Shown: positions 1 to 64,000 of the stretch, piece by piece | Layout of the letters: each line of letters starts with the position of its first letter | Position numbering within the stretch: position 1 is the first letter of the stretch | Source of the DNA: Bacteroidales bacterium | GTDB lineage: Bacteria > Bacteroidota > Bacteroidia > Bacteroidales > UBA932 | DNA: 64,000 nucleotides | Direction: 5' to 3' | Assembly (NCBI GenBank): GCA_024398125.1 | Contig: JAKSJO010000010.1 | Span: 1-64,000, forward strand | Made by a program: the position numbers and the translations under genes | The notes under the pieces: model-generated | Database searches by the model: none | Told to the model about the DNA's origin: nothing | The model's input: only the letters and a program-made list of their open reading frames with translations

Positions 1-20
1 GGCCGCAAGGTCAGACAAGT

Positions 21-81
21 AAACATATCTTTTGGTAAAAAACGGAAAAACTTTCGGTTACGTTTTTAGAAAGATATGTTT
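21..81. repeat. Imperfect long inverted repeat
   Basis: The 12-bp arm AAACATATCTTT at 21-32 is exactly complementary to 70-81. Inside it a second 7-bp arm (38-44) pairs with 61-67, so the segment could fold into one long interrupted hairpin followed by a short T-run. No coding frame is visible in the first 274 bases. It could be a terminator of a gene lying left of the window or the end of a mobile element. Confidence 0.5.
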
Positions 82-200
82 TTTACCTTTCATAAATGTT
101 TTTACGTCGAATTCAAGACTAATTATTTATACATCAGCAGTATAATTGCCTAATAATCCATATGTTGAAGATTCTTGGCTTTTGATGTAAAGCATATAAT

Positions 201-236
201 AATCCCGGTCGCCAACGCTCGTTGAGGACCGGGATT
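201..236 (-). terminator. Hairpin terminator downstream of the epimerase operon
   Basis: AATCCCGGTC at 201-210 pairs perfectly with 227-236, and the loop itself contains a small CAAC/GTTG stem. On the minus strand it lies about 40 nt after the stop of the aldose-epimerase-like gene and is followed by an AT-rich stretch rather than a clean T-run. It is the likely end of the four-gene operon. Confidence 0.55.
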
Positions 237-247
237 GTTCTTTGGCT

Positions 248-275
248 GGTGCAAGTGGGCTGACCCTTGATCCAC
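248..275 (-). repeat. Short palindromic repeat, copy 1 (REP-like)
   Basis: A GC-rich imperfect palindrome with the core GGGCTGACCC sits immediately after the stop codon of the minus-strand gene at 275. A close relative with the same core and the same GGTGCA flank lies at 26606-26630, again right behind a minus-strand stop codon. Confidence 0.45.
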
Positions 276-1159
276 TAGAGGATTGCGATGTCGTAGGAAA
301 CGGCGAAGGTGTCGCCGGCAGGGAGGTGCTGCATCCAGTCTTTGTCCTTGTACTCGCCGGAGTAGCGGACGCGGTCGCAGCGGCCATACCATGGCTCGAT
401 GCATACGAATGGCGACAGCATGTCCTTGCGAGGGGCCCAGAGGCCGAACAGAGGAGCTGCAAAGCGGACGCTCAGGTACGCGTTGCCCTTGGGGTCCAGA
501 AGTTCGACTTCGTCAGCCTGGGAGTTCTCGATCACCAGGGCGTCATGGTTGAAAGTGTCGGGGCGTATGTCAATGCGTCCGTCGCTGATTTCCATGACAT
601 TCTTGCCTTCGGTAAGACATCCTTTTTCTCCAAGTACCGACCTGTCGATCCTGCCTACAGGCTTGCCGTCAAGCTTGAGACGGAAGGCTCCACCGGCAGT
701 CATGTCTTCGTTACGAAGCAGGAATGCAGGATGGGCGCCGATCTGGAAATGAATCTCGCCATCGCTTGGATTGATGACCTTCCATACTACCTTGACGGTC
801 TTGCCGGAAAGCTCATATCCGATCACCAGACGGAAGTCGTAAGGGTAGAGCTTATGACTCTCCTCGGAAGATGTGAGTTCGAAGAATGCCGACTGGTCGT
901 CCTTAGACAGGAGGTTGAACTCCATGTCGCGTGCGAAACCGTGCTGACCGAGCCTGAACTCCTTGCCGCACTCGCGATATACACCCTCCCATACGCTTCC
1001 CACGATGGGGAAGAGTACGGGTGAGTGACGTTTCCAATATTCAGGATCTGCGTTCCAGAGCATCTGGCGTCCGCTCTCGAGGTTGATGAGCGAAGTCATT
1101 TCGGCGCCATGGGATGAGATCCTGGCTTGAATAAGATTGTTCTGAAGGGTAACCTCCAT
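275..1159 (-). CDS. Aldose 1-epimerase family protein (LacX-like)
   Basis: 294 aa, no signal peptide, so cytoplasmic. The N-terminal pattern GAEMTSL followed by LWNADPEYW and PVLFPIVG, and the later GAHPAF segment, are typical of the LacX branch of galactose-mutarotase-like proteins (beta-supersandwich fold). The family interconverts anomers of aldoses or sugar phosphates; the real substrate cannot be read from sequence. It is the last gene of a minus-strand operon, starting 5 bp after the stop of the M16 peptidase. Confidence 0.8.
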   Translation of the reverse strand: MEVTLQNNLIQARISSHGAEMTSLINLESGRQMLWNADPEYWKRHSPVLFPIVGSVWEGVYRECGKEFRLGQHGFARDMEFNLLSKDDQSAFFELTSSEESHKLYPYDFRLVIGYELSGKTVKVVWKVINPSDGEIHFQIGAHPAFLLRNEDMTAGGAFRLKLDGKPVGRIDRSVLGEKGCLTEGKNVMEISDGRIDIRPDTFNHDALVIENSQADEVELLDPKGNAYLSVRFAAPLFGLWAPRKDMLSPFVCIEPWYGRCDRVRYSGEYKDKDWMQHLPAGDTFAVSYDIAIL

Positions 1160-1164
1160 GGGAA

Positions 1165-3945
1165 TTATTCGTTCTTGAGCACCTTTGCGCCAGGGACGTT
1201 CTTGAGCTGGGTGGCAGCGTCACCTACAACAACGATGATCATGTTGTCAACATTGAGATACTTCTCGGAGAGAGCCTTGAATTCATCAATGGTGAATGCC
1301 TTTACAACGGCCTCCTCCTTGGTGATGTAGTCATCGCTGAGCTTGTAGTTTCTGATGCTGCTGAGCAGGCTTACGAGGCTGGAAGTGGTCTCGAACTTCG
1401 ATGCGTTGGCTCTGAGCATTGAAGCCTTGACGCCGTCAAGCTTCTCCTGGGTGAACTCTGGACCGAAGGTCTTGAAGATCTCCTTGAAGAGGGCGAGAGA
1501 CTCCTTGGTTGAGCTGCCCTGTACGCTTGAGGCTGCCGAGAAGACACCGTAGTCGAGAGTTGCCGAGAATGATGAGCTTGCACCGTAGGTGTAGCCTCTC
1601 TGGAGACGGAGAACCTCGAAGAGACGGCCGGCTGAACCGCGGCCGAGCTTTTCGTTGACGATGTCAAGCTTGTGATAGTCGGCATTGTCGATGGTCATAC
1701 CAGGTCCGATGATGTAGATGTATGACTGCTTTGAGCCAGGGAAGTCGATGAAGTAGGTGCCGGCAGCTGCATGCTCGCCGACGGTGGCAGCTGGAACGGC
1801 TACATCCTCGCCCTGCCATCCCTCGAGAGCTGCGAGAGTCTGCTTGAGAGTGTTGAGGTCGATGTCACCTGCAACGTCGATGCTGGTGTTCTTTGGAGTG
1901 AGGGTCTTGTAATAAGCCTTCACGTCGTCCATAGTGATTGCGTCGATGTCAGCTTCGGTAGGGAAAGCAGTATAGATGCTCTCGCCGAGCCAGAGCTTCA
2001 TGGCAGCTCTCTGACCGATGGTGGTGATGCTGGTCTTTGCTCTTGAGATGTTTGACTTTGCATTCTTTGTGGCACGGTCGAATGCCTCCTCGTCGAACTT
2101 AGGCATGGTGATCATCTCGTTGACGATCTCCATTACTGCAGGGAGGTTCTTTGAGAGCGAGCTTACGCTGATGGTTGTGTTCTTGGTGCCGCTGCTGATG
2201 CGGGCGCTTGCACCGAGCTTCTTGAGTGCCTGCTCGAGCTCTACGGCTGTGTGAGCTGAGGTTCCCTCGTTCATCATGCTTGCATTGATAGAAGAGGTAC
2301 CGTTCTTGCCGGCTGGGTCAAGAAGTGAACCGCCATCGATGCTGATGTTGAGGGTTACCATAGGAATCTCGTTCTGGGTGATTCCGGCAACCTTGATTCC
2401 GTTTGCGAGAGTTGTTCTCCAAATGGTAGGGATGTTGGTCTGTGGAGTGTTGGCCATGTAGTCAGGCTCGACGCTGCGGTCGATCTTCGATGGAGTGCGC
2501 TCGTAGTCATCGTCGATGACAGCTCCTGCTGCGCTCTTCATGGTCTGCTTGCTCTGATCCTCCATGGTGAGGTTTGCAAGCTGGCTGCCCTCTACTGAAA
2601 GCTCAACCTGACCCTGTGGAACGGCAACCACTGCGATATAGTTGGCGTCCTTGACATACTTGTTGTAGACTCTGATCACGTCCTCTGCGGTAACGGCGTT
2701 GAAGTCAGCGATGTCCTCGATGAACTTGTCAGCCTTGCCGGTGAATTCCTTATTGCGTGCGAGCATCTGAGCCTTTCCGAGTACGCTTGAAAGCTGGCGG
2801 TATGCTGAAGTCTCGTTCTCAGCCTTGAGGGTTGCGAGTTCTTCCTCGTCAACACCGTTTGCCTCGAAGTCAGCCTTTGCCTTCTCGATAGCAGCCATGA
2901 CATCATCGATGTCGACGCCTGGATATGCGGTTGCGCTGATTTCAATCATGCCGGCGCTTTCGCGGGTGTAGTTGTATGCGCTTGCGCTTGGCGCGAGCTT
3001 GGTCTCAACGATGTTCTTGTAGAGAGGAGAGTTCTTGCCGCGGCCGAAGAGGCTGCAGAATGCGTCGAGAGCTGCCTCATCCTTGTGACCTGAAGCTACA
3101 GCTGAGTAAGCGATCTCTACGCCTGGCATGCTTGCAAACTGATCCTCATAGTAGAGAACCTTGGTCTCGTCGAGGGTGACGTCCCATACTGCAGGCTTCT
3201 CTACAGGATGGCTTGGGATCTCGGCGAAATACTTGTCGATGAGGGCCTTTGCCTCGGCGATGTCGAAGTCACCGGCGATACAGAGGGTCGCGTTTGAAGG
3301 CACATAGTAGGTACCGTAGAACTCCTTTACATCCTCGATGGTGGCTGACTTGATGTCCTCGAACTCACCGATGACGGTCCAGCTGTAAGGGTGTCTCTTA
3401 GGGAAGAAGTTCTTGCACATTACGTCATCCATCATACCGTAGGCGTTGTTTACCTCGGTCTGGCGCTTCTCGTTGCAGATTACATCGATCTCGCGCTCGA
3501 GACCGCTCTGGGTAACGGTGTTGATGAAGTAGCCCATACGGTCAGACTCCATCCAGAGAATCTTCTCGAGGGCATTGCGAGGTACACACTCGTAGTAAAC
3601 GGTGTAGTCGTTGGAGGTGCCGCCGTTGAAGGTACCGCCCATGTCGGCGATCTTGTTGAAGAAGGCGTTGCGTGGGAGGTTCTCAGAGCGCTGAAAAAGC
3701 ATGTGCTCGAAGAAGTGTGCGAAACCGGTCTTGCCTTCCTTCTCGCGTGCGCTTCCGACGTGGAATGCAATTGCCTGTGCGACGATAGGGTCACTGTGGT
3801 CCTCGTGGAGGATGACTTTGAGGCCGTTGTCGAGGGTGTACTCCTCATAGTCGATGTGCATCTGAGCAGGCTTCTCGCTCTTGCAGCTTGAAACTGCAAC
3901 GAGGGCTGCTGCAAGTGCAGCGATCATAAATACTGTTTTTTTCAT
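1165..3945 (-). CDS. M16 family zinc metallopeptidase, two-domain lipoprotein
   Basis: 926 aa with a lipoprotein signal (cleavage before Cys21 in VAVSSC), so an envelope protein. The inverted zinc motif HFFEH is at residues 77-81, with the probable third ligand Glu in CNEKRQ near residue 159. The length fits a pitrilysin-type protein with an active N-terminal half and a second, inactive M16 half from about residue 500. Such enzymes degrade oligopeptides in a closed chamber. The start lies 20 bp after the stop of the ABC ATPase gene and the two are probably co-transcribed. Confidence 0.9.
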   Translation of the reverse strand: MKKTVFMIAALAAALVAVSSCKSEKPAQMHIDYEEYTLDNGLKVILHEDHSDPIVAQAIAFHVGSAREKEGKTGFAHFFEHMLFQRSENLPRNAFFNKIADMGGTFNGGTSNDYTVYYECVPRNALEKILWMESDRMGYFINTVTQSGLEREIDVICNEKRQTEVNNAYGMMDDVMCKNFFPKRHPYSWTVIGEFEDIKSATIEDVKEFYGTYYVPSNATLCIAGDFDIAEAKALIDKYFAEIPSHPVEKPAVWDVTLDETKVLYYEDQFASMPGVEIAYSAVASGHKDEAALDAFCSLFGRGKNSPLYKNIVETKLAPSASAYNYTRESAGMIEISATAYPGVDIDDVMAAIEKAKADFEANGVDEEELATLKAENETSAYRQLSSVLGKAQMLARNKEFTGKADKFIEDIADFNAVTAEDVIRVYNKYVKDANYIAVVAVPQGQVELSVEGSQLANLTMEDQSKQTMKSAAGAVIDDDYERTPSKIDRSVEPDYMANTPQTNIPTIWRTTLANGIKVAGITQNEIPMVTLNISIDGGSLLDPAGKNGTSSINASMMNEGTSAHTAVELEQALKKLGASARISSGTKNTTISVSSLSKNLPAVMEIVNEMITMPKFDEEAFDRATKNAKSNISRAKTSITTIGQRAAMKLWLGESIYTAFPTEADIDAITMDDVKAYYKTLTPKNTSIDVAGDIDLNTLKQTLAALEGWQGEDVAVPAATVGEHAAAGTYFIDFPGSKQSYIYIIGPGMTIDNADYHKLDIVNEKLGRGSAGRLFEVLRLQRGYTYGASSSFSATLDYGVFSAASSVQGSSTKESLALFKEIFKTFGPEFTQEKLDGVKASMLRANASKFETTSSLVSLLSSIRNYKLSDDYITKEEAVVKAFTIDEFKALSEKYLNVDNMIIVVVGDAATQLKNVPGAKVLKNE

Positions 3946-3965
3946 ATTGATTGATGTGTGAATTG

Positions 3966-5420
3966 TCAGTCGTTGATTGTGTTGAGGTCCATTGTCTTGT
4001 CTATGATGGACGGGAGTGTGTCGTTGAAATGCGTCACGAAGAGCAGGGTCTTGCCCGGACGTGAGCAGAAATCCTCGATGATGCCCTTGGCGCGGACGAT
4101 TGCTTTGCGGTCCAGCCCCTGGAAAGGCTCATCCAGAACCAGCAGCTCGGGATCCTTGACGAAGGCTCGGATAAGGAGAATTAATCTCTGTTCTCCGCTG
4201 GACAGGGTCATGTAGTTGCGCTCGGCAAGGTTTTCAGCCCCGAACGCCCTCATCCAGGTCATGCATATCTCGCGGCTGTCCTCAGGCACCCTGTAGACCT
4301 CGCCTATGGTGTCCTTCAGTCCGGATGCGACCATTGCCAGCGCGCTGCTGCGGACATTGATCGAGCTGTGCATCTCCGAAGACAGATATCCGATGCGTTT
4401 CTTGATGTCCCAGATGCTCTCGCCCGTGCCGCGCTTGCGGTCGAACAGGGTTATGTCCATAGAGTATGCGCTTGGGTTGTCGGCGCAGACCAGACTTAGA
4501 AGAGTACTCTTTCCGCTGCCGTTCCTGCCGAACACTCGCCATGCGTCGCCCTTGCGGACAATCCAGTCCAGCGACTTGAAAATGACACGCTCGCCGTATG
4601 CCACATGGATATTCTTAAGTTCAGCGACATTGTCGTATGGCGGGTTGGCGTCAGTCGTGCCGGGGATGCATGGCTTCTCGGAGGCTGTACCTTCCAGCCT
4701 TGCGGCCTCAGGAGCAGTGAAAGCTTCTTCGCGGCAGTACTTGCGCGACACCTTCATCTCCTCGAGGAAATAAACGTGCGAAATCACCTTCGGCAGGTCG
4801 GCCAGGGATGTCGCGGTCATGAGATAGCATACGCCAAGCTTCGCGGATGTGATTTCCATCATTTCGTTGATGAGGTCGCGTGTGCCTGGGTCCAGTCCCA
4901 TGAACGGATTCTCGAGGATCAGCATCTGCGGCCTGTCCATGAGCGCCTTGCAGAAATGATAGCGGCGGAGCTCTCCGCTGGACAGGGTGATTATAGGCTT
5001 TTCGAGAAGAGGTGCTATGCCGAGAAGCTCGTAGAGCTCGCTGCAGTATGCAGGGTCGCGTGCGGGCTCTCCCGGTATGGTCTTCTCCAGCAGCTCGCGG
5101 ACATGCGGAGCGGCATCGCGCTCGAAAGCCTGCCAGCGCTGCTGATGGTAGTATGGGACCTCGGTAGTGCTGTATGCTCCGTTGAAGCTGATGGTCTTGA
5201 TAGAGTGGTAGCCGCTTTTTCTGAAACGGTTCTCCATTGTTCCCTCGCGTAGATACCATCCTCCTGCGATGAGTCCTGCGAGCGTGCTCTTGCCGCTGCC
5301 GTTCAAACCTACGAGGGCGATATGCTCGCCCTCGCAAAGTTCAAAGTCTATCGGTGCAGCCATCCTTCTGAGCGGGTTCGAAACCACGGCTCCGGACAGC
5401 TTGATTAGAGTTTCTGACAT
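3966..5420 (-). CDS. Double ABC ATPase, ModF/PhrA-like
   Basis: 484 aa with two nucleotide-binding domains and no membrane segment. Walker A motifs are GLNGSGKST (about residues 37-45) and GRNGSGKST; signatures are LSSGELRR and LSSGEQRL. The second domain has a normal Walker B (LLVLDEPF). In the first it reads LILENPF, so the Walker B Asp is Glu and the catalytic Glu is Asn; this site probably binds but does not hydrolyse ATP. Layout resembles the ModF/photorepair family, whose role is poorly known. It follows the S9 peptidase stop by 3 bp. Confidence 0.8.
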   Translation of the reverse strand: MSETLIKLSGAVVSNPLRRMAAPIDFELCEGEHIALVGLNGSGKSTLAGLIAGGWYLREGTMENRFRKSGYHSIKTISFNGAYSTTEVPYYHQQRWQAFERDAAPHVRELLEKTIPGEPARDPAYCSELYELLGIAPLLEKPIITLSSGELRRYHFCKALMDRPQMLILENPFMGLDPGTRDLINEMMEITSAKLGVCYLMTATSLADLPKVISHVYFLEEMKVSRKYCREEAFTAPEAARLEGTASEKPCIPGTTDANPPYDNVAELKNIHVAYGERVIFKSLDWIVRKGDAWRVFGRNGSGKSTLLSLVCADNPSAYSMDITLFDRKRGTGESIWDIKKRIGYLSSEMHSSINVRSSALAMVASGLKDTIGEVYRVPEDSREICMTWMRAFGAENLAERNYMTLSSGEQRLILLIRAFVKDPELLVLDEPFQGLDRKAIVRAKGIIEDFCSRPGKTLLFVTHFNDTLPSIIDKTMDLNTIND

Positions 5421-5423
5421 AGA

Positions 5424-7877
5424 TTAGAGGCTCTTCTCCGGGTAGAGTGCATTCCACCAGGTAGGATCGTCCTGGAGATACTTTGCAAACCATGCCCAGA
5501 TGGTGTTCTGCCACTCGAGGCGCTTGTTGTACTCGAGGATATGGTGGTTCTGGTCCTTCACTGCCACGAATGCAGTCTCCTTTCCGAGGAGCTTGAGGGC
5601 TGTGAACATCTGGATCGACTCGTTGACAGGAACGTTGGTGTCGGCGTCGCCGTGTACGAACAGGATAGGGGTGTTGATCTTGTCGGCACGGTAGAGCGGG
5701 CTCTGGTCGACATAGAGGTCCTTGCGTGTCCAAGGATAGCTGTTCGCCATCGAGGTCTCGCTGTATGAGTATCCCCAGTAGCCGAATCCCCAGTAGCTGG
5801 TGTGGTCGCTGATACCTGCGTGCGAGATTGCGGTTGCGAAGAAGTCGGTGAGGGTAGGGATGTACTGTGACATGAATCCGCCGTATGACGCGCCGATGAT
5901 GCCGACCTTCTTCTCGTTTACGAACGAGTGCTCCTTGCAGAACTGCTGAGCACCCTCGATGATGTCCTCTGCAGGACCCTGGCCGGCTGTGTTGACATGT
6001 CTTGCCGACCATTCCTGGCCGTTTCCTGTAGCACCGCTAGGAACTGCGACGATGTATACGACATAGCCGAGCGCAGCGTATGCGTGGTGTGGATAGCGGC
6101 TCTCGAAGTTGCGGCTGGTAGGGCTGCATCCGCCGTAGTAGTTGACGATCATAGGGTACTTCTTCGAAGCGTCGAAGTGAGGTGGAAGGTAGTAGCGGCC
6201 ATAGACGGTCTCGCCCTTCGAGTTCTTGAAATTCCACTCATGGCACTCGCCGAGAACGACGTCCTTGAGGATTTCAGCGCTGAGGTCCTCGCTGAGGGTG
6301 GTCTTCTTTGACTTGAGGTCAACGGTGTAGAGGCGGTCTGAGTTCATTGCTCCCTGGCCGTAGTATGCCATTACCGGAGCATTGGCAGCGAGTGAGAAAC
6401 GGTTCACGAGGTCCTCCTTGGTGTCGAGCTGCTCGATCTTGCCGTTCTTTGGATTCATCTTGTACAGGCTGTAGTAGTCGCGGTTCTCTGCGGTGAAGTA
6501 GATCTGGCCGTCTGCCTTGCTCCATACCACTGACTGGACATTAGGGTCGAAGTTCTTGGTCAGAGGGCTGATCTTCTTGCTTGAGAGGTCCATGAGGTAG
6601 AGCTCAGTCTCGGTAAGGCTTGGGGTCTGGCCAGGCTTTACGTTCATGCCGACGCGGTTGAATGCCTCAGGCGAGCCGCTGAGAAGAATCTGCTTGCCGT
6701 CAGGTGAGAACATTGCGCGGCTCATGAATCCGTCTTCCTCTACGAGGGTCTCTGCCGTGAGGGTCTCGAGGTTGAGGAGGTAGAGCGAGCCTACAGTGGT
6801 AGGACGTGCTGTGAGGCGCTCCTTGCTGACGCGGAGAAGGGCCGTCTTGCCGTCAGCGGTGACATCTGAGATGTATGCGTCGTGGTAGCCGTAGGTGAGA
6901 CGCTGCATGACGCCTGTCTTGAGGTCATACTTTGCGGAGTATGAACGGCTTCTCCAGCCTGGCTGGCGGTCGTCCGGTGTGAGGATCTGGTAGATCTCAG
7001 GCTTCTCGGCAGGGCCGTCCTCGCTGAATGTGTAGATGAGGAAATCCTCGCTTGGAGCGATCTGGAAGCGGCCGTCAGGAACGTTGGCTGCAAGAACTTC
7101 CTCTGCGCCGGTGGCAGGATCCACGACCATGAGGTCGGTGCCCTCGACACCTCTGCGTGAGTACCAGTACTTGTTCGACTTAGGCATCCATGAAGCTCTC
7201 TCGGGTCTCTGTGATACGACCTTTCCGGTGGCGATCTCCTTGATCTTGCTTGCCGAGCTGGTTCTTCCGCCCTCGAAGGTTGTGGTGTATGATACGATCA
7301 TGTACTTTCCGTCAGGGGATACCTCCACGCCTGCGAAACGGGTTCCGAGGAGTACGTCCTTCATGCCGTAGAGGTGCTTGCCGCCCTCGCAGAGCGAGAT
7401 CTTTCCTTCGTCGGAAGTCTCGAGAGTCACGTTGAGGCTTTCCTTTCTGCCGGCCTTTGAGAGATACTTGATCTCAACCTCGTGGGTCGCAGGGTCGAGC
7501 TTGAGCTGTCCTGCGGCAGGCTTGCCGTCAACGAAAACCTTATAGTCGCTGAGACCCTCGACCTTGAGGGTCGCGGTGGCATAGCCGCTGTTCTGGAAAG
7601 TGAATGCCGCCCAGCTGAGGGCGTAGTCTGCATCTGTCTGGGGAAGTGCGTTGCCAGAAACGGTGTTTCCCTGCTTGAGGCCTTCCTTTGAAAGCTGAGA
7701 CTCGAGCACCGACTTGCCGTCGAATGCCTTCGAGTTCACGTTCACTTCGTCGACCATGTAAGGCTTCATCACCGGATACGGTCCGGCGTGGCGGAAGGAG
7801 TCGACCTTGATGCTCTCCGCAGAGAGACTTGCGCTGCCGAGCAGGCAGATCGCCATGATAAGAATGTTCTTTTTCAT
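5424..7877 (-). CDS. S9 family prolyl oligopeptidase-like peptidase, secreted
   Basis: 817 aa from the ATG at 7877, chosen because it begins a clear signal peptide (MKKNILIMAICLLGSASLSA); a longer frame upstream would run through the promoter. An N-terminal beta-propeller region is followed by an alpha/beta-hydrolase domain with nucleophile Ser about 664 in GASYGG, Asp about 746 in HGDADTNVP and His about 779 in DQNHH. It is expected to act in the periplasm on proline-containing or other short peptides. It is the first gene of the minus operon S9, ABC ATPase, M16, epimerase, suggesting a peptide-degradation role. Confidence 0.88.
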   Translation of the reverse strand: MKKNILIMAICLLGSASLSAESIKVDSFRHAGPYPVMKPYMVDEVNVNSKAFDGKSVLESQLSKEGLKQGNTVSGNALPQTDADYALSWAAFTFQNSGYATATLKVEGLSDYKVFVDGKPAAGQLKLDPATHEVEIKYLSKAGRKESLNVTLETSDEGKISLCEGGKHLYGMKDVLLGTRFAGVEVSPDGKYMIVSYTTTFEGGRTSSASKIKEIATGKVVSQRPERASWMPKSNKYWYSRRGVEGTDLMVVDPATGAEEVLAANVPDGRFQIAPSEDFLIYTFSEDGPAEKPEIYQILTPDDRQPGWRSRSYSAKYDLKTGVMQRLTYGYHDAYISDVTADGKTALLRVSKERLTARPTTVGSLYLLNLETLTAETLVEEDGFMSRAMFSPDGKQILLSGSPEAFNRVGMNVKPGQTPSLTETELYLMDLSSKKISPLTKNFDPNVQSVVWSKADGQIYFTAENRDYYSLYKMNPKNGKIEQLDTKEDLVNRFSLAANAPVMAYYGQGAMNSDRLYTVDLKSKKTTLSEDLSAEILKDVVLGECHEWNFKNSKGETVYGRYYLPPHFDASKKYPMIVNYYGGCSPTSRNFESRYPHHAYAALGYVVYIVAVPSGATGNGQEWSARHVNTAGQGPAEDIIEGAQQFCKEHSFVNEKKVGIIGASYGGFMSQYIPTLTDFFATAISHAGISDHTSYWGFGYWGYSYSETSMANSYPWTRKDLYVDQSPLYRADKINTPILFVHGDADTNVPVNESIQMFTALKLLGKETAFVAVKDQNHHILEYNKRLEWQNTIWAWFAKYLQDDPTWWNALYPEKSL

Positions 7878-7929
7878 CGTTTGGGGATTATCTGCTAAGT
7901 GCCTCGTATAAACGGAGGCCTTGCCGTTC

Positions 7930-7947
7930 TTGTTTGTAAACAAACAA
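7930..7947. promoter_or_regulatory. Perfect palindrome, candidate operator
   Basis: TTGTTTGTAAACAAACAA is an 8-bp perfect inverted repeat around an AA centre. It lies between the divergent S9 and GH67 genes, overlapping the -33 element of the GH67 promoter and the end of the S9 -7 box. This is the position expected for a regulator binding site controlling both operons. Confidence 0.55.
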
Positions 7948-7964
7948 AGGTAACCATAATTTCG
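7933..7964 (+). promoter_or_regulatory. Promoter of the hemicellulase operon
   Basis: Bacteroidota-type promoter: TTTG at 7933-7936, 20-bp spacer, TAATTTCG at 7957-7964 (7 of 8 positions of TAnnTTTG-type box if n is free, one mismatch). Predicted start near 7971, leaving about 55 nt of leader before the GH67 ATG. Confidence 0.55.
7945..7952 (-). promoter_or_regulatory. -7 box for the S9 peptidase operon
   Basis: TACCTTTG on the minus strand matches the TAnnTTTG consensus exactly. Predicted start near 7938, about 60 nt before the ATG at 7877. No convincing -33 TTTG is visible. Confidence 0.5.
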
Positions 7965-8025
7965 CAATCTGCGGAAAATTGTTTACATTTACGAATCCTA
8001 ATAACCGATTAACCGATATTTTACG

Positions 8026-10122
8026 ATGAAAAGGAGTCTTTTCGCTATCGCTTCAATGGCTGCTCTCTTCCTTGCAGCCTCATGCAGCAAACCTGTTCCG
8101 CAGGCGCAGGATGGAACCGAACTCTGGTTCGCAAACTCGCGCTCGTACGAAGAAGTCCTCGGCTCGGTCGAGACGGCAGTCAACCCTGGACTTGAGAAGG
8201 AGGAATACCATGTCTACGATGCATCCGGAAAGCGCATCGTCGAAGGAGGATCCGATGCAGCCGTCATGTACGGCGTATATGCCCTCCAGCGCGCCGAGGT
8301 GCTTGGCCAGGCCGGCCAGGGCATCGATCTCCGCGAGAAACCAGCCTACGAGTACAGACTCCTCAACCACTGGGACAACATGGACGACTCTGTCGAGAGA
8401 GGCTATGCAGGCCCTTCGATGTGGGAGTGGACATCTGCCGACATTCCTGTCGAGCGCATCCACAAGTATGGCCAGCTCTGCGCTTCAGTCGGCATCAACG
8501 GCTCAGTGCTCAACAACGTGAACTCTAACCCTGTCGTCCTCGACTCTGAGCACATCGCAAGAATTGCCAAGATCGCCGACATTCTCCGCCAGTACGGCAT
8601 CAGGACATATGTTTCCATCAAGTGGACCAGCCCTATCGCGCTCAGTGGCGTCAAGACAGGCGACCCTCTCGATCCTTCAGTACGCCAGTGGTGGAAGGAC
8701 AAGGCTGACGAGATCTACGCTGCCATCCCAGACTTCGGCGGTTTCCTCGTGAAGGCTAATTCGGAAGGCCAGGAAGGCCCTCAGGATCATGGCCGCACCC
8801 ATGCGGACGGCGCGAACATGCTCGCAGAGGCAGTCGGCCCTCACGGCGGTATCGTGATGTGGAGAGCCTTTGTATACCAGGCAACCAATCCGGACCGCGC
8901 CAATACCGCAGTCGAGGAGTTCGAGTCTCTTGACGGACAGTTCCTTGACAACGTCATCATCCAGATCAAGAACGGCCCTGTCGATTTCCAGCCTAGAGAG
9001 CCTTTCAACCCTCTCTTCGCCCGCATGCCTAAGACCAACCTCATGATGGAGTTCCAGATCACCCAGGAGTATCTCGGCTTCAGCAACCATCTCGCATATC
9101 ACGGAACCACCTACGAGGAGTGCCTCGATACAGATACCTACCGTGACGGCGAGGGCTCTACAGTGGCAAAGATGATCAAGGGCATCGCAGGTGTCGCAAA
9201 CACCGGCCAGGACCCTAACTTCTGCGGCTATATCTTCGCTCAGTCGAACTGGTATATGTACGGACGTCTCGCATGGAATCCTGAACTCGGCGCAGAGGAA
9301 ATCGCTGACGAGTGGATCCGCCAGACCTTCAAGACCCCTCAGGGAATGTCTGCAAAGGCATTCGAGACCAAGTTCATCAAGCCGGTAAAGAACATCATGA
9401 TGGAATCCCGCGAGGCTGTCGTGAACTACGAGATGCCTCTCGGCCTTCACCATCTGTTCGGTGGCTCGCATTACGGTCCGGGCCCATGGGAGCGTTCTTC
9501 ACGTCCTGACTGGTCCCCTGCATACTATCACAAGGCAGACGCAGAAGGAATCGGCTTCGACCGCACCCTTACCGGTTCAAAGAACACCCAGCAGTATTTC
9601 GAGCCTCTCGCATCAAAGTACGAGAATATCGAGACCTGTCCTGAGGAACTCATCCTCTGGTTCCACCACGTTCCATGGGACTACAAGCTCAAGTCGGGCA
9701 AGACCATGTGGGTGGAGCTCTGCGAGCACTATGACACCGGTATCTCTCAGGTAGAGGGTTTCCAGAAGACATGGGAGACTCTCAAGCCATACGTAAGCGA
9801 TGCCATCTACGAGGAGGTGAAGACAAAGCTCACCATCCAGCATAACGACGCAGAGTGGTGGAGAGACGCTTGTGTAGGCTACTTCCAGAAGTTCTCCGGC
9901 CGCGAACTTCCATCGAACGTGCGTCCATTCACAGTTCCTATCGACTCTCTTGAGAACAGGTCTGTACGTTCACTCCGCAACGGTATGCCTGTGCATGACG
10001 AGAATCTCAGACCTATCGTCGAGGTCAGAAGGATGTTCCGTCCGGGCAATGCCCCTATCGTAGGCGATTCGGCCGGCCCTGGCCACGTCCCCGCACCAGA
10101 AAGCAAGCCAGCCGGCAGATAA
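8026..10122 (+). CDS. Alpha-glucuronidase, GH67, lipoprotein
   Basis: 698 aa with lipoprotein signal ending FLAASC. GH67 signatures are plain: KANSEGQ and HADGANML (carrying the catalytic acid Glu), DFQPREPFNP with the basic Asp, and MEFQITQEY with the second basic Glu. GH67 enzymes remove 4-O-methyl-glucuronic acid from the non-reducing end of xylo-oligosaccharides. It opens a tight plus-strand operon (20 bp to the GH127 gene) for trimming of glucuronoarabinoxylan side chains. Length matches the family. Confidence 0.93.
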   Translation: MKRSLFAIASMAALFLAASCSKPVPQAQDGTELWFANSRSYEEVLGSVETAVNPGLEKEEYHVYDASGKRIVEGGSDAAVMYGVYALQRAEVLGQAGQGIDLREKPAYEYRLLNHWDNMDDSVERGYAGPSMWEWTSADIPVERIHKYGQLCASVGINGSVLNNVNSNPVVLDSEHIARIAKIADILRQYGIRTYVSIKWTSPIALSGVKTGDPLDPSVRQWWKDKADEIYAAIPDFGGFLVKANSEGQEGPQDHGRTHADGANMLAEAVGPHGGIVMWRAFVYQATNPDRANTAVEEFESLDGQFLDNVIIQIKNGPVDFQPREPFNPLFARMPKTNLMMEFQITQEYLGFSNHLAYHGTTYEECLDTDTYRDGEGSTVAKMIKGIAGVANTGQDPNFCGYIFAQSNWYMYGRLAWNPELGAEEIADEWIRQTFKTPQGMSAKAFETKFIKPVKNIMMESREAVVNYEMPLGLHHLFGGSHYGPGPWERSSRPDWSPAYYHKADAEGIGFDRTLTGSKNTQQYFEPLASKYENIETCPEELILWFHHVPWDYKLKSGKTMWVELCEHYDTGISQVEGFQKTWETLKPYVSDAIYEEVKTKLTIQHNDAEWWRDACVGYFQKFSGRELPSNVRPFTVPIDSLENRSVRSLRNGMPVHDENLRPIVEVRRMFRPGNAPIVGDSAGPGHVPAPESKPAGR

Positions 10123-10141
10123 ACACGAAAAAGAAAGAATT

Positions 10142-12511
10142 ATGAAATACCGTAACCTGATTGCAATCGCGGCGATGGCCGCAGCCTCACTGAGCCTTGG
10201 TGCTCAGGAGAAGCTTTATCCACAGCAGTTTAATCTCGGAGATGTCACTCTTCTTGAGGGTCCGTTCAAGCATGCGCAGGACCTCAATGTAGAGGTTCTT
10301 CTCGAGTATGACATGGACCGTCTTCTCCAGCCGTTCCTCAAGCAGGCCGGCCTTGAGCCTAAGGCGGAGGCATTCCCTAACTGGGAAGGCCTGGATGGCC
10401 ATATCGGAGGTCATTATGTATCAGCATTGGCAATCCATTATGCCGCTACGGGCAACAAGGAATGCCTTGACCGCCTCAACTACATGCTTTCCGAGCTAAA
10501 GCGTTGCCAGGACGCGAACGGCGACGGCTATCTCGGAGGTGTTCCGAACAGTGCCGAGCTCTGGCCTGAGGTGAAGAGCGGTGACCTGAGACGCATGCAC
10601 TCTATGTGGGTTCCATGGTATAACCTTCATAAGATCTATGCCGGTCTCCGCGATGCATACATGTACGCAGGATCCGAGCTTGCAAAGGATATGTTCCTCA
10701 AGCTCTGTGACTGGGGTATCGGCATCTTCGGCGGCTTTACCGACGAGCTGTTCGAGAACATGCTCTCGCAGGAACATGGAGGTCTCAATGAGATGTATGC
10801 CGATGCCTATGCAATCACCGGTGACCGCAAGTATCTCGAGGCAGCACGCAAGCTGACCCATCACGAAATCTTCGACAGCATGCTGGCAGGTGTCGACAAC
10901 CTCGACAACCGTCATGCAAACACCCAGGTGCCAAAGATTGTCGGTTATGCCCGCTATGCCGAGCTCGCAAACGACAAGGACTATTTCAACGCTTCGGATT
11001 TCTTCTGGGAGAGTGTCGCAGACCATCGTTCGGTGGCATTCGGAGGAAACTCCCGCCGCGAGCATTTCCCTGCAGTGACCGATTACGAGAGCTACATGGA
11101 GGAGCGCGAGGGACCTGAGTCCTGCAATACCAACAACATGCTCAAGCTTACCGAGAATCTTTTCCGTATCAAGCCTGATGCAGTATATGCCGACTATTAC
11201 GAGAATGCTCTCTATAACCATATCCTTTCTACCCAGCATCCTCAGCATGGAGGTTACGTGTACTTCACACCTGCCCGTCCATCGCACTACAGGGTTTATT
11301 CACAGCCGAACAGCGGTATGTGGTGCTGCGTAGGAACCGGTATGGAGAATCACGGAAAGTACGGTGAGTTCATCTACACCCACGAGGGCGATGACCTTTA
11401 CGTCAACCTGTTCATCGCATCCGAGCTGAACTGGAAGGAGAAGTCTTTCTCTCTCCGCCAGGAAACAGGCTTCCCAAGCGAGGAAGGAACCACCCTTACC
11501 GTTACATCGAAGAAGGCTGCAAAGCTGAATCTGCTCATCCGCTGTCCTGAATGGACCGAGGGCATGACAGTGAGCGTCAACGGCGAGGCATGGCCTGTCG
11601 AAGTTGCAGAAAACGGCTATGTGTGCGTTTCCCGCAAGTGGAAGAAGGGCGACGTCGTTTCTGTCGCACTCCCTATGACAACCAGAATCGAGAGACTTGA
11701 GAATGTCCCTGACTATATCGCAATCAAGCGCGGACCTATCCTTTTCGGTGTAAAGACAAACCAGCGCGACATGGATGGTCTCGTATCTGATGACGGCCGC
11801 TGGGCACACATCGCTCACGGTCCTCTCCAGTCTGCTTTCGATGACGCACCGGTCATCGTTGCTTCCGACAGCGAGATCCTTGCTAAGCTCCAGAACGCAG
11901 TTCCTGTAAGTGGAAAGCCTTTCCATTTCAAGGTTCCAGGCCTCTTCAAGGGCGATTTTGCAGACGCTGAGCTTGAGCCTTTCTACGGCATCCACGACAG
12001 CCGCTACTCTATCTACTATCTCTGTCTCGACGAGAAGGGCTATGATGCAAAGGTCAACGAGGCAAAGACCCGCGAGGCTGAGCGCATGGCGCTCGATGCA
12101 CGCACAATCGACGCAGTCCAGACCGGTGAGCAGCAGCCGGAGATCGACCACAGAATGCAGGTCGGACGCTCATCAAAGGGTAACAACCAGGGTGAGGCAT
12201 ACCGCCAGGCAATGGGCAGCTGGTTCAGCTACGAGCTTGAGAACAAGGGCGAGACCGAACTCGCACTCATGCTCCGCTACTGGGGCGCAGAGAGCGGAAA
12301 CCGCAGCTTCAAGATCCTTGTTGACGGCACCGAGATCGCTGCCGAGAACATAGCAGCCAAGTGGAACCGCAGCGCGTTCTTCAATGTCGAGTATCCTATC
12401 CCTGCGGCATTGCTCGAGGGCAAGGACATCATCACCGTGAAGTTCGAGTCGGCAGGTCCTAGGGACACCGTCGGCGGAATCTATTCAGTTCGTCTTGTAA
12501 AGAAGCAATAA
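10142..12511 (+). CDS. Beta-L-arabinofuranosidase-like glycoside hydrolase, GH127 (DUF1680)
   Basis: 789 aa with an N-terminal signal peptide (ends SLGAQ). The N-terminal segment LGDVTLLEGPF and the (alpha/alpha)6-barrel region are characteristic of GH127. The zinc/nucleophile set is present: Glu and Cys in REGPESC, and the Cys pair in GMWCCVGTG, of which one is the catalytic Cys in the characterised family member HypBA1. Expected to release beta-L-arabinofuranose or related sugars from plant glycans. It sits between GH67 and GH2 genes with 19 and 9 bp gaps. Confidence 0.88.
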   Translation: MKYRNLIAIAAMAAASLSLGAQEKLYPQQFNLGDVTLLEGPFKHAQDLNVEVLLEYDMDRLLQPFLKQAGLEPKAEAFPNWEGLDGHIGGHYVSALAIHYAATGNKECLDRLNYMLSELKRCQDANGDGYLGGVPNSAELWPEVKSGDLRRMHSMWVPWYNLHKIYAGLRDAYMYAGSELAKDMFLKLCDWGIGIFGGFTDELFENMLSQEHGGLNEMYADAYAITGDRKYLEAARKLTHHEIFDSMLAGVDNLDNRHANTQVPKIVGYARYAELANDKDYFNASDFFWESVADHRSVAFGGNSRREHFPAVTDYESYMEEREGPESCNTNNMLKLTENLFRIKPDAVYADYYENALYNHILSTQHPQHGGYVYFTPARPSHYRVYSQPNSGMWCCVGTGMENHGKYGEFIYTHEGDDLYVNLFIASELNWKEKSFSLRQETGFPSEEGTTLTVTSKKAAKLNLLIRCPEWTEGMTVSVNGEAWPVEVAENGYVCVSRKWKKGDVVSVALPMTTRIERLENVPDYIAIKRGPILFGVKTNQRDMDGLVSDDGRWAHIAHGPLQSAFDDAPVIVASDSEILAKLQNAVPVSGKPFHFKVPGLFKGDFADAELEPFYGIHDSRYSIYYLCLDEKGYDAKVNEAKTREAERMALDARTIDAVQTGEQQPEIDHRMQVGRSSKGNNQGEAYRQAMGSWFSYELENKGETELALMLRYWGAESGNRSFKILVDGTEIAAENIAAKWNRSAFFNVEYPIPAALLEGKDIITVKFESAGPRDTVGGIYSVRLVKKQ

Positions 12512-12520
12512 ACTACACAT

Positions 12521-14338
12521 ATGAAGAAGCTTATCATAAGCCTCGCCGCAGCTTTGCTTGCAAGTATTTTCAACCTTCCTGCCCAGAACAGCAGGAAGGT
12601 TGACATATATAGCGTCAACGGTCGCGAAAACGTGACCTCTCTTGACGGAATGTGGCGCAACATCGTCGATCCGTTCGAGAACGGATACTACGACTACAGA
12701 CTCAATCCAACCGATGGCGGATATGCCCAGGACCGCAGTTATGTCGACCATACGCGTCTCCAGGAGTATGACTTTGCAACCGCCAGCCAGCTTGCCGTTC
12801 CGGGAGACTGGAACACCCAGTCGGACAGACTCTACTACTATGAGGGAACAGTCTGGTATCGCAAGCGTTTCGATTACGACCTGGCTGAAGGCAGGCGTCT
12901 CTTCGCACATTTCGGTGCAGCCAACTATGAGACCATCGTCTGGGTCAATGGAAAGCGCGTCGGCCAGCATATCGGTGGATTCACTCCGTTCTGTTTCGAG
13001 ATTACCGATGTTGTAAAAAAGGGAGAAAACAGCATAGTTGTCAAGGTCGACAACAAGCGTCATCCGGAAGGTGTTCCGACTGTCAATTCCGACTGGTGGA
13101 ACTTCGGAGGTATCACCCGTCCGGTGTCGCTCGTCGAGACTCCTTCAACCTTCATCAAGTCACACGCAATCGGTCTCAAGGGCAAGGATACCAAGAAGAT
13201 CGAGTTCAAGGTGTCGCTTGACGGTGCCCAGGCAGCCGGACGCGAGGTGACCGTCGAGATTCCTGAGCTGAAGATCAAGCGAAGCGCCGCAGCCGACGCA
13301 AACGGCAAGGTCGCATTCGAGCTTAAGGCCGCTCCTGAACTCTGGAGCCCTGAGAATCCTAAGCTCTATGCCGTGACCATTACTTCCGGTGAAGAGACCA
13401 TAAAGGACGAGATAGGTTTCCGTACCATCGAGACAAAGGGCAACAAGATGCTTCTCAACGGCAAGGAGGTATTCCTCAGAGGTATCTGCATCCATGAGGA
13501 GACTGCGTTTGACAGTGGCCGTGCATGGTCCCGCGAGCATGCCCACACACTGCTCTCGTGGGCAAAGGAACTTGGCTGCAACTTCGTCCGTCTCGCCCAC
13601 TATCCTCACAACGAGGAGATGGTACGCGAGGCTGAGCGCATGGGCCTCATGGTATGGAGTGAGATCCCTGTTTACTGGACAATCCACTGGAACAATCCTG
13701 ATACGTATGCAAATGCCGAGGCGCAGCTCAGCGACATGATCGGCCGCGACATCAACCGTGCAAACATCATCATCTGGTCCGTTGCCAACGAGACACCGCG
13801 AAGTGAGCCTCGCAATGAATTCCTTACCAGACTGGTCAACAAGGCCCGCGAGCTTGACGCTTCGCGACTTGTCGGTGCGGCTATGGAGAAGGATGAGCCT
13901 GTACCTGGAAAACTGACCATCAACGACCCTCTCGGCAAGGTTCTGGACGTGCTGAGCTTCAACGAGTATGTCGGCTGGTATGACGGCGACTGGGAGAAGT
14001 GCGACCGTGTGGACTGGAGTTTCGACATCGACAAGCCTGTGCTTATAACCGAGTGCGGCGGTGGCGGTGTCTATGGCTATCACGGCAGCGAGAAGGAACG
14101 CTTCACCGAGGAGTACCAGACGGCTCTCTATGAGCATCATGTGGCCATGCTGAAGCGTATCCCTGGCCTTTCAGGTGTCGCTCCTTGGATCCTCAAGGAC
14201 TTCCGTTCGCCTCGCCGCCATCTTGCGGACATCCAGGATGACTTCAACCGCAAGGGCCTCATTTCTGACAAGGGACAGCGCAAGCCTGCGTTTTATGTCC
14301 TCCAGAAGTGGTACAAGGAAATCGCAGGAAAGGAGTAG
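12521..14338 (+). CDS. GH2 beta-glucuronidase, secreted
   Basis: 605 aa, signal peptide ending LPAQ, then sugar-binding jelly roll (about 30-200), Ig-like domain (about 205-305) and TIM barrel. Acid/base Glu424 lies in VANETP and nucleophile Glu511 in LITECGGG. The segment N-E-Y-V-G-W-Y after residue 480 and an NxK pair (Asn576-Arg-Lys578) near the C-terminus are the features that distinguish beta-glucuronidases from beta-galactosidases in GH2, because NxK contacts the uronate carboxylate. It probably works with GH67 on glucuronate-decorated plant glycans. Confidence 0.85.
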   Translation: MKKLIISLAAALLASIFNLPAQNSRKVDIYSVNGRENVTSLDGMWRNIVDPFENGYYDYRLNPTDGGYAQDRSYVDHTRLQEYDFATASQLAVPGDWNTQSDRLYYYEGTVWYRKRFDYDLAEGRRLFAHFGAANYETIVWVNGKRVGQHIGGFTPFCFEITDVVKKGENSIVVKVDNKRHPEGVPTVNSDWWNFGGITRPVSLVETPSTFIKSHAIGLKGKDTKKIEFKVSLDGAQAAGREVTVEIPELKIKRSAAADANGKVAFELKAAPELWSPENPKLYAVTITSGEETIKDEIGFRTIETKGNKMLLNGKEVFLRGICIHEETAFDSGRAWSREHAHTLLSWAKELGCNFVRLAHYPHNEEMVREAERMGLMVWSEIPVYWTIHWNNPDTYANAEAQLSDMIGRDINRANIIIWSVANETPRSEPRNEFLTRLVNKARELDASRLVGAAMEKDEPVPGKLTINDPLGKVLDVLSFNEYVGWYDGDWEKCDRVDWSFDIDKPVLITECGGGGVYGYHGSEKERFTEEYQTALYEHHVAMLKRIPGLSGVAPWILKDFRSPRRHLADIQDDFNRKGLISDKGQRKPAFYVLQKWYKEIAGKE

Positions 14339-14340
14339 CC

Positions 14341-14811
14341 ATGGTTGACGTAGGGGAGAGGATGGCCCGCGCGGAGCAGCTGTTCATGAAGGGGTTCAAT
14401 TGCTCCCAGAGTGTCGTGGCTGCGTATGCCGATATCTTCGGATATACCGAGGAACAGGCCTTGAAGTTCAGTGCCGGTCTTGGTGCCGGCATCGGACGCA
14501 TGAGGCTCACTTGCGGTGCGGTGTGCGGACTGGCTGTGCTCGCAGGCCTCCAGTGCGGCAGCGTGACTCCTGGGGACAATGAAGGCAAGTCGGCCTGCTA
14601 CAAGGTCGTGCAGGATCTTTCCGCCGCGTTCGAGAACGAACACGGATCCATTTCCTGCATGGAACTGCTGAAACTCAAGAAAGACGCTCCTCTTTCGTAT
14701 GTCGCGAGTGAAAGAACCGAGGAATACTATCGCACGAGACCGTGCGTGAAGCAGATCATCTCTGCGGCAAGGATATTCGGTGAATATCTCAATGGGGTCT
14801 CTGGTCGCTAG
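14341..14811 (+). CDS. C_GCAxxG_C_C family (redox-type) protein
   Basis: 156 aa. The start at 14341 is preferred over an upstream ATG inside the GH2 gene because it has an AAGGAG ribosome site and begins 3 bp after that gene's stop. Conserved cysteines occur in FNCSQS, LTCGAVCG, LQCG, SACYK, SISCME and RPCVK, the pattern that names this family; the cysteines suggest redox or metal binding but no function is proven. No signal peptide. Its place at the end of a glycosidase operon is unexplained. Confidence 0.78.
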   Translation: MVDVGERMARAEQLFMKGFNCSQSVVAAYADIFGYTEEQALKFSAGLGAGIGRMRLTCGAVCGLAVLAGLQCGSVTPGDNEGKSACYKVVQDLSAAFENEHGSISCMELLKLKKDAPLSYVASERTEEYYRTRPCVKQIISAARIFGEYLNGVSGR

Positions 14812-14815
14812 GACC

Positions 14816-15391
14816 TCATTCCAGACCGTCCGGCCTGTAATACATCTTCATGTAATCGGTCCCGAAAAGGGATACCCGGATGTCTGTCTTCTGGAATCCA
14901 AGTGACTCGTACAGATTTATGACCTTGTCGTGGTCAGTCTCCACGATGAGGCAGGGCTTTTCATCCTTGTGGTCTTCTGCGGTCTTCTTGAGAAGATCCG
15001 CGCCTATGCCGCGGCCGCGGAAGTCAGGGTGTGCGGCAAGCGTGTCGAGATAGTACTCGCCAGGCTCCACTTCTGTCCCGAACTCTTCGGGAACGCTGTC
15101 CCAGCCCATCCTGACCGAGACGCTCTGCCTGAGCTCAAGATACCTGTCTCCGCTGTATGAAATCATGCAGGCGGCAGCCCTGCCGTCGCATTCGGCGATC
15201 ACGGCGTTCCTGTAGCTGTAAAGCGTGTCTTCCGCCGTGCAGATCATGTCGCGCATCCTCTCATAGTTGATGGGGATGTCCTCGCTCATGGCCTTGCCGT
15301 CCCAGTATTCGTATCCCACACCGGCAAGGACGGCCGATGCCACGAATGCAACATCGTCAATCGTTGCGGGGCGGTATGTGATCGTGCCCAT
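14816..15391 (-). CDS. GNAT family N-acetyltransferase
   Basis: 191 aa. The acetyl-CoA binding signature of GNAT proteins is visible as HPDFRGRGIGADLLKK (about residues 120-135), preceded by the beta-strand LDTLAAHP, and followed by the C-terminal YESLGFQK. The acceptor substrate is unknown. The gene abuts the stop of the HAD phosphatase gene with no gap, so the two are co-transcribed. It converges on the C_GCAxxG_C_C gene with only 4 bp between stops. Confidence 0.85.
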   Translation of the reverse strand: MGTITYRPATIDDVAFVASAVLAGVGYEYWDGKAMSEDIPINYERMRDMICTAEDTLYSYRNAVIAECDGRAAACMISYSGDRYLELRQSVSVRMGWDSVPEEFGTEVEPGEYYLDTLAAHPDFRGRGIGADLLKKTAEDHKDEKPCLIVETDHDKVINLYESLGFQKTDIRVSLFGTDYMKMYYRPDGLE

Positions 15392-16036
15392 CTAGATCAG
15401 GTCAAGAAGCTCGCTGAATGAGTCGAGTATCCTTTCGGCGCCGGCTTCGGTCATCTCGGCCGTCGATCCGTTGCCATAGCTGACTCCGAAGGCATGCGCT
15501 CCGGCACGTACGCCCATGAGGACGTCGAACGGGGTGTCTCCTACGACCAGAGCCTCGTCGCCGCTGAATCCAAGGTCTTCGAGTGTCTTCAGCACGGGGT
15601 CAGGTTCAGGCTTCGGCTTCTCCACGTCACCGGCCCCGAGTACGTAGCCGATGTATGGCTCGAACCCGAGTCTGTGGCAGTAGTCGAGTAGCGATGGCTT
15701 GTTTCGGCTGCTGGCAATGGTCAGCACCAGACCTCTGTCCTTGAGCGCCTTGAGCGTCTCGAGCACTCCTTCGTAGAGTGGAGCCGGGGTAAGTTTCTCG
15801 TTCTCCTTGAACAGTCTGCGGTATGTCGCCTGGTACAGTGCCGGGTCGAAGCCTCCTTCGGGGAAGAGAGTCTTGACTGTGACGTCGAGTGGGAGACCGA
15901 TTAGAGCGGTGCACTGCTCGTCGCTGCGGGCGGGAAGACCGAGTTCCTTGATAGTTCCCTGCTGAGTGCGGAGGATAACTCCTGTGGTGTCGGCGAGAGT
16001 GCCGTCGAAATCGAGTATGACCAGCTTGATTGCCAT
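15392..16036 (-). CDS. HAD-superfamily phosphatase (Gph/PGM-like)
   Basis: 214 aa, cytoplasmic. HAD motif I is DFDGTLADT (nucleophile Asp9, acid/base Asp11), motif II is in TIASSRNK, motif III Lys near KPKPEPDP, and motif IV VVGDTPFD. The helical cap between residues 18 and 85 places it with phosphoglycolate phosphatase/beta-phosphoglucomutase-like enzymes. The exact substrate is open. First gene of a two-gene operon with the acetyltransferase. Confidence 0.85.
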   Translation of the reverse strand: MAIKLVILDFDGTLADTTGVILRTQQGTIKELGLPARSDEQCTALIGLPLDVTVKTLFPEGGFDPALYQATYRRLFKENEKLTPAPLYEGVLETLKALKDRGLVLTIASSRNKPSLLDYCHRLGFEPYIGYVLGAGDVEKPKPEPDPVLKTLEDLGFSGDEALVVGDTPFDVLMGVRAGAHAFGVSYGNGSTAEMTEAGAERILDSFSELLDLI

Positions 16037-16066
16037 AGTTGAATGTCAGATTGAATTATCGGGCTG

Positions 16067-16074
16067 CAAAATTA
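16067..16074 (-). promoter_or_regulatory. -7 box for the HAD/GNAT operon
   Basis: TAATTTTG on the minus strand fits TAnnTTTG fully; predicted start near 16060, 24 nt before the HAD start codon. The -33 position reads TTAG rather than TTTG. Confidence 0.5.
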
Positions 16075-16143
16075 TGAAAATCCCTCGCTTATTTCTAACT
16101 TTGACCGATTATACGTGTATTTTTTGCACACCGTAGACAAGCA

Positions 16144-17019
16144 ATGAAAGTAGCGATTCAAGGAATCAAAGGCTGCAACCATTATGTTGCAGCAAAAAAA
16201 TATTTCGCGGGCAAGGATATCGAGACGATTGACTGTGACACCTTCAAGGAACTGGCCGGCCTGGTTGCCGGTGATCCGGAGATACTCGGCATCATGGCAA
16301 TCGAGAACACCATCGCCGGAAGTCTCCTCCAGAACTACCGCATCATACGCGAGGCGGGCCTCAAGGTTGTCGGTGAATACAAGCTTCGCATCAAGCATGC
16401 CCTTGCGGCTCTTCCAGGAGTCAAGCTCGAAGACATAGTCGAAGTCAATTCCCATCCAATGGCGCTTATGCAGTGCGGAGATTATCTTGAGAAGCTTCCA
16501 GGCATCAAGCTCGTTGAGAAAGATGATACCGCAGGAGCTGCAAAATGGATCTCGGAGAACGGTCTTCGTGACCATGCTGCCATCTGTCCTGCAGACGCGG
16601 CTGAACTTTTTGGCATGAATGTACTTGCGGACGGAATCGAGACAAACAAGCGCAACTTCACACGCTTCCTTATCGTGACACATCCGGATGTCGCCCAGAA
16701 GATAATGGCCGAGCAGTGCCCTGGCGGCGATGTCGAGGGTCACGTAAACAAGAGCGAGCTCGTCTTCACACTCCCTCATACCCCGGGAAGCCTTTCGAAG
16801 ATACTTACGGTTCTGTCGTTCTATGACATGAACCTTACGATGATACAATCACTCCCAATCATCGGAAAGGAGTGGGAGTATCAGTTCTATTCAAGCCTGA
16901 TGTTCGACAATTATACCCGCTACCGTCAGGCAATCAGCGCAATCGTTCCTCTGACCAAGGAATTCCGTATCCTCGGTGAGTACATGGAGGGACAGAAATC
17001 GATAGAGAACAAGCTATGA
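16144..17019 (+). CDS. pheA: Prephenate dehydratase
   Basis: 291 aa. An N-terminal PDT domain carries GIMAIENTIAGSL and the signature NFTRFLIV; the C-terminal ACT domain runs from about residue 200 (FTLPHTPGSLSKIL), the usual site of phenylalanine feedback. It converts prephenate to phenylpyruvate. There is no fused chorismate mutase; that activity is on the gene two places downstream. The stop overlaps the start of the aminotransferase by 4 bp (ATGA), showing translational coupling. Confidence 0.9.
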   Translation: MKVAIQGIKGCNHYVAAKKYFAGKDIETIDCDTFKELAGLVAGDPEILGIMAIENTIAGSLLQNYRIIREAGLKVVGEYKLRIKHALAALPGVKLEDIVEVNSHPMALMQCGDYLEKLPGIKLVEKDDTAGAAKWISENGLRDHAAICPADAAELFGMNVLADGIETNKRNFTRFLIVTHPDVAQKIMAEQCPGGDVEGHVNKSELVFTLPHTPGSLSKILTVLSFYDMNLTMIQSLPIIGKEWEYQFYSSLMFDNYTRYRQAISAIVPLTKEFRILGEYMEGQKSIENKL

Positions 17020-18212
17020 TAGCACCAGCAGATAGAATAAGCAGCGTAAGCGAGTATTACTTCTCGGTAAAGCTCAAGGAAATCGCTGCGATGAACGCAG
17101 AAGGTGCCGATGTAATCAATCTCGGCATCGGCAGTCCGGATCTTCCACCATCCAAAGCAACCGTAGATGCCCTCACTGAGTGTGCCCGCAAGGCTGACAG
17201 CCATGGCTACCAGCCATACGTGGGTCTTCCTCAGCTCCGCTCCGGTTTTGCAGACTTCTATGGGAAGTGGTATGGTGTGGAACTTGATCCGGCAAAGGAA
17301 GTTCTTCCGCTCATGGGCAGCAAGGAAGGCATCATGCATATCTCGATGGCCTTCGTGAACCCGGGAGACGGTGTTCTTGTCCCTAATCCGGGCTATCCTA
17401 CCTACAGTTCGGTCAGCAAGCTGGTAGGAGCAGATATCATTACCTACTCTCTTGACGCCGAGCATGGCTGGCAGCCTGATCTTGCCGACCTCGAGTCCCG
17501 TCATGCCAAGGGGGAGATCAACCTGGACGCAGTCAAGCTCATGTGGTGCAACTATCCTAACATGCCTACTGGAGCGAACGGATCCGAGGATCTTTTCCGT
17601 GCCCTCGTGGACTTCGGAAAGCGTCACGACATCATAATCTGCCATGACAACCCATACAGCTTCGTGCTGAACGAGCATCCGATCAGCATACTTGCCGTTC
17701 CGGGTGCGAAGGATATATGCATCGAGATGAACTCGATGAGCAAGAGCTTCAACATGCCTGGCTGGCGTATCGGAATGCTCGCTTCCAATCCTCGTTTCGT
17801 GGAGTGGATACTCCGCGTGAAGAGCAACATGGACTCGGGTATGTTCAAGGGCCTTCAGCTCGCAGCTGTAGAGGCTCTCAAGGCTGACAAGGCGTGGTTC
17901 GACGGTATGAATGACGTGTACTCACGCCGCCGCGACCTCGCACGCCGCATACTCCGCGCCGTAGGTACCGAGCCTCGCGAGGATCAGGTCGGACTGTTCC
18001 TCTGGGCAAAGGTCCAGGATACATCCGTCGCACATGACGGCATCAGCTCCGGTCAGGCTATCTGTGACCGCGTGCTCTATGATGCAAAGGTGTTCCTGAC
18101 TCCGGGATTCATCTTCGGCAGCAACGGAAACGACTATGTAAGAATCTCTCTCTGTGCCAACGAAGAAACACTTGCAAAGGCTCTGGAGAGAATTGAAAAA
18201 CTGAATAAATAA
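17016..18212 (+). CDS. PLP-dependent class I/II aminotransferase, aromatic pathway
   Basis: 398 aa. Fold-type I aminotransferase: GIGSPDLPPS near the N-terminus, PNPGYPTY, NYPNMPTG, and the PLP-lysine in SMSKSFNMPGWR. By sequence it resembles the DapL/AlaT-like group, but its position between pheA and the DAHP synthase in an operon conserved in Bacteroidales argues that it transaminates phenylpyruvate or 4-hydroxyphenylpyruvate to Phe and Tyr. Confidence 0.88.
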   Translation: MIAPADRISSVSEYYFSVKLKEIAAMNAEGADVINLGIGSPDLPPSKATVDALTECARKADSHGYQPYVGLPQLRSGFADFYGKWYGVELDPAKEVLPLMGSKEGIMHISMAFVNPGDGVLVPNPGYPTYSSVSKLVGADIITYSLDAEHGWQPDLADLESRHAKGEINLDAVKLMWCNYPNMPTGANGSEDLFRALVDFGKRHDIIICHDNPYSFVLNEHPISILAVPGAKDICIEMNSMSKSFNMPGWRIGMLASNPRFVEWILRVKSNMDSGMFKGLQLAAVEALKADKAWFDGMNDVYSRRRDLARRILRAVGTEPREDQVGLFLWAKVQDTSVAHDGISSGQAICDRVLYDAKVFLTPGFIFGSNGNDYVRISLCANEETLAKALERIEKLNK

Positions 18213-18221
18213 GTACGATAT

Positions 18222-19289
18222 ATGGAAATGAAGATAACCAAGCTCAGACTTGGAGGTCTTGAGAAGGAGAACCCGATCATCATTTCGGGACCTTGCAGCG
18301 CTGAAAGCAGAGAACAGGTTCTTGAGACGGCGACCCAGCTCGCCGAGCAGGGTGTTAAGATATTCCGAGCTGGAATCTGGAAGCCTAGGACCAAGCCGGG
18401 CGGATTCGAAGGCATCGGAACTGTTGGTCTTCCTTGGCTCAAGGAGGTTAAGCAGAAGACCGGCATGCTCGTGGCCACCGAGGTAGCAACCCCGACTCAT
18501 GTGCTCGAGTCCATCAAGGCCGGAATCGACATCCTCTGGATCGGCGCAAGAACCGTTTCCAATCCATTCGCGATGCAGGAGCTTGCCGACGCACTCAAGG
18601 GCGTCGATATCCCTGTTCTCGTAAAGAACCCTGTCAATCCTGACCTCGAGCTGTGGATCGGTGCCATCCAGCGCCTCTACAATGCGGGTCTCACCAATAT
18701 CGGCGTAATCCATCGCGGATTCAGTTCATACGACGCGAAGCTCTACCGCAACGCCCCTCTGTGGCACATTCCTATCGAGCTCCGCCGCCGCTTCCCTGAG
18801 ATCACCATCATTGCGGATCCCAGCCACATGGGCGGAAAGCGCGAGCTCGTCGCTCCGCTCTCCCAGCAGGCACTTGACCTCTGCTTCGACGGTCTCATCA
18901 TCGAGAGTCACTGCAATCCAGACTGTGCGCTCAGCGACGCGAAGCAGCAGCTCACCCCTGACGTGCTCGGATATACACTCAAGATGCTCGTTGTACGTGA
19001 CGGCGCACCGCAGAGCACCGAGAATATCTCAGTCCTCCGCAAGCAGATCGACGAGATCGACGAGAACCTCCTCACCATGCTCTCGAAGCGTATGCGCATC
19101 TCCCGCGAAATCGGTACCTACAAGAAGGAGCATAACATGACAGTCCTCCAGAGCGGCCGCTACAACCAGCTTCTCGAGAACCGCAACAAGATGGCTGAGG
19201 CGCTCAACATCTCGCCTGATTTCGTAGACCAGATCATGAAGGCAATCCACGAGGAGTCCGTTAGGGTCCAGATGGAGATAATGAAATAA
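18222..19289 (+). CDS. Bifunctional DAHP synthase / chorismate mutase
   Basis: 355 aa. Residues 1 to about 255 are a DAHP synthase of the KDO8P-synthase-like type (SGPCSAES, KPRTKPGGFEG, ADPSHMGGKR). From about 265 a chorismate mutase helical domain follows (LRKQIDEIDENLLTMLSKRM). One protein thus supplies both the first step of the shikimate pathway and the branch-point step to prephenate; in such fusions the mutase part often serves as an allosteric sensor of prephenate. Third gene of the Phe/Tyr operon. Confidence 0.92.
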   Translation: MEMKITKLRLGGLEKENPIIISGPCSAESREQVLETATQLAEQGVKIFRAGIWKPRTKPGGFEGIGTVGLPWLKEVKQKTGMLVATEVATPTHVLESIKAGIDILWIGARTVSNPFAMQELADALKGVDIPVLVKNPVNPDLELWIGAIQRLYNAGLTNIGVIHRGFSSYDAKLYRNAPLWHIPIELRRRFPEITIIADPSHMGGKRELVAPLSQQALDLCFDGLIIESHCNPDCALSDAKQQLTPDVLGYTLKMLVVRDGAPQSTENISVLRKQIDEIDENLLTMLSKRMRISREIGTYKKEHNMTVLQSGRYNQLLENRNKMAEALNISPDFVDQIMKAIHEESVRVQMEIMK

Positions 19290-19295
19290 TTCCTT

Positions 19296-20123
19296 ATGAA
19301 GATTCTCATTCTCGGAGCCGGCAAGATGGGCTCGTTCTTCACCGACCTTCTCAGCTTCGACCACGAAGTGGCGGTGATGGACAATGATCCGCGCCGCATG
19401 CGCTTCATCTACAACGCCCAGCGTTTCACCGACTATGAGGAGGTGCGCTCATTCGAGCCTGAAATGCTCATCAACTGCGTCACCCTCAGCTATACCGTCA
19501 GCGCCTTCGAGAAGGTCATGCCGTACCTTCCCAAGACCTGTATCCTTTCCGACATCGCGTCAGTCAAGACCGGTCTCATGGAGTACTATGAGGCTACAGG
19601 CATGCGCTATGTGTCCGTCCACCCTATGTTCGGCCCGACCTTCGCGAACCTTGGCAATCTCCAGACGGAGAACGCCATCATCATCAACGAGCCATCCGTG
19701 CGTGAGCGTATGGCCGACGGAAACACTGTCACGACAGTGCGCGGAACCGACTACATGGGTATGGTATTCTTCCGCGACATCTTCAACCGCCTCAAGCTGA
19801 ACGTGTGCGAGTATACCTTCAACGGCCATGACGAGGTCGTTGCATATTCGCTGTCTATCCCGTTCGCATCGACTCTCGTGTTCGGTTCGATCATGAAGCA
19901 TCAGGATGCCCCGGGAACCACTTTCAAGAAGCATATGGCAATCGCCAACGGACTTATGAGCGAAGATGATTACCTGCTCCAGGAAGTACTCTTCAACCCA
20001 TATACCGAGGGTGAACTCCAGAATATCATCGACAGGATCAGTCTCCTCAAGACCATCGTCCACGAAAAGGACGCGGCTGGCATGAAGCAGTTCCTCGAGA
20101 CCGTACGCAACAACATCAAATAA
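19296..20123 (+). CDS. tyrA: Prephenate dehydrogenase
   Basis: 275 aa. The dinucleotide-binding motif GAGKMGSF is at the N-terminus, followed by SDIASVK and VHPMFGPTF, typical of the TyrA/arogenate dehydrogenase fold. It oxidatively decarboxylates prephenate to 4-hydroxyphenylpyruvate. It follows the DAHP synthase by 6 bp and completes the operon; the Na/Pi transporter gene begins only 3 bp later and may share its transcript. Confidence 0.87.
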   Translation: MKILILGAGKMGSFFTDLLSFDHEVAVMDNDPRRMRFIYNAQRFTDYEEVRSFEPEMLINCVTLSYTVSAFEKVMPYLPKTCILSDIASVKTGLMEYYEATGMRYVSVHPMFGPTFANLGNLQTENAIIINEPSVRERMADGNTVTTVRGTDYMGMVFFRDIFNRLKLNVCEYTFNGHDEVVAYSLSIPFASTLVFGSIMKHQDAPGTTFKKHMAIANGLMSEDDYLLQEVLFNPYTEGELQNIIDRISLLKTIVHEKDAAGMKQFLETVRNNIK

Positions 20124-20126
20124 AAT

Positions 20127-21839
20127 ATGTCAAGCACTGCAGTTTTTTCCGCAATCCTTACTCTTCTGGCCGGCATAGGTATCTTCCTTATCGCTTGCCA
20201 GATGATGAGTTCGAACCTTGAGGCCGTAAGCTCACGCAGGCTGAAGAACCTGTTCGCAAAGGCCAGCAAGAGCAAACTGCTCGGTGTCGGCATCGGTACA
20301 GTAGGTACTGCCGCCATCCAGAGCTCCGGTGCAACCACTGTCATGGTCATCGGTTTCGTGAATGCCGGAATCATCTCGCTCGTCCAGGCTGCAACTATCA
20401 TCTATGGTGCGAATATCGGTACCACCGTAACCGCACAGATCGTCGCCCTGGGTATGTTCGGCGGTGGAAGCGGACTGTCGACCACCATCATCTTCTCGGC
20501 CTTCGCGGGTGTGGGAGCCTTCATGACCCTGTTCTCGAAAGAGGCTGTATGGAAGAGTGTGGGCGGCATCCTGACTGGCTTCGGTATGCTCTTCGTCGGA
20601 CTGTCCATGATGAGCGGCTCCATGTCCGACTTCGCTGCGCTTGACGGCGTGAAGACTTTCCTTGCAAGCATCCGCAGCTCGCTGCTTCTCGTGCTCATCG
20701 GCGCGATATTCACCGCAATCATCCAGAGCTCTTCGGTCATGACCTCGATCGCCATCACCATGGTAGTCGCAGGCCTCGTGAGACTCGACCAGGGTATCTA
20801 CCTGACCATGGGTTCCAACATCGGATCCTGCGTCGTTGCCCTCATCGCCGGTCTCAGCAGCAGCAAGAATGCAAAGAGAACAGCGCTCATCCACCTCATC
20901 TTCAACTGCAGCGGCGTTGTGATCTTCATGATCATAGGCTGGCTTCTAGTACTCCTTTCCGGCGGCAGCATGTCCTTCGGAAGCATCTTCGAGAGCATGT
21001 TCCCTGGAGCTCCGCAGACCCAGCTTGCTATGTTCCATACTATCTTCAACGTGCTGACCGTTGTCATCATCCTGCCTCTGACAGGCCTTTTGGTGAACAT
21101 CGTCTGCAAGATTGTCAAGGACAGCGACAAGGATGCCGAGGAAGAAAACGGCCTAAAGCTCTACTTCATCGACAAGCACATGCTCAAGACTCCTCCTGTC
21201 GCAGTGGAACAGACCAAGGCAGAGATCGTCAACATGGCAGACATCGCCATGGCGAACTTCAACCGCTCGCTCGACATCATCACAACCATGGATTATTCCA
21301 ATGTCGCTGTATTCCGCAAGAACGAGGAGGAGCTGGACTTCCTGAACCATGCCCTCACCGACTTCGTCGTGAAGCTTTCGAAGTGCAAGGGACTCAGCGA
21401 TTCCGACTCTACCTATCTTACCACAACCTTCCGTACTGTGCGTGACCTCGAGCGTATCGGTGACTATGCCGAGAACATTATCGAGTACACCGACCACCTC
21501 CAGAGCACCAATGAGCACTTCTCTGACATGGCTCTCAAGGAGATTGACTATATGCGCCAGCTCGTGAACCGCATGTATCGCAACGTTATCGCTGCCTACA
21601 GGGACGGAGATGCATTCTCTCTCGGAAAGGCTTACAAGATCGAGGAAGACATCGACGAGTTCACCAAGCAGATGGAGGAGAACCACATCCGCAGACTCGC
21701 AGAAGGCCTCTGTACATCGACTGTCGGTGCCCAGTACCTCCAGCTCTCTACCAACGTGGAGCGTGTCGCAGACCACTTGCTCAACGTCGGCAAGACCATC
21801 AAGCTCCTCAAGGGCGACGAGAACAGAAAGGTCAGATAG
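20127..21839 (+). CDS. Na+/phosphate cotransporter with PhoU-like domain
   Basis: 570 aa. Two inverted membrane repeats each contain the QSS motif of NptA/PNaS carriers (QSSGATTVMVIGF and QSSSVMTSIAITM). After about residue 340 a cytosolic helical PhoU-like domain follows (TFRTVRDLERIGDYAENI), commonly fused to these carriers in bacteria. Predicted to import phosphate with sodium. It ends 20 bp before a strong hairpin terminator. Confidence 0.88.
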   Translation: MSSTAVFSAILTLLAGIGIFLIACQMMSSNLEAVSSRRLKNLFAKASKSKLLGVGIGTVGTAAIQSSGATTVMVIGFVNAGIISLVQAATIIYGANIGTTVTAQIVALGMFGGGSGLSTTIIFSAFAGVGAFMTLFSKEAVWKSVGGILTGFGMLFVGLSMMSGSMSDFAALDGVKTFLASIRSSLLLVLIGAIFTAIIQSSSVMTSIAITMVVAGLVRLDQGIYLTMGSNIGSCVVALIAGLSSSKNAKRTALIHLIFNCSGVVIFMIIGWLLVLLSGGSMSFGSIFESMFPGAPQTQLAMFHTIFNVLTVVIILPLTGLLVNIVCKIVKDSDKDAEEENGLKLYFIDKHMLKTPPVAVEQTKAEIVNMADIAMANFNRSLDIITTMDYSNVAVFRKNEEELDFLNHALTDFVVKLSKCKGLSDSDSTYLTTTFRTVRDLERIGDYAENIIEYTDHLQSTNEHFSDMALKEIDYMRQLVNRMYRNVIAAYRDGDAFSLGKAYKIEEDIDEFTKQMEENHIRRLAEGLCTSTVGAQYLQLSTNVERVADHLLNVGKTIKLLKGDENRKVR

Positions 21840-21858
21840 GACTTTAATGAAAAAGATA

Positions 21859-21888
21859 AATCCGGTGAGGTCAATCACCGGATTTTTT
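21859..21888 (+). terminator. Rho-independent terminator, bidirectional
   Basis: AATCCGGTGA (21859-21868) pairs exactly with 21875-21884 around a 6-nt loop and is followed by a T-run. It ends the aromatic/phosphate operon on the plus strand; a weaker T-rich tail on the minus side may serve the convergent Gate-domain gene, whose stop it overlaps. Confidence 0.85.
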
Positions 21889-22818
21889 CGTCATTGCCAT
21901 TATTCCCCGTCGTCCCCAGACAAGGACGGCGGCCATGGCCCAGCGGGAAAGCAGGAGAACCCACCAGATGCCGCCGACGGAGGCAAACAGGGTCAGGTCC
22001 TCGAGATTGCTGTGGGCGATGCCGATGTGCGTGTTGAGGAGGTCGACGTCATCCTTTGAGACGTTGCCCCCGCGAAGTTCCTCCTTCATCGCTGCCGCGC
22101 CGTAGCCGAGACCGACCACGTTGGCGATGATCCAGAGGAATGAAACCTTCTCCGGAAGGCCGAACACTGTCATCAGCGGCTTAAGAGACTTGGAAATCAG
22201 CTTCGCGACGCCGAAGTCGGTAAGGATGGCCTGGAGAAAGTTCAGCAGTGCGATAAGGATGGTCATCTTGACGCAGAGCTTCAGGGTCGAGACCGCCCAG
22301 TCGCCCAACTGCTGCATGAAAGGAGCAGCCTCGGCCGCACTGATGCCTCCGGACGCCGCCAGGGTGCCGAGGACGTCCCCCGAAGGAAGGATGAGGTTCA
22401 GCACGAAGGCCAGGATGATTCCGGACATGGTGCGCACGAGAACCACGTCCCAGACCTTGCTTCCGGTCATTTTCTGGACTGAGGACTCTATGAACATGTT
22501 GTGTGAGCAGAGAGCCATCACTGCAAGGATGGTCATCTGGCGGACGTCCAGCCCGAGTGTCACTGCCACGGCGATGGCCGAATAGTTGTTCACGAAATAG
22601 CCTGTGACATACGCGAGGGCGGCTTCGCCGGGAAGTCCGAAATGGCTGAACAGAGGTCCCAGCTGTCTGGACAGCCAATCAAGGATGCCGAACTGGCGAA
22701 GGACGAGCACCGCAAAGGAGACGATCACGGTCATCTCGATCATCCAGATACAGGTCTTTATTGTTCCCGGAAGTACTCTCTTTATCGAATTGATCAGTTT
22801 GTTCGAGAAATCGGTCAT
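21871..22818 (-). CDS. Nucleoside-recognition (Gate) domain membrane protein
   Basis: 315 aa with about eight hydrophobic segments. Two halves each resemble the Gate/nucleoside-recognition domain (for example VTGYFVNNYSAIAV and IIANVVGLGYGAAAMKE), as in SpmA/SpmB and YjiH-like proteins. The physiological substrate is unknown. It is a single gene, convergent with the Na/Pi cotransporter and divergent from the M28 peptidase. Confidence 0.75.
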   Translation of the reverse strand: MTDFSNKLINSIKRVLPGTIKTCIWMIEMTVIVSFAVLVLRQFGILDWLSRQLGPLFSHFGLPGEAALAYVTGYFVNNYSAIAVAVTLGLDVRQMTILAVMALCSHNMFIESSVQKMTGSKVWDVVLVRTMSGIILAFVLNLILPSGDVLGTLAASGGISAAEAAPFMQQLGDWAVSTLKLCVKMTILIALLNFLQAILTDFGVAKLISKSLKPLMTVFGLPEKVSFLWIIANVVGLGYGAAAMKEELRGGNVSKDDVDLLNTHIGIAHSNLEDLTLFASVGGIWWVLLLSRWAMAAVLVWGRRGIMAMTKKSGD

Positions 22819-22863
22819 GATGCAAGTTGGTTTTTCAGCGTGCGAAAATAACGAATAATTATT

Positions 22864-22871
22864 TATATTTG
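22864..22871 (+). promoter_or_regulatory. -7 box of the M28 peptidase gene
   Basis: TATATTTG matches TAnnTTTG; predicted start near 22878, followed by a small TGCGG/CCGCA leader hairpin and the ATG at 22923. A TATTTTCG box on the minus strand at 22843-22850 may drive the divergent gene. Confidence 0.5.
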
Positions 22872-22922
22872 TGAGGATGCGGTCCTTATCCGCACACTGT
22901 AGAACAACAAAAAAACGAACTT

Positions 22923-24512
22923 ATGAAGCGTAGATTCATCATCGCAGCGATTGCTGTTGCGGCCTTCATCGGCATCCAGCCGGCAGCATCAGCCCAGAAG
23001 ACATCAAAGAAAGCCCAGGAGGCCGTCACCGCAAAGATCATAGAGGAAGGAACGGACAACAACCAGACTATGGTTCAGCTCGACTACCTCGCAAACCGTT
23101 TCGGCGGCCGCATCGTCGGCTCTCCTAACTATACAGCCGCTACCTACTGGTGCGCCGATCAGTTCCGCAAGTGGGGCTTCGACGTGGAGGTTCAGGAAGT
23201 GGGCGAAGTCCCAGTCGGCTTCAACCGTGGCCCATGGTCTGGCCGCATCGTCGGCATCGGCGACAGCAAGACCGCATTCGGCAGCGGTACCGTGCTCCAT
23301 TTCACAACACCTTCATATACCTCGGGAACAAAGGGCGTGCAGCGCGGACATGTAGTACGCGAGCCTCTGACTACCCGCGACTTCGAGCGCATGAAGGGCA
23401 AGATCAAGGGAGCATGGGTGCTCATCGGCGGAACCAACAATGGCTGGCCTATCGACTGGGGCGAGGCCGGCGAGAACCAGCGTGCCATCGACAAGGCATA
23501 CAACGACAGCATCGCGGCGCTTCCACGCAACCGCGCCGAAGGTGCGACCCTCCGTCAGACTCCGGCTCTCTTCTACAAGGAGATGATAGAGGCAGGTGCT
23601 CTCGGCATCATCCAGAGCGCAAAGGTTCCGATCACCACACTCTATGACAGAAAGAACCTCATGGACATGAGCTTCGACAACCTGCCAACCCTTCCTGACA
23701 TCAAGCTTGACAGCGAGCAGTACGACATGATCGCGGCAATGGTTGACCGCAACGAGTACTTCCAGCTCGAGTTCGATATCCGCAACAACTTCTATCCAGG
23801 ACCTGTCAAGTACCACAACGTCATCGCTACCCTCAAGGGAAGCAAGTATCCTGATGAGTACGTGATCGTGGGTGGCCATCTTGACGCATTCGACAGCGCT
23901 ACCGGCGGCGTCGATGACGGCAACGGTGCATCAGTGGCTCTCGAGGTCGGCCGCATGCTTTCTGCAGCTGGCGCCACCAAGGAGTGCAAGCCTCTCCGCA
24001 GCATCCAGATCTGTCTCTGGGCAGCTGAGGAGTACGGCCTCTGGGGCTCGAAGTACTTCGTTGAGCACTGCAGCAAGGACAAGATCAAGAAGATCTCCAA
24101 CTACTTCAACCGCGACTCCGGTCCTACCGTTCCTGTAGCAATCAGCGTCACCGACGCAATGTATGACGACATGGTAGCTATCGCAGAGCCTCTCAAGAAC
24201 TACAAGGCGACCGCAGCATATCCTCTCCAGGTTGTAAAGCGTCAGGGTGCAGCCGGTCCGCGTCCTACCTCTGCAGGCGGCAGCGACCACGCTTACTTCG
24301 CAATGAACGGCGTTCCTACCATGGGATTCCAGCTTGGCGACCCTTGCGGCTACGATTTCCAGTACGGCGAGATCTGGCACACCGACCGCGACACCTACCA
24401 GATGAGCTATCCTGACTATCAGGAGCAGTCTTCGACCATCACCGCAGTCTTCACCTGGGGTCTCGCGAACCTGCCGCACATCCTTTCCCGCGACGGCCTG
24501 TACACAGACTAG
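22923..24512 (+). CDS. M28 family aminopeptidase/carboxypeptidase Q-like, secreted
   Basis: 529 aa, signal peptide ending ASAQ. The M28 dinuclear zinc site is visible: GGHLDAFD (His, then Asp in GGVDDGNGAS), catalytic and bridging Glu in WAAEEYG, a further Asp in NRDSGP, and the last His in IWHTDRDT. An inserted PA-like segment occupies about residues 140-250. Predicted to remove amino acids from peptides in the periplasm or outside. Monocistronic or leading into the NfeD-like/flotillin pair 26 bp downstream. Confidence 0.87.
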   Translation: MKRRFIIAAIAVAAFIGIQPAASAQKTSKKAQEAVTAKIIEEGTDNNQTMVQLDYLANRFGGRIVGSPNYTAATYWCADQFRKWGFDVEVQEVGEVPVGFNRGPWSGRIVGIGDSKTAFGSGTVLHFTTPSYTSGTKGVQRGHVVREPLTTRDFERMKGKIKGAWVLIGGTNNGWPIDWGEAGENQRAIDKAYNDSIAALPRNRAEGATLRQTPALFYKEMIEAGALGIIQSAKVPITTLYDRKNLMDMSFDNLPTLPDIKLDSEQYDMIAAMVDRNEYFQLEFDIRNNFYPGPVKYHNVIATLKGSKYPDEYVIVGGHLDAFDSATGGVDDGNGASVALEVGRMLSAAGATKECKPLRSIQICLWAAEEYGLWGSKYFVEHCSKDKIKKISNYFNRDSGPTVPVAISVTDAMYDDMVAIAEPLKNYKATAAYPLQVVKRQGAAGPRPTSAGGSDHAYFAMNGVPTMGFQLGDPCGYDFQYGEIWHTDRDTYQMSYPDYQEQSSTITAVFTWGLANLPHILSRDGLYTD

Positions 24513-24538
24513 ACTTAACCATCTAACTTAATATAATC

Positions 24539-25102
24539 ATGCTTGAACTCTGGACACAGCTGACGACCCCTATGCAGGTGCTGTGGGGCGTCACCCTGAC
24601 AGCTTCGCTGATCTTCCTCATCCAGTCCGTGCTGACCTTCATCGGCGCTGATGCCGATACGGACTTCGACATGGATGGCGGCGATGCCGACGGCAACGGC
24701 ATGGGTCTCCTGACCTTCCGCAACTTCGTCAATTTCGCACTGGGCTTCGGCTGGACCGCAATCCTGCTGCACGACAGCATAGGCTCTGTACCTGTACTCA
24801 TCGTGCTCTCCATCGTTGTCGGCATTCTCCTTGTTGCACTCGTGATGATGCTTTTCAAGTGGCTTGCGGGCATGCAGCAGTCCGGCAACATCGACATCCG
24901 CGAATCGGCTGTCGGCTGTACGGGAACCGTTTATCTCCCTGTACCTGCCGCACGCGAAGGCGAAGGCAAGGTCCAGATATCGATAAAGGGATCTCTTCGT
25001 GAGTATGCGGCCCAGACTGCGGGCGCTGAACTCGCCACCGGCACTCCGGTGAAGGTGGTCGAGGTCATCAATGACAACACACTCCTTGTTGAAAAGAAAT
25101 AA
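24539..25102 (+). CDS. NfeD-like membrane protein with OB-fold domain
   Basis: 187 aa. Hydrophobic segments lie at about residues 10-35, 58-80 and 83-105; an acidic loop (DADTDFDMDGGDADG) lies between the first two. The C-terminal 75 residues (GCTGTVYLPVPA ... GTPVKVVEVINDNTLLVEKK) look like the OB-fold of NfeD/YuaF proteins. Such proteins pair with flotillins, and the next gene, 42 bp away, is one. Likely organises membrane microdomains. Confidence 0.75.
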   Translation: MLELWTQLTTPMQVLWGVTLTASLIFLIQSVLTFIGADADTDFDMDGGDADGNGMGLLTFRNFVNFALGFGWTAILLHDSIGSVPVLIVLSIVVGILLVALVMMLFKWLAGMQQSGNIDIRESAVGCTGTVYLPVPAAREGEGKVQISIKGSLREYAAQTAGAELATGTPVKVVEVINDNTLLVEKK

Positions 25103-25144
25103 AGGCGGCCTTTTACAGGGCTTCTCAAACAAAACTGGAATACT

Positions 25145-26560
25145 ATGGAAATGTATCTTCTTCCAATCATCATCTTCGTGGTCTTCGTGACCTTCACAGC
25201 CATTCTCCGTCGCTACAAGCGCTGCCCTTCTGACAAGATTCTCGTGATCTACGGTAAGACCGGCAAGACCAAGCAGGGCGGCAATTCGACTGCAAAGTGC
25301 ATCCATGGCGGTGCAGCATTCATCTGGCCTGTGTTCCAGAGCTACGAGTTCCTGGACCTCAAGCCTATCGGTATCGACTGCAACCTTACCAACGCGCTCT
25401 CGAAGCAGAACATCCGCGTCGACGTTCCTTGCCGATTCACAGTCGGTGTGACCACTGACGTGGACAGCATGAACAATGCTGCCGAGCGTCTTCTTGGCCT
25501 CAAGACCGAGGACATCCGCAACATCGCTACCGATATCCTCTTCGGACAGCTCCGTCTCGTGATCGCGACCATGGACATCGAGGAAATCAACTCTGACCGT
25601 GACAAGTTCCTTGCAAACGTCAGCACCAATGTGGAGGCTGAGCTCCGCAAGATCGGTCTCAAGCTCATCAACGTGAACGTTACCGATATCCGTGACGAGT
25701 CCGGCTATATCGAGGCTCTCGGTAAGGAGGCTGCTGCAAAGGCTATCAACGATGCAAAGAAGAGCGTTGCCGAGCAGAACCGCTATGGTGAGATCGGTAA
25801 GGCAGAGGCTGACCGAGACAAGGACATCCGTATCGCCGAGACATCAAGAGATACCCGAATCAGGACTGCAGATGCCAATGCAAAGGCTGTCGAGGGAGAG
25901 AATAACTCGAAGATCGCCATCGCTCAGTCGGATGCAACCCGCCGTGAGCGTCAGGCAGAGGCCGAGAGATTGGCTGTCGCTGCCGAGAAGGTGCAGGCTG
26001 CAAAGGCTCTCGAGGAGGCCTACAAGTCAGAGCGTGACGCCGAGCTTGCCCGTGCTGAACGTGAAAAGGCTACCCAGCAGGCCAACATCGTGGTCGCTGC
26101 CCAGATCGAGCGTGAGAAGGCCATCATCGAGGCCGAGGCCGAGGCTGAGCAGATCCGCCGCAAGGCAAAGGGAGAGGCTGACGCTATCTATGCAAAGATG
26201 GACGCACAGGCTCGCGGTACACTCGAGATTCTCAGCAAGCAGGCTGAAGGTTTCAACGAGATGGTCAAGGCTGCCGCAGGCGATCCACAGAAGGCTGTCC
26301 TCATGCTTATAGCAGACAAGCTTCCTGAGCTCGTCAAGACTCAGGTCGAGGCTGTCAAGGGCATCAATATCGACAAGGTTACAGTTTGGGATACCGGCAA
26401 TGGCACAGACGGCAAGACCGCAACCTCAAATTTCATTTCCGGCATGATGAAGTCAGTACCTCCTCTTGATGAACTCTTCAAGATGGCTGGCATGGAGCTT
26501 CCATCATATCTCAAGGGCAAGGAGACTGCCGCAGAGGAATCTCCAGCCGAGGAACAGTAA
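25145..26560 (+). CDS. Flotillin-family SPFH protein
   Basis: 471 aa. One N-terminal membrane segment (LPIIIFVVFVTFTAILRR) is followed by an SPFH/band 7 domain to about residue 200, then a long Ala/Glu/Arg-rich coiled coil (about 200-370) with the repetitive AEAEAEQIRRKAKGEA type sequence, and a C-terminal tail. Matches FloT/YuaG-type flotillins in length and layout. The coupled NfeD-like gene upstream supports this. Expected to form oligomeric scaffolds at the inner membrane. Confidence 0.9.
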   Translation: MEMYLLPIIIFVVFVTFTAILRRYKRCPSDKILVIYGKTGKTKQGGNSTAKCIHGGAAFIWPVFQSYEFLDLKPIGIDCNLTNALSKQNIRVDVPCRFTVGVTTDVDSMNNAAERLLGLKTEDIRNIATDILFGQLRLVIATMDIEEINSDRDKFLANVSTNVEAELRKIGLKLINVNVTDIRDESGYIEALGKEAAAKAINDAKKSVAEQNRYGEIGKAEADRDKDIRIAETSRDTRIRTADANAKAVEGENNSKIAIAQSDATRRERQAEAERLAVAAEKVQAAKALEEAYKSERDAELARAEREKATQQANIVVAAQIEREKAIIEAEAEAEQIRRKAKGEADAIYAKMDAQARGTLEILSKQAEGFNEMVKAAAGDPQKAVLMLIADKLPELVKTQVEAVKGINIDKVTVWDTGNGTDGKTATSNFISGMMKSVPPLDELFKMAGMELPSYLKGKETAAEESPAEEQ

Positions 26561-26565
26561 AAAAT

Positions 26566-26595
26566 CAAGGGGCCTGTTGAGGTCCCTTGTTTTTT
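26566..26595 (+). terminator. Terminator of the flotillin operon
   Basis: CAAGGG at 26566-26571 pairs with CCCTTG at 26584-26589, followed by six T; a CC/GG pair extends the stem inside. Confidence 0.8.
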
Positions 26596-26605
26596 CGATA
26601 TGAGT

Positions 26606-26630
26606 GGTGCAGGGGCTGACCCCTTGCGCC
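26606..26630 (-). repeat. Short palindromic repeat, copy 2 (REP-like)
   Basis: GGTGCAGGGG-CTGA-CCCCTTGCGCC forms a near-perfect hairpin with a one-base bulge and a CTGA loop, two bases after the upp stop codon. It shares the core and flank of the element at 248-275. It may act as a processing or stability hairpin at the 3' end of upp. Confidence 0.5.
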
Positions 26631-26632
26631 AT

Positions 26633-27262
26633 TTATTTTGTTCCGAAGATTCTGTCGCCGGCATCGCCGAGACCAGGGAGGATGTAAGCCCTGTCGTTGA
26701 GCTTCTCGTCAAGCGATGCAGTGAAGATGTCTACGTCAGGATGTGCTTCCTGGAGTGCGCGTACACCTTCCGGTGCAGCTACAAGGCACATGAGGCGGAT
26801 GTTGGTGCAGCCGCATTCCTTAAGTCTGGTGATGGCGTCGCTTGCGCTGCCGCCTGTCGCGAGCATAGGATCTGTGACGATGACTGTACGCTCCTGGATG
26901 TCCTCAGGCATCTTGAAATAGTAGAATACCGGCTTGCGGGTCTCCTCGTCGCGGTACAGTCCGATATGGCCGACCTTTGCGACAGGGATGAGGGTGAGCA
27001 GACCGTCCACCATGCCCAAGCCTGCGCGGAGGATAGGCACTACCGCCACTTTCTTGCCGAGGACCTGATATCCGTTCATCTTGCACATAGGTGTCTCGAT
27101 TTCTACGCTCTGAAGAGGGAAGTCGCGGGTGACTTCATATCCCATAAGCATGGAGATTTCCCTGAGGAGTTCTCTGAAGTCCTTTGAACCTGTCTCCTTG
27201 CTTCTCATGATCGTCAGCTTGTGCTGGATCATTGGATGGTTGATGATATGTAACTGGCTCAT
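26633..27262 (-). CDS. upp: Uracil phosphoribosyltransferase
   Basis: 209 aa. The PRPP-binding loop reads [10 protein letters not shown] (about residues 132-141), the substrate region [13 protein letters not shown] and the C-terminal [12 protein letters not shown] are the conserved UPRT blocks. It makes UMP from uracil and PRPP in pyrimidine salvage. Single gene on the minus strand, divergent from rpsO. Confidence 0.95.
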
Positions 27263-27335
27263 GTTATTTGTGGTTAATCATTCCTTAATGTTCTCAAAGA
27301 TAATGATTTTTTGTTGTGGAATCCGAAAAAATGAG

Positions 27336-27343
27336 TAATTTTG
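27336..27343 (+). promoter_or_regulatory. -7 box of rpsO
   Basis: TAATTTTG fits the consensus exactly, with a T-rich TTTTTTGTTG stretch at the -33 distance (27307-27316). Predicted start near 27350; the 60-nt leader could carry the S15 autoregulatory structure, but none is recognised. Confidence 0.55.
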
Positions 27344-27409
27344 CACCGATTTACGCGAATAGTGTCAAATCGAAGTATTTTTAGTATTAACAACAAAAAC
27401 TTTTGCACG

Positions 27410-27685
27410 ATGGCTGAATATCTGATGCCTGAAAAGAAGCAAGAGATTTTCGCAAAGTACGGAAAGTCTAATAAGGACACCGGTTCTGCAGAGAGCCAGG
27501 TGGCACTGTTTTCCTACCGTATCCAGCATCTTACCGAGCATGTGAAGAAGAACAAGAAGGACGTGGTTACCCGTCGTTCACTTCTCCGCCTCGTTGGTAA
27601 GAGACGTCAGCTCCTGGACTACCTCCAGGCAGTTGATATCGAGAGATACAGAAAGATCGTCAAGGAGCTCGGTCTCCGTCGATAA
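27410..27685 (+). CDS. rpsO: 30S ribosomal protein S15
   Basis: 91 aa from the ATG at 27410 ([11 protein letters not shown]). An in-frame upstream start would add 23 residues unlike any S15 and would lie before the predicted transcription start. The conserved core ([24 protein letters not shown], split here only by length, and [18 protein letters not shown]) is complete. S15 binds 16S rRNA helix 22 early in 30S assembly. A terminator follows, separating it from pnp. Confidence 0.96.
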
Positions 27686-27704
27686 TCTAGATAGGAACTT
27701 GCAC

Positions 27705-27732
27705 GGGATGGTTTTCCGACCATCCCTTTTTT
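27705..27732 (+). terminator. Terminator of rpsO
   Basis: GGGATGGT (27705-27712) and ACCATCCC (27719-27726) form a perfect 8-bp stem around TTTCCG, followed by six T. Confidence 0.9.
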
Positions 27733-27866
27733 GTATTAAAACGTTTTCCGCCGGAAGGCGGCCGACATATCTCCGCTGCCCGATAAATTACGGTCTGCGT
27801 CGGGTGGATGTAGAAAATGATGTATAATGACTCCCAACGGGGGAGGCGGACCGAACACAAAAACTG
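27733..27866 (+). promoter_or_regulatory. pnp leader region
   Basis: 134 bp between the rpsO terminator and the pnp start. It contains a CCGCC-GGAA-GGCGG tetraloop hairpin near 27750-27763 and a possible CCCGA/TCGGG pairing further on. PNPase is known in enterobacteria to control its own mRNA through a leader stem; whether that holds here is inference. No clear promoter box was found. Confidence 0.35.
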
Positions 27867-30239
27867 ATGAACGTAATCAACAAGAAGATCGAACTTCCTG
27901 ATGGAAGAGTGATCGAGATCGAGACCGGCAAGCTCGCAAAGCAGGCAGCCGGCTCTGCTGTTGTCAAGATGGGTGGCACCATGCTTCTCGCTACCGTGAC
28001 CGCAGCGACTGAGGTCAAGGAGGGTACCGATTTCATGCCTCTGACCGTAGACTACAAGGAGAAATACTATTCTGCAGGCCGTTTCCCAGGCGGTTTCATG
28101 AAGAGAGAGGGCAAGTCAAGCGACTATGAGATTCTTATCTCACGTCTTATCGACCGCCCTATCCGCCCTCTCTGGCCAGATGATTTCCACCTCGAGGTAT
28201 TCGTCAATGTGACCCTTATCTCAGCAGAGAAGGACATCCAGCCTGATGCACTCGCAGGTCTTGCAGCATCATGCGCACTCGCAGCAAGTGACCTCCCATT
28301 CGGTGGCCCTATCTCTGAGGTTCGCGTAGGCCGCATCAACGGCGAGTACAAGATCAACCCTGCATTCTCCGAGATGGCAAACTGCGACCTCGACCTTATG
28401 GTTGCAGCTACCGAGGAGAACATCATGATGGTTGAGGGTGAGATGAACGAGGTAAGCGAGCACGACATGCTCGAGGCTATCAAGTTCGCACACGAAGAGA
28501 TCAAGAAGCACTGCCGCGTCCAGAAGGAGCTCATCGCAGAGCTCGGCAACGAGGTTAAGCGCGACTATCCACACGATGTAGAGGACGAGGAGCTTCGCAA
28601 GGCAGTTCACGAGTTCTGCTACGACAAGTGCTATGCACTCGCAACAGCTGCAAAGCCAAAGCACGAGCGTGCAGAGGGCTTCGAGGCCATCAAGGCTGAA
28701 TTCCTCGCTACCATCCCTGAGGAGGAGCTCGAGGAGAAGACCCCTCTCGTGAACAGATACTATCACGCAGAGGAGAAGGAGGCAATGCGCAACATGATCC
28801 TCGACGAGGGCAAGCGCCTCGACGGTCGTGTATGCGACGAGGTACGTCCTATCTGGTGCGAGGTTGACTACCTCCCATGCGCACACGGTTCAGCAATCTT
28901 CACCCGTGGTGAAACCCAGTCACTTGCTACCGTTACCCTCGGTACCAAGATGGATATGAAGGAGACCGACGAGGTTCTCATTCAGGATGACCAGCAGTTC
29001 GTCCTCCATTACAACTTCCCTCCATTCGCTACCGGCGAGGCTAAGCCACAGCGTGGTGTAGGCCGCCGCGAGATCGGACACGGAAACCTCGCGATGCGCG
29101 CTCTCAAGCCTGTCATCCCTATGGCACCTGAGAACCCATACGCAGTTCGCGTCGTATCGGATATCCTCGAGTCTAACGGCTCATCATCAATGGCATCAGT
29201 GTGCGGCGGCTGCCTCGCACTCATGGATGCAGGTGTGAAGATCACCAAGCCTGTTGCAGGTGTTGCAATGGGTCTCATCACCGACGCAGAGCGTCCTAAC
29301 GACCGTTACGCAATCCTTACCGATATCCTCGGTGACGAGGACCACCTCGGCGACATGGACTTCAAGGTAACCGGTACCAAGGACGGTATCACCGCAACCC
29401 AGATGGATATCAAGGTTGACGGTCTTTCATACGAGGTTCTCGAGAAGGCTCTCGAGCAGGCACGTCAGGGCCGTATGCACATCATGGGCGAGATGATGAA
29501 GACCATCGCCGAGCCACGTGAGGACTACAAGCCGTTCGTTCCACGCATCCAGTCATTCGAGGTTGCCAAGGAGTTCATCGGCGCGATCATCGGAAAGGGT
29601 GGCGAGACCATCCAGAAGATCCAGGCTCAGACCGGTGCAACAGTCAACATCGATGAGGTTGACGGCAAGGGTATCGTTGATATCGCTACCAACGACGCAG
29701 AGGCTATGAAGAAGGCATACGACTGGATCATGTCTATCTGCGCAGTTCCAGAGGCAGGCGAGACCTACCACGGAAAGGTTGTTTCTATCCTCGAGTTCGG
29801 TGCATTTGTTGAGATTCTCCCTGGTAAGGAAGGCCTCCTCCACGTATCTGAGATTGCATGGACCAAGACCGAGAAGGTTGAGGATGTGCTCAAGGTAGGT
29901 GACGAGGTTGATGTGAAGCTCCTCGAGATTGATGCAAAGACCGGCAAGATGCGTCTTTCAATGCGCGCTCTCATGGAGAAGCCAGAGGGCTATGTAGAGC
30001 CTGAGCGCCGTCCAAGAGGCGACCGTCCTGAGCGTGGTGAGCGTCGTGACGACCGTCGCGGTGGCGAGCGCAGAGGTGGTGACCGTCGTGATGACCGTCG
30101 TGGCGGCGAGCGTCGCGATGGCGAGCGCAGAGAGCGTCGTGACGACCATCGTGATGGCGAGCGTCACAGCTTCCGCAAGCCAGCTGCTCCAAAGGAGGCT
30201 CCAGCTGACGATATGCCAAAGCAGGAGGAGTTCTTTTAA
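27867..30239 (+). CDS. pnp: Polyribonucleotide nucleotidyltransferase
   Basis: 790 aa. Two RNase PH domains (about 5-225 and 310-540), then KH ([15 protein letters not shown]) and S1 ([18 protein letters not shown]) domains as in all PNPases. After about residue 705 there is an extra tail of about 70 residues made of Arg/Asp/Gly/Glu repeats ([13 protein letters not shown] type), ending in a short non-repetitive segment. The enzyme degrades RNA phosphorolytically. The tail is an addition seen in some Bacteroidota and may bind RNA. A UUCG-loop terminator follows. Confidence 0.96.
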
Positions 30240-30302
30240 TAGCTCCCCGCTTCTAGACTGATCACTCAGCAGATTCAATCTGATCAATCCGCAATAATGA
30301 TA

Positions 30303-30330
30303 AAGGACGGCCTTCGGGTCGTCCTTATTT
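30303..30330 (+). terminator. Terminator of pnp
   Basis: AAGGACGGCC and GGTCGTCCTT form a 10-bp stem (one G-T pair) closed by a TTCG tetraloop and followed by ATTTGTTTT. Confidence 0.88.
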
Positions 30331-30331
30331 G

Positions 30332-30590
30332 TTTTGGCGGTCTGGAAGTGTCACATTTACTGGCGATTCCGTGCGACATCCCTGGGTCGAAGGAGGGTAA
30401 GTGACACGCATTTGCCCGTTTCCGTGCAATCTCCCTCCGAAATCATCCGTTTTGGCGGTCTGGGGAGGGGAAGTGTCACATATACTGGCGATTCCGTGCG
30501 ACATTCCCCGGTCGAAGGAGGGTAAGTGACACGTTTTTACTCGTTTCCGTGCAATCTCCCTCCGAAATCATCCGTTTTGGCGGTCTGGGA
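30332..30590. repeat. Tandem ~120-bp structured repeat, two copies plus a stub
   Basis: Copy A is 30332-30449, copy B 30450-30574, and a 16-bp stub of a third begins at 30575; each starts with TTTTGGCGGTCTGG. Each copy is itself a degenerate dimer: both halves contain AAGTG(T/A)CAC and a TTCCGTGC(G/A)A motif. GTGTCAC and GTGACAC within a copy are inverted to each other, and GGAGGG can pair with CCCTCC. No open frame spans the array. It fills most of the 479-bp gap after pnp; the rest (30591-30718) shows nothing recognisable. Confidence 0.8.
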
Positions 30591-30718
30591 AGGTAATGAT
30601 AGCGGTTTTGGAGCATGAGGAGACCGACTGCTGTGTCATAATGAAAAACCTTGCCAGTCTGTTAAAAAGTCTCATATGATTTCAAAACAGCTTCTAATAT
30701 TCGAATAGAAAGAGCGTA

Positions 30719-31183
30719 TTATTCATTTCTGGATAATAGAATAAAAGAAAGATGAGCAATCGCGCAAGAAACCAAGATGTACACAACAGTATTGTTTAAG
30801 CAATTGTCTTTCCCTATGGCAATTCTGTATGATGAAATTGACAAAAAGGCAAACATCGACATACACCACACCTTAAGAAATCTCGCTATGGATCTTGCCA
30901 GCAAGATTTTATCCTGTTCGGACATACTTCTACTTGCAAATGGAAGGTTAACAAAATTTGGGTATAACTGGCACAGTGAGATCAAAGAATAAAGCGCCAT
31001 ACCGATCAGAGCAAGATAAACAAATATCACTCGGGTTGACCAAATGTCTACACATCCGTTAGAATAGTGCTGAGGAACCTGTATGCCGGCAAGATCCCCA
31101 TATCTCATAATCGGATAAAACGAAAGCAAAAGAAAAACTGCAGCCAGAACTTCGGATATAATAGAAGCAAGCTTATCTCCCAT
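30719..31183 (-). CDS. Hypothetical membrane protein
   Basis: 154 aa with four hydrophobic segments (about 8-25, 50-70, 103-120 and 130-150) and no recognised domain. A short cytosolic loop with the segment MSEQDKILLARS lies between segments two and three. It is AT-richer than the core genes to its left, stands alone, and sits between the tandem repeat and the IS200 element. Function unknown. Confidence 0.6.
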   Translation of the reverse strand: MGDKLASIISEVLAAVFLLLSFYPIMRYGDLAGIQVPQHYSNGCVDIWSTRVIFVYLALIGMALYSLISLCQLYPNFVNLPFASRSMSEQDKILLARSIARFLKVWCMSMFAFLSISSYRIAIGKDNCLNNTVVYILVSCAIAHLSFILLSRNE

Positions 31184-31306
31184 GGCTATTATATTAACTC
31201 CATAATCAGGCGTAAAAATAACACATATATTCTGTTTTCATAATCAAGGGCCCTGACCATCGTGTCACTTTAGTCTATCAGGATTATGATTTCTTAATAA
31301 TTATTT

Positions 31307-31351
31307 AGCCGAGAAAACCCATAAGCTGAAGACTTATGGGTTTTCTCGGCT
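31307..31351 (-). mobile_element. Right-end hairpin of the IS200-type element
   Basis: A perfect 19-bp inverted repeat (31307-31325 with 31333-31351) with a 7-nt loop lies 26 bp after the tnpA stop on the minus strand. Read in tnpA orientation its inner part is CCCATAAG-TCTTCAG-CTTATGGG, almost the same as the hairpin behind tnpB at 34423-34445. IS200/IS605 transposases recognise such hairpins near the element ends. It may also act as a terminator. Confidence 0.7.
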
Positions 31352-31376
31352 GGCGTTTCTCTAGCGAAGATAACCA

Positions 31377-31772
31377 TTAACCTTGGTTCTCAATATATCT
31401 TCGTACTGTTTCCGGTGAAGCTTCTCCGATTGAGCATACGAAGAATCCGTCGCTCCAGAAAGTTCGTTCTTTCCAAAAGTGATGTCGTAGCCACTCTGGA
31501 TATCGTTTCCACAATTCATGTGTGCTGTCTTGTTTCAACCGTCGTACGATTGAAGTGACTGAGACATTTGGCGGATAGGATATCGGCATGTGAATATGGT
31601 CTTTGTCCGTTTCCATGACTTCAATAACGAAATCGGACACCTTCTCTATGTCAGAGAAGATGCCCTTGATGATTTGTTGCATGTCACCCTCAAGAAGACT
31701 CTTGCGATACTTGCAGACGAAGATGAGGTGGCATTTGAGGTAGAACTTATGTCGGTTTTGACATGTGTACAT
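31377..31772 (-). CDS. tnpA: IS200/IS605-family Y1 transposase TnpA
   Basis: 131 aa, full length for the family. The HUH motif reads His59-Ile-His61 in KDHIHMPI, and the catalytic tyrosine is Tyr126 in VRRYIENQ with the accompanying Gln130. FWKERTFWSDGFFVCSIGEAS is the usual segment before the tyrosine helix. It catalyses single-strand peel-and-paste transposition. Intact, with a possible left-end hairpin upstream and a right-end hairpin downstream, so potentially active. Confidence 0.93.
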   Translation of the reverse strand: MYTCQNRHKFYLKCHLIFVCKYRKSLLEGDMQQIIKGIFSDIEKVSDFVIEVMETDKDHIHMPISYPPNVSVTSIVRRLKQDSTHELWKRYPEWLRHHFWKERTFWSDGFFVCSIGEASPETVRRYIENQG

Positions 31773-31783
31773 CGTCCGATTTC

Positions 31784-31799
31784 ATTGAGAGCGCTCAAT
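31784..31799 (-). mobile_element. Probable left-end hairpin of the IS200-type element
   Basis: ATTGAG-AGCG-CTCAAT forms a 6-bp hairpin 12 bp upstream of the tnpA start codon, where IS200 elements carry their left-end structure. Its last base touches the stop codon of the upstream minus-strand gene, so the element lies directly against or slightly inside that gene's 3' end. The exact element boundary cannot be fixed. Confidence 0.5.
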
Positions 31800-32191
31800 C
31801 ATGCACTCCTGCTCCACTCATTGGTGTTTATGAGCGGCAGAGAGCCGAGGATGAAACTCGTCGCTGCCAGGAGAGTCAGGATAGTGTCTCTGTGATCAGT
31901 GTAGAACATGGTTAACTCCGGGAACCGGTTGCCCGTAAACACGAGATTCAGCAAAGCATTGTCAGCGGACGGATGGTACAGCACCAGCCCCATAAGGAAA
32001 CATCCTGCCAGCAGGCCGACGATGAAGCAGCAGGCCGAGACCATCCTGTGGAAGCGGTTCATCAGGTCCTGTTCAGGTTTCACCATGTCTATCACGTCCA
32101 TCTTGCCGGAAATCTCTGTCATGATGCGTTCAGCATTGACATCGGGCTTGAAACTCTTGAAGAGTTCATCTATTTCTCTGTCCTTATTCAT
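31799..32191 (-). CDS. Hypothetical membrane protein, possible anti-sigma factor
   Basis: 130 aa. A soluble N-terminal half of about 45 residues (KDREIDELFKSFKPDVNAERIM) is followed by two membrane segments (about 50-72 and 105-122). The gene overlaps the end of the ECF sigma gene by 8 bp, and the layout (cytosolic N-terminus, then membrane) fits an anti-sigma factor, though no known domain is recognised. The C-terminus NEWSRSA ends at the IS200 left end and may have been altered by the insertion. Confidence 0.6.
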   Translation of the reverse strand: MNKDREIDELFKSFKPDVNAERIMTEISGKMDVIDMVKPEQDLMNRFHRMVSACCFIVGLLAGCFLMGLVLYHPSADNALLNLVFTGNRFPELTMFYTDHRDTILTLLAATSFILGSLPLINTNEWSRSA

Positions 32192-32663
32192 CTTTCAATT
32201 TTTCTTTCAGGTGGTTCCTGCCTCTGCTCAGATAGGACTTGACCGTTCCTGTCGGCTTCCGCATGACTATCGCAATGTCAATTATCTTCATGTCTTCCAT
32301 ATAGAAGAGCAATAGCGCTGTCTTTTCGTCTAATGGAAGTCCCTCGATTGCTGAGTACAATCCCTCAAACTCGTTTCGGCCAGGTCTCTCTGTGCTCTCG
32401 ATATGGATTCCAGCCTCAAGCGGCACTGTGGGAAAGCTCTTTTTTCGCCTATGATCAATGAAACTGTTGTACGCGATTCTGTACAGCCATGTAGAGAACT
32501 TGAATCTTTCTACGTATCCTCTGTATGACAGGTAGGCTTTCAACGAGGTCTCTTGTGCAAGGTCCTCCGCTTCAGGATGATTGCCATCACAAAGAGCCAG
32601 GAGAAACTTCAGAAGTCCCTCCTGCTCCTTTTCCAGCAACTGTATGAATCGATCGCGAGTCAT
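32184..32663 (-). CDS. ECF-type RNA polymerase sigma factor
   Basis: 159 aa. Sigma region 2 shows EAEDLAQETSLKAYLS and FSTWLYRIAYNSFIDHRRKK; region 4 shows LPLDEKTALLLFYMEDMKIIDIA and the recognition helix TGTVKSYLSRGRNHLKEKL. It would redirect RNA polymerase to a specific promoter set. Its start abuts the stop of the upstream membrane protein, and the downstream gene overlaps it, making a three-gene operon. Confidence 0.9.
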   Translation of the reverse strand: MTRDRFIQLLEKEQEGLLKFLLALCDGNHPEAEDLAQETSLKAYLSYRGYVERFKFSTWLYRIAYNSFIDHRRKKSFPTVPLEAGIHIESTERPGRNEFEGLYSAIEGLPLDEKTALLLFYMEDMKIIDIAIVMRKPTGTVKSYLSRGRNHLKEKLKDE

Positions 32664-33059
32664 CTATTCCTGAAGCATCTTTTTCCCCTTGAAGTAGCCG
32701 AGAAGCAGCGATGCACCGATGCCAAGAATAACTACACATCCCGCTAACAGGCCTAAATTGAAACAGCCTTGGTTAACGCTGTCAATTATGGTGATGGCAA
32801 AGTTAATTACTGCATACAGGCTGACACCGGTTCCGCAGACAAGCAGCGCAAGAAGGATATACTTACTGACCAACTTGGACTGTTTATCCGAACGGAACAG
32901 TTCCGGGTCAATAGTCAGCCCCTTCTCTAAAGCGGACAATAGTAAGTTCGCCTTGAATTCTCTCTCTTTCTTCTTGAACCACATTACAATTGTAACGAAA
33001 CCAAGGATGAAAAGAATGACCAGAAGTAAGATCAACAGATTGTAAAGTTGATAATCCAT
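32664..33059 (-). CDS. Small membrane protein (DUF6249-like)
   Basis: 131 aa from the ATG at 33059; an in-frame TTG two codons earlier is less likely. Three hydrophobic segments lie at about 6-28, 70-92 and 100-122. The pattern of one N-terminal segment, a soluble linker (EREFKANLLLSALEKGLTIDPELF) and a hairpin of two segments resembles DUF6249 proteins that accompany sigma factors in Bacteroidota. Role unknown; it opens the sigma operon. Confidence 0.6.
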   Translation of the reverse strand: MDYQLYNLLILLLVILFILGFVTIVMWFKKKEREFKANLLLSALEKGLTIDPELFRSDKQSKLVSKYILLALLVCGTGVSLYAVINFAITIIDSVNQGCFNLGLLAGCVVILGIGASLLLGYFKGKKMLQE

Positions 33060-33083
33060 TTTCAATAATCGTTTTTAGTAATA

Positions 33084-33091
33084 CAAAGATA
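33084..33091 (-). promoter_or_regulatory. -7 box of the sigma-factor operon
   Basis: TATCTTTG on the minus strand matches TAnnTTTG; predicted start near 33077, 18 nt before the ATG at 33059. Confidence 0.55.
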
Positions 33092-33219
33092 ACTTATCAG
33101 AGGCGTCTCTGCTTATATAAACGAAAACTGAGTATGAAAGGTTGCAAGCATGGAATAATTCTGATGATAATTGTCTATTATCCTTGCCTATCTGGCTGAT
33201 TTTTTCGTATCTTTAAGTA

Positions 33220-34437
33220 ATGAAAACGGTGTATCGCACATACAAGTTCAGGATGTATCCGAACGCTGATCAGCGGCAGGTCCTTGCCCGCTACTTCGGC
33301 AGTGTGCGCTTCATCTACAACCATTACCTCGCGGAGAGAAAGAGGCAGTACGAAGAGACTGGTAAGAGTGACAACTATGCAAAACAGGCAAAGGATCTTG
33401 TCATCCTCAAGCGTACTGAAGGCTTCGAATGGCTGAAAGAAATCAACAGCCAGACTCTGCAGCAGACGCTGATGCATCTTGATGCCGCCTACAGGAACTT
33501 CTTCAATCATACGGCGGATTTTCCTAAGTTCAAGAGCAGGAAGAGAGGCGGCCGCTTCACTGTCCCGCAGTTCTGCTACATTGAGGACGGATATGTCCAT
33601 ATCCCGAAGTTCAAGGAAGGACTGAAGGTTAAGGAACATCGCAAGGTCAAGGGTGCGGTGAGGTCAATGACCATCAGCATCACCCCTACAGGAAAATATT
33701 ACGTAAGCATACTCACTGAAGAGCAGTACGAACCAATGCAGAGAACCAACGCATCGGTCGGGCTGGATATGGGCCTCAAGTCCCTTGTCACCACTTCCGA
33801 GGGGGAGACTTACGACAACTACAGATACACGAAGAAGTACGAGCAAAAGCTCACTATGGCCCAGAAGCATCTTTCAAGAAAGCAGAAGGACAGCAACTCA
33901 TGGGAGCGCCAGCGCCTGAAGGTCGCCAAAATCCATGAGACACTAGCGAACAGCCGCAAGGACTGGCAACACAGGGTCAGCGCGGATATCGTCAGCAGGT
34001 ACGACACGATCTGTGTCGAGGACCTTGGCGTAAAGAAGATGGAAGCAAAGACGTCAAAAGCCGGCAGGAAGAACCGCCTGAGCAAATCCATCAGCGATGC
34101 CGGATGGTCAAGTCTTGTCGCAATGATAGTGTACAAAGCAGAGATGAACGACAAGACAGTCGTCAAGGTGGACCGCTACTATCCGAGCAGCAAGACCTGC
34201 AGTGTCTGCGGCTGGAAGAACGAATCTCTGTCGCTTGCGGATCGAAGCTGGACTTGCCCGGAGTGCGGTACAAAGCATGACCGCGACGCGAATGCCGCGG
34301 TCAATATCTTAAGCGAAGGTCTTCGTGTATTGAGTAGTAAATTATCGGCGGGAACCGTCGATTACACTGGTGGAGGCAGTGTAAGACCTACTTCGGTGGG
34401 CAACTGCCGGCGAAGCCAGAAGCCCAAAAGTCTTTAG
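33220..34437 (+). CDS. tnpB: TnpB RNA-guided nuclease of an IS605-type element
   Basis: 405 aa and complete. RuvC residues are Asp183 in GLDMGLK, Glu267 in CVEDLG and Asp356 in HDRDANAA; the zinc finger is Cys327/Cys330 and Cys346/Cys349. The N-terminal helix-turn-helix-like part (KFRMYPNADQR ... FIYNHYL) is normal. TnpB uses an omegaRNA from its own 3' end to cut DNA next to a short target-adjacent motif. No tnpA is linked in the same element; the nearest is 1.4 kb away. A TATCTTTA box lies just before the start. Confidence 0.92.
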   Translation: MKTVYRTYKFRMYPNADQRQVLARYFGSVRFIYNHYLAERKRQYEETGKSDNYAKQAKDLVILKRTEGFEWLKEINSQTLQQTLMHLDAAYRNFFNHTADFPKFKSRKRGGRFTVPQFCYIEDGYVHIPKFKEGLKVKEHRKVKGAVRSMTISITPTGKYYVSILTEEQYEPMQRTNASVGLDMGLKSLVTTSEGETYDNYRYTKKYEQKLTMAQKHLSRKQKDSNSWERQRLKVAKIHETLANSRKDWQHRVSADIVSRYDTICVEDLGVKKMEAKTSKAGRKNRLSKSISDAGWSSLVAMIVYKAEMNDKTVVKVDRYYPSSKTCSVCGWKNESLSLADRSWTCPECGTKHDRDANAAVNILSEGLRVLSSKLSAGTVDYTGGGSVRPTSVGNCRRSQKPKSL

Positions 34438-34446
34438 CTTTTGGGT
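34375..34446 (+). ncRNA. omegaRNA (reRNA) 3' scaffold and right end of the tnpB element
   Basis: Overlapping the last 20 codons of tnpB, GGCAGT (34375-34380) pairs with ACTGCC (34403-34408) and encloses CCTAC-TTCG-GTGGG. Next comes CCCAAAAG-TCTTTAG-CTTTTGGG (34423-34445), the right-end hairpin. In known systems the omegaRNA ends with such a scaffold followed by about 16-20 nt of guide copied from flanking DNA, which here would be the tail of the lipoprotein gene starting near 34450. The 5' end of the RNA is not determined. Confidence 0.65.
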
Positions 34447-34449
34447 AGT

Positions 34450-34971
34450 TCACTTGTCATCAAAGCACTTCTCCAGGACTGAGTTCAGCTTCTTGACGGC
34501 ATCGATCTGGCTTTGGTTGATCTTGCTGACCTTGCTCGGATCCTGTAGATGGTCGGCGCCATACTCAAACTGCAGCAGGAATGGTAACTGTCCCTGTGCC
34601 ACAATGACAAATGTTTCTCTGTACGTTGCCGAAGAAAACCCACTAACCTGCATTGCCTCAAGAATCACTTCATCGTTGATATAGAATCTGAACATGATAT
34701 CCTTGTGCGTTTGAGTAAAATCTGCCTTTTTGCCGAACTGTATGGTCGCAAATCCACATGAGGATTTAATGTCTTCAGGTTGACTTATAACGACATAAGA
34801 GTCGATGCCCTCCAGAGTGAACGTCTCATTCAGATCATTTCCCGTTTCGTATTCCTTTCCCGTCACGACAATCTTGAAGTCAGGGGTGTCGTCCTTGCTG
34901 AACTTTTCGCAGCCAGGAAGCACCAGTACCGCAATTATTAATGCGAATGTAAGAGTGAGTAGCCTTTTCAT
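34450..34971 (-). CDS. Hypothetical lipoprotein
   Basis: 173 aa with a clear lipobox (LVLPGC, Cys21). The rest is beta-rich with alternating hydrophobic residues (FTLEGIDSYVVI, MFRFYINDEVILEA) and ends with a short helix SQIDAVKKLNSVLEK. No known domain. Its stop codon coincides with the right end of the tnpB element, so the last residues may be insertion-derived. Together with the next upstream lipoprotein gene it looks like part of an accessory secreted-protein set. Confidence 0.6.
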   Translation of the reverse strand: MKRLLTLTFALIIAVLVLPGCEKFSKDDTPDFKIVVTGKEYETGNDLNETFTLEGIDSYVVISQPEDIKSSCGFATIQFGKKADFTQTHKDIMFRFYINDEVILEAMQVSGFSSATYRETFVIVAQGQLPFLLQFEYGADHLQDPSKVSKINQSQIDAVKKLNSVLEKCFDDK

Positions 34972-35023
34972 AAAAGATAATTGTTATGGAGTAGATGCCT
35001 TTACATCAGAATGTGACAGATTT

Positions 35024-35548
35024 CTACCTGCAGGGATGCTCTATCGTTACGGACCCCTTGAGTTCTTTTTTTCTGAACTCAGGATTGAATCCCTGTTCGA
35101 CGTAATTGAAGGTTGGGATGCTGATGTTGAAAGTGTTGCTCTTTCTATTGGACTTGAGGGTCAGGCGGTCATATTGATAATACTTCTTATCCGCCTCCGA
35201 ATAAGCCTTGAGTGACCAGCTGCCATTTCCCTCGTATGTCGCATAGTATATGCATGCTGTGACACTTTTTCCAGAAGACCCATCCTTCCTATCTGGGACG
35301 AAGAAAGGACCTTCCTCGTAACTTCCATACTGGGTAACGATGAAATTGAAGGAATAGCCATTCTCCCAGAAGTCATCCTTTCCGTCTGGTGGCGTCTGTA
35401 TAGGATTGCCGAGCCCGTCAATCGGCACTATCTTCAGGTCATACTCGTCAGTGTAGGTAATGATATCGATTTTTGAGCAGGACGAAGCAGTGCAGACGAG
35501 TACTGCAGTGATGAAAATAATCCATGCAAGTCTGTTTAAGAGTCTCAT
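35024..35548 (-). CDS. Hypothetical lipoprotein
   Basis: 174 aa with lipobox TASSC (Cys24). The mature part is rich in aromatic residues and charged beta-strand patterns (YDLKIVPIDGLGNPI, FNFIVTQYGSYEEGPFFVP), consistent with a surface or periplasmic beta-sandwich. Not recognised. It is separated from the downstream lipoprotein gene by 52 bp and from the C10-like gene by 149 bp that show no other feature. Confidence 0.6.
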   Translation of the reverse strand: MRLLNRLAWIIFITAVLVCTASSCSKIDIITYTDEYDLKIVPIDGLGNPIQTPPDGKDDFWENGYSFNFIVTQYGSYEEGPFFVPDRKDGSSGKSVTACIYYATYEGNGSWSLKAYSEADKKYYQYDRLTLKSNRKSNTFNISIPTFNYVEQGFNPEFRKKELKGSVTIEHPCR

Positions 35549-35697
35549 TGTATTCGGTAATATGTTATTAGAATAATAAATGTGTTCAGTCTGTCCCCTA
35601 CTTACTACTTTTCAAAGACGTTCTCTTCGTCGTATGTCTGCCTTGCAAGATGACTTGTTTGTCATTTACATTTTCATAATTCTATAAAAATACGGAA

Positions 35698-37008
35698 TTA
35701 ATTCGTATTCGAGAAATCATGAATGATGGCAGAATTAGATAATAAACTGTAGTTTAGCCCAAGAGAGGAGTCGATTGCATACCATGCATCGTCAGAGCAA
35801 TTATATGTGCACCATCGCATTCCGTACATGGCATAGTATGGTGATCCATATCTTCTTTCAAGATATCCCGGCATTTCTGTTCCGTCCGGACCTACATATT
35901 TGTAGTAGTATATGGTATCATCACGATACATTTTATAGGCGTCTATGAGGAAATAGTTTTGATGGTATTCGTAAATCGGGTCACCGTTGAACACAGCAGT
36001 AGTGACTACTCCCAATACTGGCATCTCATTTCCAAGGCTGTTGTCAATAGTTGATTTGAAGGCCGACATTCCACCGGAATTACTTCCAATGCTATTATCT
36101 ACTCCAAAGGATGAAATTGTCTCTGATAAGTTGTTGTACTCTGTCCAAATTACGCGATTGTAGTAAGTGGAGTTGGTTGCATGATAAATATAGTCAACTA
36201 AGAGTCCTCTATTGATACTACTCCATGAAAAACTGCCCAGGCCGCTTGGAGTAGACAGATTGAAACCTTTTTCATTATACAGGTATGTCAGCAATTGCGA
36301 TGCCGCTACATTTCCGGTACCGCTGAAGTACCAATCATTCAAGTCATAATCATACCCTTGAGTGTACGATTCTTGATACCAAGCAGTGGACAGCAAATGA
36401 TTTACCGTACGATATGTCGTGGTGGCATGCTCGACATGATCAAGGGTATAGTAACCAACTGGATTGACAGCCTTTGTATGTGGGTTAGCATCAATTTCGC
36501 AGGTGATCAGTTTCCAGAATAAGATGTTTTTCTCCGCATTTTCATTGCCTGTAACAATGTCTTTACCATCCTTCTGCATAGAGGCGATTGACTTCAATAC
36601 AGAGTTTAAAAAGGCACCCTCAGAAGTAGTAGATTCTTTTGGACTGAAGGATCCTTCGCTGCTCTGAGCCAATACTGGTCTGATTCTCTTGTCTGCAGAG
36701 ACTATCTCCCAACCTTCGTCATAGTTAATAGCATAAGCCTGCACGCCATCATCAATACCAAGCGGTATGATTTCAGGCCTCTGCTTCTTTTGTTCTTTGC
36801 CACATAATTGTTTATAATGAACATAAGAAGCAATATCATCTTCTCCAACATAATAATCGGTTGGCAAGGACGCTTTTGTATCTATCGTCAAGATGTCGTT
36901 TTCGATTGGATTATCGTAAGAAGACTCAGCAATTTCAACTGACACTTTCTGGCATGAAAGAGTCAGAATGATTGACAGGGCAATCAATAAGTAAGTTTTT
37001 GCGTTCAT
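35698..37008 (-). CDS. C10 (streptopain-like) peptidase homologue lacking catalytic Cys and His
   Basis: 436 aa with lipobox TLSC (Cys19). Residues 90-122 match the C10 propeptide pattern (AYAINYDEGWEIVSADKRIRPVLA). In the peptidase domain the nucleophile block, normally GCVATAxAQ, reads TGNVAASQLL with Asn233 in place of Cys. The His block, normally HAWVIDGY, reads NYFLIDAY with Asn351 in place of His. The fold seems kept, the catalysis lost. Possibly a binding protein, decoy or inhibitor. Low GC and a run of envelope proteins around it suggest accessory DNA. Confidence 0.7.
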   Translation of the reverse strand: MNAKTYLLIALSIILTLSCQKVSVEIAESSYDNPIENDILTIDTKASLPTDYYVGEDDIASYVHYKQLCGKEQKKQRPEIIPLGIDDGVQAYAINYDEGWEIVSADKRIRPVLAQSSEGSFSPKESTTSEGAFLNSVLKSIASMQKDGKDIVTGNENAEKNILFWKLITCEIDANPHTKAVNPVGYYTLDHVEHATTTYRTVNHLLSTAWYQESYTQGYDYDLNDWYFSGTGNVAASQLLTYLYNEKGFNLSTPSGLGSFSWSSINRGLLVDYIYHATNSTYYNRVIWTEYNNLSETISSFGVDNSIGSNSGGMSAFKSTIDNSLGNEMPVLGVVTTAVFNGDPIYEYHQNYFLIDAYKMYRDDTIYYYKYVGPDGTEMPGYLERRYGSPYYAMYGMRWCTYNCSDDAWYAIDSSLGLNYSLLSNSAIIHDFSNTN

Positions 37009-37043
37009 GTGAATGTGATTAGTTAGTTAATTAATTATGAGAC

Positions 37044-37067
37044 GATTATCCAACCGTTTGGATAATC
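37044..37067 (-). terminator. Hairpin between the 709-aa gene and the C10-like gene
   Basis: GATTATCCAA and TTGGATAATC form a perfect 10-bp stem with a CCGT loop, 9 bp after the stop of the upstream minus-strand gene. There is no T-run, so it may be a weak terminator or a processing hairpin that separates the two genes. Confidence 0.45.
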
Positions 37068-37076
37068 TATCGGCAA

Positions 37077-39206
37077 TTATTTCACAAAATCTCTCTCGAA
37101 AGCTCCTGCAGCATAGCACATGGCATTATAAATAGGAGCACACTCCCGACGTGGATCGGCAACAGTGTTCTTTATTTCTGCCATGTATGCTTTGTCTTCA
37201 TCGTTCATCAAGTCAACCAAGAGGAACATGGATAGCAAATCTTTGTCAAAAAGCTTCTCGTAAACCAAAGGCAGCGCGTTTTTCCCTATTGCTATGCAAT
37301 ACTCCAGTAACTGGTTGTATTCCGCATTCTGTTTATAGAAATATGGGTTGCTGTGAATCTGTATATCCCGCTCTTGACATCTTTCCTTCCACTTGGTATA
37401 AAGATTTGAATATATCTCAACAACATCTTCACGAATGTAATTGCGGATATAGGATGAGATGATGGAAGAGTCATAATCGAGGGAGACAAGTGGTTCCAGG
37501 ACGCCTCTCGTGGACAGTGAATTACTGCTGTTGTTTGGCTTATAATAGTAGGCGATGACACCATAATTGACGGACATCAATGCCTCTTTCGGGTGCATTA
37601 TTCTTTCATTAGCTCCCATCTTGCTCTCCCAGTCATATCCATGAGGATAGTTGCTCATAGAATTGTTTCTGATCGAGGCATGGGTGAACACATCATCTTT
37701 TGCCCACAGAGCAACGCCCGCATTGGAACTGCTTGCGCCCGTTCTGGTGTATCCACGCATCATGTAGAAATGATCAAAGGAACCTAATGGATTGCCTTCG
37801 ATGTAATGACTGGATGTAATGTCGAGAGGCCATTCCCAATACTCCATTATATCTCCAGTCCAGCTGATGCAGTTATAGTTGGTTGAAGCTTCATCAGTGA
37901 CGATTGCATCGTCATAATAGAGCCTTGGGTAAGTTCCAAGGAAAACAGCATTCCACCGATTTGCAAGGGCAGAAGGCAATCTTTGATAGACATCGCAGAT
38001 TCCATCAGGTGTGTTAGGATTCGTGGAGAACAGATGTAGTTCATTGATGCTTGTGTTATGCGGCAGAGAACAGCGAGAATCGTTTCCCCATGAATAGATT
38101 CCAGACCCCGAATAATTATCGTTTATGTATTTAACATCATATGGAGTCGAATTGCCGCTGCAAAGATACATTGTCGGATTACAGCCTGCGGTGGTATTAC
38201 ACGTGAAGTAGTTTACATTTCCAGTCGAGTAAATAGACCGAGATTGTGTGCTTATATTGTAACCAGAAGCGACGCAGTTGCTGTAAGTAGTCGTATGTCC
38301 ATTATGAGTCAATGATATGACGCCTGTCTGACTGCCCTGTTGGCCGGATCTCCTTAGGTGAACTGTGTAGTTGCCGTTTGGCATGGTGGCCGACACCATT
38401 GAAGATGTTGATGAGAGGATATATGATTTTGTGAATACTGCATCCTTGAACACGTCAACGATAATCGGATCATTAAACCCGGCTACCCGTCGGATTGTGA
38501 AACTGCTGTTATTTGTTATTACCATGTCCAATGTCGTGCTATACATAATCGGACATGAAATATCATATTGGTAGTTTGTTGGATATAATGACGATGCAGA
38601 TTGGGCAATGCTGCTGCCCCCTGCGTTGATGTCGTCAATGAGTCGATGATAATTGTCTAAAGAAAGGCTACATTCATTCTCATTCTGCGAAATGACGATG
38701 TCACGTACCTGAGGTACTTCATAAGCAGAAGAAATGAATGAGATTGTATTAGTTCCGCTGGACAGATAGACTGGCTGCTGGCCGGTTCTGCCATTATCAA
38801 ATCTCATTATCTGCCATCCCAATCCTTCAGAATTCACTGAACGGCATTCCTCTCCTCCATTGAAGCGCACTGTGAAAGAGGCGTCATCGGCAGGCATAGC
38901 CATTATAGACAGATAATAAAGGCCTTCTTCATTGACATCGAATGAATAGGTAACCACAGGCCATCCCTCGCTGTTGACTGTAATAGTCTTATTGTGTGAA
39001 ATGGTCTTCCCGTTCAAAACCAGAGGAGCAATTGAATCTTTGTCAGATGCTTTTGTCATAATTGCCCCGGATTGTTTTAATTCCGTTAAGGAATCCGGCT
39101 CTATTGATTGACAGGCCGGCATTGTAAACGCCATTGAGAAAAAAACCACAGGAATAGCGAAAGCCGTCATCCTGCGTTGATTGAGAAATGAAGTAGATGA
39201 TAGCAT
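37077..39206 (-). CDS. Secreted lipoprotein with putative papain-like (NC...TH) domain
   Basis: 709 aa. A signal sequence leads to a lipobox at Cys32 (TMPAC). Residues 60-175 form a beta-sandwich-like region, 215-300 a second one. From about 440 the sequence shows Tyr-Asn-Cys446-Ile-Ser-Trp, then FTHAS with His509, and DWESKMG around 525-531. That order of Cys, His and SKxG is seen in uncharacterised bacterial domains thought to be cysteine-hydrolase-like. The C-terminal 150 residues are helical. Function unknown. Confidence 0.6.
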   Translation of the reverse strand: MLSSTSFLNQRRMTAFAIPVVFFSMAFTMPACQSIEPDSLTELKQSGAIMTKASDKDSIAPLVLNGKTISHNKTITVNSEGWPVVTYSFDVNEEGLYYLSIMAMPADDASFTVRFNGGEECRSVNSEGLGWQIMRFDNGRTGQQPVYLSSGTNTISFISSAYEVPQVRDIVISQNENECSLSLDNYHRLIDDINAGGSSIAQSASSLYPTNYQYDISCPIMYSTTLDMVITNNSSFTIRRVAGFNDPIIVDVFKDAVFTKSYILSSTSSMVSATMPNGNYTVHLRRSGQQGSQTGVISLTHNGHTTTYSNCVASGYNISTQSRSIYSTGNVNYFTCNTTAGCNPTMYLCSGNSTPYDVKYINDNYSGSGIYSWGNDSRCSLPHNTSINELHLFSTNPNTPDGICDVYQRLPSALANRWNAVFLGTYPRLYYDDAIVTDEASTNYNCISWTGDIMEYWEWPLDITSSHYIEGNPLGSFDHFYMMRGYTRTGASSSNAGVALWAKDDVFTHASIRNNSMSNYPHGYDWESKMGANERIMHPKEALMSVNYGVIAYYYKPNNSSNSLSTRGVLEPLVSLDYDSSIISSYIRNYIREDVVEIYSNLYTKWKERCQERDIQIHSNPYFYKQNAEYNQLLEYCIAIGKNALPLVYEKLFDKDLLSMFLLVDLMNDEDKAYMAEIKNTVADPRRECAPIYNAMCYAAGAFERDFVK

Positions 39207-39320
39207 AGTGTTTATATAGACTCACAATTAGGAGAACAAAGAGACGGGTATAATGGCAATTATGGCTCGCAAGGAATCATAAGCCAATGGTATCGATTAT
39301 TTTTATGAGTGTTTATTGTT

Positions 39321-39351
39321 GGGAATCGATCCATCGGATGGACCGATTCCC
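39321..39351. repeat. Intergenic inverted repeat
   Basis: GGGAATCG pairs with CGATTCCC, and after one mismatch TCCA pairs with TGGA around a 5-nt loop. It lies between the 709-aa gene and the DUF3244 gene, about 60 bp downstream of the latter's stop. No T-run follows on either strand, so a terminator role is possible but weak. Confidence 0.45.
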
Positions 39352-39409
39352 GTGGCATATACTTTAGAAAATAACATTCAATAAATTACCGACATGATTG
39401 CGAATGGCT

Positions 39410-39805
39410 CTAGGATTTTGAGATTGTTACGTAAGCAATGAGGGTAGGAGTTGTCATAAACAGGTAGAATGTTCCGCTGACAGACGGCAGGGGCATAGTG
39501 AAGATTCCTGAACCGCTGATAGACTGATGGCTGATTATCGCACCGTTTACATTTGTCAGGTCCAGTTCGGCCGTGCGTTCCTGGTCGTAGGTGATGATGA
39601 GAGAGTTACTCTTTTCGTCGTATTCAATGTGGAACGGAAATAGATAGGCTCTATCATCTCCTGTGTCTGACCTATTGTCTTGTATTATTTCTACAGTTGA
39701 AATAGTAGGATTATCGTCTAATACTCCAATGTTGGAACCTTTCGCCTCTAATCCAATTATTGTGGCGCAAATTAAGGAAGCTATATGTAATATTGTCTTT
39801 TTCAT
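39410..39805 (-). CDS. DUF3244-like secreted protein
   Basis: 131 aa, signal peptide ending LEAKG. The mature part (AELDLTNVNGAIISHQ ... TFYLFMTTPTLIAYVTISKS) is a single beta-sandwich reminiscent of DUF3244 and of the C-terminal sorting domains of type IX secretion, here without any partner domain. DUF3244 proteins often accompany secreted peptidases in Bacteroidales. A run of nine G residues lies 63 nt upstream of its start. Confidence 0.65.
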   Translation of the reverse strand: MKKTILHIASLICATIIGLEAKGSNIGVLDDNPTISTVEIIQDNRSDTGDDRAYLFPFHIEYDEKSNSLIITYDQERTAELDLTNVNGAIISHQSISGSGIFTMPLPSVSGTFYLFMTTPTLIAYVTISKS

Positions 39806-39867
39806 AATGTCTTTTTAACATAGTAAGTCTTAATAAGAGTTGTATACGTCTAAGTATCAGCACTTTA

Positions 39868-39876
39868 CCCCCCCCC
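39868..39876 (-). repeat. Homopolymeric G9/C9 tract upstream of the DUF3244 gene
   Basis: Nine C on the plus strand (G9 on the coding strand) lie 63-71 nt upstream of the ATG at 39805, in otherwise AT-rich DNA. Such tracts can change length by slippage and shift promoter spacing. The rest of the 469-bp gap 39806-40274 holds only the terminator of the TPR gene. Confidence 0.6.
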
Positions 39877-40141
39877 TGTCGGCTATTGAGACCATATTGG
39901 AGTCTTGTATCCCTTTCCAGGATTGCTGCAATGACTTCTCATCTCTTGAATTAATGACTTTTGTGCGATTGATGCTTAACATTATTCGAGGTTTTTGATA
40001 TGTCAAAGTTGCGTATCATATACCCGAATTCAAAATAAATACTTTCAGTATTGCTTATGTAAGTACTTCATAATCAAATGGTAATTTAATAAAAGTTTCA
40101 GCTTGTGGGTAGAACTTTTGTTCATGACTCTTTCGGTCGAT

Positions 40142-40169
40142 AAAAAAGGCTGACCATTATTGGCCAACC
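40142..40169 (-). terminator. Terminator of the TPR regulator gene
   Basis: On the minus strand GGTTGGCC and GGTCAGCC pair (two G-T wobbles) around AATAAT and are followed by six T, about 105 nt after the stop codon. Confidence 0.7.
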
Positions 40170-40274
40170 TCGTTGTTTGCTCTTCTTTGTGAGAGGACAG
40201 TTATTCATGATTCCGAATTCTCGATTATCAGAGACTTATCTTGACTTTTTGTCAACCCTTTTCAAGATGCTTAA

Positions 40275-41903
40275 CTATTTAGACATGCATTGATACTGCT
40301 CGAATAGAGTTCTTATATATTTTGAAAGCGTAGTGTCGAATTTGGACAATCCGAATTTCTGGCGGATAAGACTAGAATAATTGTATGCATTATTAGATGA
40401 GAAAACATATCCTGCAATATCTTTTCCATTTAATCCTAGTAAGTAAAGGCAACAAAATCCTATTTCCCAGGTGGTAAGATCATGCTTTTTCAGGAATCTG
40501 ACGAAATCGGGATGACTTAATGAATATTGCATGGCGAGGCTTATGATGAAACCATCTCGGTCTTCTACGAGAGAATCAATGGTGGATCTGGAATGTCTTG
40601 CCAGACGTTGGCTATCAGTCATCCTGCCGATAAGGACGTCATTTAATGCTTTGATTCTATCGGACAGGAGTTCGGCCATTTCTTCGGATATCTGTGTCCC
40701 ACTCTCAAGCAGCTTTTCTAGCTCAAGCTTTTCTTTTCTTGCTTCCTGCAGTGCCCGATGCATTTGATGTTGACGCTTACCTTGTTGAATTATGACTAGA
40801 AACGCTGTTAATGTAAGGAGGATGAAAAAAAATGTAGTTATCCAGAATCTATATGTCGCTGCGACTTCATTCCTTGTGGCGATTATCCGTTCTTCAAGGA
40901 TTCTTGCATCTGAAGATAAAATACTCGACTCGTATTTGTCTCTTTCTGACAACAACCTAGACATGGAAACCATGGCGTTTTGATAGTCTCCGGAAAGTGA
41001 GTCAATCATATAGTGCCTATGCTCATACTCCTTCGACCCAAACACTTCCTGTCCATAAGAGACGGATGTGTTCAATGCCTCTAACGCAGCTTCCGGATCC
41101 CCTTTGCTGATGTGGTAATCCGTATATGCTATGTATGGTTGATTGGCAGGACTGATTCCGGAAGAAAGACATTCGGAGTAGATGCTGTCAACATCTGGTT
41201 TTCCGTCCAACATAGAATAGGTCAATAACAGCCTGTAGTATTGTCCTTTACGGTAATCATTAATCTTATCCCATACCGGCTCAATTTGGGCCAGGTAAAA
41301 ATAAGCACTGTCTTTTTCGTTAAGAATCCTATATTTTGAACTGCATGACAACAGAGCCGTGGCAAGTCCACGGTAATCATCGACCATCCTGCTGTGCTGT
41401 TCTGCGGCAAGCGAGGCATTGAGCGCTTTATCCCATTCAAACTTGTCGGAGTAAAGCTGGCTTTTCTTGATATAGTATCGCCCGGCAAAGAGATGATCCT
41501 TGGCCTTCTTCGTGAATTGCTCACCCCGGATTATCATATCCAGCGCGGCGTCCGACTCTCCGGCGTTCTCGAGGATCCGGGCGTGGTAGTAGGCGGTCTT
41601 GAGCTTGTCGTCGGCGCTGCCGTGACGGGCAAAGTATTTCACGGCCGGGGCGATGAGGGAGTCGGTGGTAAGGTCGATGTATTTCTTGTCCAGTGCCATT
41701 GACTTGAGAAGGCTGTAGCGAGCCGCCTCCCTGCGGTTCAGTGTGACGGTGTCCAGCGATTCGAGTATGGTGTAGGCTTGTTCGTGGTTGCCCTCCATAA
41801 GAGCCGCTGCCTCGGAGAGAGCCTCGTCTACGCCGGAGGATGACCTCTGGCACGATGCGGCGAGAAGGATGAAGGCGAGTATAAAAAGATGAATTTTTTT
41901 CAT
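40275..41903 (-). CDS. Membrane TPR protein with C-terminal helix-turn-helix, putative regulator
   Basis: 542 aa from the ATG at 41903 (MKKIHLFILAFILLAASC, a lipoprotein-type signal); a GTG eight codons earlier is less likely. Helical TPR-like repeats fill about 30-330, a membrane segment lies at about 345-365 (FWITTFFFILLTLTAFLVII), then a coiled coil, and a C-terminal HTH-like region (TTWEIGFCCLYLLGLNGKDIA ... IRQKFGL). Bacteroidota use such one-protein sensors with DNA-binding tails. The divergent neighbour is a likely target. Confidence 0.7.
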   Translation of the reverse strand: MKKIHLFILAFILLAASCQRSSSGVDEALSEAAALMEGNHEQAYTILESLDTVTLNRREAARYSLLKSMALDKKYIDLTTDSLIAPAVKYFARHGSADDKLKTAYYHARILENAGESDAALDMIIRGEQFTKKAKDHLFAGRYYIKKSQLYSDKFEWDKALNASLAAEQHSRMVDDYRGLATALLSCSSKYRILNEKDSAYFYLAQIEPVWDKINDYRKGQYYRLLLTYSMLDGKPDVDSIYSECLSSGISPANQPYIAYTDYHISKGDPEAALEALNTSVSYGQEVFGSKEYEHRHYMIDSLSGDYQNAMVSMSRLLSERDKYESSILSSDARILEERIIATRNEVAATYRFWITTFFFILLTLTAFLVIIQQGKRQHQMHRALQEARKEKLELEKLLESGTQISEEMAELLSDRIKALNDVLIGRMTDSQRLARHSRSTIDSLVEDRDGFIISLAMQYSLSHPDFVRFLKKHDLTTWEIGFCCLYLLGLNGKDIAGYVFSSNNAYNYSSLIRQKFGLSKFDTTLSKYIRTLFEQYQCMSK

Positions 41904-41925
41904 GAAATCGGGTTGATAATACTTC

Positions 41926-41956
41926 ACAATTTACCAACTATTATGTCCACTTCAAA
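41926..41956 (-). promoter_or_regulatory. Candidate promoter of the TPR regulator
   Basis: Minus strand: TTTG (41956-41953), 19-bp spacer, TAAATTGT (41933-41926), two mismatches to the -7 consensus. Confidence 0.4.
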
Positions 41957-42063
41957 AAATAAAGTCTCATTTTGGAAAACTTAACAATATGGTAATCAAT
42001 GCTGCAAAATGTAATAGTTTCCATCGTCCCTGTGTGATACCACCGGCTTTGCACATTTCTTGC

Positions 42064-42071
42064 TACCTTTG
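42064..42071 (+). promoter_or_regulatory. -7 box implying a leaderless transcript
   Basis: TACCTTTG matches TAnnTTTG. If its last G is -7, transcription starts at 42078, exactly the A of the start codon of the downstream gene. Confidence 0.5.
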
Positions 42072-42077
42072 TGAGGT

Positions 42078-42917
42078 ATGCGTCATTGGGTGTTCATATT
42101 GGTGCTGATGCTTTCTGGGCTTTCGTTGAGGGCGCAGGAGGTGACTGTGCGGCAGGATACCACGTCCACCAGAATGGTCCGTGAGAGAAATACAGTCGGT
42201 AGCGAAATAAGCGGTCAGGGGTCTGCGGAGAAGGGTAATGGGGCTGAATCCAGCGTGATTTCCACATTTGAGGGAGAACCGGCCTGGGGACAGTTTGGAG
42301 AACTGGAGACTGATGCGGCAGAGTCGTTGGCGGCACCGCATTTCACACCGATAGTTGTCGAGCCGCCCAAGGTGCCGTCATGGCTGTATGGTGGATCCTC
42401 AAAGAGCAGCTACATTGGATTGGGGACAGTCGCCAATGTCAACATGGGTTACCGTGGCGGCTATGGACCGCTTTCATACAGTGTCGGAGTCGGAGTGGAC
42501 AAGTACATGTTCAACTATACCACAGCAAACAATCCATATTTCAGCGGCGCGGTGAACTACGCTTTCAATGAAAATTGGTCCGTGTCAGCCTTCGGACAGT
42601 ATGCATTCAATCCTGTCTTCATCTCCATGCAGGCATATCCATTCGTGACGACCTCCAGATATGGCGCTACCATCAACTACCAGAACGACAACTGGGGACT
42701 GCAGGTCGGCGCAAAGAGAGAGTTCGACCCATATACTCAGCGCTGGGAAATGTATCCGATCGTCGTCCCTACTATCCGCATCGGGGATGTCAAGGTTGGT
42801 GTCGATGTCGGCCCGATGATGAAGCAGGGCTATATGATGATGCAGAACCGTCATAATCCGCCGCCGCCACCTCCGGCCGAAGGAGGATTCCGCGGATATC
42901 CGACAGTAGGGCGTTGA
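42078..42917 (+). CDS. Hypothetical secreted or outer-membrane protein
   Basis: 279 aa, signal peptide ending LSLRAQ. After a low-complexity linker to about residue 85, alternating strands (SYIGLGTVANVNMGYRG, LSYSVGVGVDKYMF, WSVSAFGQYAFNP, YGATINYQNDNWGLQVGAK) look like a small beta-barrel. The tail has a Met-rich stretch and six prolines before FRGYPTVGR. No known family. It is divergent from the TPR regulator and likely controlled by it. Confidence 0.6.
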   Translation: MRHWVFILVLMLSGLSLRAQEVTVRQDTTSTRMVRERNTVGSEISGQGSAEKGNGAESSVISTFEGEPAWGQFGELETDAAESLAAPHFTPIVVEPPKVPSWLYGGSSKSSYIGLGTVANVNMGYRGGYGPLSYSVGVGVDKYMFNYTTANNPYFSGAVNYAFNENWSVSAFGQYAFNPVFISMQAYPFVTTSRYGATINYQNDNWGLQVGAKREFDPYTQRWEMYPIVVPTIRIGDVKVGVDVGPMMKQGYMMMQNRHNPPPPPPAEGGFRGYPTVGR

Positions 42918-42970
42918 CCCCGGAGCCGCCGCATTCCGCATAAACTCGTGAAGAATATTTGAAGAATGGG

Positions 42971-43001
42971 TTTGAAATGTGCTTGATGTGGTCTATATTT
43001 G
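42971..43001 (+). promoter_or_regulatory. Full-consensus promoter with no gene downstream
   Basis: TTTG (42971-42974), 19-bp spacer, TATATTTG (42994-43001): the best match to the Bacteroidota vegetative promoter in the window. Predicted start near 43008. What follows for 250 bp on this strand has no normal gene. Confidence 0.7.
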
Positions 43002-43007
43002 GAATGC

Positions 43008-43255
43008 AAACCAACAACCAAAACACACACCTGATGCAAGCACAACTCCTTTATGACCGGCAATCCCGGCCGTCTTCCCTTGTACAGAGATAGGATTCAG
43101 CAACACGTGAAGTCGATGATGGAAACATCACCGACACAGTTATCATATAGTAATGTCTGGTCCTGTCAATCTGGAATTCTCGTAGAAGAATCATTCGTGG
43201 TTATATGGTATTGATAGAACCAGCAGAGGCTGACCGTAATGGCCAGCCTCTTTTT
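43008..43255 (+). ncRNA. Candidate structured small RNA (about 248 nt)
   Basis: Bounded by a consensus promoter and a terminator. After an unstructured A/C-rich 5' end there is a bulged hairpin (43055-43074), then GTCG-A-TGATG-GAAA-CATCA-C-CGAC (43112-43135), a 9-bp stem with one mismatch and a GNRA tetraloop, then the terminator. The only small frame is a 19-codon one at 43034-43093 (ATG to TAG) ending LVQR. Not recognised as 6S, SRP, tmRNA or RNase P. It fills the 362-bp gap between the barrel-like gene and the DPP4-like gene. Confidence 0.5.
43226..43255 (+). terminator. Terminator of the candidate small RNA
   Basis: GAGGCTG pairs with CAGCCTC, with an A-C mismatch and two more pairs around GTAAT, followed by five T. 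It can also serve the convergent DPP4-like operon, which ends at 43280. Confidence 0.8.
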
Positions 43256-43279
43256 CATCAAATATGGAATGAAGATTGA

Positions 43280-45367
43280 TTACTTCACCATGATCTTTTC
43301 GTAGAGGTACTTGAATGCCTGGCGGGTTACCCACATGTCACCCATGTTATGGGTATGGCTAGGGAGATAGAACTGGCTGAAGTCCTTGTTGGCATTGAAG
43401 AGAGCGTTTACTACCTGGAGGGTAGAGGTAGGGTCGACGTTGTCATCAAGTTCTCCGTTCATGAGGAGGAGATCACCCTGGAGAAGGTGTGCGTTGGTGA
43501 CATTGGAGTTTTCGTCATACCAAGGACCGATAGGGTAGCCCATCCACTGCTCATTCCACCAGATCTTGTCCATGCGGTTGTCATGGCAGCCGCACATTGC
43601 AACACCGACCTTGTAGAACTCAGGGTGGAACAGGAGGGCAGACATTGTGTTCTGGCCACCTGCTGAGTATCCATAGATACCAACCTTGTCGAGGTCGAGG
43701 TACTTGTACTGCTTCTGGGCAGCCTGCATCCAGAGGATACGGTCAGGGAAGCCTGCGTCCTTGAGGTTGCGGAAGGCAACGTCCTGGAATGACTTGCTGC
43801 GGTTGTCGGTACCCATACCGTCGATGGTTACAACAACGAAGCCGAGTCCCTGGAGGAAGCTGTTGCGGGTGTATGCCTCGAAATCCTTTACAACGTGGTT
43901 GTCGTGAGGACCTGCATAGATGTACTCGATTACTGGATACTTGCCCTTTGCCTTGAAGTTTGCAGGGCGGAAAATGGTACCCCAGATGTCGGTCTTGCCA
44001 TCGCGGCCCTTTGCAACGAATACCTCAGGCATGGTGTAGCCGGTAGCGAGGAGGCGGCTGATGTCGGCCTTTTCGAGCTGCATTACAACTGTACCGTCCT
44101 GTGCGCGGAGTACGGATGTAGGAGGAAGGTCTGGACGTGAATAGCTGTCAACGAAATACTTTGCGTCTGGGCTGAGGCTGACGGTGTGGTTAGCGTTCTC
44201 AGGAGTGAGGTCGGTAACCTTGCCGTTGAAGTCAAGACGGATGAGATGCTTGTTGTATGGGTCCTCACCCTGTGGCTTGCCGCCCTTCTCGTTGATTGCG
44301 TGGAGGCCGTTGGCGTCAGCGAGGAGGTAACCCTCCTTCTCGTTCACATAGTATACGGTGCGGATGTTCCACTCGCCCTTGTCGATCTGGCTGATTGCGC
44401 CGGTATAGAGGTCTACCATGTAGAGGTGACGCCAGTCGTCGCGCTCGGAAGCCCAGAGGGCACGCTTGCCGTCCTCGAAATAGTAGCGGTAGCACTCGTT
44501 GTAGTAAACGAAGGTATTGGTCTTCTCTTCAGCGGCGATGCGGGTCTTGCCGGTGGCTGCGTCGACTGCTACGAGCTGGTAGAGCTGATGGCCGCGCTGG
44601 TTGTACTCGAAGGTGAAGTAGTCGCTCTTAGGAGACCACTGGCCGAAACGGAGGTTGAACTGGTTGCTGAAAGGACGGTTGTCGACTGCAATCTGCTTCT
44701 TTGCAACTGCATCGAAGAGAGCAACCTCTTCCTGTGGGAGGCGGTCACCTGGCTTTGCATAGTCGAGCCAGCGGAGCTTTGGCTGGATCTGGTCCTCTGG
44801 AGAAGAGGCGATGAGCGGAATCTGACGCTCCTGGACAACCTCGAACTTGGTAGCGGCAATCTTCTTGCTGTCCGGTGACCAGATGACAGCGTTGTATGGG
44901 AACTGGGTGGTTCCGTCAAAGCTGAGCTGGATTGCGCCAGGACGGCGGGTCTGTGCCTGTGGGCCGCGTGGAGCTGCAGATGGAGCCTCTGACTGTGATC
45001 CCTCGTATGGAGCGATCCATACGTTGTTGTCAAGGATATATGCCTCCCAGTCGCCATCAGGAGAAACGGCAGCCTGGGCGTCGCCGCGCCAGTTGTATGG
45101 ACGTCTCTCGGCAGGCTGGAGAGACTCGACAGCGGTCTTGGTCTTGGTTGCAGGGTTTACGATGTAGCTCTGCATTCCGTTTTCTTCACGTACTGTGTAA
45201 CCGAAAGTGCCGTCCTGATTCCACTGAGGAGTCACAGCACCATGAAGGACAAGGTCTCTGAGAGAAGACGCGTCCTTTACCTTGTCCCATTTAGCATCGA
45301 AGCTCTGGGCAGCTGCTGCGGTGGCGAACATGCCGAGTGCAGCACAGATGAAAATGATCTTTTTCAT
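43280..45367 (-). CDS. S9B dipeptidyl peptidase IV-like, secreted
   Basis: 695 aa, signal peptide ending AAAAQ. N-terminal beta-propeller to about residue 440, then the hydrolase domain: Ser568 in GYSAGG, Asp641 in GELDDNVDP, His about 673 in SHTHNMG. DPP IV enzymes remove X-Pro or X-Ala dipeptides from peptide N-termini. It is the last gene of the 14-kb operon and overlaps the preceding macroglobulin-like gene by 1 bp, so it is translationally coupled to the TonB module. Confidence 0.88.
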   Translation of the reverse strand: MKKIIFICAALGMFATAAAAQSFDAKWDKVKDASSLRDLVLHGAVTPQWNQDGTFGYTVREENGMQSYIVNPATKTKTAVESLQPAERRPYNWRGDAQAAVSPDGDWEAYILDNNVWIAPYEGSQSEAPSAAPRGPQAQTRRPGAIQLSFDGTTQFPYNAVIWSPDSKKIAATKFEVVQERQIPLIASSPEDQIQPKLRWLDYAKPGDRLPQEEVALFDAVAKKQIAVDNRPFSNQFNLRFGQWSPKSDYFTFEYNQRGHQLYQLVAVDAATGKTRIAAEEKTNTFVYYNECYRYYFEDGKRALWASERDDWRHLYMVDLYTGAISQIDKGEWNIRTVYYVNEKEGYLLADANGLHAINEKGGKPQGEDPYNKHLIRLDFNGKVTDLTPENANHTVSLSPDAKYFVDSYSRPDLPPTSVLRAQDGTVVMQLEKADISRLLATGYTMPEVFVAKGRDGKTDIWGTIFRPANFKAKGKYPVIEYIYAGPHDNHVVKDFEAYTRNSFLQGLGFVVVTIDGMGTDNRSKSFQDVAFRNLKDAGFPDRILWMQAAQKQYKYLDLDKVGIYGYSAGGQNTMSALLFHPEFYKVGVAMCGCHDNRMDKIWWNEQWMGYPIGPWYDENSNVTNAHLLQGDLLLMNGELDDNVDPTSTLQVVNALFNANKDFSQFYLPSHTHNMGDMWVTRQAFKYLYEKIMVK

Positions 45368-47058
45368 TATTTGTTGATTGTGATTTTCTGGGTTGCAAAG
45401 ATAGGGTTTCCTTCGGAATCCACTCCCTCTATCTTGAGCATGTAGTCTCCAGGAATATGAGGAATCTGGAACTTGTATGATTCTGATGCTCCGGCGTCGA
45501 GCTTGACGAGAGGATGCCAGAATGCGGTCTGGCGGTAATCCGGCTCATTCTTGGAGTCTATGGACATGCCATTGATAATACCAGGTACAGCGGCTCCCTT
45601 GTATGCTACGACACGTACATCCGGAGTGAATTTCATCGATTGCAGGTTGCGTCCGTAAGTCGTGAAATTGACGATGCCGTCATAATAACGTGCGCCGATA
45701 TAGAAGCGGGAGGTATAAATGTCTACTGTCTTTATGAGAAGAGGATCATAGGTGAGAATCTGCTCATGGTCAAAGATTGGAACGCCGTCAACCATAAGGA
45801 GAGCTGTTCCTTGGGAGAACGATGCTCTCTTGAATGAGTCGTTCACGAGTACGTTGAGATGGCGCTTGTCCTCATTTCCCTTTCTGATCCTTAGCTCTGG
45901 GATGAACTCAACGATGACCTCCTCCATTGTAGGGAATCGGGTATAGTCGTCAAGGGCGTAGGACCTGCACTCTCCACTGAAAAGAAGGCTTGGACGTATT
46001 TCAAGGAAATCAGTTATAGCCTCGCTTTCAAATGTCGCCCCAAGCTGGGATGCTGTACTGCGAGCCTCGATGTCGCTGCGCATGCTTTCAGAGAGAATAA
46101 GGCTTGGAATCTCGCCTGGATTCACGTCCACGAAAGGGGACAGTATCTCGACGTGGGCGGCAGATCCTTCCCTCTTGTCTTCTATCTCGCAGATGAGGTC
46201 CTTGTTTCCATATATGTTGGAAGTGTAGAATTTCATGCTTCCGTCAGCCGCAATCGTACATGAATAGACGTCTGATTTGTCTCCAGGTGCAGAGATGAAG
46301 GCAATTCGTCCTTCCATATTGGCGACTTCTGCATCAGGAATGCCTGCTACGCGGGCCCTGATGATCTCTCCTTCGTAATCGGGAGTCATTTCATCATACA
46401 TCGCTGGACCATGGGCATCAGCTGCCATGAAACCTGCAAGACCGATGTTCCCAGGTTCGGAAAGACCGTCGGTACGTACTATGGATACATCCAGCATCGC
46501 GTCTGAGGCTCCCTTGTTTGTGAGTTCAAGACTCATGCTTGATCCTATGCGGGTGGCGCCGGTCAATGTCATCGAGACTGATCCGCTTGAAGCGGGCTGC
46601 TCGGCCTTGGCGGCAGAGAATGAGCCGGCGTCAGCAATCTCGACACCCTTCTCCACTCTTTCTCCTCCATAAGGGTTGATGATGGTTATTATCCTTGCAG
46701 CAGAGGCAGGATTGCAATCCTTGTGTGTGAGCCCGACCTTGGTATAGGCAAGAAGACTGTAATTGCCTGTAGGAAGGTTGCGTGGAAGCTCTATCTCGGC
46801 ACAGCCTCGGCCACCCACCAGAGCCGCACGCCCGGTGGCTGCAAGACCGGAAGTGGAGTGAAGCTCCAGATAGGCGGTCATGCTGAAGCTGGAAAGCTTG
46901 CCGTCGTTGCCGATGCTGTACGCGGAACAGTGGATATTCTCTCCTGCAATATATATCTGTCTGTCGGTGGAGATGTAGACTCTCTCACCGCTTGCCTGGG
47001 CACTTGCCAGGAATGTTACTGTCGTAAACAGTATGCTTATGATATGCTTGAGTCTCAT
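45367..47058 (-). CDS. Macroglobulin (MG2)-like protein with barrel-less plug domain, copy 1
   Basis: 563 aa, signal peptide ending SAQAS. The N-terminal domain has the MG2 pattern RVYISTDRQIYIAGENIHC and YLELHSTSGL. Near residues 420-475 comes LLMVDGVPIFDHEQIL ... VDIYTSRFYIGARYYDGIVNFTT, the pattern of the second half of a TonB-receptor plug, but no barrel follows, only a short beta-sandwich (FQIPHIPGDYMLKIEGVD). Clear paralogue of 51519-53198. Probably a surface or periplasmic partner of the adjacent receptor. Confidence 0.7.
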   Translation of the reverse strand: MRLKHIISILFTTVTFLASAQASGERVYISTDRQIYIAGENIHCSAYSIGNDGKLSSFSMTAYLELHSTSGLAATGRAALVGGRGCAEIELPRNLPTGNYSLLAYTKVGLTHKDCNPASAARIITIINPYGGERVEKGVEIADAGSFSAAKAEQPASSGSVSMTLTGATRIGSSMSLELTNKGASDAMLDVSIVRTDGLSEPGNIGLAGFMAADAHGPAMYDEMTPDYEGEIIRARVAGIPDAEVANMEGRIAFISAPGDKSDVYSCTIAADGSMKFYTSNIYGNKDLICEIEDKREGSAAHVEILSPFVDVNPGEIPSLILSESMRSDIEARSTASQLGATFESEAITDFLEIRPSLLFSGECRSYALDDYTRFPTMEEVIVEFIPELRIRKGNEDKRHLNVLVNDSFKRASFSQGTALLMVDGVPIFDHEQILTYDPLLIKTVDIYTSRFYIGARYYDGIVNFTTYGRNLQSMKFTPDVRVVAYKGAAVPGIINGMSIDSKNEPDYRQTAFWHPLVKLDAGASESYKFQIPHIPGDYMLKIEGVDSEGNPIFATQKITINK

Positions 47059-47064
47059 GTTGAC

Positions 47065-48243
47065 TTACAAATCGTGGTTATTGATCCAGAATTCCGGTTT
47101 CTTTCGTGTTCCTCCCTTTGAGGTGCAGTCTACGCACCTCTTTCTTGTCCACATATATCCTCCATTCATGGTATAATAGACAGGACGCTTTCCTTCCTCC
47201 CAATAGGCTCTTTGCCAGTTGAAATCTTCGATAGATTCAAGCTCGTCTATGTCTCTCTTTCCAGGGATGTAGAAGAACTCCTTCTCATTTTCATAAAAAA
47301 TGCGTTTCTGGACCATTGTTCCGGCTCCGATATATCCTGCGACGAATAATGTGGTGTCGTTTTCGTTGCGGAGATTGCCTCGCATCTCACTTGGATTCGG
47401 AGAGAAAAGGTCCCCGTTATAGTCGGATACGATTGCGAGATGCTCCAGATACTTGTGGTGCTCTTCGGAAATGCTCATGACACCTGCGGTCAGGCAGTAG
47501 ATGTAGGAAATCCTTTCATCGCTGCGTGTCATCTTCACAAGCGGCATTGTCACCATATCCGAGGCAAGAGCGTGTGTGTCGAAAACGTTGAGCTTTGATT
47601 CAACCTCTTTCTTCCAACAGTAATAGTTTGGATGTTCGTTTTGAACCAACTCGCCGGGATCATTGCTCCTTTTGTCGTTAGGTATGTACAGCAGGCTCTG
47701 CATATAGTCAGCCTTGTATTCCCAGTCCTCGCGCAAGGCAAGACGGTAATAACCTTCACCGCCGTTGCCGTGGACGCTCATGTTTACGACAAACTGGTTC
47801 TCTTCTTCGTCCATGACATAGTTGAGCGAGTCGATTGCACATGCAGGATACACGTCAACCCATGAAGAAATATATGATTGGTTGTTTTCCAGGTTGACTG
47901 CGCGCAGACGGTATCTGCGTGAAGGGTCTGCATCGGTAAGGTCAACGAAGGATGTTCCAGGCTTGAAGAAATCGGAATTCCAGCCATTCTTCGCTTTGGT
48001 TCCGATCCAGGAGCGGCCCATGTCATCTTCAACGGTGAAAGAGGCGTTTATTGTTGTTCTTCCCTCTTCCGAGTTGCTGATGGCCTTGAGTGGGTACATC
48101 GCAAAAGACGAAACCGCACCGACGTTGATGTATCCTTCAATCGCAACACCTTCGAATCCCGTAAGCTCCTCAGTATTGTCGATAGGGTAGATGCATGCGC
48201 TGAGCATGAGTCCAACCGATATGAGTAATGCTAATCTTTTCAT
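47065..48243 (-). CDS. DUF4249 lipoprotein, copy 1
   Basis: 392 aa, lipobox LSAC (Cys16). The N-terminal beta-sandwich (VAIEGYINVG, INASFTVEDDMG), the DVYPACAIDSLNYV segment and the FSPNPSEMRGN plus GYIGAG blocks are shared with the copy at 53202-54359 and typical of DUF4249. C-terminal CVDC pair. DUF4249 lipoproteins commonly sit beside STN-type TonB receptors, but their ligand is unknown. Start overlaps the receptor stop by 1 base. Confidence 0.8.
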   Translation of the reverse strand: MKRLALLISVGLMLSACIYPIDNTEELTGFEGVAIEGYINVGAVSSFAMYPLKAISNSEEGRTTINASFTVEDDMGRSWIGTKAKNGWNSDFFKPGTSFVDLTDADPSRRYRLRAVNLENNQSYISSWVDVYPACAIDSLNYVMDEEENQFVVNMSVHGNGGEGYYRLALREDWEYKADYMQSLLYIPNDKRSNDPGELVQNEHPNYYCWKKEVESKLNVFDTHALASDMVTMPLVKMTRSDERISYIYCLTAGVMSISEEHHKYLEHLAIVSDYNGDLFSPNPSEMRGNLRNENDTTLFVAGYIGAGTMVQKRIFYENEKEFFYIPGKRDIDELESIEDFNWQRAYWEEGKRPVYYTMNGGYMWTRKRCVDCTSKGGTRKKPEFWINNHDL

Positions 48244-50900
48244 CAGAATTTCATGTTGAGGTTGATGTATGGGATCTGGGTGGCGAACACGGAAATCTTA
48301 TATCCGTTGATGTTGGTACCGCCTCCGGATGAGGTGTAGAATATTGAGTACGCATTCTTGCGTCCGGTGACGTTATAAACGCCAAAGGTCACGGTCATGT
48401 GGGTGAGCTGTTTGAGATAGTGGCTTGGGTCGACATTGAATGCAAGGTCCATGCGGAAATAGTCAGGGATGCGTCTGCCATTACGCTCTGAGTAGGCGAG
48501 TCTCCAGCCACCTTCATACCAGTACTTGGCGATAGGGATGGTAACAGGGCGTCCTGTTGAGTAGTCGATATTGACAGACATGCTGTAGCGATGGGTGAAC
48601 TTGTAGTTGCCGACCATCTTGAAGTCATGTGGCTTGTCATGGGCGGCACGATACCAGTCGCCTCCGTTGATGGTGTCGGCACCGCGGTCTTCTGTCTCTC
48701 TAAGGAAGGTTCTTGCCCATGTGTATGAGATCCATCCGTTCAGCTTTCCAATGTTCTTGCGGGCCATGAGCTCGACTCCGTAAGCCTTGCCCTGGGTTTC
48801 CACCAGATCGTCCGCAAGGTTCGGATTCATGCTGAGCTGGGCGCCTGACTTATAGTCCAGATAATGCTCCATTTCTTTCCAGTAGCCCTCGACGGACAGG
48901 TCAAGCTTGTTGTCCGCGATGGTCCAGTAAAGACCTGATGCCGCCTGCCAGCCGCTCTGCGGACGGATGCGGTCATCGCTCAGCTTCCATGTATCCATAG
49001 GGGAGATGGATGCGGAGTTTGTGATCATGTGTATATTCTGGTGCATTGTGTTGAGTCCCGCCTTGAAGCTGAAGTTGTCGCGGAAAGAGTATTTTCCAGA
49101 CAGTCTCAGGTCTGCGGAAGGATACTTCGTGCCACTTGGAACCAGGAACATGTTCATGCGGGTTCCATATTCGAAGGCCAGTTTGCCTGATCCTGGCGTC
49201 CAGCTGTCGCTCAGGAAGAGCGATGCCTCGATTGCGGTCTCCTGGTCCAGAGTCACAGGGACGACTGTGGATTCTTCACCGTATGGAGTCATTGTACCCG
49301 GGTTCATCAGGTAGTATATTCCCTGGGCTCCATAGCCGAACTTGTGATGATCTCCGACCTGATGGCTGAAAATCAGCTTGCCGTAGGCCTGGTTCACATC
49401 GGTATTCATCGTGTATGCCCCGTTGCCAAAAGTGTGGTCGTCAAGAATGTTGCCATACGAGTCCACGCCGGTTACCGCGGACATGGTAAGGTTTCCGCTG
49501 AGCTGGCTGCGCAGCTTCAATGATGCGTTGAAGTTCGAATAATGGAAGGTCGTATCGGAGCTGAACGAGAAACGGTCACTCGATGCGTAGACATTGGCGT
49601 GGATATCATTCTTTTCGTTGAACTTGTGGCTGAGTCCGAAATTGACGTCGTAGAATGACGCCGATCCGCCTGAATATCCACTGTTCTCCGGGAGCAATCC
49701 AAGCATCCAGTCCGAGTAGGTGGTACGTCCTCCAAGAACGAAGGTTGTCTTGTCCTTGATTATCGGTCCCTCAAGGCTGAAGCTGCTGGTGAGGAGGCCA
49801 AGGCCGAGCGTTCCGGAAATCTTCTTGCTGTTTCCTTCCTTGCTGCGTACATCGAGCACGGATGATATGCGTCCTCCGAATTCGGCTGGAATCGAGCTCT
49901 TGTAAAGCTCCATCTCGCTGACGATATCAGGATTGAATGCGGAGAAGATACCGAACATGTGGCTCGGGTTGAAGATCGTACCGTCATTCATCAGGATGAG
50001 GTTCTGGTCAACGGATCCACCACGTACGTTGTATCCACTGGACGCCTCGCCGACTGTCTTGACTCCCGGCAAGGTCAATACGGCCTTGAGGACGTCAGCC
50101 TCTCCGAAAGCAGTCGGAATCTTTCGTATGGTGTTCATGCGGACCTTTTCGATACCCATGCGGGAATCGCGGTGATGCGATACGCCCTCGGCTGATACCA
50201 CGGCACCTGTCAGTGTCGTTATCATCTCCTTCATGGTCACGTCAAGGCCGCCGTCATCGTTCACTTTCAGGTTCAGCTCCAGTTCCTCGAGTGAGTATCC
50301 GTTGAACTTGAGAACATTGTCTCCGACAGGAAGCTGGAGACGGTAGAAACCGTATGCGTCGGTAACGGCATAGGCTGAGCCGTCAGGAGTGTGGACCGCA
50401 GCGCCGAGGATAGGCTCTCCGGAGACAGCGTCACGAACGTATCCGTGGACGAAAGCCTTGCCCGTACGTCCCTCCTTACGGTCTCCGATTTCGTAGATCT
50501 TGTTCTGGAAAGTTGCCAGCGTGCTTTCATCCTCAAGAAGGGTTTCGGTCTCCACTGCCTTCGCGAAGTAGTCGTAAGGAAGGGTAGAATAGATCAGCCT
50601 GCCGCGGTAGATGAAATATTCACCATTGTACAGATACACAGTGTAACCCATTTCGCGAAGCTCATTCAAGGCCTTTTCCATGAAAGCTCCCTTGTTCTCC
50701 GAGATGGTGAAGGTAGAAACGTCTTTCTCATCCTTGCGGAAATAGATGGTCTCGTTGTACTCCTTGCGCAGGAAGCTGACCAGCGAGTCGGAATTGATTC
50801 GCTTTACGTCTAGCGGCGGGTCCTGTGGCCTGGCCGCGTTCAGTCCTGTCATGGACAGGAGGAGCAGCGCTATGCTCAGTATGGTCCTAGTTGATTTCAT
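48243..50900 (-). CDS. TonB-dependent receptor with STN and CarboxypepD_reg domains, copy 1
   Basis: 885 aa, signal peptide ending GLNAA. STN/secretin-N domain at about 30-100, carboxypeptidase-regulatory beta-sandwich at about 150-240 (GYVRDAVSGEPILGAAV), plug at about 255-365 (VLTLPGVKTVGEASSGYNVRGG, EFGGRISSVLDVRSKEG), then the barrel ending in NMKF. Outer-membrane import driven by TonB. The STN domain normally contacts an anti-sigma protein, yet none is encoded nearby. It overlaps the secreted-protein gene upstream by 14 bp. Confidence 0.9.
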   Translation of the reverse strand: MKSTRTILSIALLLLSMTGLNAARPQDPPLDVKRINSDSLVSFLRKEYNETIYFRKDEKDVSTFTISENKGAFMEKALNELREMGYTVYLYNGEYFIYRGRLIYSTLPYDYFAKAVETETLLEDESTLATFQNKIYEIGDRKEGRTGKAFVHGYVRDAVSGEPILGAAVHTPDGSAYAVTDAYGFYRLQLPVGDNVLKFNGYSLEELELNLKVNDDGGLDVTMKEMITTLTGAVVSAEGVSHHRDSRMGIEKVRMNTIRKIPTAFGEADVLKAVLTLPGVKTVGEASSGYNVRGGSVDQNLILMNDGTIFNPSHMFGIFSAFNPDIVSEMELYKSSIPAEFGGRISSVLDVRSKEGNSKKISGTLGLGLLTSSFSLEGPIIKDKTTFVLGGRTTYSDWMLGLLPENSGYSGGSASFYDVNFGLSHKFNEKNDIHANVYASSDRFSFSSDTTFHYSNFNASLKLRSQLSGNLTMSAVTGVDSYGNILDDHTFGNGAYTMNTDVNQAYGKLIFSHQVGDHHKFGYGAQGIYYLMNPGTMTPYGEESTVVPVTLDQETAIEASLFLSDSWTPGSGKLAFEYGTRMNMFLVPSGTKYPSADLRLSGKYSFRDNFSFKAGLNTMHQNIHMITNSASISPMDTWKLSDDRIRPQSGWQAASGLYWTIADNKLDLSVEGYWKEMEHYLDYKSGAQLSMNPNLADDLVETQGKAYGVELMARKNIGKLNGWISYTWARTFLRETEDRGADTINGGDWYRAAHDKPHDFKMVGNYKFTHRYSMSVNIDYSTGRPVTIPIAKYWYEGGWRLAYSERNGRRIPDYFRMDLAFNVDPSHYLKQLTHMTVTFGVYNVTGRKNAYSIFYTSSGGGTNINGYKISVFATQIPYINLNMKF

Positions 50901-51522
50901 GTCCTGCGAGTTTTGAAGCTTTTGATCTGCTCAGCTTGCGAAGACGTCCATCCTTCACGGTATAGAAGCGGACACGCCTTTCAAAATAGTCGTAGTAGCT
51001 CAGATTGAAGTTGGAGACTGGATATCCGAGGCTGTCTTCGCTGATAGGCAGAGCGGATTCTGTGAATATCTTTGCGATTCTTCTGTAGACAGGCTGACTG
51101 CCGCCAAGGATGACCTCGTAGAAACCCTCCTCGGCTCCCTTGACGCCCTGTCTCTCCAGATCGGTGAATCCGGATTCACCAATGCTGAGGGCATCGATGT
51201 ATTCCCGCTCAAGCCTTATAGCCTGACTTATGTCATCCTTCTTGACCAGGACTTCGTTGGTGTTTGCGTCAATGTTCAGGAGCACGTCATAGTATTCCTT
51301 TCCATTGTAGGTCAGGTTGCCTGGAATGAAGCGCTCCTGGGCCCAGTATGGATGTCCATTGTGCGGAAGTTCATACTGAAGTGCTCTTCTGCCACGGAAG
51401 ATCAGAGCATTTTCACTCGCATCTGAGATGTACTCCGAGTAATCTTTGCCGGAATGCTGCTGCGCTTCAGCTGACAAAGACAGGAGTAGCAGAATCAATG
51501 TGTATATCTTTAAAGGTTTCAT
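50887..51522 (-). CDS. Secreted ~210-aa protein of the TonB module, copy 1
   Basis: 211 aa, signal peptide ending SAEAQ. Conserved with 56988-57614: an N-terminal block (IFRGRRALQYELPHNGHPYW), NGKEYYDVLLNIDANTNEVLV, and a C-terminal FNLSYYDYFERRVRFYTVKDG followed by a basic tail. Predicted beta-rich and periplasmic or extracellular; no domain recognised. It precedes and overlaps the receptor gene, and its start overlaps the stop of the second copy's macroglobulin-like gene by 4 bp. Confidence 0.65.
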   Translation of the reverse strand: MKPLKIYTLILLLLSLSAEAQQHSGKDYSEYISDASENALIFRGRRALQYELPHNGHPYWAQERFIPGNLTYNGKEYYDVLLNIDANTNEVLVKKDDISQAIRLEREYIDALSIGESGFTDLERQGVKGAEEGFYEVILGGSQPVYRRIAKIFTESALPISEDSLGYPVSNFNLSYYDYFERRVRFYTVKDGRLRKLSRSKASKLAGHEIN

Positions 51523-53198
51523 AATACTGTGAATCCATATCTTTCCAATACAGGTGTTCCGTCTGCGGCAAGTCCCTCTATCTTTATTTCATATTCACCC
51601 GCTGTCTCGGGGATTCTCACGCTGATGGTCTTGTCCTCACCGCTCTTGATATTGATGAAGGGATGCCAGAAAGCGGTCATCCGGAAGTCGGGGTAGTCTT
51701 CAGGGCTGATACCTTCGCATGTGTATGCAGAAGGATATGAAGTACCCTGGAAGTCCACTATTCTTACGTTAGGATTGAATTTCATGGATGGAAGATTGCG
51801 CTTGTAGGTCACAAAGTTCACAATACCCTCGTAATAGCGGGATCCGATGAAATAGCGGGATGGATATATGTTGATGCTTTCGACAAGAAGAGGGTCGTAG
51901 CCGAGCACTTTCTCATGGTCGAAGATCGGAACGCCATCCACCATCAGCAGAGCCGTTCCATGAGAATAATAGGAGTTGTGATAGGAGTCGCCCATCATCA
52001 CGAATATCTTGCGGCTGCCGTCCTCCTTGCGGGCACGCAGCTCGGTTACATATTCAGTTATCACTTCCTCCATCTGGGGGAAACGGGTATAATCGTCCAG
52101 CATGTATGTCTTTGCCAGCTCCGGGAAGAGGAGATTCTCCCTCTTAGGCAGGAACTCGGACAGAGTATCCGAAGCGAAGGCCTTCTCAATCTGGGCGGCA
52201 TATGCGCGCTGGGTGATGTCCTGGGCTACAGTCTCGCTGAGCAGCATCTCCGGTATCGTTCCCGGGGCAATGTCCGCGAAAGGAGAAACGATTTCGATGT
52301 GGGCCGGAGAGTCCGCCGGTTCATTTTCGATCTCGCAGATGAGATCCTTGTGACCGTAAATGTTGTTGGTGAAGAAACGGAGCCTGCCATCATCCTCCAT
52401 CTTTGCAGAGTAGATGTCGGATTTCTCTCCCGGGGCAGAGATGAATGCAAAGTGACCTTCCCTTAGTCTCAGGGCATCGGCATCGAGTCCTACAACCCTT
52501 GCGTCTATTATCTCGCCTTCGTATTCCGCTACGTTGTCATTCTCGATGGTGCCTTCATATCCGGTCGTTTCAAGGAAATGGGCAAGGCCTTTGGTTTCCG
52601 GCTCCAGAATTCCGTCCTTGCGGTATACGGAAACGGCCAGGTCGGCATCCTTTGAAGATGACAATGTCACCTGTATATCCTTTCCTGCCTTGGCGGAAGC
52701 GGGGATGAAGGCCTTGGCTATGTCTGTGCCCTTGAAGGCTCCGGCGGCATTGCGGGCAGATACATACTCGCTCTCGCTTGCAATGTGTACTCCTGAACGA
52801 AGCGTGCTGTATGGATTTATGATGGATACTACAGTGCCTCCATCTGCCGGCCTGGACTCTTTGCAGCCAAGCTCGAGGGCTGTATATGCGAAAAGCTTGT
52901 AGTTGCCGCTCGGGATGTTTTTAGGGAGCTCCAGCTCCGCGCAGCCGCGTCCTTTGCTGAGCGCGACACGCCCGGTACATGCAAGACCATCCGCTGAATG
53001 GAGCTCGACGTACGCGATGGCACTCAGGTCGGAGATGACAGCCTGTTTCGAGTCAAGGCACCAAGCCGAGCATCTCAGGGTTTCGCCTGCGACGTATATC
53101 TGCCTGTCGGTTGAAAGATAGACCCTCTCGGCACCGTCTCCGGCAAAGGCGTAGGCGCTGAGCAGGCAGGACAATATGGTAACAGCAATCTTTTTCAT
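51519..53198 (-). CDS. Macroglobulin (MG2)-like protein with barrel-less plug domain, copy 2
   Basis: 559 aa, signal peptide ending AFAGD. Same order as copy 1: MG2 domain (RVYLSTDRQIYVAGETLRC), central region with EYEGEIIDARVVGLD, plug-like segment (LLMVDGVPIFDHEKVLGYDPLLVESINIYPSRYF), short C-terminal beta-domain (IPETAGEYEIKIEGLAADG). The plug-like part is the best conserved stretch between the copies, suggesting it is the functional contact site. Follows the DUF4249 stop by 3 bp. Confidence 0.7.
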   Translation of the reverse strand: MKKIAVTILSCLLSAYAFAGDGAERVYLSTDRQIYVAGETLRCSAWCLDSKQAVISDLSAIAYVELHSADGLACTGRVALSKGRGCAELELPKNIPSGNYKLFAYTALELGCKESRPADGGTVVSIINPYSTLRSGVHIASESEYVSARNAAGAFKGTDIAKAFIPASAKAGKDIQVTLSSSKDADLAVSVYRKDGILEPETKGLAHFLETTGYEGTIENDNVAEYEGEIIDARVVGLDADALRLREGHFAFISAPGEKSDIYSAKMEDDGRLRFFTNNIYGHKDLICEIENEPADSPAHIEIVSPFADIAPGTIPEMLLSETVAQDITQRAYAAQIEKAFASDTLSEFLPKRENLLFPELAKTYMLDDYTRFPQMEEVITEYVTELRARKEDGSRKIFVMMGDSYHNSYYSHGTALLMVDGVPIFDHEKVLGYDPLLVESINIYPSRYFIGSRYYEGIVNFVTYKRNLPSMKFNPNVRIVDFQGTSYPSAYTCEGISPEDYPDFRMTAFWHPFINIKSGEDKTISVRIPETAGEYEIKIEGLAADGTPVLERYGFTVL

Positions 53199-53201
53199 GT
53201 C

Positions 53202-54359
53202 CTATTTGTGTGTATTCGGCCAGTAATCGGGCTTGTTCTTGGTTCCTCCGGCAAGCGTGCAGTCGACGCAGCGCTTGTCTGCCCATTCATATCCCTGGAC
53301 AGGGTTTCCGCTTACAGGCAGCATGGATCCATACTTCCATGAACGATACCACATCGGAGGGGACAGGTTCTCGAGTTCATAGGTCTGGTGCTTCCTTTCG
53401 TAAAAATGGTGGTCGTTGTCATCGTAGAATACCCTTGCGGCGGAAACCTTTCCGGCTCCGATGTAACCGACCACGAACTCTGTCGTGTCGTTCACGCAGC
53501 GGATGTTGCCGTGCATTTCGCTCGGGTTAGGCGAGAAGAGGCTGCCGGTATAGTTGGAAACATCATTGAGATGCTTGAGGTATGCGTGATGCTCTCTGCT
53601 GATCGTCATTGCTGCGACGTTGAGGCAGTAGATGTAGGACAGCTTGTCGTCTGATGCAGGCACAATGTGGATTCTTTCGTTGATGAGCCTGTTCTCGCTG
53701 AGTTCTTCGGTACTGATCACGTTCAGCTCAGGAATCTCGTGTGTCTTCCAGCAGTAGTATGTATTCTCTCCGTTCTCGTAGCGCGCAAGCATTCCTGTGC
53801 TCTTGAACTCATCCGGAAGGTCCTGGGATGGCGGGAGGTAGTAATGTGTCGCATGATAGAGAGTCGTATATTCCCAGGCCTCGTCCATCATCAGCTGATA
53901 GAATCGTGTATCATCCGATCCATGGAGACTGATGCTGAGATCAAGCGATCTGCCCTCGGCATTGGTGACGTAGGAAAGGCTGTCGATCTCGCAAGGTTCA
54001 AGAATGGTCTGCCATGAGGATACGTATTCCTTGCCGTTCATCAGGTTTGTGGCGTGGAGACGGTATCTTCTGTCCGCGGGGGCGGTTATGAGCTTCAGGT
54101 CGCCATTCGCATTTGCCTTGTAGGATCCGCCCTTGTCATCTTCAACGGTAAAGAGTGCCGGGATGGATTCTGGCTGGAGATGGCTTGTGCCTTCGAAAAC
54201 CTGCATCTCGGACATCTTGAAATGACTGGTTCCTCCGATGACGATGTCTCCCTCGATGACTATGGAGTCTGTGTCAACCACGTTCACGTCCACCGAGAAA
54301 GGGTAGACGCATGAGACTGCCGCCATCATGGCAGTAAGTATGTATATCAGTCTCTTCAT
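53202..54359 (-). CDS. DUF4249 lipoprotein, copy 2
   Basis: 385 aa, lipobox VSC (Cys17). It shares with copy 1 the blocks YVSSWQTILEPCEIDSLSYV, LFSPNPSEMHGNIRCVND, VGYIGAGKV and a terminal CVDC with Gly-rich context. The central region, where the ligand might bind, differs more. Located between receptor (1-base overlap) and macroglobulin-like gene as in copy 1. Confidence 0.8.
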   Translation of the reverse strand: MKRLIYILTAMMAAVSCVYPFSVDVNVVDTDSIVIEGDIVIGGTSHFKMSEMQVFEGTSHLQPESIPALFTVEDDKGGSYKANANGDLKLITAPADRRYRLHATNLMNGKEYVSSWQTILEPCEIDSLSYVTNAEGRSLDLSISLHGSDDTRFYQLMMDEAWEYTTLYHATHYYLPPSQDLPDEFKSTGMLARYENGENTYYCWKTHEIPELNVISTEELSENRLINERIHIVPASDDKLSYIYCLNVAAMTISREHHAYLKHLNDVSNYTGSLFSPNPSEMHGNIRCVNDTTEFVVGYIGAGKVSAARVFYDDNDHHFYERKHQTYELENLSPPMWYRSWKYGSMLPVSGNPVQGYEWADKRCVDCTLAGGTKNKPDYWPNTHK

Positions 54360-57001
54360 CAGAATTTCAGATTAAGGTTGATGTATGGAACCGGACACGC
54401 GAAAACGGAAATCTTGTATCCATTGATGCTCGTACCGCCTTGATTGGTGTAATAGATCGAATAGGCGTTCTTCCTTCCGGTGACGTTGTAAACTCCCAGG
54501 GTGACGGTCATGTGTGCCAGCTGCTTGAGATAATGGCCAGGGTCGATGTTGAAGGCCATGTCCATGCGGAAGTAGTCAGGAATCCTGTATCCGTTGCGCT
54601 CGGAGTAGGCAAGACGCCAGCCTCCCTTGTACCAGTACTTGGCTACAGGGATGGTCACAGGACGTCCTGTCGAATAGTCTATGTTGAGGGACAGGCTGTA
54701 GCGGTGGGTGAACATATAGTTGCCGACCAGCTTGAAGTCATGCGGCTTGTCGTGTGCCGCGCTGTACCACTTGCCGCCGTTGATGGTTTCGATGCCGCGG
54801 TCCTCCATTTCCTGGAGCAGGGCGCGTGACCATGTGTACGATACCCATCCGTTGAGCTTGCCGAGAGTCTTTCTGGCCATGAACTCGACTCCGTATGCCT
54901 TTCCGCGGGTTTCGACAAGGTCATCGGCCAGGTTCGGGTTCATGCTGAGCATCGCTCCGGACTTGTAGTCAAGGTAATGTGACATCTGTTTCCAGTATCC
55001 CTCAAGAGACAGGTCGACCTTGTTGTCCAGAACTGTCCAGTAGAGTCCGGATGCCGCCTGCCAGCCGCTTTGCGGACGTATGCGCGCATCGCTTATCTTC
55101 CACGTGTCCATAGGCGAGATGGAAGAAGAGTTGGTCAGCATGTGGATGTTCTGGTGCATGCTGTTGAATCCGGCCTTGAAACTCAGGTTGTCGCGGAAGG
55201 AATATTTTCCGGAGATGCGGAAGTCCGGCGCCATGTACGTCGTTCCGCTGTTGAGGAAGGCAGTGAATCGCGTGCCGTACTCCATTGCGAACCTGCGGCC
55301 AGGAGACCATGTGTCTCCCAGGAATGCTGCGGCCTCCAATGCGTTTTCCTTTTCCAGTGCGGCTCCTTCGTACAGAGACATTTCGCCCAGGGCTGTGGTT
55401 ATGCCTGGATTCATATCATAGAAGATGCCCTGGACGCCATAGGAAAGCTTGTGAGTCTGGCTTGCGCTGTAGCTGAATCCGGCTTTCGCATGAGCCTGGC
55501 GGACATCGGTGGCGAGAGTGTAGGCGGTGAATGGATTGCTGTTGTCCTCCAGCCTGTTGGAATATCCGTCGACGCCGGTGCTCAAGGTCATGGTATGACG
55601 CAGGCTGAGCTGGCTGCGCAGCTTGACGGAGGCGTTCAGGTTGGAGTAGCGGAATGTGGTGTCTCCGCTGAAAGAGAACCTGTCCGCAGACCAATAGACG
55701 TTTGCGTGAAGGGAATTGCGCTCGTTGAACCTGTGGGTGATTCCCGCATTGATGTCGCTGAACGATGCCTTTCCGCCATTGTAGCCGCTGTTCTCCGGAA
55801 GCATGTTAAGTATCCAGTTGCTGTATGTGGTTCGTCCTCCAAGCACGAATGTGGTCTTGCCTTTTGCGATAGGGCCCTCCAGACTGAAGCTGCTTGTGAG
55901 CATGCCCAGTCCTATGGTTCCAGCCATCTTGTTGCTGTTGCCTTCCTTGCTGTGTATGTCAAGCACCGATGAGATTCGTCCTCCGAACTCGGCCGGGATG
56001 GAACTCTTGTAAAGCTCCATTTCGTTCACGATGTCAGGGTTGAATGCCGAGAATATGCCGAAAAGGTGGCTTGGGTTGAAAATCGTGCCGTCGTTGAAAA
56101 GGATGAGGTTCTGGTCCACTGCGCCGCCGCGGACATTGAATCCGCTGGAGGCTTCGCCTACAGTCTTCACGCCCGGCAGGGTAAGCACGGCCTTGATGAC
56201 GTCAGCCTCGCCGAACGCTGATGGAATCTTGCGTATGGTGTTCATGCGGACTTTCTCAATGCCCATCCTTGAGTCGCGGTGGTGAGATACACTCTCTGCA
56301 GAGACTACGGCACCTGTCAATGTGGTGACCATTTCCTTCATCGACACGTCCAGTCCGCCATCGTCATGGACAAGCAGGTTGAGCTGGAGTTCTTCGAGGG
56401 AATATCCGCTGAAGTTGAGCCTGTTGTCTCCGACAGGCAGCTGGAGTCTGTAGAATCCGTATGAGTCGGTCACTGCATAGGCGGAACCGTCAGGGCTGTG
56501 CACTGCAACTCCTACGATAGGCTCGCCGGACGCGGCATCGCGGACATATCCCTGGACGAAAGCCTTCCCCTTGCGGCCTTCCTTGTATTCTCCGATCTCG
56601 TAGATCTTGTTCTGGAATGTCACCTGGGTATTTTCATCGTCTCCGTCTCCGTACACTATGTCGGAATTGTCAGGGTCGAAGAATCCGATCGGGAGGTTTG
56701 CCGAGATGGCAGCACCGCGTCTCACGAACCATGAGCCGCTGAAGCTGGAAACGGTGTAGCCCTTGGATCTGAGCTCTTCGAGCGCTGCCTTCACGAAGTC
56801 TTTCCTGTCCGCGCTTACGCTGTAGTCGGACACATCGTCGGCGTCCTTGATGAAATAGACCTTTTCCGCGAAATTGGCTCTTACGAAGCGTACGAGCGAA
56901 TCTGATGAGACTCGCTTGACTTCTACCTGCTGGGCGGACAGCGACGGTATGAATGCGAAAATGCAGGCGAGTACCGCCAGTATGTTCCTAACGTTTCTCA
57001 T
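54359..57001 (-). CDS. TonB-dependent receptor with STN and CarboxypepD_reg domains, copy 2
   Basis: 880 aa from the ATG at 57001; a TTG two codons earlier is possible but the ATG gives the same 14-bp overlap with the upstream gene as in copy 1. Domain order is as in copy 1: STN (VKRVSSDSLVRFVRANF), regulatory beta-sandwich, plug (RKIPSAFGEADVIKAVLTLP), barrel ending NLKF. The plug and the last barrel strands are nearly the same in both copies, while the STN part and several outer-loop regions diverge, pointing to related but distinct ligands. Confidence 0.9.
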   Translation of the reverse strand: MRNVRNILAVLACIFAFIPSLSAQQVEVKRVSSDSLVRFVRANFAEKVYFIKDADDVSDYSVSADRKDFVKAALEELRSKGYTVSSFSGSWFVRRGAAISANLPIGFFDPDNSDIVYGDGDDENTQVTFQNKIYEIGEYKEGRKGKAFVQGYVRDAASGEPIVGVAVHSPDGSAYAVTDSYGFYRLQLPVGDNRLNFSGYSLEELQLNLLVHDDGGLDVSMKEMVTTLTGAVVSAESVSHHRDSRMGIEKVRMNTIRKIPSAFGEADVIKAVLTLPGVKTVGEASSGFNVRGGAVDQNLILFNDGTIFNPSHLFGIFSAFNPDIVNEMELYKSSIPAEFGGRISSVLDIHSKEGNSNKMAGTIGLGMLTSSFSLEGPIAKGKTTFVLGGRTTYSNWILNMLPENSGYNGGKASFSDINAGITHRFNERNSLHANVYWSADRFSFSGDTTFRYSNLNASVKLRSQLSLRHTMTLSTGVDGYSNRLEDNSNPFTAYTLATDVRQAHAKAGFSYSASQTHKLSYGVQGIFYDMNPGITTALGEMSLYEGAALEKENALEAAAFLGDTWSPGRRFAMEYGTRFTAFLNSGTTYMAPDFRISGKYSFRDNLSFKAGFNSMHQNIHMLTNSSSISPMDTWKISDARIRPQSGWQAASGLYWTVLDNKVDLSLEGYWKQMSHYLDYKSGAMLSMNPNLADDLVETRGKAYGVEFMARKTLGKLNGWVSYTWSRALLQEMEDRGIETINGGKWYSAAHDKPHDFKLVGNYMFTHRYSLSLNIDYSTGRPVTIPVAKYWYKGGWRLAYSERNGYRIPDYFRMDMAFNIDPGHYLKQLAHMTVTLGVYNVTGRKNAYSIYYTNQGGTSINGYKISVFACPVPYINLNLKF

Positions 57002-57614
57002 CTGCAATCATTTTTCTTGCCTTGCTGCGTCCGATCTTCTTCAGTGCGCCCTTGCGCTCGGTATACCAGGACTCTCGGAGCGAGAAGTATTGGTTGACGT
57101 TGAAGTTGAAATTGTCAACTTCGTATCCGAGCTTGGCTGGGTTCGGTGCGTCGGACGATTTCTTCAAATCCTTCTTCCTGCAGCAGTACAGCGTGGTACC
57201 TTTTGCATCTATGACTTCGACATATCGGGTCGGCAGTATCGGACTGATGGTCTCCGACAGCGCGAATGAGCGGTCCCCTATGCGGATGTCGCCGACATGG
57301 TCCTGATCCAGCACGATGGCTGCAAGATCATTGTCGAAGACGGCAAGGAGATCCTGAGTGCAGCAGTCTATGTTGAGGAGGATGCCGCTGTATGTCTTTC
57401 CATTGTATTCGACTGAACCGGGCTCGAAACGGCGGCTGTCCCAAAACTGATGCCCGTTGTAGCGGAACTCGTACTGCATGGCGCGGTGACCTCGGTAGAT
57501 GACGGAGTTCTCTCCAGCCTCGGCCATGAAGACGTCATAGCTATGGTTCTGCTGGGCATGCGCGTTGATGCACATCGCCAGCAGAGCGGTCAATAAGGGG
57601 AATAAGGGTTTCAT
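56988..57614 (-). CDS. Secreted ~210-aa protein of the TonB module, copy 2
   Basis: 208 aa from the ATG at 57614 (MKPLFPLLTALLAMCINAHAQ, signal peptide); a TTG at 57623 lies inside the predicted -7 box. It matches copy 1 in IYRGHRAMQYEFRYNGHQFW, NGKTYSGILLNID, FNFNVNQYFSLRESWYT and the basic tail. A CC pair (LNIDCCTQ and LYCCRKK) is particular to this copy. First gene of the 14-kb operon. Confidence 0.65.
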   Translation of the reverse strand: MKPLFPLLTALLAMCINAHAQQNHSYDVFMAEAGENSVIYRGHRAMQYEFRYNGHQFWDSRRFEPGSVEYNGKTYSGILLNIDCCTQDLLAVFDNDLAAIVLDQDHVGDIRIGDRSFALSETISPILPTRYVEVIDAKGTTLYCCRKKDLKKSSDAPNPAKLGYEVDNFNFNVNQYFSLRESWYTERKGALKKIGRSKARKMIADEKR

Positions 57615-57620
57615 ATGATG

Positions 57621-57628
57621 CAAATGTA
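57621..57628 (-). promoter_or_regulatory. -7 box of the TonB-module operon, leaderless prediction
   Basis: TACATTTG on the minus strand fits the consensus; if its last base is -7 the transcript begins at 57614, the A of the first start codon. No -33 TTTG is visible. Confidence 0.5.
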
Positions 57629-57660
57629 GTTAAAATCGTGGAGATTATGGAATAATTCCA

Positions 57661-57668
57661 TAACTTTG
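57661..57668 (+). promoter_or_regulatory. -7 box of the epimerase/L-galactose operon
   Basis: TAACTTTG on the plus strand; predicted start near 57675, about 43 nt before the ATG at 57718. It supports that ATG over an upstream in-frame one at 57673. Confidence 0.5.
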
Positions 57669-57717
57669 GGAAATGGCTGCCCGGCGGCCAGAAAAGAAAA
57701 CAATAAAACACGAACAT

Positions 57718-58875
57718 ATGAACAGAAGAGATTTCCTCAAGACCGCTGCAGTGGCTACTGCAGGCTCCGGCCTTCTCTACTCCTGCCGTCCTATCCTGGA
57801 CAAGGGAGAAAGCCTTCCAAAGCCATACAGCATCAACACCCATGGCGCGACAGCCAGGATGAAGCTCAGCTATGCTCCATACGAACTGAAGCTTGCCCAC
57901 ACTTTCACTGTGGCTTCATACTCACGCACCACGACCCCTGACGTCCAGGTGGAGATCGAGTATGACGGATTCATCGGATACGGCGAGGCTTCGATGCCGC
58001 CATATCTCGGCCATACAGTCGAGAGTGTATGCGCATTCCTCGCAAAGGTCGATCTCGAGCAGTTCGCCGATCCATTCTGCATCGAGGATATAATGGCTTA
58101 CGTGGACAGTATCTCCGAAGGCGACGCACCTGCCAAGGCCGCAATCGACATCGCTCTCCATGACCTCGTCGGCAAGCTCCTCGGCCAGCCTCTTTACCGT
58201 ATCTGGGGCTACGATGCAGCAAAGGCCGGCAGCACCACCTTCACCATCGGAATCGACACCGCCGACGTGGTCCGCGAGAAGACCCTCGAGTGTGCGGAGA
58301 AGTTCAACATCCTCAAGGTCAAGGTAGGTCTCGAGAACGACGAGGAGATGATCCGTACCATACGTTCAGTCACCGACCTCCCTCTCGCAGTGGATGCCAA
58401 CCAGGGCTGGAAGGACAAGTACAAGGCCCTCGACGAGATTCTCTGGCTCAAGGAACAGGGTATCGTCATGGTCGAGCAGCCTATGCCTAAGGAGCAACTT
58501 GACGACATCGCATGGGTTACCGAGCGCAGCCCGCTGCCGATCTTCGCCGATGAGAGCTGCCAGCGTCTCTGCGACATCCCTCACCTCAAGGGTGCGTTTA
58601 CCGGAATCAACATCAAGCTCATGAAGTGTACAGGTCTTCTCGAGGCGCGCAAGATGATGACATACGCACGTGCCGAGGGCATGAAGGTCATGGTCGGCTG
58701 TATGACCGAGACCAGCTGCGCGACTACTGCAGCCGCACATCTCAGCCCTGTGATCGATTTCGCCGATCTCGACGGAAACCTCCTTATCGCGAACGACAGA
58801 TTCGAAGGCATGGTTGTCGAGGGTGGAAAGATGATCCTCCCAGACCGTCCGGGTCTTGGTCTCATCAAGCTCTAG
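57718..58875 (+). CDS. Dipeptide (L-Ala-D/L-Glu) epimerase, enolase superfamily, exported
   Basis: 385 aa from the ATG at 57718. The N-terminus NRRDFLKTAAVATAGSGLLYSC is a twin-arginine signal with a lipobox (Cys23), unusual for this normally cytosolic enzyme. Muconate-lactonising-type residues: KxK Lys200/Lys202, metal ligands Asp226 (DANQG), Glu253 (VEQPM), Asp278 (DES), and Lys300 on the opposite face. Members epimerise L-Ala-D-Glu from murein or other dipeptides. It is followed 5 bp later by a transglutaminase-like lipoprotein. Confidence 0.85.
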   Translation: MNRRDFLKTAAVATAGSGLLYSCRPILDKGESLPKPYSINTHGATARMKLSYAPYELKLAHTFTVASYSRTTTPDVQVEIEYDGFIGYGEASMPPYLGHTVESVCAFLAKVDLEQFADPFCIEDIMAYVDSISEGDAPAKAAIDIALHDLVGKLLGQPLYRIWGYDAAKAGSTTFTIGIDTADVVREKTLECAEKFNILKVKVGLENDEEMIRTIRSVTDLPLAVDANQGWKDKYKALDEILWLKEQGIVMVEQPMPKEQLDDIAWVTERSPLPIFADESCQRLCDIPHLKGAFTGINIKLMKCTGLLEARKMMTYARAEGMKVMVGCMTETSCATTAAAHLSPVIDFADLDGNLLIANDRFEGMVVEGGKMILPDRPGLGLIKL

Positions 58876-58880
58876 GCGCC

Positions 58881-60287
58881 ATGATGAAACGTGTGATATC
58901 CCTTGCGGCAATGGCTGTTCTCGCCATCGCCTGCACCACAGGAAACAATTCGCAGTACCCGAATCCTGACTATTCATGGGAGAAGGATCTGGCGCATCGC
59001 TATGCCGTCGACTTCAACAAGACCCGCCAGGATGTCAAGGATTATATTTCCCGCCTCATGCCTGATGTTACCGACGAGGCCATCGACGCATGGACCGAAG
59101 CCGGCATACTCGAGTCCCGCATGATCGACGGCGAACTCATGTACTTCGACCGCACCGCGCCGAACCTCTTCCGCGTCGTTCCCGAGGCAAAGATTCTCAA
59201 GCGCGCAGCAATGACCCCTGAGGACAAGGCTGATGAGGCTTTCGAGGACGCATTCAACACCGAGATTTACCGTACCGTGATGGCTGGTGCCCCTTCGGCA
59301 AATGCTCCGGCATCCCACAGCCAGCGCATGAGAGTGAAGTATACCCTCACAGTCGATGCGGATGCGGTTCCTGACGGCACAGTCCTCAGGTGCTGGCTCC
59401 CGCTCCCTCGCGAGGACGTGTCACGCCAGGCTGATTTCAGGTTCATCGGCAGCTATCCCGAGAACGGGGTGTATTCCGCTCCCGAGTTCAAGCACAGGAC
59501 ACTCTATCTCGAGCAGAAGGCAAAGGCAGGCGAGCCTACAGTCTTCAATGAGATGTTCGAGTATACCTTCATCGCCGAGGATTTCAAGCTCGATGCGGGC
59601 AAGGTCGAAGCTGCAGCAAAGACAGCGACAGGCAAGGATTCTTTTGCTAGCACGGCAGACTATTACAAGGCCACTGCCGAGTACGCCGAGATGACATCCG
59701 AGCGTGAGGCTCATGTCATCTTCACCGATCGTCTCAAATCACTCGCAGACGAGCTTACAGCGGGTCTGGTAAATCCATACGACAAGGCAAAGGCGATCTT
59801 CACATGGATCTCTGACAACTTCCCATGGGCAGGCGCGCGCGAGTACTCGACCATCGAGAACATCCCTGAGTATGTACTTGACGTACGTCATGGCGACTGC
59901 GGCCAGCAGTCCCTGCTCTTCATAACCCTCTGCCGCATCTGCGGCATCCCTGCGCACTTCCAGAGCGGTTTCAACATGAAGCCTCATGGATTCTGGAACC
60001 TTCATGACTGGGCAGAGGTTTATTTCGAGGGCATCGGCTGGGTCCCTGTCGACCAGTCGAACGGCATCAACTATGACGCGGAGGACGAGGCCGGACGCTA
60101 TTTCTTCCTTGGCGGAACCGACTGTTACCGCATGATCGTGAACCAGGACTACGGCATGCCGCTTGATCCTATGAAGATCTATCCTCGCAGCGAGACCGTG
60201 GACTTCCAGCGCGGTGAGGTCGAGTCCGAACTCGGCAACCTCTACTTCGACCTCTGGGACTACCACATGGACATCGAATATCTCTAG
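58881..60287 (+). CDS. Transglutaminase-like lipoprotein
   Basis: 468 aa from the ATG at 58881 (or the ATG one codon later); a longer frame to the left overlaps the epimerase gene. Lipobox LAIAC (Cys18). An N-terminal helical region and a beta-domain (about 150-235) precede the transglutaminase core with Cys340 in GDCGQQ, His375 in LHDWAEVY and Asp391 in VPVDQSNG. Such proteins in the envelope act as cysteine peptidases or amidases. The pairing with a dipeptide epimerase suggests handling of cell-wall or dietary peptides. Confidence 0.82.
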   Translation: MMKRVISLAAMAVLAIACTTGNNSQYPNPDYSWEKDLAHRYAVDFNKTRQDVKDYISRLMPDVTDEAIDAWTEAGILESRMIDGELMYFDRTAPNLFRVVPEAKILKRAAMTPEDKADEAFEDAFNTEIYRTVMAGAPSANAPASHSQRMRVKYTLTVDADAVPDGTVLRCWLPLPREDVSRQADFRFIGSYPENGVYSAPEFKHRTLYLEQKAKAGEPTVFNEMFEYTFIAEDFKLDAGKVEAAAKTATGKDSFASTADYYKATAEYAEMTSEREAHVIFTDRLKSLADELTAGLVNPYDKAKAIFTWISDNFPWAGAREYSTIENIPEYVLDVRHGDCGQQSLLFITLCRICGIPAHFQSGFNMKPHGFWNLHDWAEVYFEGIGWVPVDQSNGINYDAEDEAGRYFFLGGTDCYRMIVNQDYGMPLDPMKIYPRSETVDFQRGEVESELGNLYFDLWDYHMDIEYL

Positions 60288-60308
60288 AAAAAAACCAATC
60301 TACCACAT

Positions 60309-61241
60309 ATGAAATACACAGAACTCGGACATACAGGCATGGTCCTTTCGAACGTCGGACTGGGAGCATCTTCTCTTGGCTCTGTATTCCACAGTATCAA
60401 TGAAAGCGAAGGCATCCAGGCTGTTCATACAGCCGTGGACAACGGAATCAACTTCATCGACGTATCGCCATACTATGGACATCTCAAGGCTGAGACCGTG
60501 CTCGGCAAGGCCCTCAAGGAAATCGACCGCAACCGCTACTATCTTTCGACCAAGGTCGGCCGCTACGGCAAGGACGGTGTCAACACCTGGGACTACAGCG
60601 GCAAGCGCGCAAAGGAAAGCGTATATGAGAGCATGGATCGTCTCAATGTCGACCATATCGATCTCATCAACGTGCACGACATCGAGTTCGCCGACCTCGA
60701 GCAGGTATGCAACGAGACCCTTCCGGCTCTTGTTGACCTGCGCAACGAGGGCGTGGTCAGCCATGTCGGCATCACCAACCTTACCCTCCGCCATTTCAAG
60801 TATGTAATCGACCATGTGCCTGCAGGCACAGTCGAGAGCGTGCTTTCATTCTGTCACTATACCCTCAATGACGACGCTCTTGTCGATTATCTCGACTACT
60901 TCGAGTCAAAGGGAGTCGGCGTGCTCAACGCATCCCCTTACTCTATGGGTCTTTTGACCAAGAGAGGCGCTCCGGACTGGCATCCTGCACCAGGCGCGCT
61001 CGTACGCCTGAGCCGCAAGGCAGTCGCATACTGCGAGTCAAAGGGAATCGACATCGAGAGGCTGGCAGTCAACTTCTCAATGAACAATCCACGCATCGCC
61101 AGCACCCTGTTCAGCACCTCCAAGCCGGAGAACGTGCTCAAGACCATTGCATACGCCGAGGAAGCGGTCGATTCTGAGATCATGGCTGAGGTCCGCAAGA
61201 TCTTCGAGCCAGGATATCGTGACACCTGGGTAAACAGCTAG
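60309..61241 (+). CDS. Aldo/keto reductase, probable L-galactose dehydrogenase
   Basis: 310 aa, cytosolic. Catalytic tetrad Asp51, Tyr56 (DVSPYYG), Lys82 (STKVGRYG) and His123 (VHDIEF). The sequence resembles plant L-galactose dehydrogenase and bacterial L-fucose dehydrogenases (GLGASSLGSVF, HDIEF, SPYSMGLLTKRGAPDWHPA). In Bacteroides vulgatus a homologue oxidises L-galactose to L-galactono-1,5-lactone. The linked lactonase-type, dehydrogenase and FucP-like genes support the same job here. Confidence 0.82.
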   Translation: MKYTELGHTGMVLSNVGLGASSLGSVFHSINESEGIQAVHTAVDNGINFIDVSPYYGHLKAETVLGKALKEIDRNRYYLSTKVGRYGKDGVNTWDYSGKRAKESVYESMDRLNVDHIDLINVHDIEFADLEQVCNETLPALVDLRNEGVVSHVGITNLTLRHFKYVIDHVPAGTVESVLSFCHYTLNDDALVDYLDYFESKGVGVLNASPYSMGLLTKRGAPDWHPAPGALVRLSRKAVAYCESKGIDIERLAVNFSMNNPRIASTLFSTSKPENVLKTIAYAEEAVDSEIMAEVRKIFEPGYRDTWVNS

Positions 61242-61246
61242 AAACA

Positions 61247-62263
61247 ATGAAGGCACTTCAGATAATCGAGACAGGAAAGACTGCGGTTGTAAACATTCCC
61301 GCACCTGTCGCAGGGCCCGGACAGGTTCTGCTCAAGCTTGAATATGTCGGATTCTGTGGATCCGACCTCAATACTTTCCGCGGCTTCAATCCGCTTGTGA
61401 CCCTTCCACGCATTCCTGGACATGAGATCGGTGCACGCATCGAGAGTCTGGGAGAGGGCGTCCCAGGGTATCTCAAGCCGGGAATGGCAGTAACTGTCAA
61501 CCCTTATTCGAACTGCGGCCACTGTCCGGCATGCCGCAACTTCCGTCCGAACGCGTGCGAGAACAACGAGACTCTCGGCGTCCAGCGTGACGGAGCCATG
61601 GCTGAATATATCGTCCTTCCATGGGAGAAGGTCCTTCCTTGCGAAGGTCTCGATACAAGGGAACTTGCCATCGTCGAGCCTATGAGCGTCGGCTTCCATG
61701 CCGCTGACCGTGCCGCTGTAAAGGATATCGACACCGTCATGGTGTTCGGCTGCGGAATGGTCGGACTCGGCGCCATGGTGCGTTCAGTCATCCGCGGAGC
61801 ACGCGTCATCGCCGTGGATGTTGACGACTCGAAGCTCGCGCTTGCCAAGGAGATGGGAGCTGCCTACACCGTCAATTCGATGACCCAGAACCTCCACGAG
61901 GAGATCCAGCGCATCACCAATGGCCGCGGTGTGGATGTCACCATCGAGGCAGTAGGCCGTCCCGAGACCTACCGTGCTGCAATCGCGGAGACCGCGTTCA
62001 CCGGCCGCGTGACATACATCGGCTACGCAAAGGCCGAGGTTTCATTCGATACTTCATACTTCGTGAAGAAGGAGCTTGACATAAGGGGCTCCCGCAATGC
62101 GCTTCCTAGCGATTTCGAGGCTGTGATGGCCTACATGAAGCGCGGCATCTGTCCTGTGGACAAGCTCGTCAGCCGCGAGGTTTCATTCGAGGAGGCTCAT
62201 GAGGCTCTCGAGGCATGGGCGGCAAAGCCTGGCGAGGTATTCCGTATCCTTCTCAAGCTCTAG
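61247..62263 (+). CDS. Zinc-dependent dehydrogenase, probable L-galactonate 5-dehydrogenase
   Basis: 338 aa medium-chain dehydrogenase. Catalytic zinc ligands Cys37 (GFCGSD), His59-Glu60 (PGHEIG) and Glu144; structural zinc cysteines 90, 93, 96 and 104. Nucleotide motif GCGMVGLGAM. The C-terminal KKELDIRGSRNALPSDF is close to the pattern in E. coli LgoD (YjjN), which oxidises L-galactonate to D-tagaturonate. Starts 5 bp after the aldo/keto reductase gene. Confidence 0.8.
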   Translation: MKALQIIETGKTAVVNIPAPVAGPGQVLLKLEYVGFCGSDLNTFRGFNPLVTLPRIPGHEIGARIESLGEGVPGYLKPGMAVTVNPYSNCGHCPACRNFRPNACENNETLGVQRDGAMAEYIVLPWEKVLPCEGLDTRELAIVEPMSVGFHAADRAAVKDIDTVMVFGCGMVGLGAMVRSVIRGARVIAVDVDDSKLALAKEMGAAYTVNSMTQNLHEEIQRITNGRGVDVTIEAVGRPETYRAAIAETAFTGRVTYIGYAKAEVSFDTSYFVKKELDIRGSRNALPSDFEAVMAYMKRGICPVDKLVSREVSFEEAHEALEAWAAKPGEVFRILLKL

Positions 62264-62266
62264 CCT

Positions 62267-63193
62267 ATGTATCCGATAATCGATGCGCATGCCCACCTGT
62301 GGCTGCGCCAGAACGGCCTCATTGACGGCCGCAAGGTAATCTCGAAGCCTAACGGCCGTGCCGATTTCATGGGCGAGGAGCGTCAGATGATGCCTCCGTA
62401 CATGCTTGACGGCGCCAATACCGCGGAGATGTTCCTGTCCAACATGGACTATTCCCGTGTCAGTGCCGCAGTCATCACCCAGGAGTACATGGATGGACTC
62501 CAGAACGACTATCTCGCCGAGGTGGCGGCAAAGTATCCGGACAGGTTCCTCTGCTGCGCCATGGTCGATGTCCGTGAACCTGGGTTCCTTGAGCAGACAA
62601 GACAGCTGATCGACAGCGGCTTCCGCGCAATGAAGCTGCCTGCCCAGAGACTGATAATGTCCGACAGACGCATCTGGCTGACATCCGAGCCTATGATGGA
62701 GCTGTTCGACCTTTTGGAGAAGAGGGGAGTCATCCTTGCTCTCGAGCTCGCAGACGGAGACCTCCAGGTAGCCGAGGTGGAGGAAGTGATCGCAGCGCAT
62801 CCTGACCTGAAGATAGCCATCGGCCACTTCGGAATGGTGACCACTCCGCACTGGCAGGAACAGATAAAGCTTGCCCGTCACAAGAACGTCATGGTCGAGT
62901 CCGGCGGTATCACCTGGCTTTTCCACAAGGAGTTCTATCCTTATCGCGGGGCAGTCGCTGCAATCCGCGAGTCTGCCGACCTGGTGGGCTGGGACAAGCT
63001 CATGTGGGGTTCCGACTATCCTAGAACCATGACTGCCATCACCTACACCATGTCGTACGACTTCATCGAGAAGACGACCGAGATGACTGAGGAGGAGAAG
63101 GCGGCATTCCTGGGACTCAACGCCGAGCGCTTCTATGGATTCGAGCGCAGCAGGCTCATCGAGCTCCCTTATATCGTCAACATGGTAGAATAA
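62267..63193 (+). CDS. Amidohydrolase-superfamily lactonase, probable L-galactono-lactonase
   Basis: 308 aa. It begins IIDAHAHLW, the metal-binding HxH of the superfamily, with later IGHFG and WGSDYPRT carrying the His and Asp ligands, as in COG3618 sugar lactonases. In the B. vulgatus L-galactose pathway a COG3618 member hydrolyses L-galactonolactone to L-galactonate. The gene starts 3 bp after the dehydrogenase stop. Confidence 0.8.
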   Translation: MYPIIDAHAHLWLRQNGLIDGRKVISKPNGRADFMGEERQMMPPYMLDGANTAEMFLSNMDYSRVSAAVITQEYMDGLQNDYLAEVAAKYPDRFLCCAMVDVREPGFLEQTRQLIDSGFRAMKLPAQRLIMSDRRIWLTSEPMMELFDLLEKRGVILALELADGDLQVAEVEEVIAAHPDLKIAIGHFGMVTTPHWQEQIKLARHKNVMVESGGITWLFHKEFYPYRGAVAAIRESADLVGWDKLMWGSDYPRTMTAITYTMSYDFIEKTTEMTEEEKAAFLGLNAERFYGFERSRLIELPYIVNMVE

Positions 63194-63211
63194 CCAATCA
63201 TCAACCACATA

Positions 63212-64000
63212 ATGAAATCAAGACAGAAACTGTCCCTGGTCCTGATCTTCAGCCTGTTCTTCATATGGGCAATCAGTTCCAACCTGCTGCCGACAATGGT
63301 GCGTCAGCTGATGAAGACCTTTGAGCTCAGTGCGTTCACAGCTTCCCTCACCGAGGCTTCGTACTGGATCGCCTACTTCATCTTCCCTATACCTATAGCG
63401 ATGTTCATGAAGCGCTACAGCTACAAGGCCGGCATCATCGTCGGTCTGTGCATAGCTGCAGTCGGCGGCCTGCTCTTCTTCCCTGCATCCATGATCCGCC
63501 AGTACTGGGCATACCTTGCGATCTTCTTCATCATCGCATCCGGAATGTGCTTCCTCGAGACTGCTGCAAACCCATATGTGACAGTCCTCGGCGACCCTAA
63601 GACTGCGTCCCGCAGACTCAACCTTGCCCAGTCGTTCAACGGTCTCGGCGCCTTCGTGGCAGCGATGTTCCTCAGCAAGCTGGTCCTCAGCGGCAACGAC
63701 TATACCTCCGAGACCATTCCTGCCGACTATCCAGGCGGCTGGGACGGCTTCGTGGCAACCGAGACTGCTGCAATGAGACTTCCATACCTTATCCTTGCGC
63801 TCGTTCTGCTTACCGTGGCAGTCCTCATCTGGGCGGCCAAGCTTCCGAAGATCACCGAAGGCGGTCAGGAGGAAGGCGAGGACAAGGACGCGAAGCTCAT
63901 CGACTTCAATGTGCTCAAGCGCTCTCATCTCCGTGGCGGCGTCATCGCCCAGTTCTTCTATAACGGTGGCCAGACCGCGCTCAATTCGATGTTCCTCATC
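63212..64000 (+). CDS. FucP-like MFS sugar permease, partial at window end
   Basis: 263 codons are inside the window; the gene runs off the right edge. Membrane segments are evident from residue 8 on. CFLETAANPYVTVLG and LNLAQSFNGLGAF are signatures of the FucP (fucose:H+ symporter) family. L-fucose is 6-deoxy-L-galactose, so a FucP-type carrier is a logical L-galactose importer in this operon. Start chosen at the first ATG after the lactonase stop (18 bp gap). Confidence 0.88.
   Translation, partial: MKSRQKLSLVLIFSLFFIWAISSNLLPTMVRQLMKTFELSAFTASLTEASYWIAYFIFPIPIAMFMKRYSYKAGIIVGLCIAAVGGLLFFPASMIRQYWAYLAIFFIIASGMCFLETAANPYVTVLGDPKTASRRLNLAQSFNGLGAFVAAMFLSKLVLSGNDYTSETIPADYPGGWDGFVATETAAMRLPYLILALVLLTVAVLIWAAKLPKITEGGQEEGEDKDAKLIDFNVLKRSHLRGGVIAQFFYNGGQTALNSMFLI

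Follow-up and report, generated by a model that had tools for sequence, protein, structure and literature searches.

A tandemly duplicated TonB-receptor cassette in a Bacteroidales bacterium: a probable outer-membrane importer with a candidate DUF4249 lid and two further conserved subunits

The window analyzed here, a stretch of 64,000 nucleotides (positions 1 to 64,000 of contig JAKSJO010000010.1, assembly GCA_024398125.1) from a Bacteroidales bacterium of the UBA932 lineage, contains nine co-directional minus-strand genes running from 57614 down to 43280. The order of a small exported protein (SMALL), a TonB-dependent receptor (TBDR), a DUF4249 lipoprotein, and a macroglobulin-like protein (MG2) occurs twice and is followed by an S9 peptidase gene:

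56988..57614, minus strand: SMALL_A, 208 aa, opens the operon; judged by eye to have a signal peptide, and lacks a conserved lipid Cys
54359..57001, minus strand: TBDR_A, 880 aa, TonB-dependent receptor built of an N-terminal domain that resembles STN only by eye, then CarboxypepD_reg, Plug, and barrel
53202..54359, minus strand: DUF4249_A, lipoprotein of 385 aa that may form the surface lid; Pfam DUF4249 at 86.8 bits
51519..53198, minus strand: MG2_A, 559 aa, barrel-less; signal peptide judged by eye, N-terminal domain resembling MG2, and C-terminal stretch resembling a plug
50887..51522, minus strand: SMALL_B, 211 aa
48243..50900, minus strand: TBDR_B, 885 aa, 72% identical to TBDR_A
47065..48243, minus strand: DUF4249_B, 392 aa lipoprotein; Pfam DUF4249 at 66.5 bits
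45367..47058, minus strand: MG2_B, 563 aa
43280..45367, minus strand: S9 peptidase, 695 aa, DPPIV_N and Peptidase_S9; coupled to the operon in the window's lineage only
57645..57663, no strand: perfect inverted repeat of 9+9 nt in the gap that separates SMALL_A from the divergently oriented epimerase gene, a possible operator
57673..58875, plus strand: dipeptide-epimerase-type enzyme, divergent neighbor (closest solved relative 3iji), only a candidate as a part of the system

All nine reading frames are open on the minus strand, with one terminal stop each, and the junctions in gene order measure −14, −1, +3, −4, −14, −1, +6, and −1 nt. The two four-gene copies (51519–57614 and 45367–51522) and their common 14-bp and 1-bp overlaps, described earlier in a sequence-only reading, are therefore where that reading had placed them. 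DNA repeats between copies A and B lie in register at a spacing of about 6.1 kb, which confirms the proposed tandem duplication. The same tandem with the S9 gene is present in a separately assembled horse faeces MAG (L065), so it is not an assembly artefact; the first SMALL gene falls outside the L065 stretch examined, TBDR_B is 84.0% identical to its counterpart there, and L065 also has a third receptor fragment. dN/dS against L065 showed purifying selection wherever computable (SMALL_B was saturated and SMALL_A has no partner in L065). Between the copies, protein identity is 37% for SMALL, 72% for TBDR, 40% for DUF4249, and 46% for MG2; the divergence falls mostly in the three partner proteins and, within the receptor, in the N-terminus (28–42% identity in the N-terminal domain vs. 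80–93% in CarboxypepD/plug) and a single stretch of the barrel. This pattern fits the earlier suggestion of a duplication for two ligands. However, the cassette family as a whole varies at the same places, so the divergence between A and B falls short of establishing two ligands. Scans for sigma-70 promoters (8 vs. 11.7) and terminators (12 vs. 12.1) did no better than on shuffled sequence.

The domain labels given to these proteins stood in part. Five of them clear their Pfam thresholds: CarboxypepD_reg and Plug (both in the receptors), DUF4249, DPPIV_N, and Peptidase_S9. Plug was matched in 13/13 cassette receptors at E ≤ 1, with scores over the threshold for TBDR_A and TBDR_B, barrel models matched part of the set (TonB_dep_Rec_b-barrel in 6/13, OMP_b-brl_4 in 8/13), and the receptor profile aligned with another TBDR from residue 227 to the end; judged by their sequences, the receptors belong to the TonB-dependent receptor family. 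None of the 13 cassette receptors gave a Pfam match (E ≤ 1) to STN, the domain that would mark a FecA-type transducer; the likeness of their N-terminal domain to STN is one seen by eye. The DUF4249 lipoprotein label holds, since, besides passing the cut-off, the N-terminal Cys is invariant in 16/16 aligned proteins, as is a C-terminal CxxC. A lipobox expression that matched 40/109 DUF4249 proteins was left unused, because it overlooked lipoproteins in which the alignment clearly shows the Cys. By sequence, DUF4249 had no solved relative; its genes number 1–4 per cassette and adjoin the receptor gene, an arrangement that assigns the pair to TBDR–DUF4249 lid systems, with capping of the barrel as a prediction.

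In the MG2 proteins, the MG2 domain was matched in 21/21 aligned members at E ≤ 0.1, but in the window it scores 26.2 and 27.6 bits vs. the Pfam cut-off of 32.8, below the level that would place them in the alpha-2-macroglobulin family. Their N-terminus weakly resembles the MG2 domain of alpha-2-macroglobulin (2p9r, E 0.11), a match confined to about 80 N-terminal residues with the remainder unmatched. The plug half of the earlier label fared worse: it was found in 4/21 members (best E 0.006), and profile comparison gave no plug match between MG2 proteins and receptors. A distant MG2 relative of 890 aa passes the Plug cut-off at a collinear place. SMALL matched no Pfam or NCBIfam model above cut-off. 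The view of MG2 or SMALL as receptor duplicates was rejected, as profile comparison gave only low-probability N-terminal or signal-peptide matches. TIGR04183, which we take to be the type IX secretion C-terminal sorting domain, matched no MG2 or SMALL protein in NCBIfam at E ≤ 0.1, and type IX cargo was rejected on this basis. A defence system was also rejected (no PADLOC match at E ≤ 0.01 for the six SMALL, DUF4249, and MG2 proteins of the window), as were BAM accessory proteins, for which the portion of PMC12611786 consulted describes other protein types.

The conservation of the cassette was analyzed in loci gathered via the MG2 protein and collapsed at 95% MG2 identity from 154 to 132 non-redundant loci. 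One locus search covered the best 80 of 588 candidates and contributed 79 loci, and some genomes were entered twice under different names (e.g., L033 and L077), most of which the collapse removes. Contiguous SMALL–TBDR–DUF4249(1–2)–MG2 in this order was found at 108/132 loci, including four at which SMALL and the receptor form one fused protein. Because the loci were selected through MG2, this share overestimates the frequency of the full partner set among such receptors. Twelve loci are truncated by the end of the sequence stretch and another 12 deviate, among them permuted or split loci (L072, L084, L100, L109, and L118), loci lacking SMALL (one copy in L144; L153), and distant MG2 proteins with no cassette (L162 and L163). 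The cassette occurs in seven families of the class, and the order is the same in families other than the window's. Where the profile reached the protein start, so that junctions could be measured, the overlap or gap was ≤30 nt in 80/81, 80/82, and 75/76 cases at the three junctions, and the SMALL–TBDR junction was exactly −4 nt in 53/81. Within the window's family, strong SMALL and strong MG2 matches mark the identical 28/99 genomes, a comparison from which matches weaker than 1e-30 were excluded after the tables had been seen (21 weak SMALL rows; MG2 rows from 7.5e-8 down); in the genus, the cassette was present in 2/7 sampled genomes. No SusD model matched in the nine window proteins (Pfam, NCBIfam). 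SusD genes do occur as neighbors outside the cassette (e.g., L045, on the opposite strand, and L054); the cassette-neighbor search misses distant SusD proteins and was not used for SusD. The proposal of one outer-membrane system parallel to SusCD and distinct from it is supported, as DUF4249 and MG2 are co-conserved with the receptor elsewhere and SusD is absent from the cassette; a lack of such co-conservation would have counted against the single complex of the sequence-only reading.

At five loci, SMALL is fused to the receptor N-terminus (L107, L108 with its near-copy L131, L130, L141, and L118), and a profile of the receptor N-terminal domain matched 97/108 unfused cassette receptors (E ≤ 1e-3; as many as 13 of these 97 had gone into the profile) vs. 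0/6 fused ones, near-copy included. The fusion together with the absence of the usual domain suggests that SMALL, called secreted in the sequence-only reading, is periplasmic and does not lie outside the cell. It could be argued that the receptor and DUF4249 alone form the working importer, with SMALL and MG2 as neighbors having separate envelope roles. BT2172 and BT2173 have been put forward in print as such a pair (PMC11003636); the window's own genome has further TBDR–DUF4249 pairs with no adjoining SMALL or MG2 match; and SMALL relatives also occur away from any cassette, so that SMALL need not be dedicated to a receptor in general. The order kept at 108 loci across seven families, the coupled junctions, and the five fusions speak against this explanation, and we regard it as unlikely.

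The same N-terminal region invites the idea of a cell-surface signalling receptor, in which SMALL and the N-terminal domain would signal receptor occupancy to a regulator, in addition to import or in its place. The domain changes fast between the copies, looks STN-like by eye, and is replaced by SMALL in the fusions. However, Pfam gave no STN match, no sigma/anti-sigma pair was recognized among the flanking genes examined, and the sigma gene found next downstream in 2/63 neighbors is, by eye, a sigma-70 of housekeeping type; signalling is accordingly considered improbable. Mirror-tree partial correlations between subunits were also obtained: 0.40 for barrel and DUF4249, 0.47 for MG2 and the receptor CarboxypepD domain, 0.39 for SMALL and DUF4249, and only 0.14 for SMALL and the receptor N-terminal domain. 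The last value is not what a periplasmic SMALL docked at that domain would predict, and the correlations as a whole are judged ambiguous, being too saturated to weigh either way.

Cassettes often adjoin housekeeping genes (rpsL, pnp, rpoD), from which a role as an aid to outer-membrane assembly or export, not import, might be read. Ribosomal protein S12 (rpsL) is next downstream in 21/63 co-directional neighbors and PNPase (pnp) next upstream in 2/41. The patchy distribution and the fast sequence change stand against a housekeeping role, and in the window's own genome rpsL is located away from the cassette, which makes the adjacency a local arrangement; this reading is very improbable. Arginine, citrulline, or ornithine genes lie within 6 kb of 25/123 cassettes. 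Cassette-negative genomes also have ornithine aminotransferase beside rpsL (e.g., G037, G045, G098, G075, and G030) and carbamate-kinase-like genes beside ornithine aminotransferase (G074 and G097); the arginine genes therefore share this neighborhood without the cassette too, and the link was rejected as evidence on cargo.

The analysis did not support the peptidase as a part of the module. The sequence-only reading saw a complex that captures and trims peptides with the S9 enzyme as a working part. The enzyme is translationally coupled in the window (−1 nt) and kept in L065, where it is 97.1% identical; other cassettes have as neighbors a Dpp7-like S46 peptidase (2 loci; the score falls short of the NCBIfam cut-off), M28 peptidases (3 loci), dipeptide epimerases (6 loci), and transglutaminase-fold proteins (5 loci), and L055 has a different, divergent S9-family ORF near its cassette. 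In the window's family, cassette-positive genomes are richer than cassette-negative ones in the window-type S9 (10/28 vs. 8/71) and the epimerase (26/28 vs. 28/71). However, among 123 cassettes, the window-type S9 is near the cassette only in the window and L065; in nine other family genomes with both S9 and cassette no adjacency was seen (for G067, the contig breaks off next to one MG2 gene), the epimerase adjoins the cassette in 2 of the 26 positive genomes having it, and at genus level the association is not significant (p 0.12 each). Both enzymes were thus rejected as parts of the system. The window S9 resembles 2d5l, which we take to be a Porphyromonas-type dipeptidyl peptidase IV, in its DPPIV_N propeller, S9 catalytic domain, and aligned catalytic Ser/Asp/His. 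In DPP4, a Glu motif binds the substrate N-terminus. The REFG stretch of 2d5l aligns with no Glu in the window S9, in a low-confidence part of the alignment, which leaves the DPP4 label and trimming unproven. A peptide-trimming complex with the S9 peptidase as a part seems to us rather unlikely; the pointers to a peptide cargo are lineage-specific gene neighbors.

We consider it probable, from the sequences and their conservation, that the operon encodes a TonB importer with a DUF4249 lid and two further conserved subunits, in two tandem diverged copies. Import across the outer membrane would be carried out by four co-inherited subunits, with the TBDR as the TonB-driven channel and the DUF4249 lipoprotein most likely as a surface lid over the barrel. 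SMALL would be a periplasmic partner docking at the N-terminal end of the receptor; in some species it forms part of the receptor itself, whose N-terminal domain it replaces. The exported, non-lipidated MG2 protein, with its macroglobulin-like domain and plug-like stretch, is most likely periplasmic or receptor-bound and may act in hand-over or gating, the weakest step of the proposal. For the cargo, peptides are the best single guess; a further ligand is probably handled by the second copy, and the S9 peptidase would be a lineage-specific passenger that may process imported material. A bolder version, put forward tentatively, is that of a separate importer class with four obligate subunits, in which SMALL does the job of the receptor N-terminal domain in trans or fused, and the barrel-less MG2 protein is a second gate or cargo-catcher.

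Importers of Bacteroidota are mostly described as barrel and lid. SusCD (glycan importers) and RagAB (a peptide importer) consist of a TonB-dependent barrel and a lipoprotein partner, to which the cassette is comparable by analogy of barrel and lid; it differs in having two extra exported subunits and no SusD/RagB-family protein. The vitamin B12 importer BtuB–BtuG, in which the TonB receptor has a surface lipoprotein other than SusD as its lid, is similar in pairing the receptor with such a lipoprotein, a candidate lid in the cassette, while SMALL and MG2 are not described in the part of the source consulted (PMC10404256). The adjoining genes BT2172 (a TonB-dependent transporter) and BT2173 (a DUF4249 protein) have been proposed to act jointly (PMC11003636, citing Price et al. 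2023 bioRxiv); going by that description, the cassette adds to such a pair a near-constant SMALL and MG2, SMALL–receptor fusions, and 1–4 DUF4249 genes. The cassette offers a set of partners that can be tested, naturally fused proteins that settle the topology, and two copies with which the choice of cargo can be probed. Two more exported proteins kept across seven families, of which one belongs to none of the Pfam or NCBIfam families searched, would mean that some importers need extra parts.

The sequence-only reading placed nine genes on the minus strand of the window, and all nine were confirmed at the positions it gave. Two copies (A and B) of a cassette are followed by a peptidase gene. 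Each copy runs from a ~210-aa protein with a signal peptide (SMALL) through a TonB-dependent receptor (TBDR) and a DUF4249 lipoprotein to an exported MG2-like protein (MG2), with the receptor gene between those for SMALL and DUF4249.

56988-57614, minus strand: SMALL_A, start of copy A
53202-54359, minus strand: DUF4249 gene of copy A
51519-53198, minus strand: MG2_A, end of copy A
50887-51522, minus strand: SMALL_B, start of copy B
47065-48243, minus strand: DUF4249 gene of copy B
45367-47058, minus strand: MG2_B, end of copy B
43280-45367, minus strand: S9 peptidase
57673-58875, plus strand: divergent dipeptide-epimerase-type gene

The junctions from SMALL_A through S9 measure -14, -1, +3, -4, -14, -1, +6, and -1 nt, and because they span only -14 to +6 nt, the nine genes appear to form a single operon with translational coupling. 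Identity between copies A and B is 37% for SMALL, 72% for TBDR, 40% for DUF4249, and 46% for MG2; the host genome comprises 2.34 Mb in 49 contigs. Pfam assigns CarboxypepD_reg and Plug domains to the receptors, and it supports DUF4249 as well as DPPIV_N and Peptidase_S9. The earlier STN label is matched by none of 13 receptors at E ≤ 1; the pattern of the receptor N-terminal domain is STN-like by eye. The MG2 proteins of the window lie under the Pfam cut-off, and all 21 aligned members match the domain at E ≤ 0.1. The 58-bp spacer between SMALL_A and the epimerase gene holds a perfect inverted repeat (57645-57663, 9+9 nt with a 1-nt gap), and a box resembling TAnnTTTG, a Bacteroides promoter motif, immediately precedes the SMALL_A start. 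Elsewhere in the window there is an IS605 OrfB/TnpB-like gene carrying a Cas12f1-like TNB domain (33220-34437), and pnp (27867-30239) lies ~13 kb from the cassette; in two loci of other families, most likely L146 and L148, a PNPase gene immediately precedes the cassette.

A search for the gene order supports co-conservation of DUF4249 and MG2 with these receptors. Loci were anchored on the MG2 protein and drawn from 99 genomes of the family, the window's own among them, 392 genomes sampled across the phylum (54 match MG2 at E ≤ 1e-20, contexts being taken for part of these), a scan of named genome contigs, and further contexts. The contig scan gave at least 79 loci (best 80 of 588 candidates), mostly from Bacteroidales/Bacteroidia MAGs, many of them herbivore-gut. 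Scoring by profiles on six-frame ORFs left 132 non-redundant MG2 loci, of which 108 have the full set in order: 99 plain, five with two DUF4249 genes, and four with SMALL fused to the receptor. Twelve are incomplete owing to a contig end, flank limit, or region boundary, and 12 deviate: seven rows are permuted or split cassettes (L072, L084, L100, L109, L118), SMALL is absent from L153 and from one of L144's copies, L162 and L163 have no cassette and each encode a distant MG2 protein of 900 aa, and the last is a second, distant MG2 protein of L118. Such a second MG2-type protein accompanies rearranged L084, L109, and L118; DUF4249 stands upstream of SMALL-TBDR-MG2 in L084, L100, L109, and L118. 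In L155 and L161, four successive DUF4249 genes lie between receptor and MG2, as if multiple lids served one channel. The three cassette junctions, where measurable, overlap or are ≤30 nt apart in 80/81, 80/82, and 75/76 cases, with 14 nt the largest overlap and -4 nt the most frequent value. The cassette occurs in seven family codes (f1, f4, f5, f7, f11, f12, f13). The reverse search from SMALL gave strong hits in the same 28 of 99 family genomes as strong MG2 hits, those weaker than 1e-30 being set aside. The sample, being MG2-anchored, is uninformative on receptors lacking MG2, and TBDR-DUF4249 pairs without MG2 are present in the window's own genome.

SMALL gave nothing over cut-off in Pfam or NCBIfam and no match among solved structures (best E 0.49). 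In L107, L108 (near-copy L131), L130, L141, and L118 it is joined to the receptor in a single chain, of which it makes up the N-terminal end. Of 108 unfused cassette receptors, 97 are matched at E ≤ 1e-3 by a profile of the receptor N-terminal domain built from 13 receptors; of six fused ones, none is. Natural fusion thus comes with loss of that domain. The N-terminus of a TonB receptor faces the periplasm, so SMALL, earlier described as secreted, is most likely periplasmic. Weaker SMALL relatives in other genomes (L164-L178, ~220-255 aa) have an MG2 gene in 0 of 15 contexts examined; only L175 has a TonB receptor, three genes away, and L176 clusters three SMALL genes.

Divergence between the two receptors is uneven, with identities of 28-42% over the N-terminal 120 residues, 80-93% over residues 161-400, 42-55% in the barrel stretch ~481-600, and 57-88% in the remainder. 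The same regions vary in the orthologues of L065, a horse-faeces MAG relative with the same tandem and S9, and across 104 aligned cassettes; the pattern is therefore the usual constraint of the family and not duplication-specific. A quick MG2 tree pairs each window copy with its L065 counterpart (A with A, B with B), all four forming one group (SH-aLRT 100 each), and places six rows of L037, L038, and L040 in a separate group (98) with two halves of its own, so tandem duplication occurred at least twice. The tandem loci L077/L091, L078, L104, and L145 suggest further duplications. A YfcC-like gene (under the NCBIfam cut-off) for a DcuC-family carrier lies between the tandem cassettes of L037, L038, and L040.

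The peptidase had been regarded as part of the module; among 123 cassettes, however, only those of the window and L065 have this S9 close by, and it is a lineage-specific addition. L055 has a different S9-family ORF, divergent to the cassette. A further 17 genomes of the family carry orthologues (47-66% identity). Nine of these genomes are cassette-positive, and adjacency is seen in none of the nine; one MG2 gene of G067 stands at a contig end, where adjacency is possible, and in G083 peptidase and cassette share a contig, ~80 kb apart. Identity between window and L065 is 97.1% for S9, 84-91% for TBDR, 74-76% for MG2, 68% for SMALL_B, and 65-68% for DUF4249; synonymous divergence of S9 is 0.54, clearly under that of the cassette genes (at least 1.07). 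In an alignment to the DPP IV entry 2d5l, the catalytic Ser, Asp, and His positions correspond, and the Glu motif for the substrate N-terminus does not, in a low-confidence stretch.

The gene divergent from SMALL_A encodes a very near relative of the solved entry 3iji, a Bacteroides dipeptide epimerase, and is followed by a transglutaminase-fold protein gene. Both genes also precede cassettes in L110, L115, L135 (the L045 locus), and L136. Of the 99 genomes of the family, 54 carry the epimerase; 26 of these are cassette-positive, and in two the gene adjoins the cassette. Genes for ornithine aminotransferase, carbamate kinase, and CtlX lie close to many cassettes but were rejected as a cargo clue: a shared place beside rpsL, present also where there is no cassette, accounts for them. 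Since the epimerase is rarely adjacent and the rpsL-side place explains the arginine-type neighbours, no cargo is assigned with confidence; a peptide is the leading guess, and a rather doubtful one. A row of aldo/keto reductase-like, zinc alcohol dehydrogenase-like (by eye), and amidohydrolase (Pfam) genes at 60309-63193 looks like a sugar-acid pathway.

The DUF4249 proteins have a conserved N-terminal Cys and would act as the lid. Their C-terminus carries an invariant CxxC, then a Pro...Trp tail, and another invariant Cys (16 aligned), possibly a disulfide or metal site. PMC11003636 proposes that BT2173, a DUF4249 protein, works together with the TonB transporter BT2172, and it cites a preprint on lids in which the DUF4249-MG2 link may already be recorded. 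The BtuB-BtuG vitamin B12 importer of PMC10404256 likewise pairs a TonB receptor with a non-SusD surface lipoprotein as lid, and the BAM accessory proteins of PMC12611786 are of other types than the cassette proteins. DUF4249 is named in a single paper of the literature searched. No description of the four-gene cassette appeared in titles and abstract openings of the literature searched, a set outside which bioRxiv and most subscription journals fall. SMALL might dock beneath the plug; its partial correlation is 0.39 with DUF4249 versus 0.14 with the receptor N-terminal domain, which counts against this mechanism. MG2 would be an exported partner linked to the receptor. The four-gene importer cassette is real and widely conserved, is present here in two tandem copies, and is a variation on the known barrel-plus-lid kind; its duplication may serve a second ligand.
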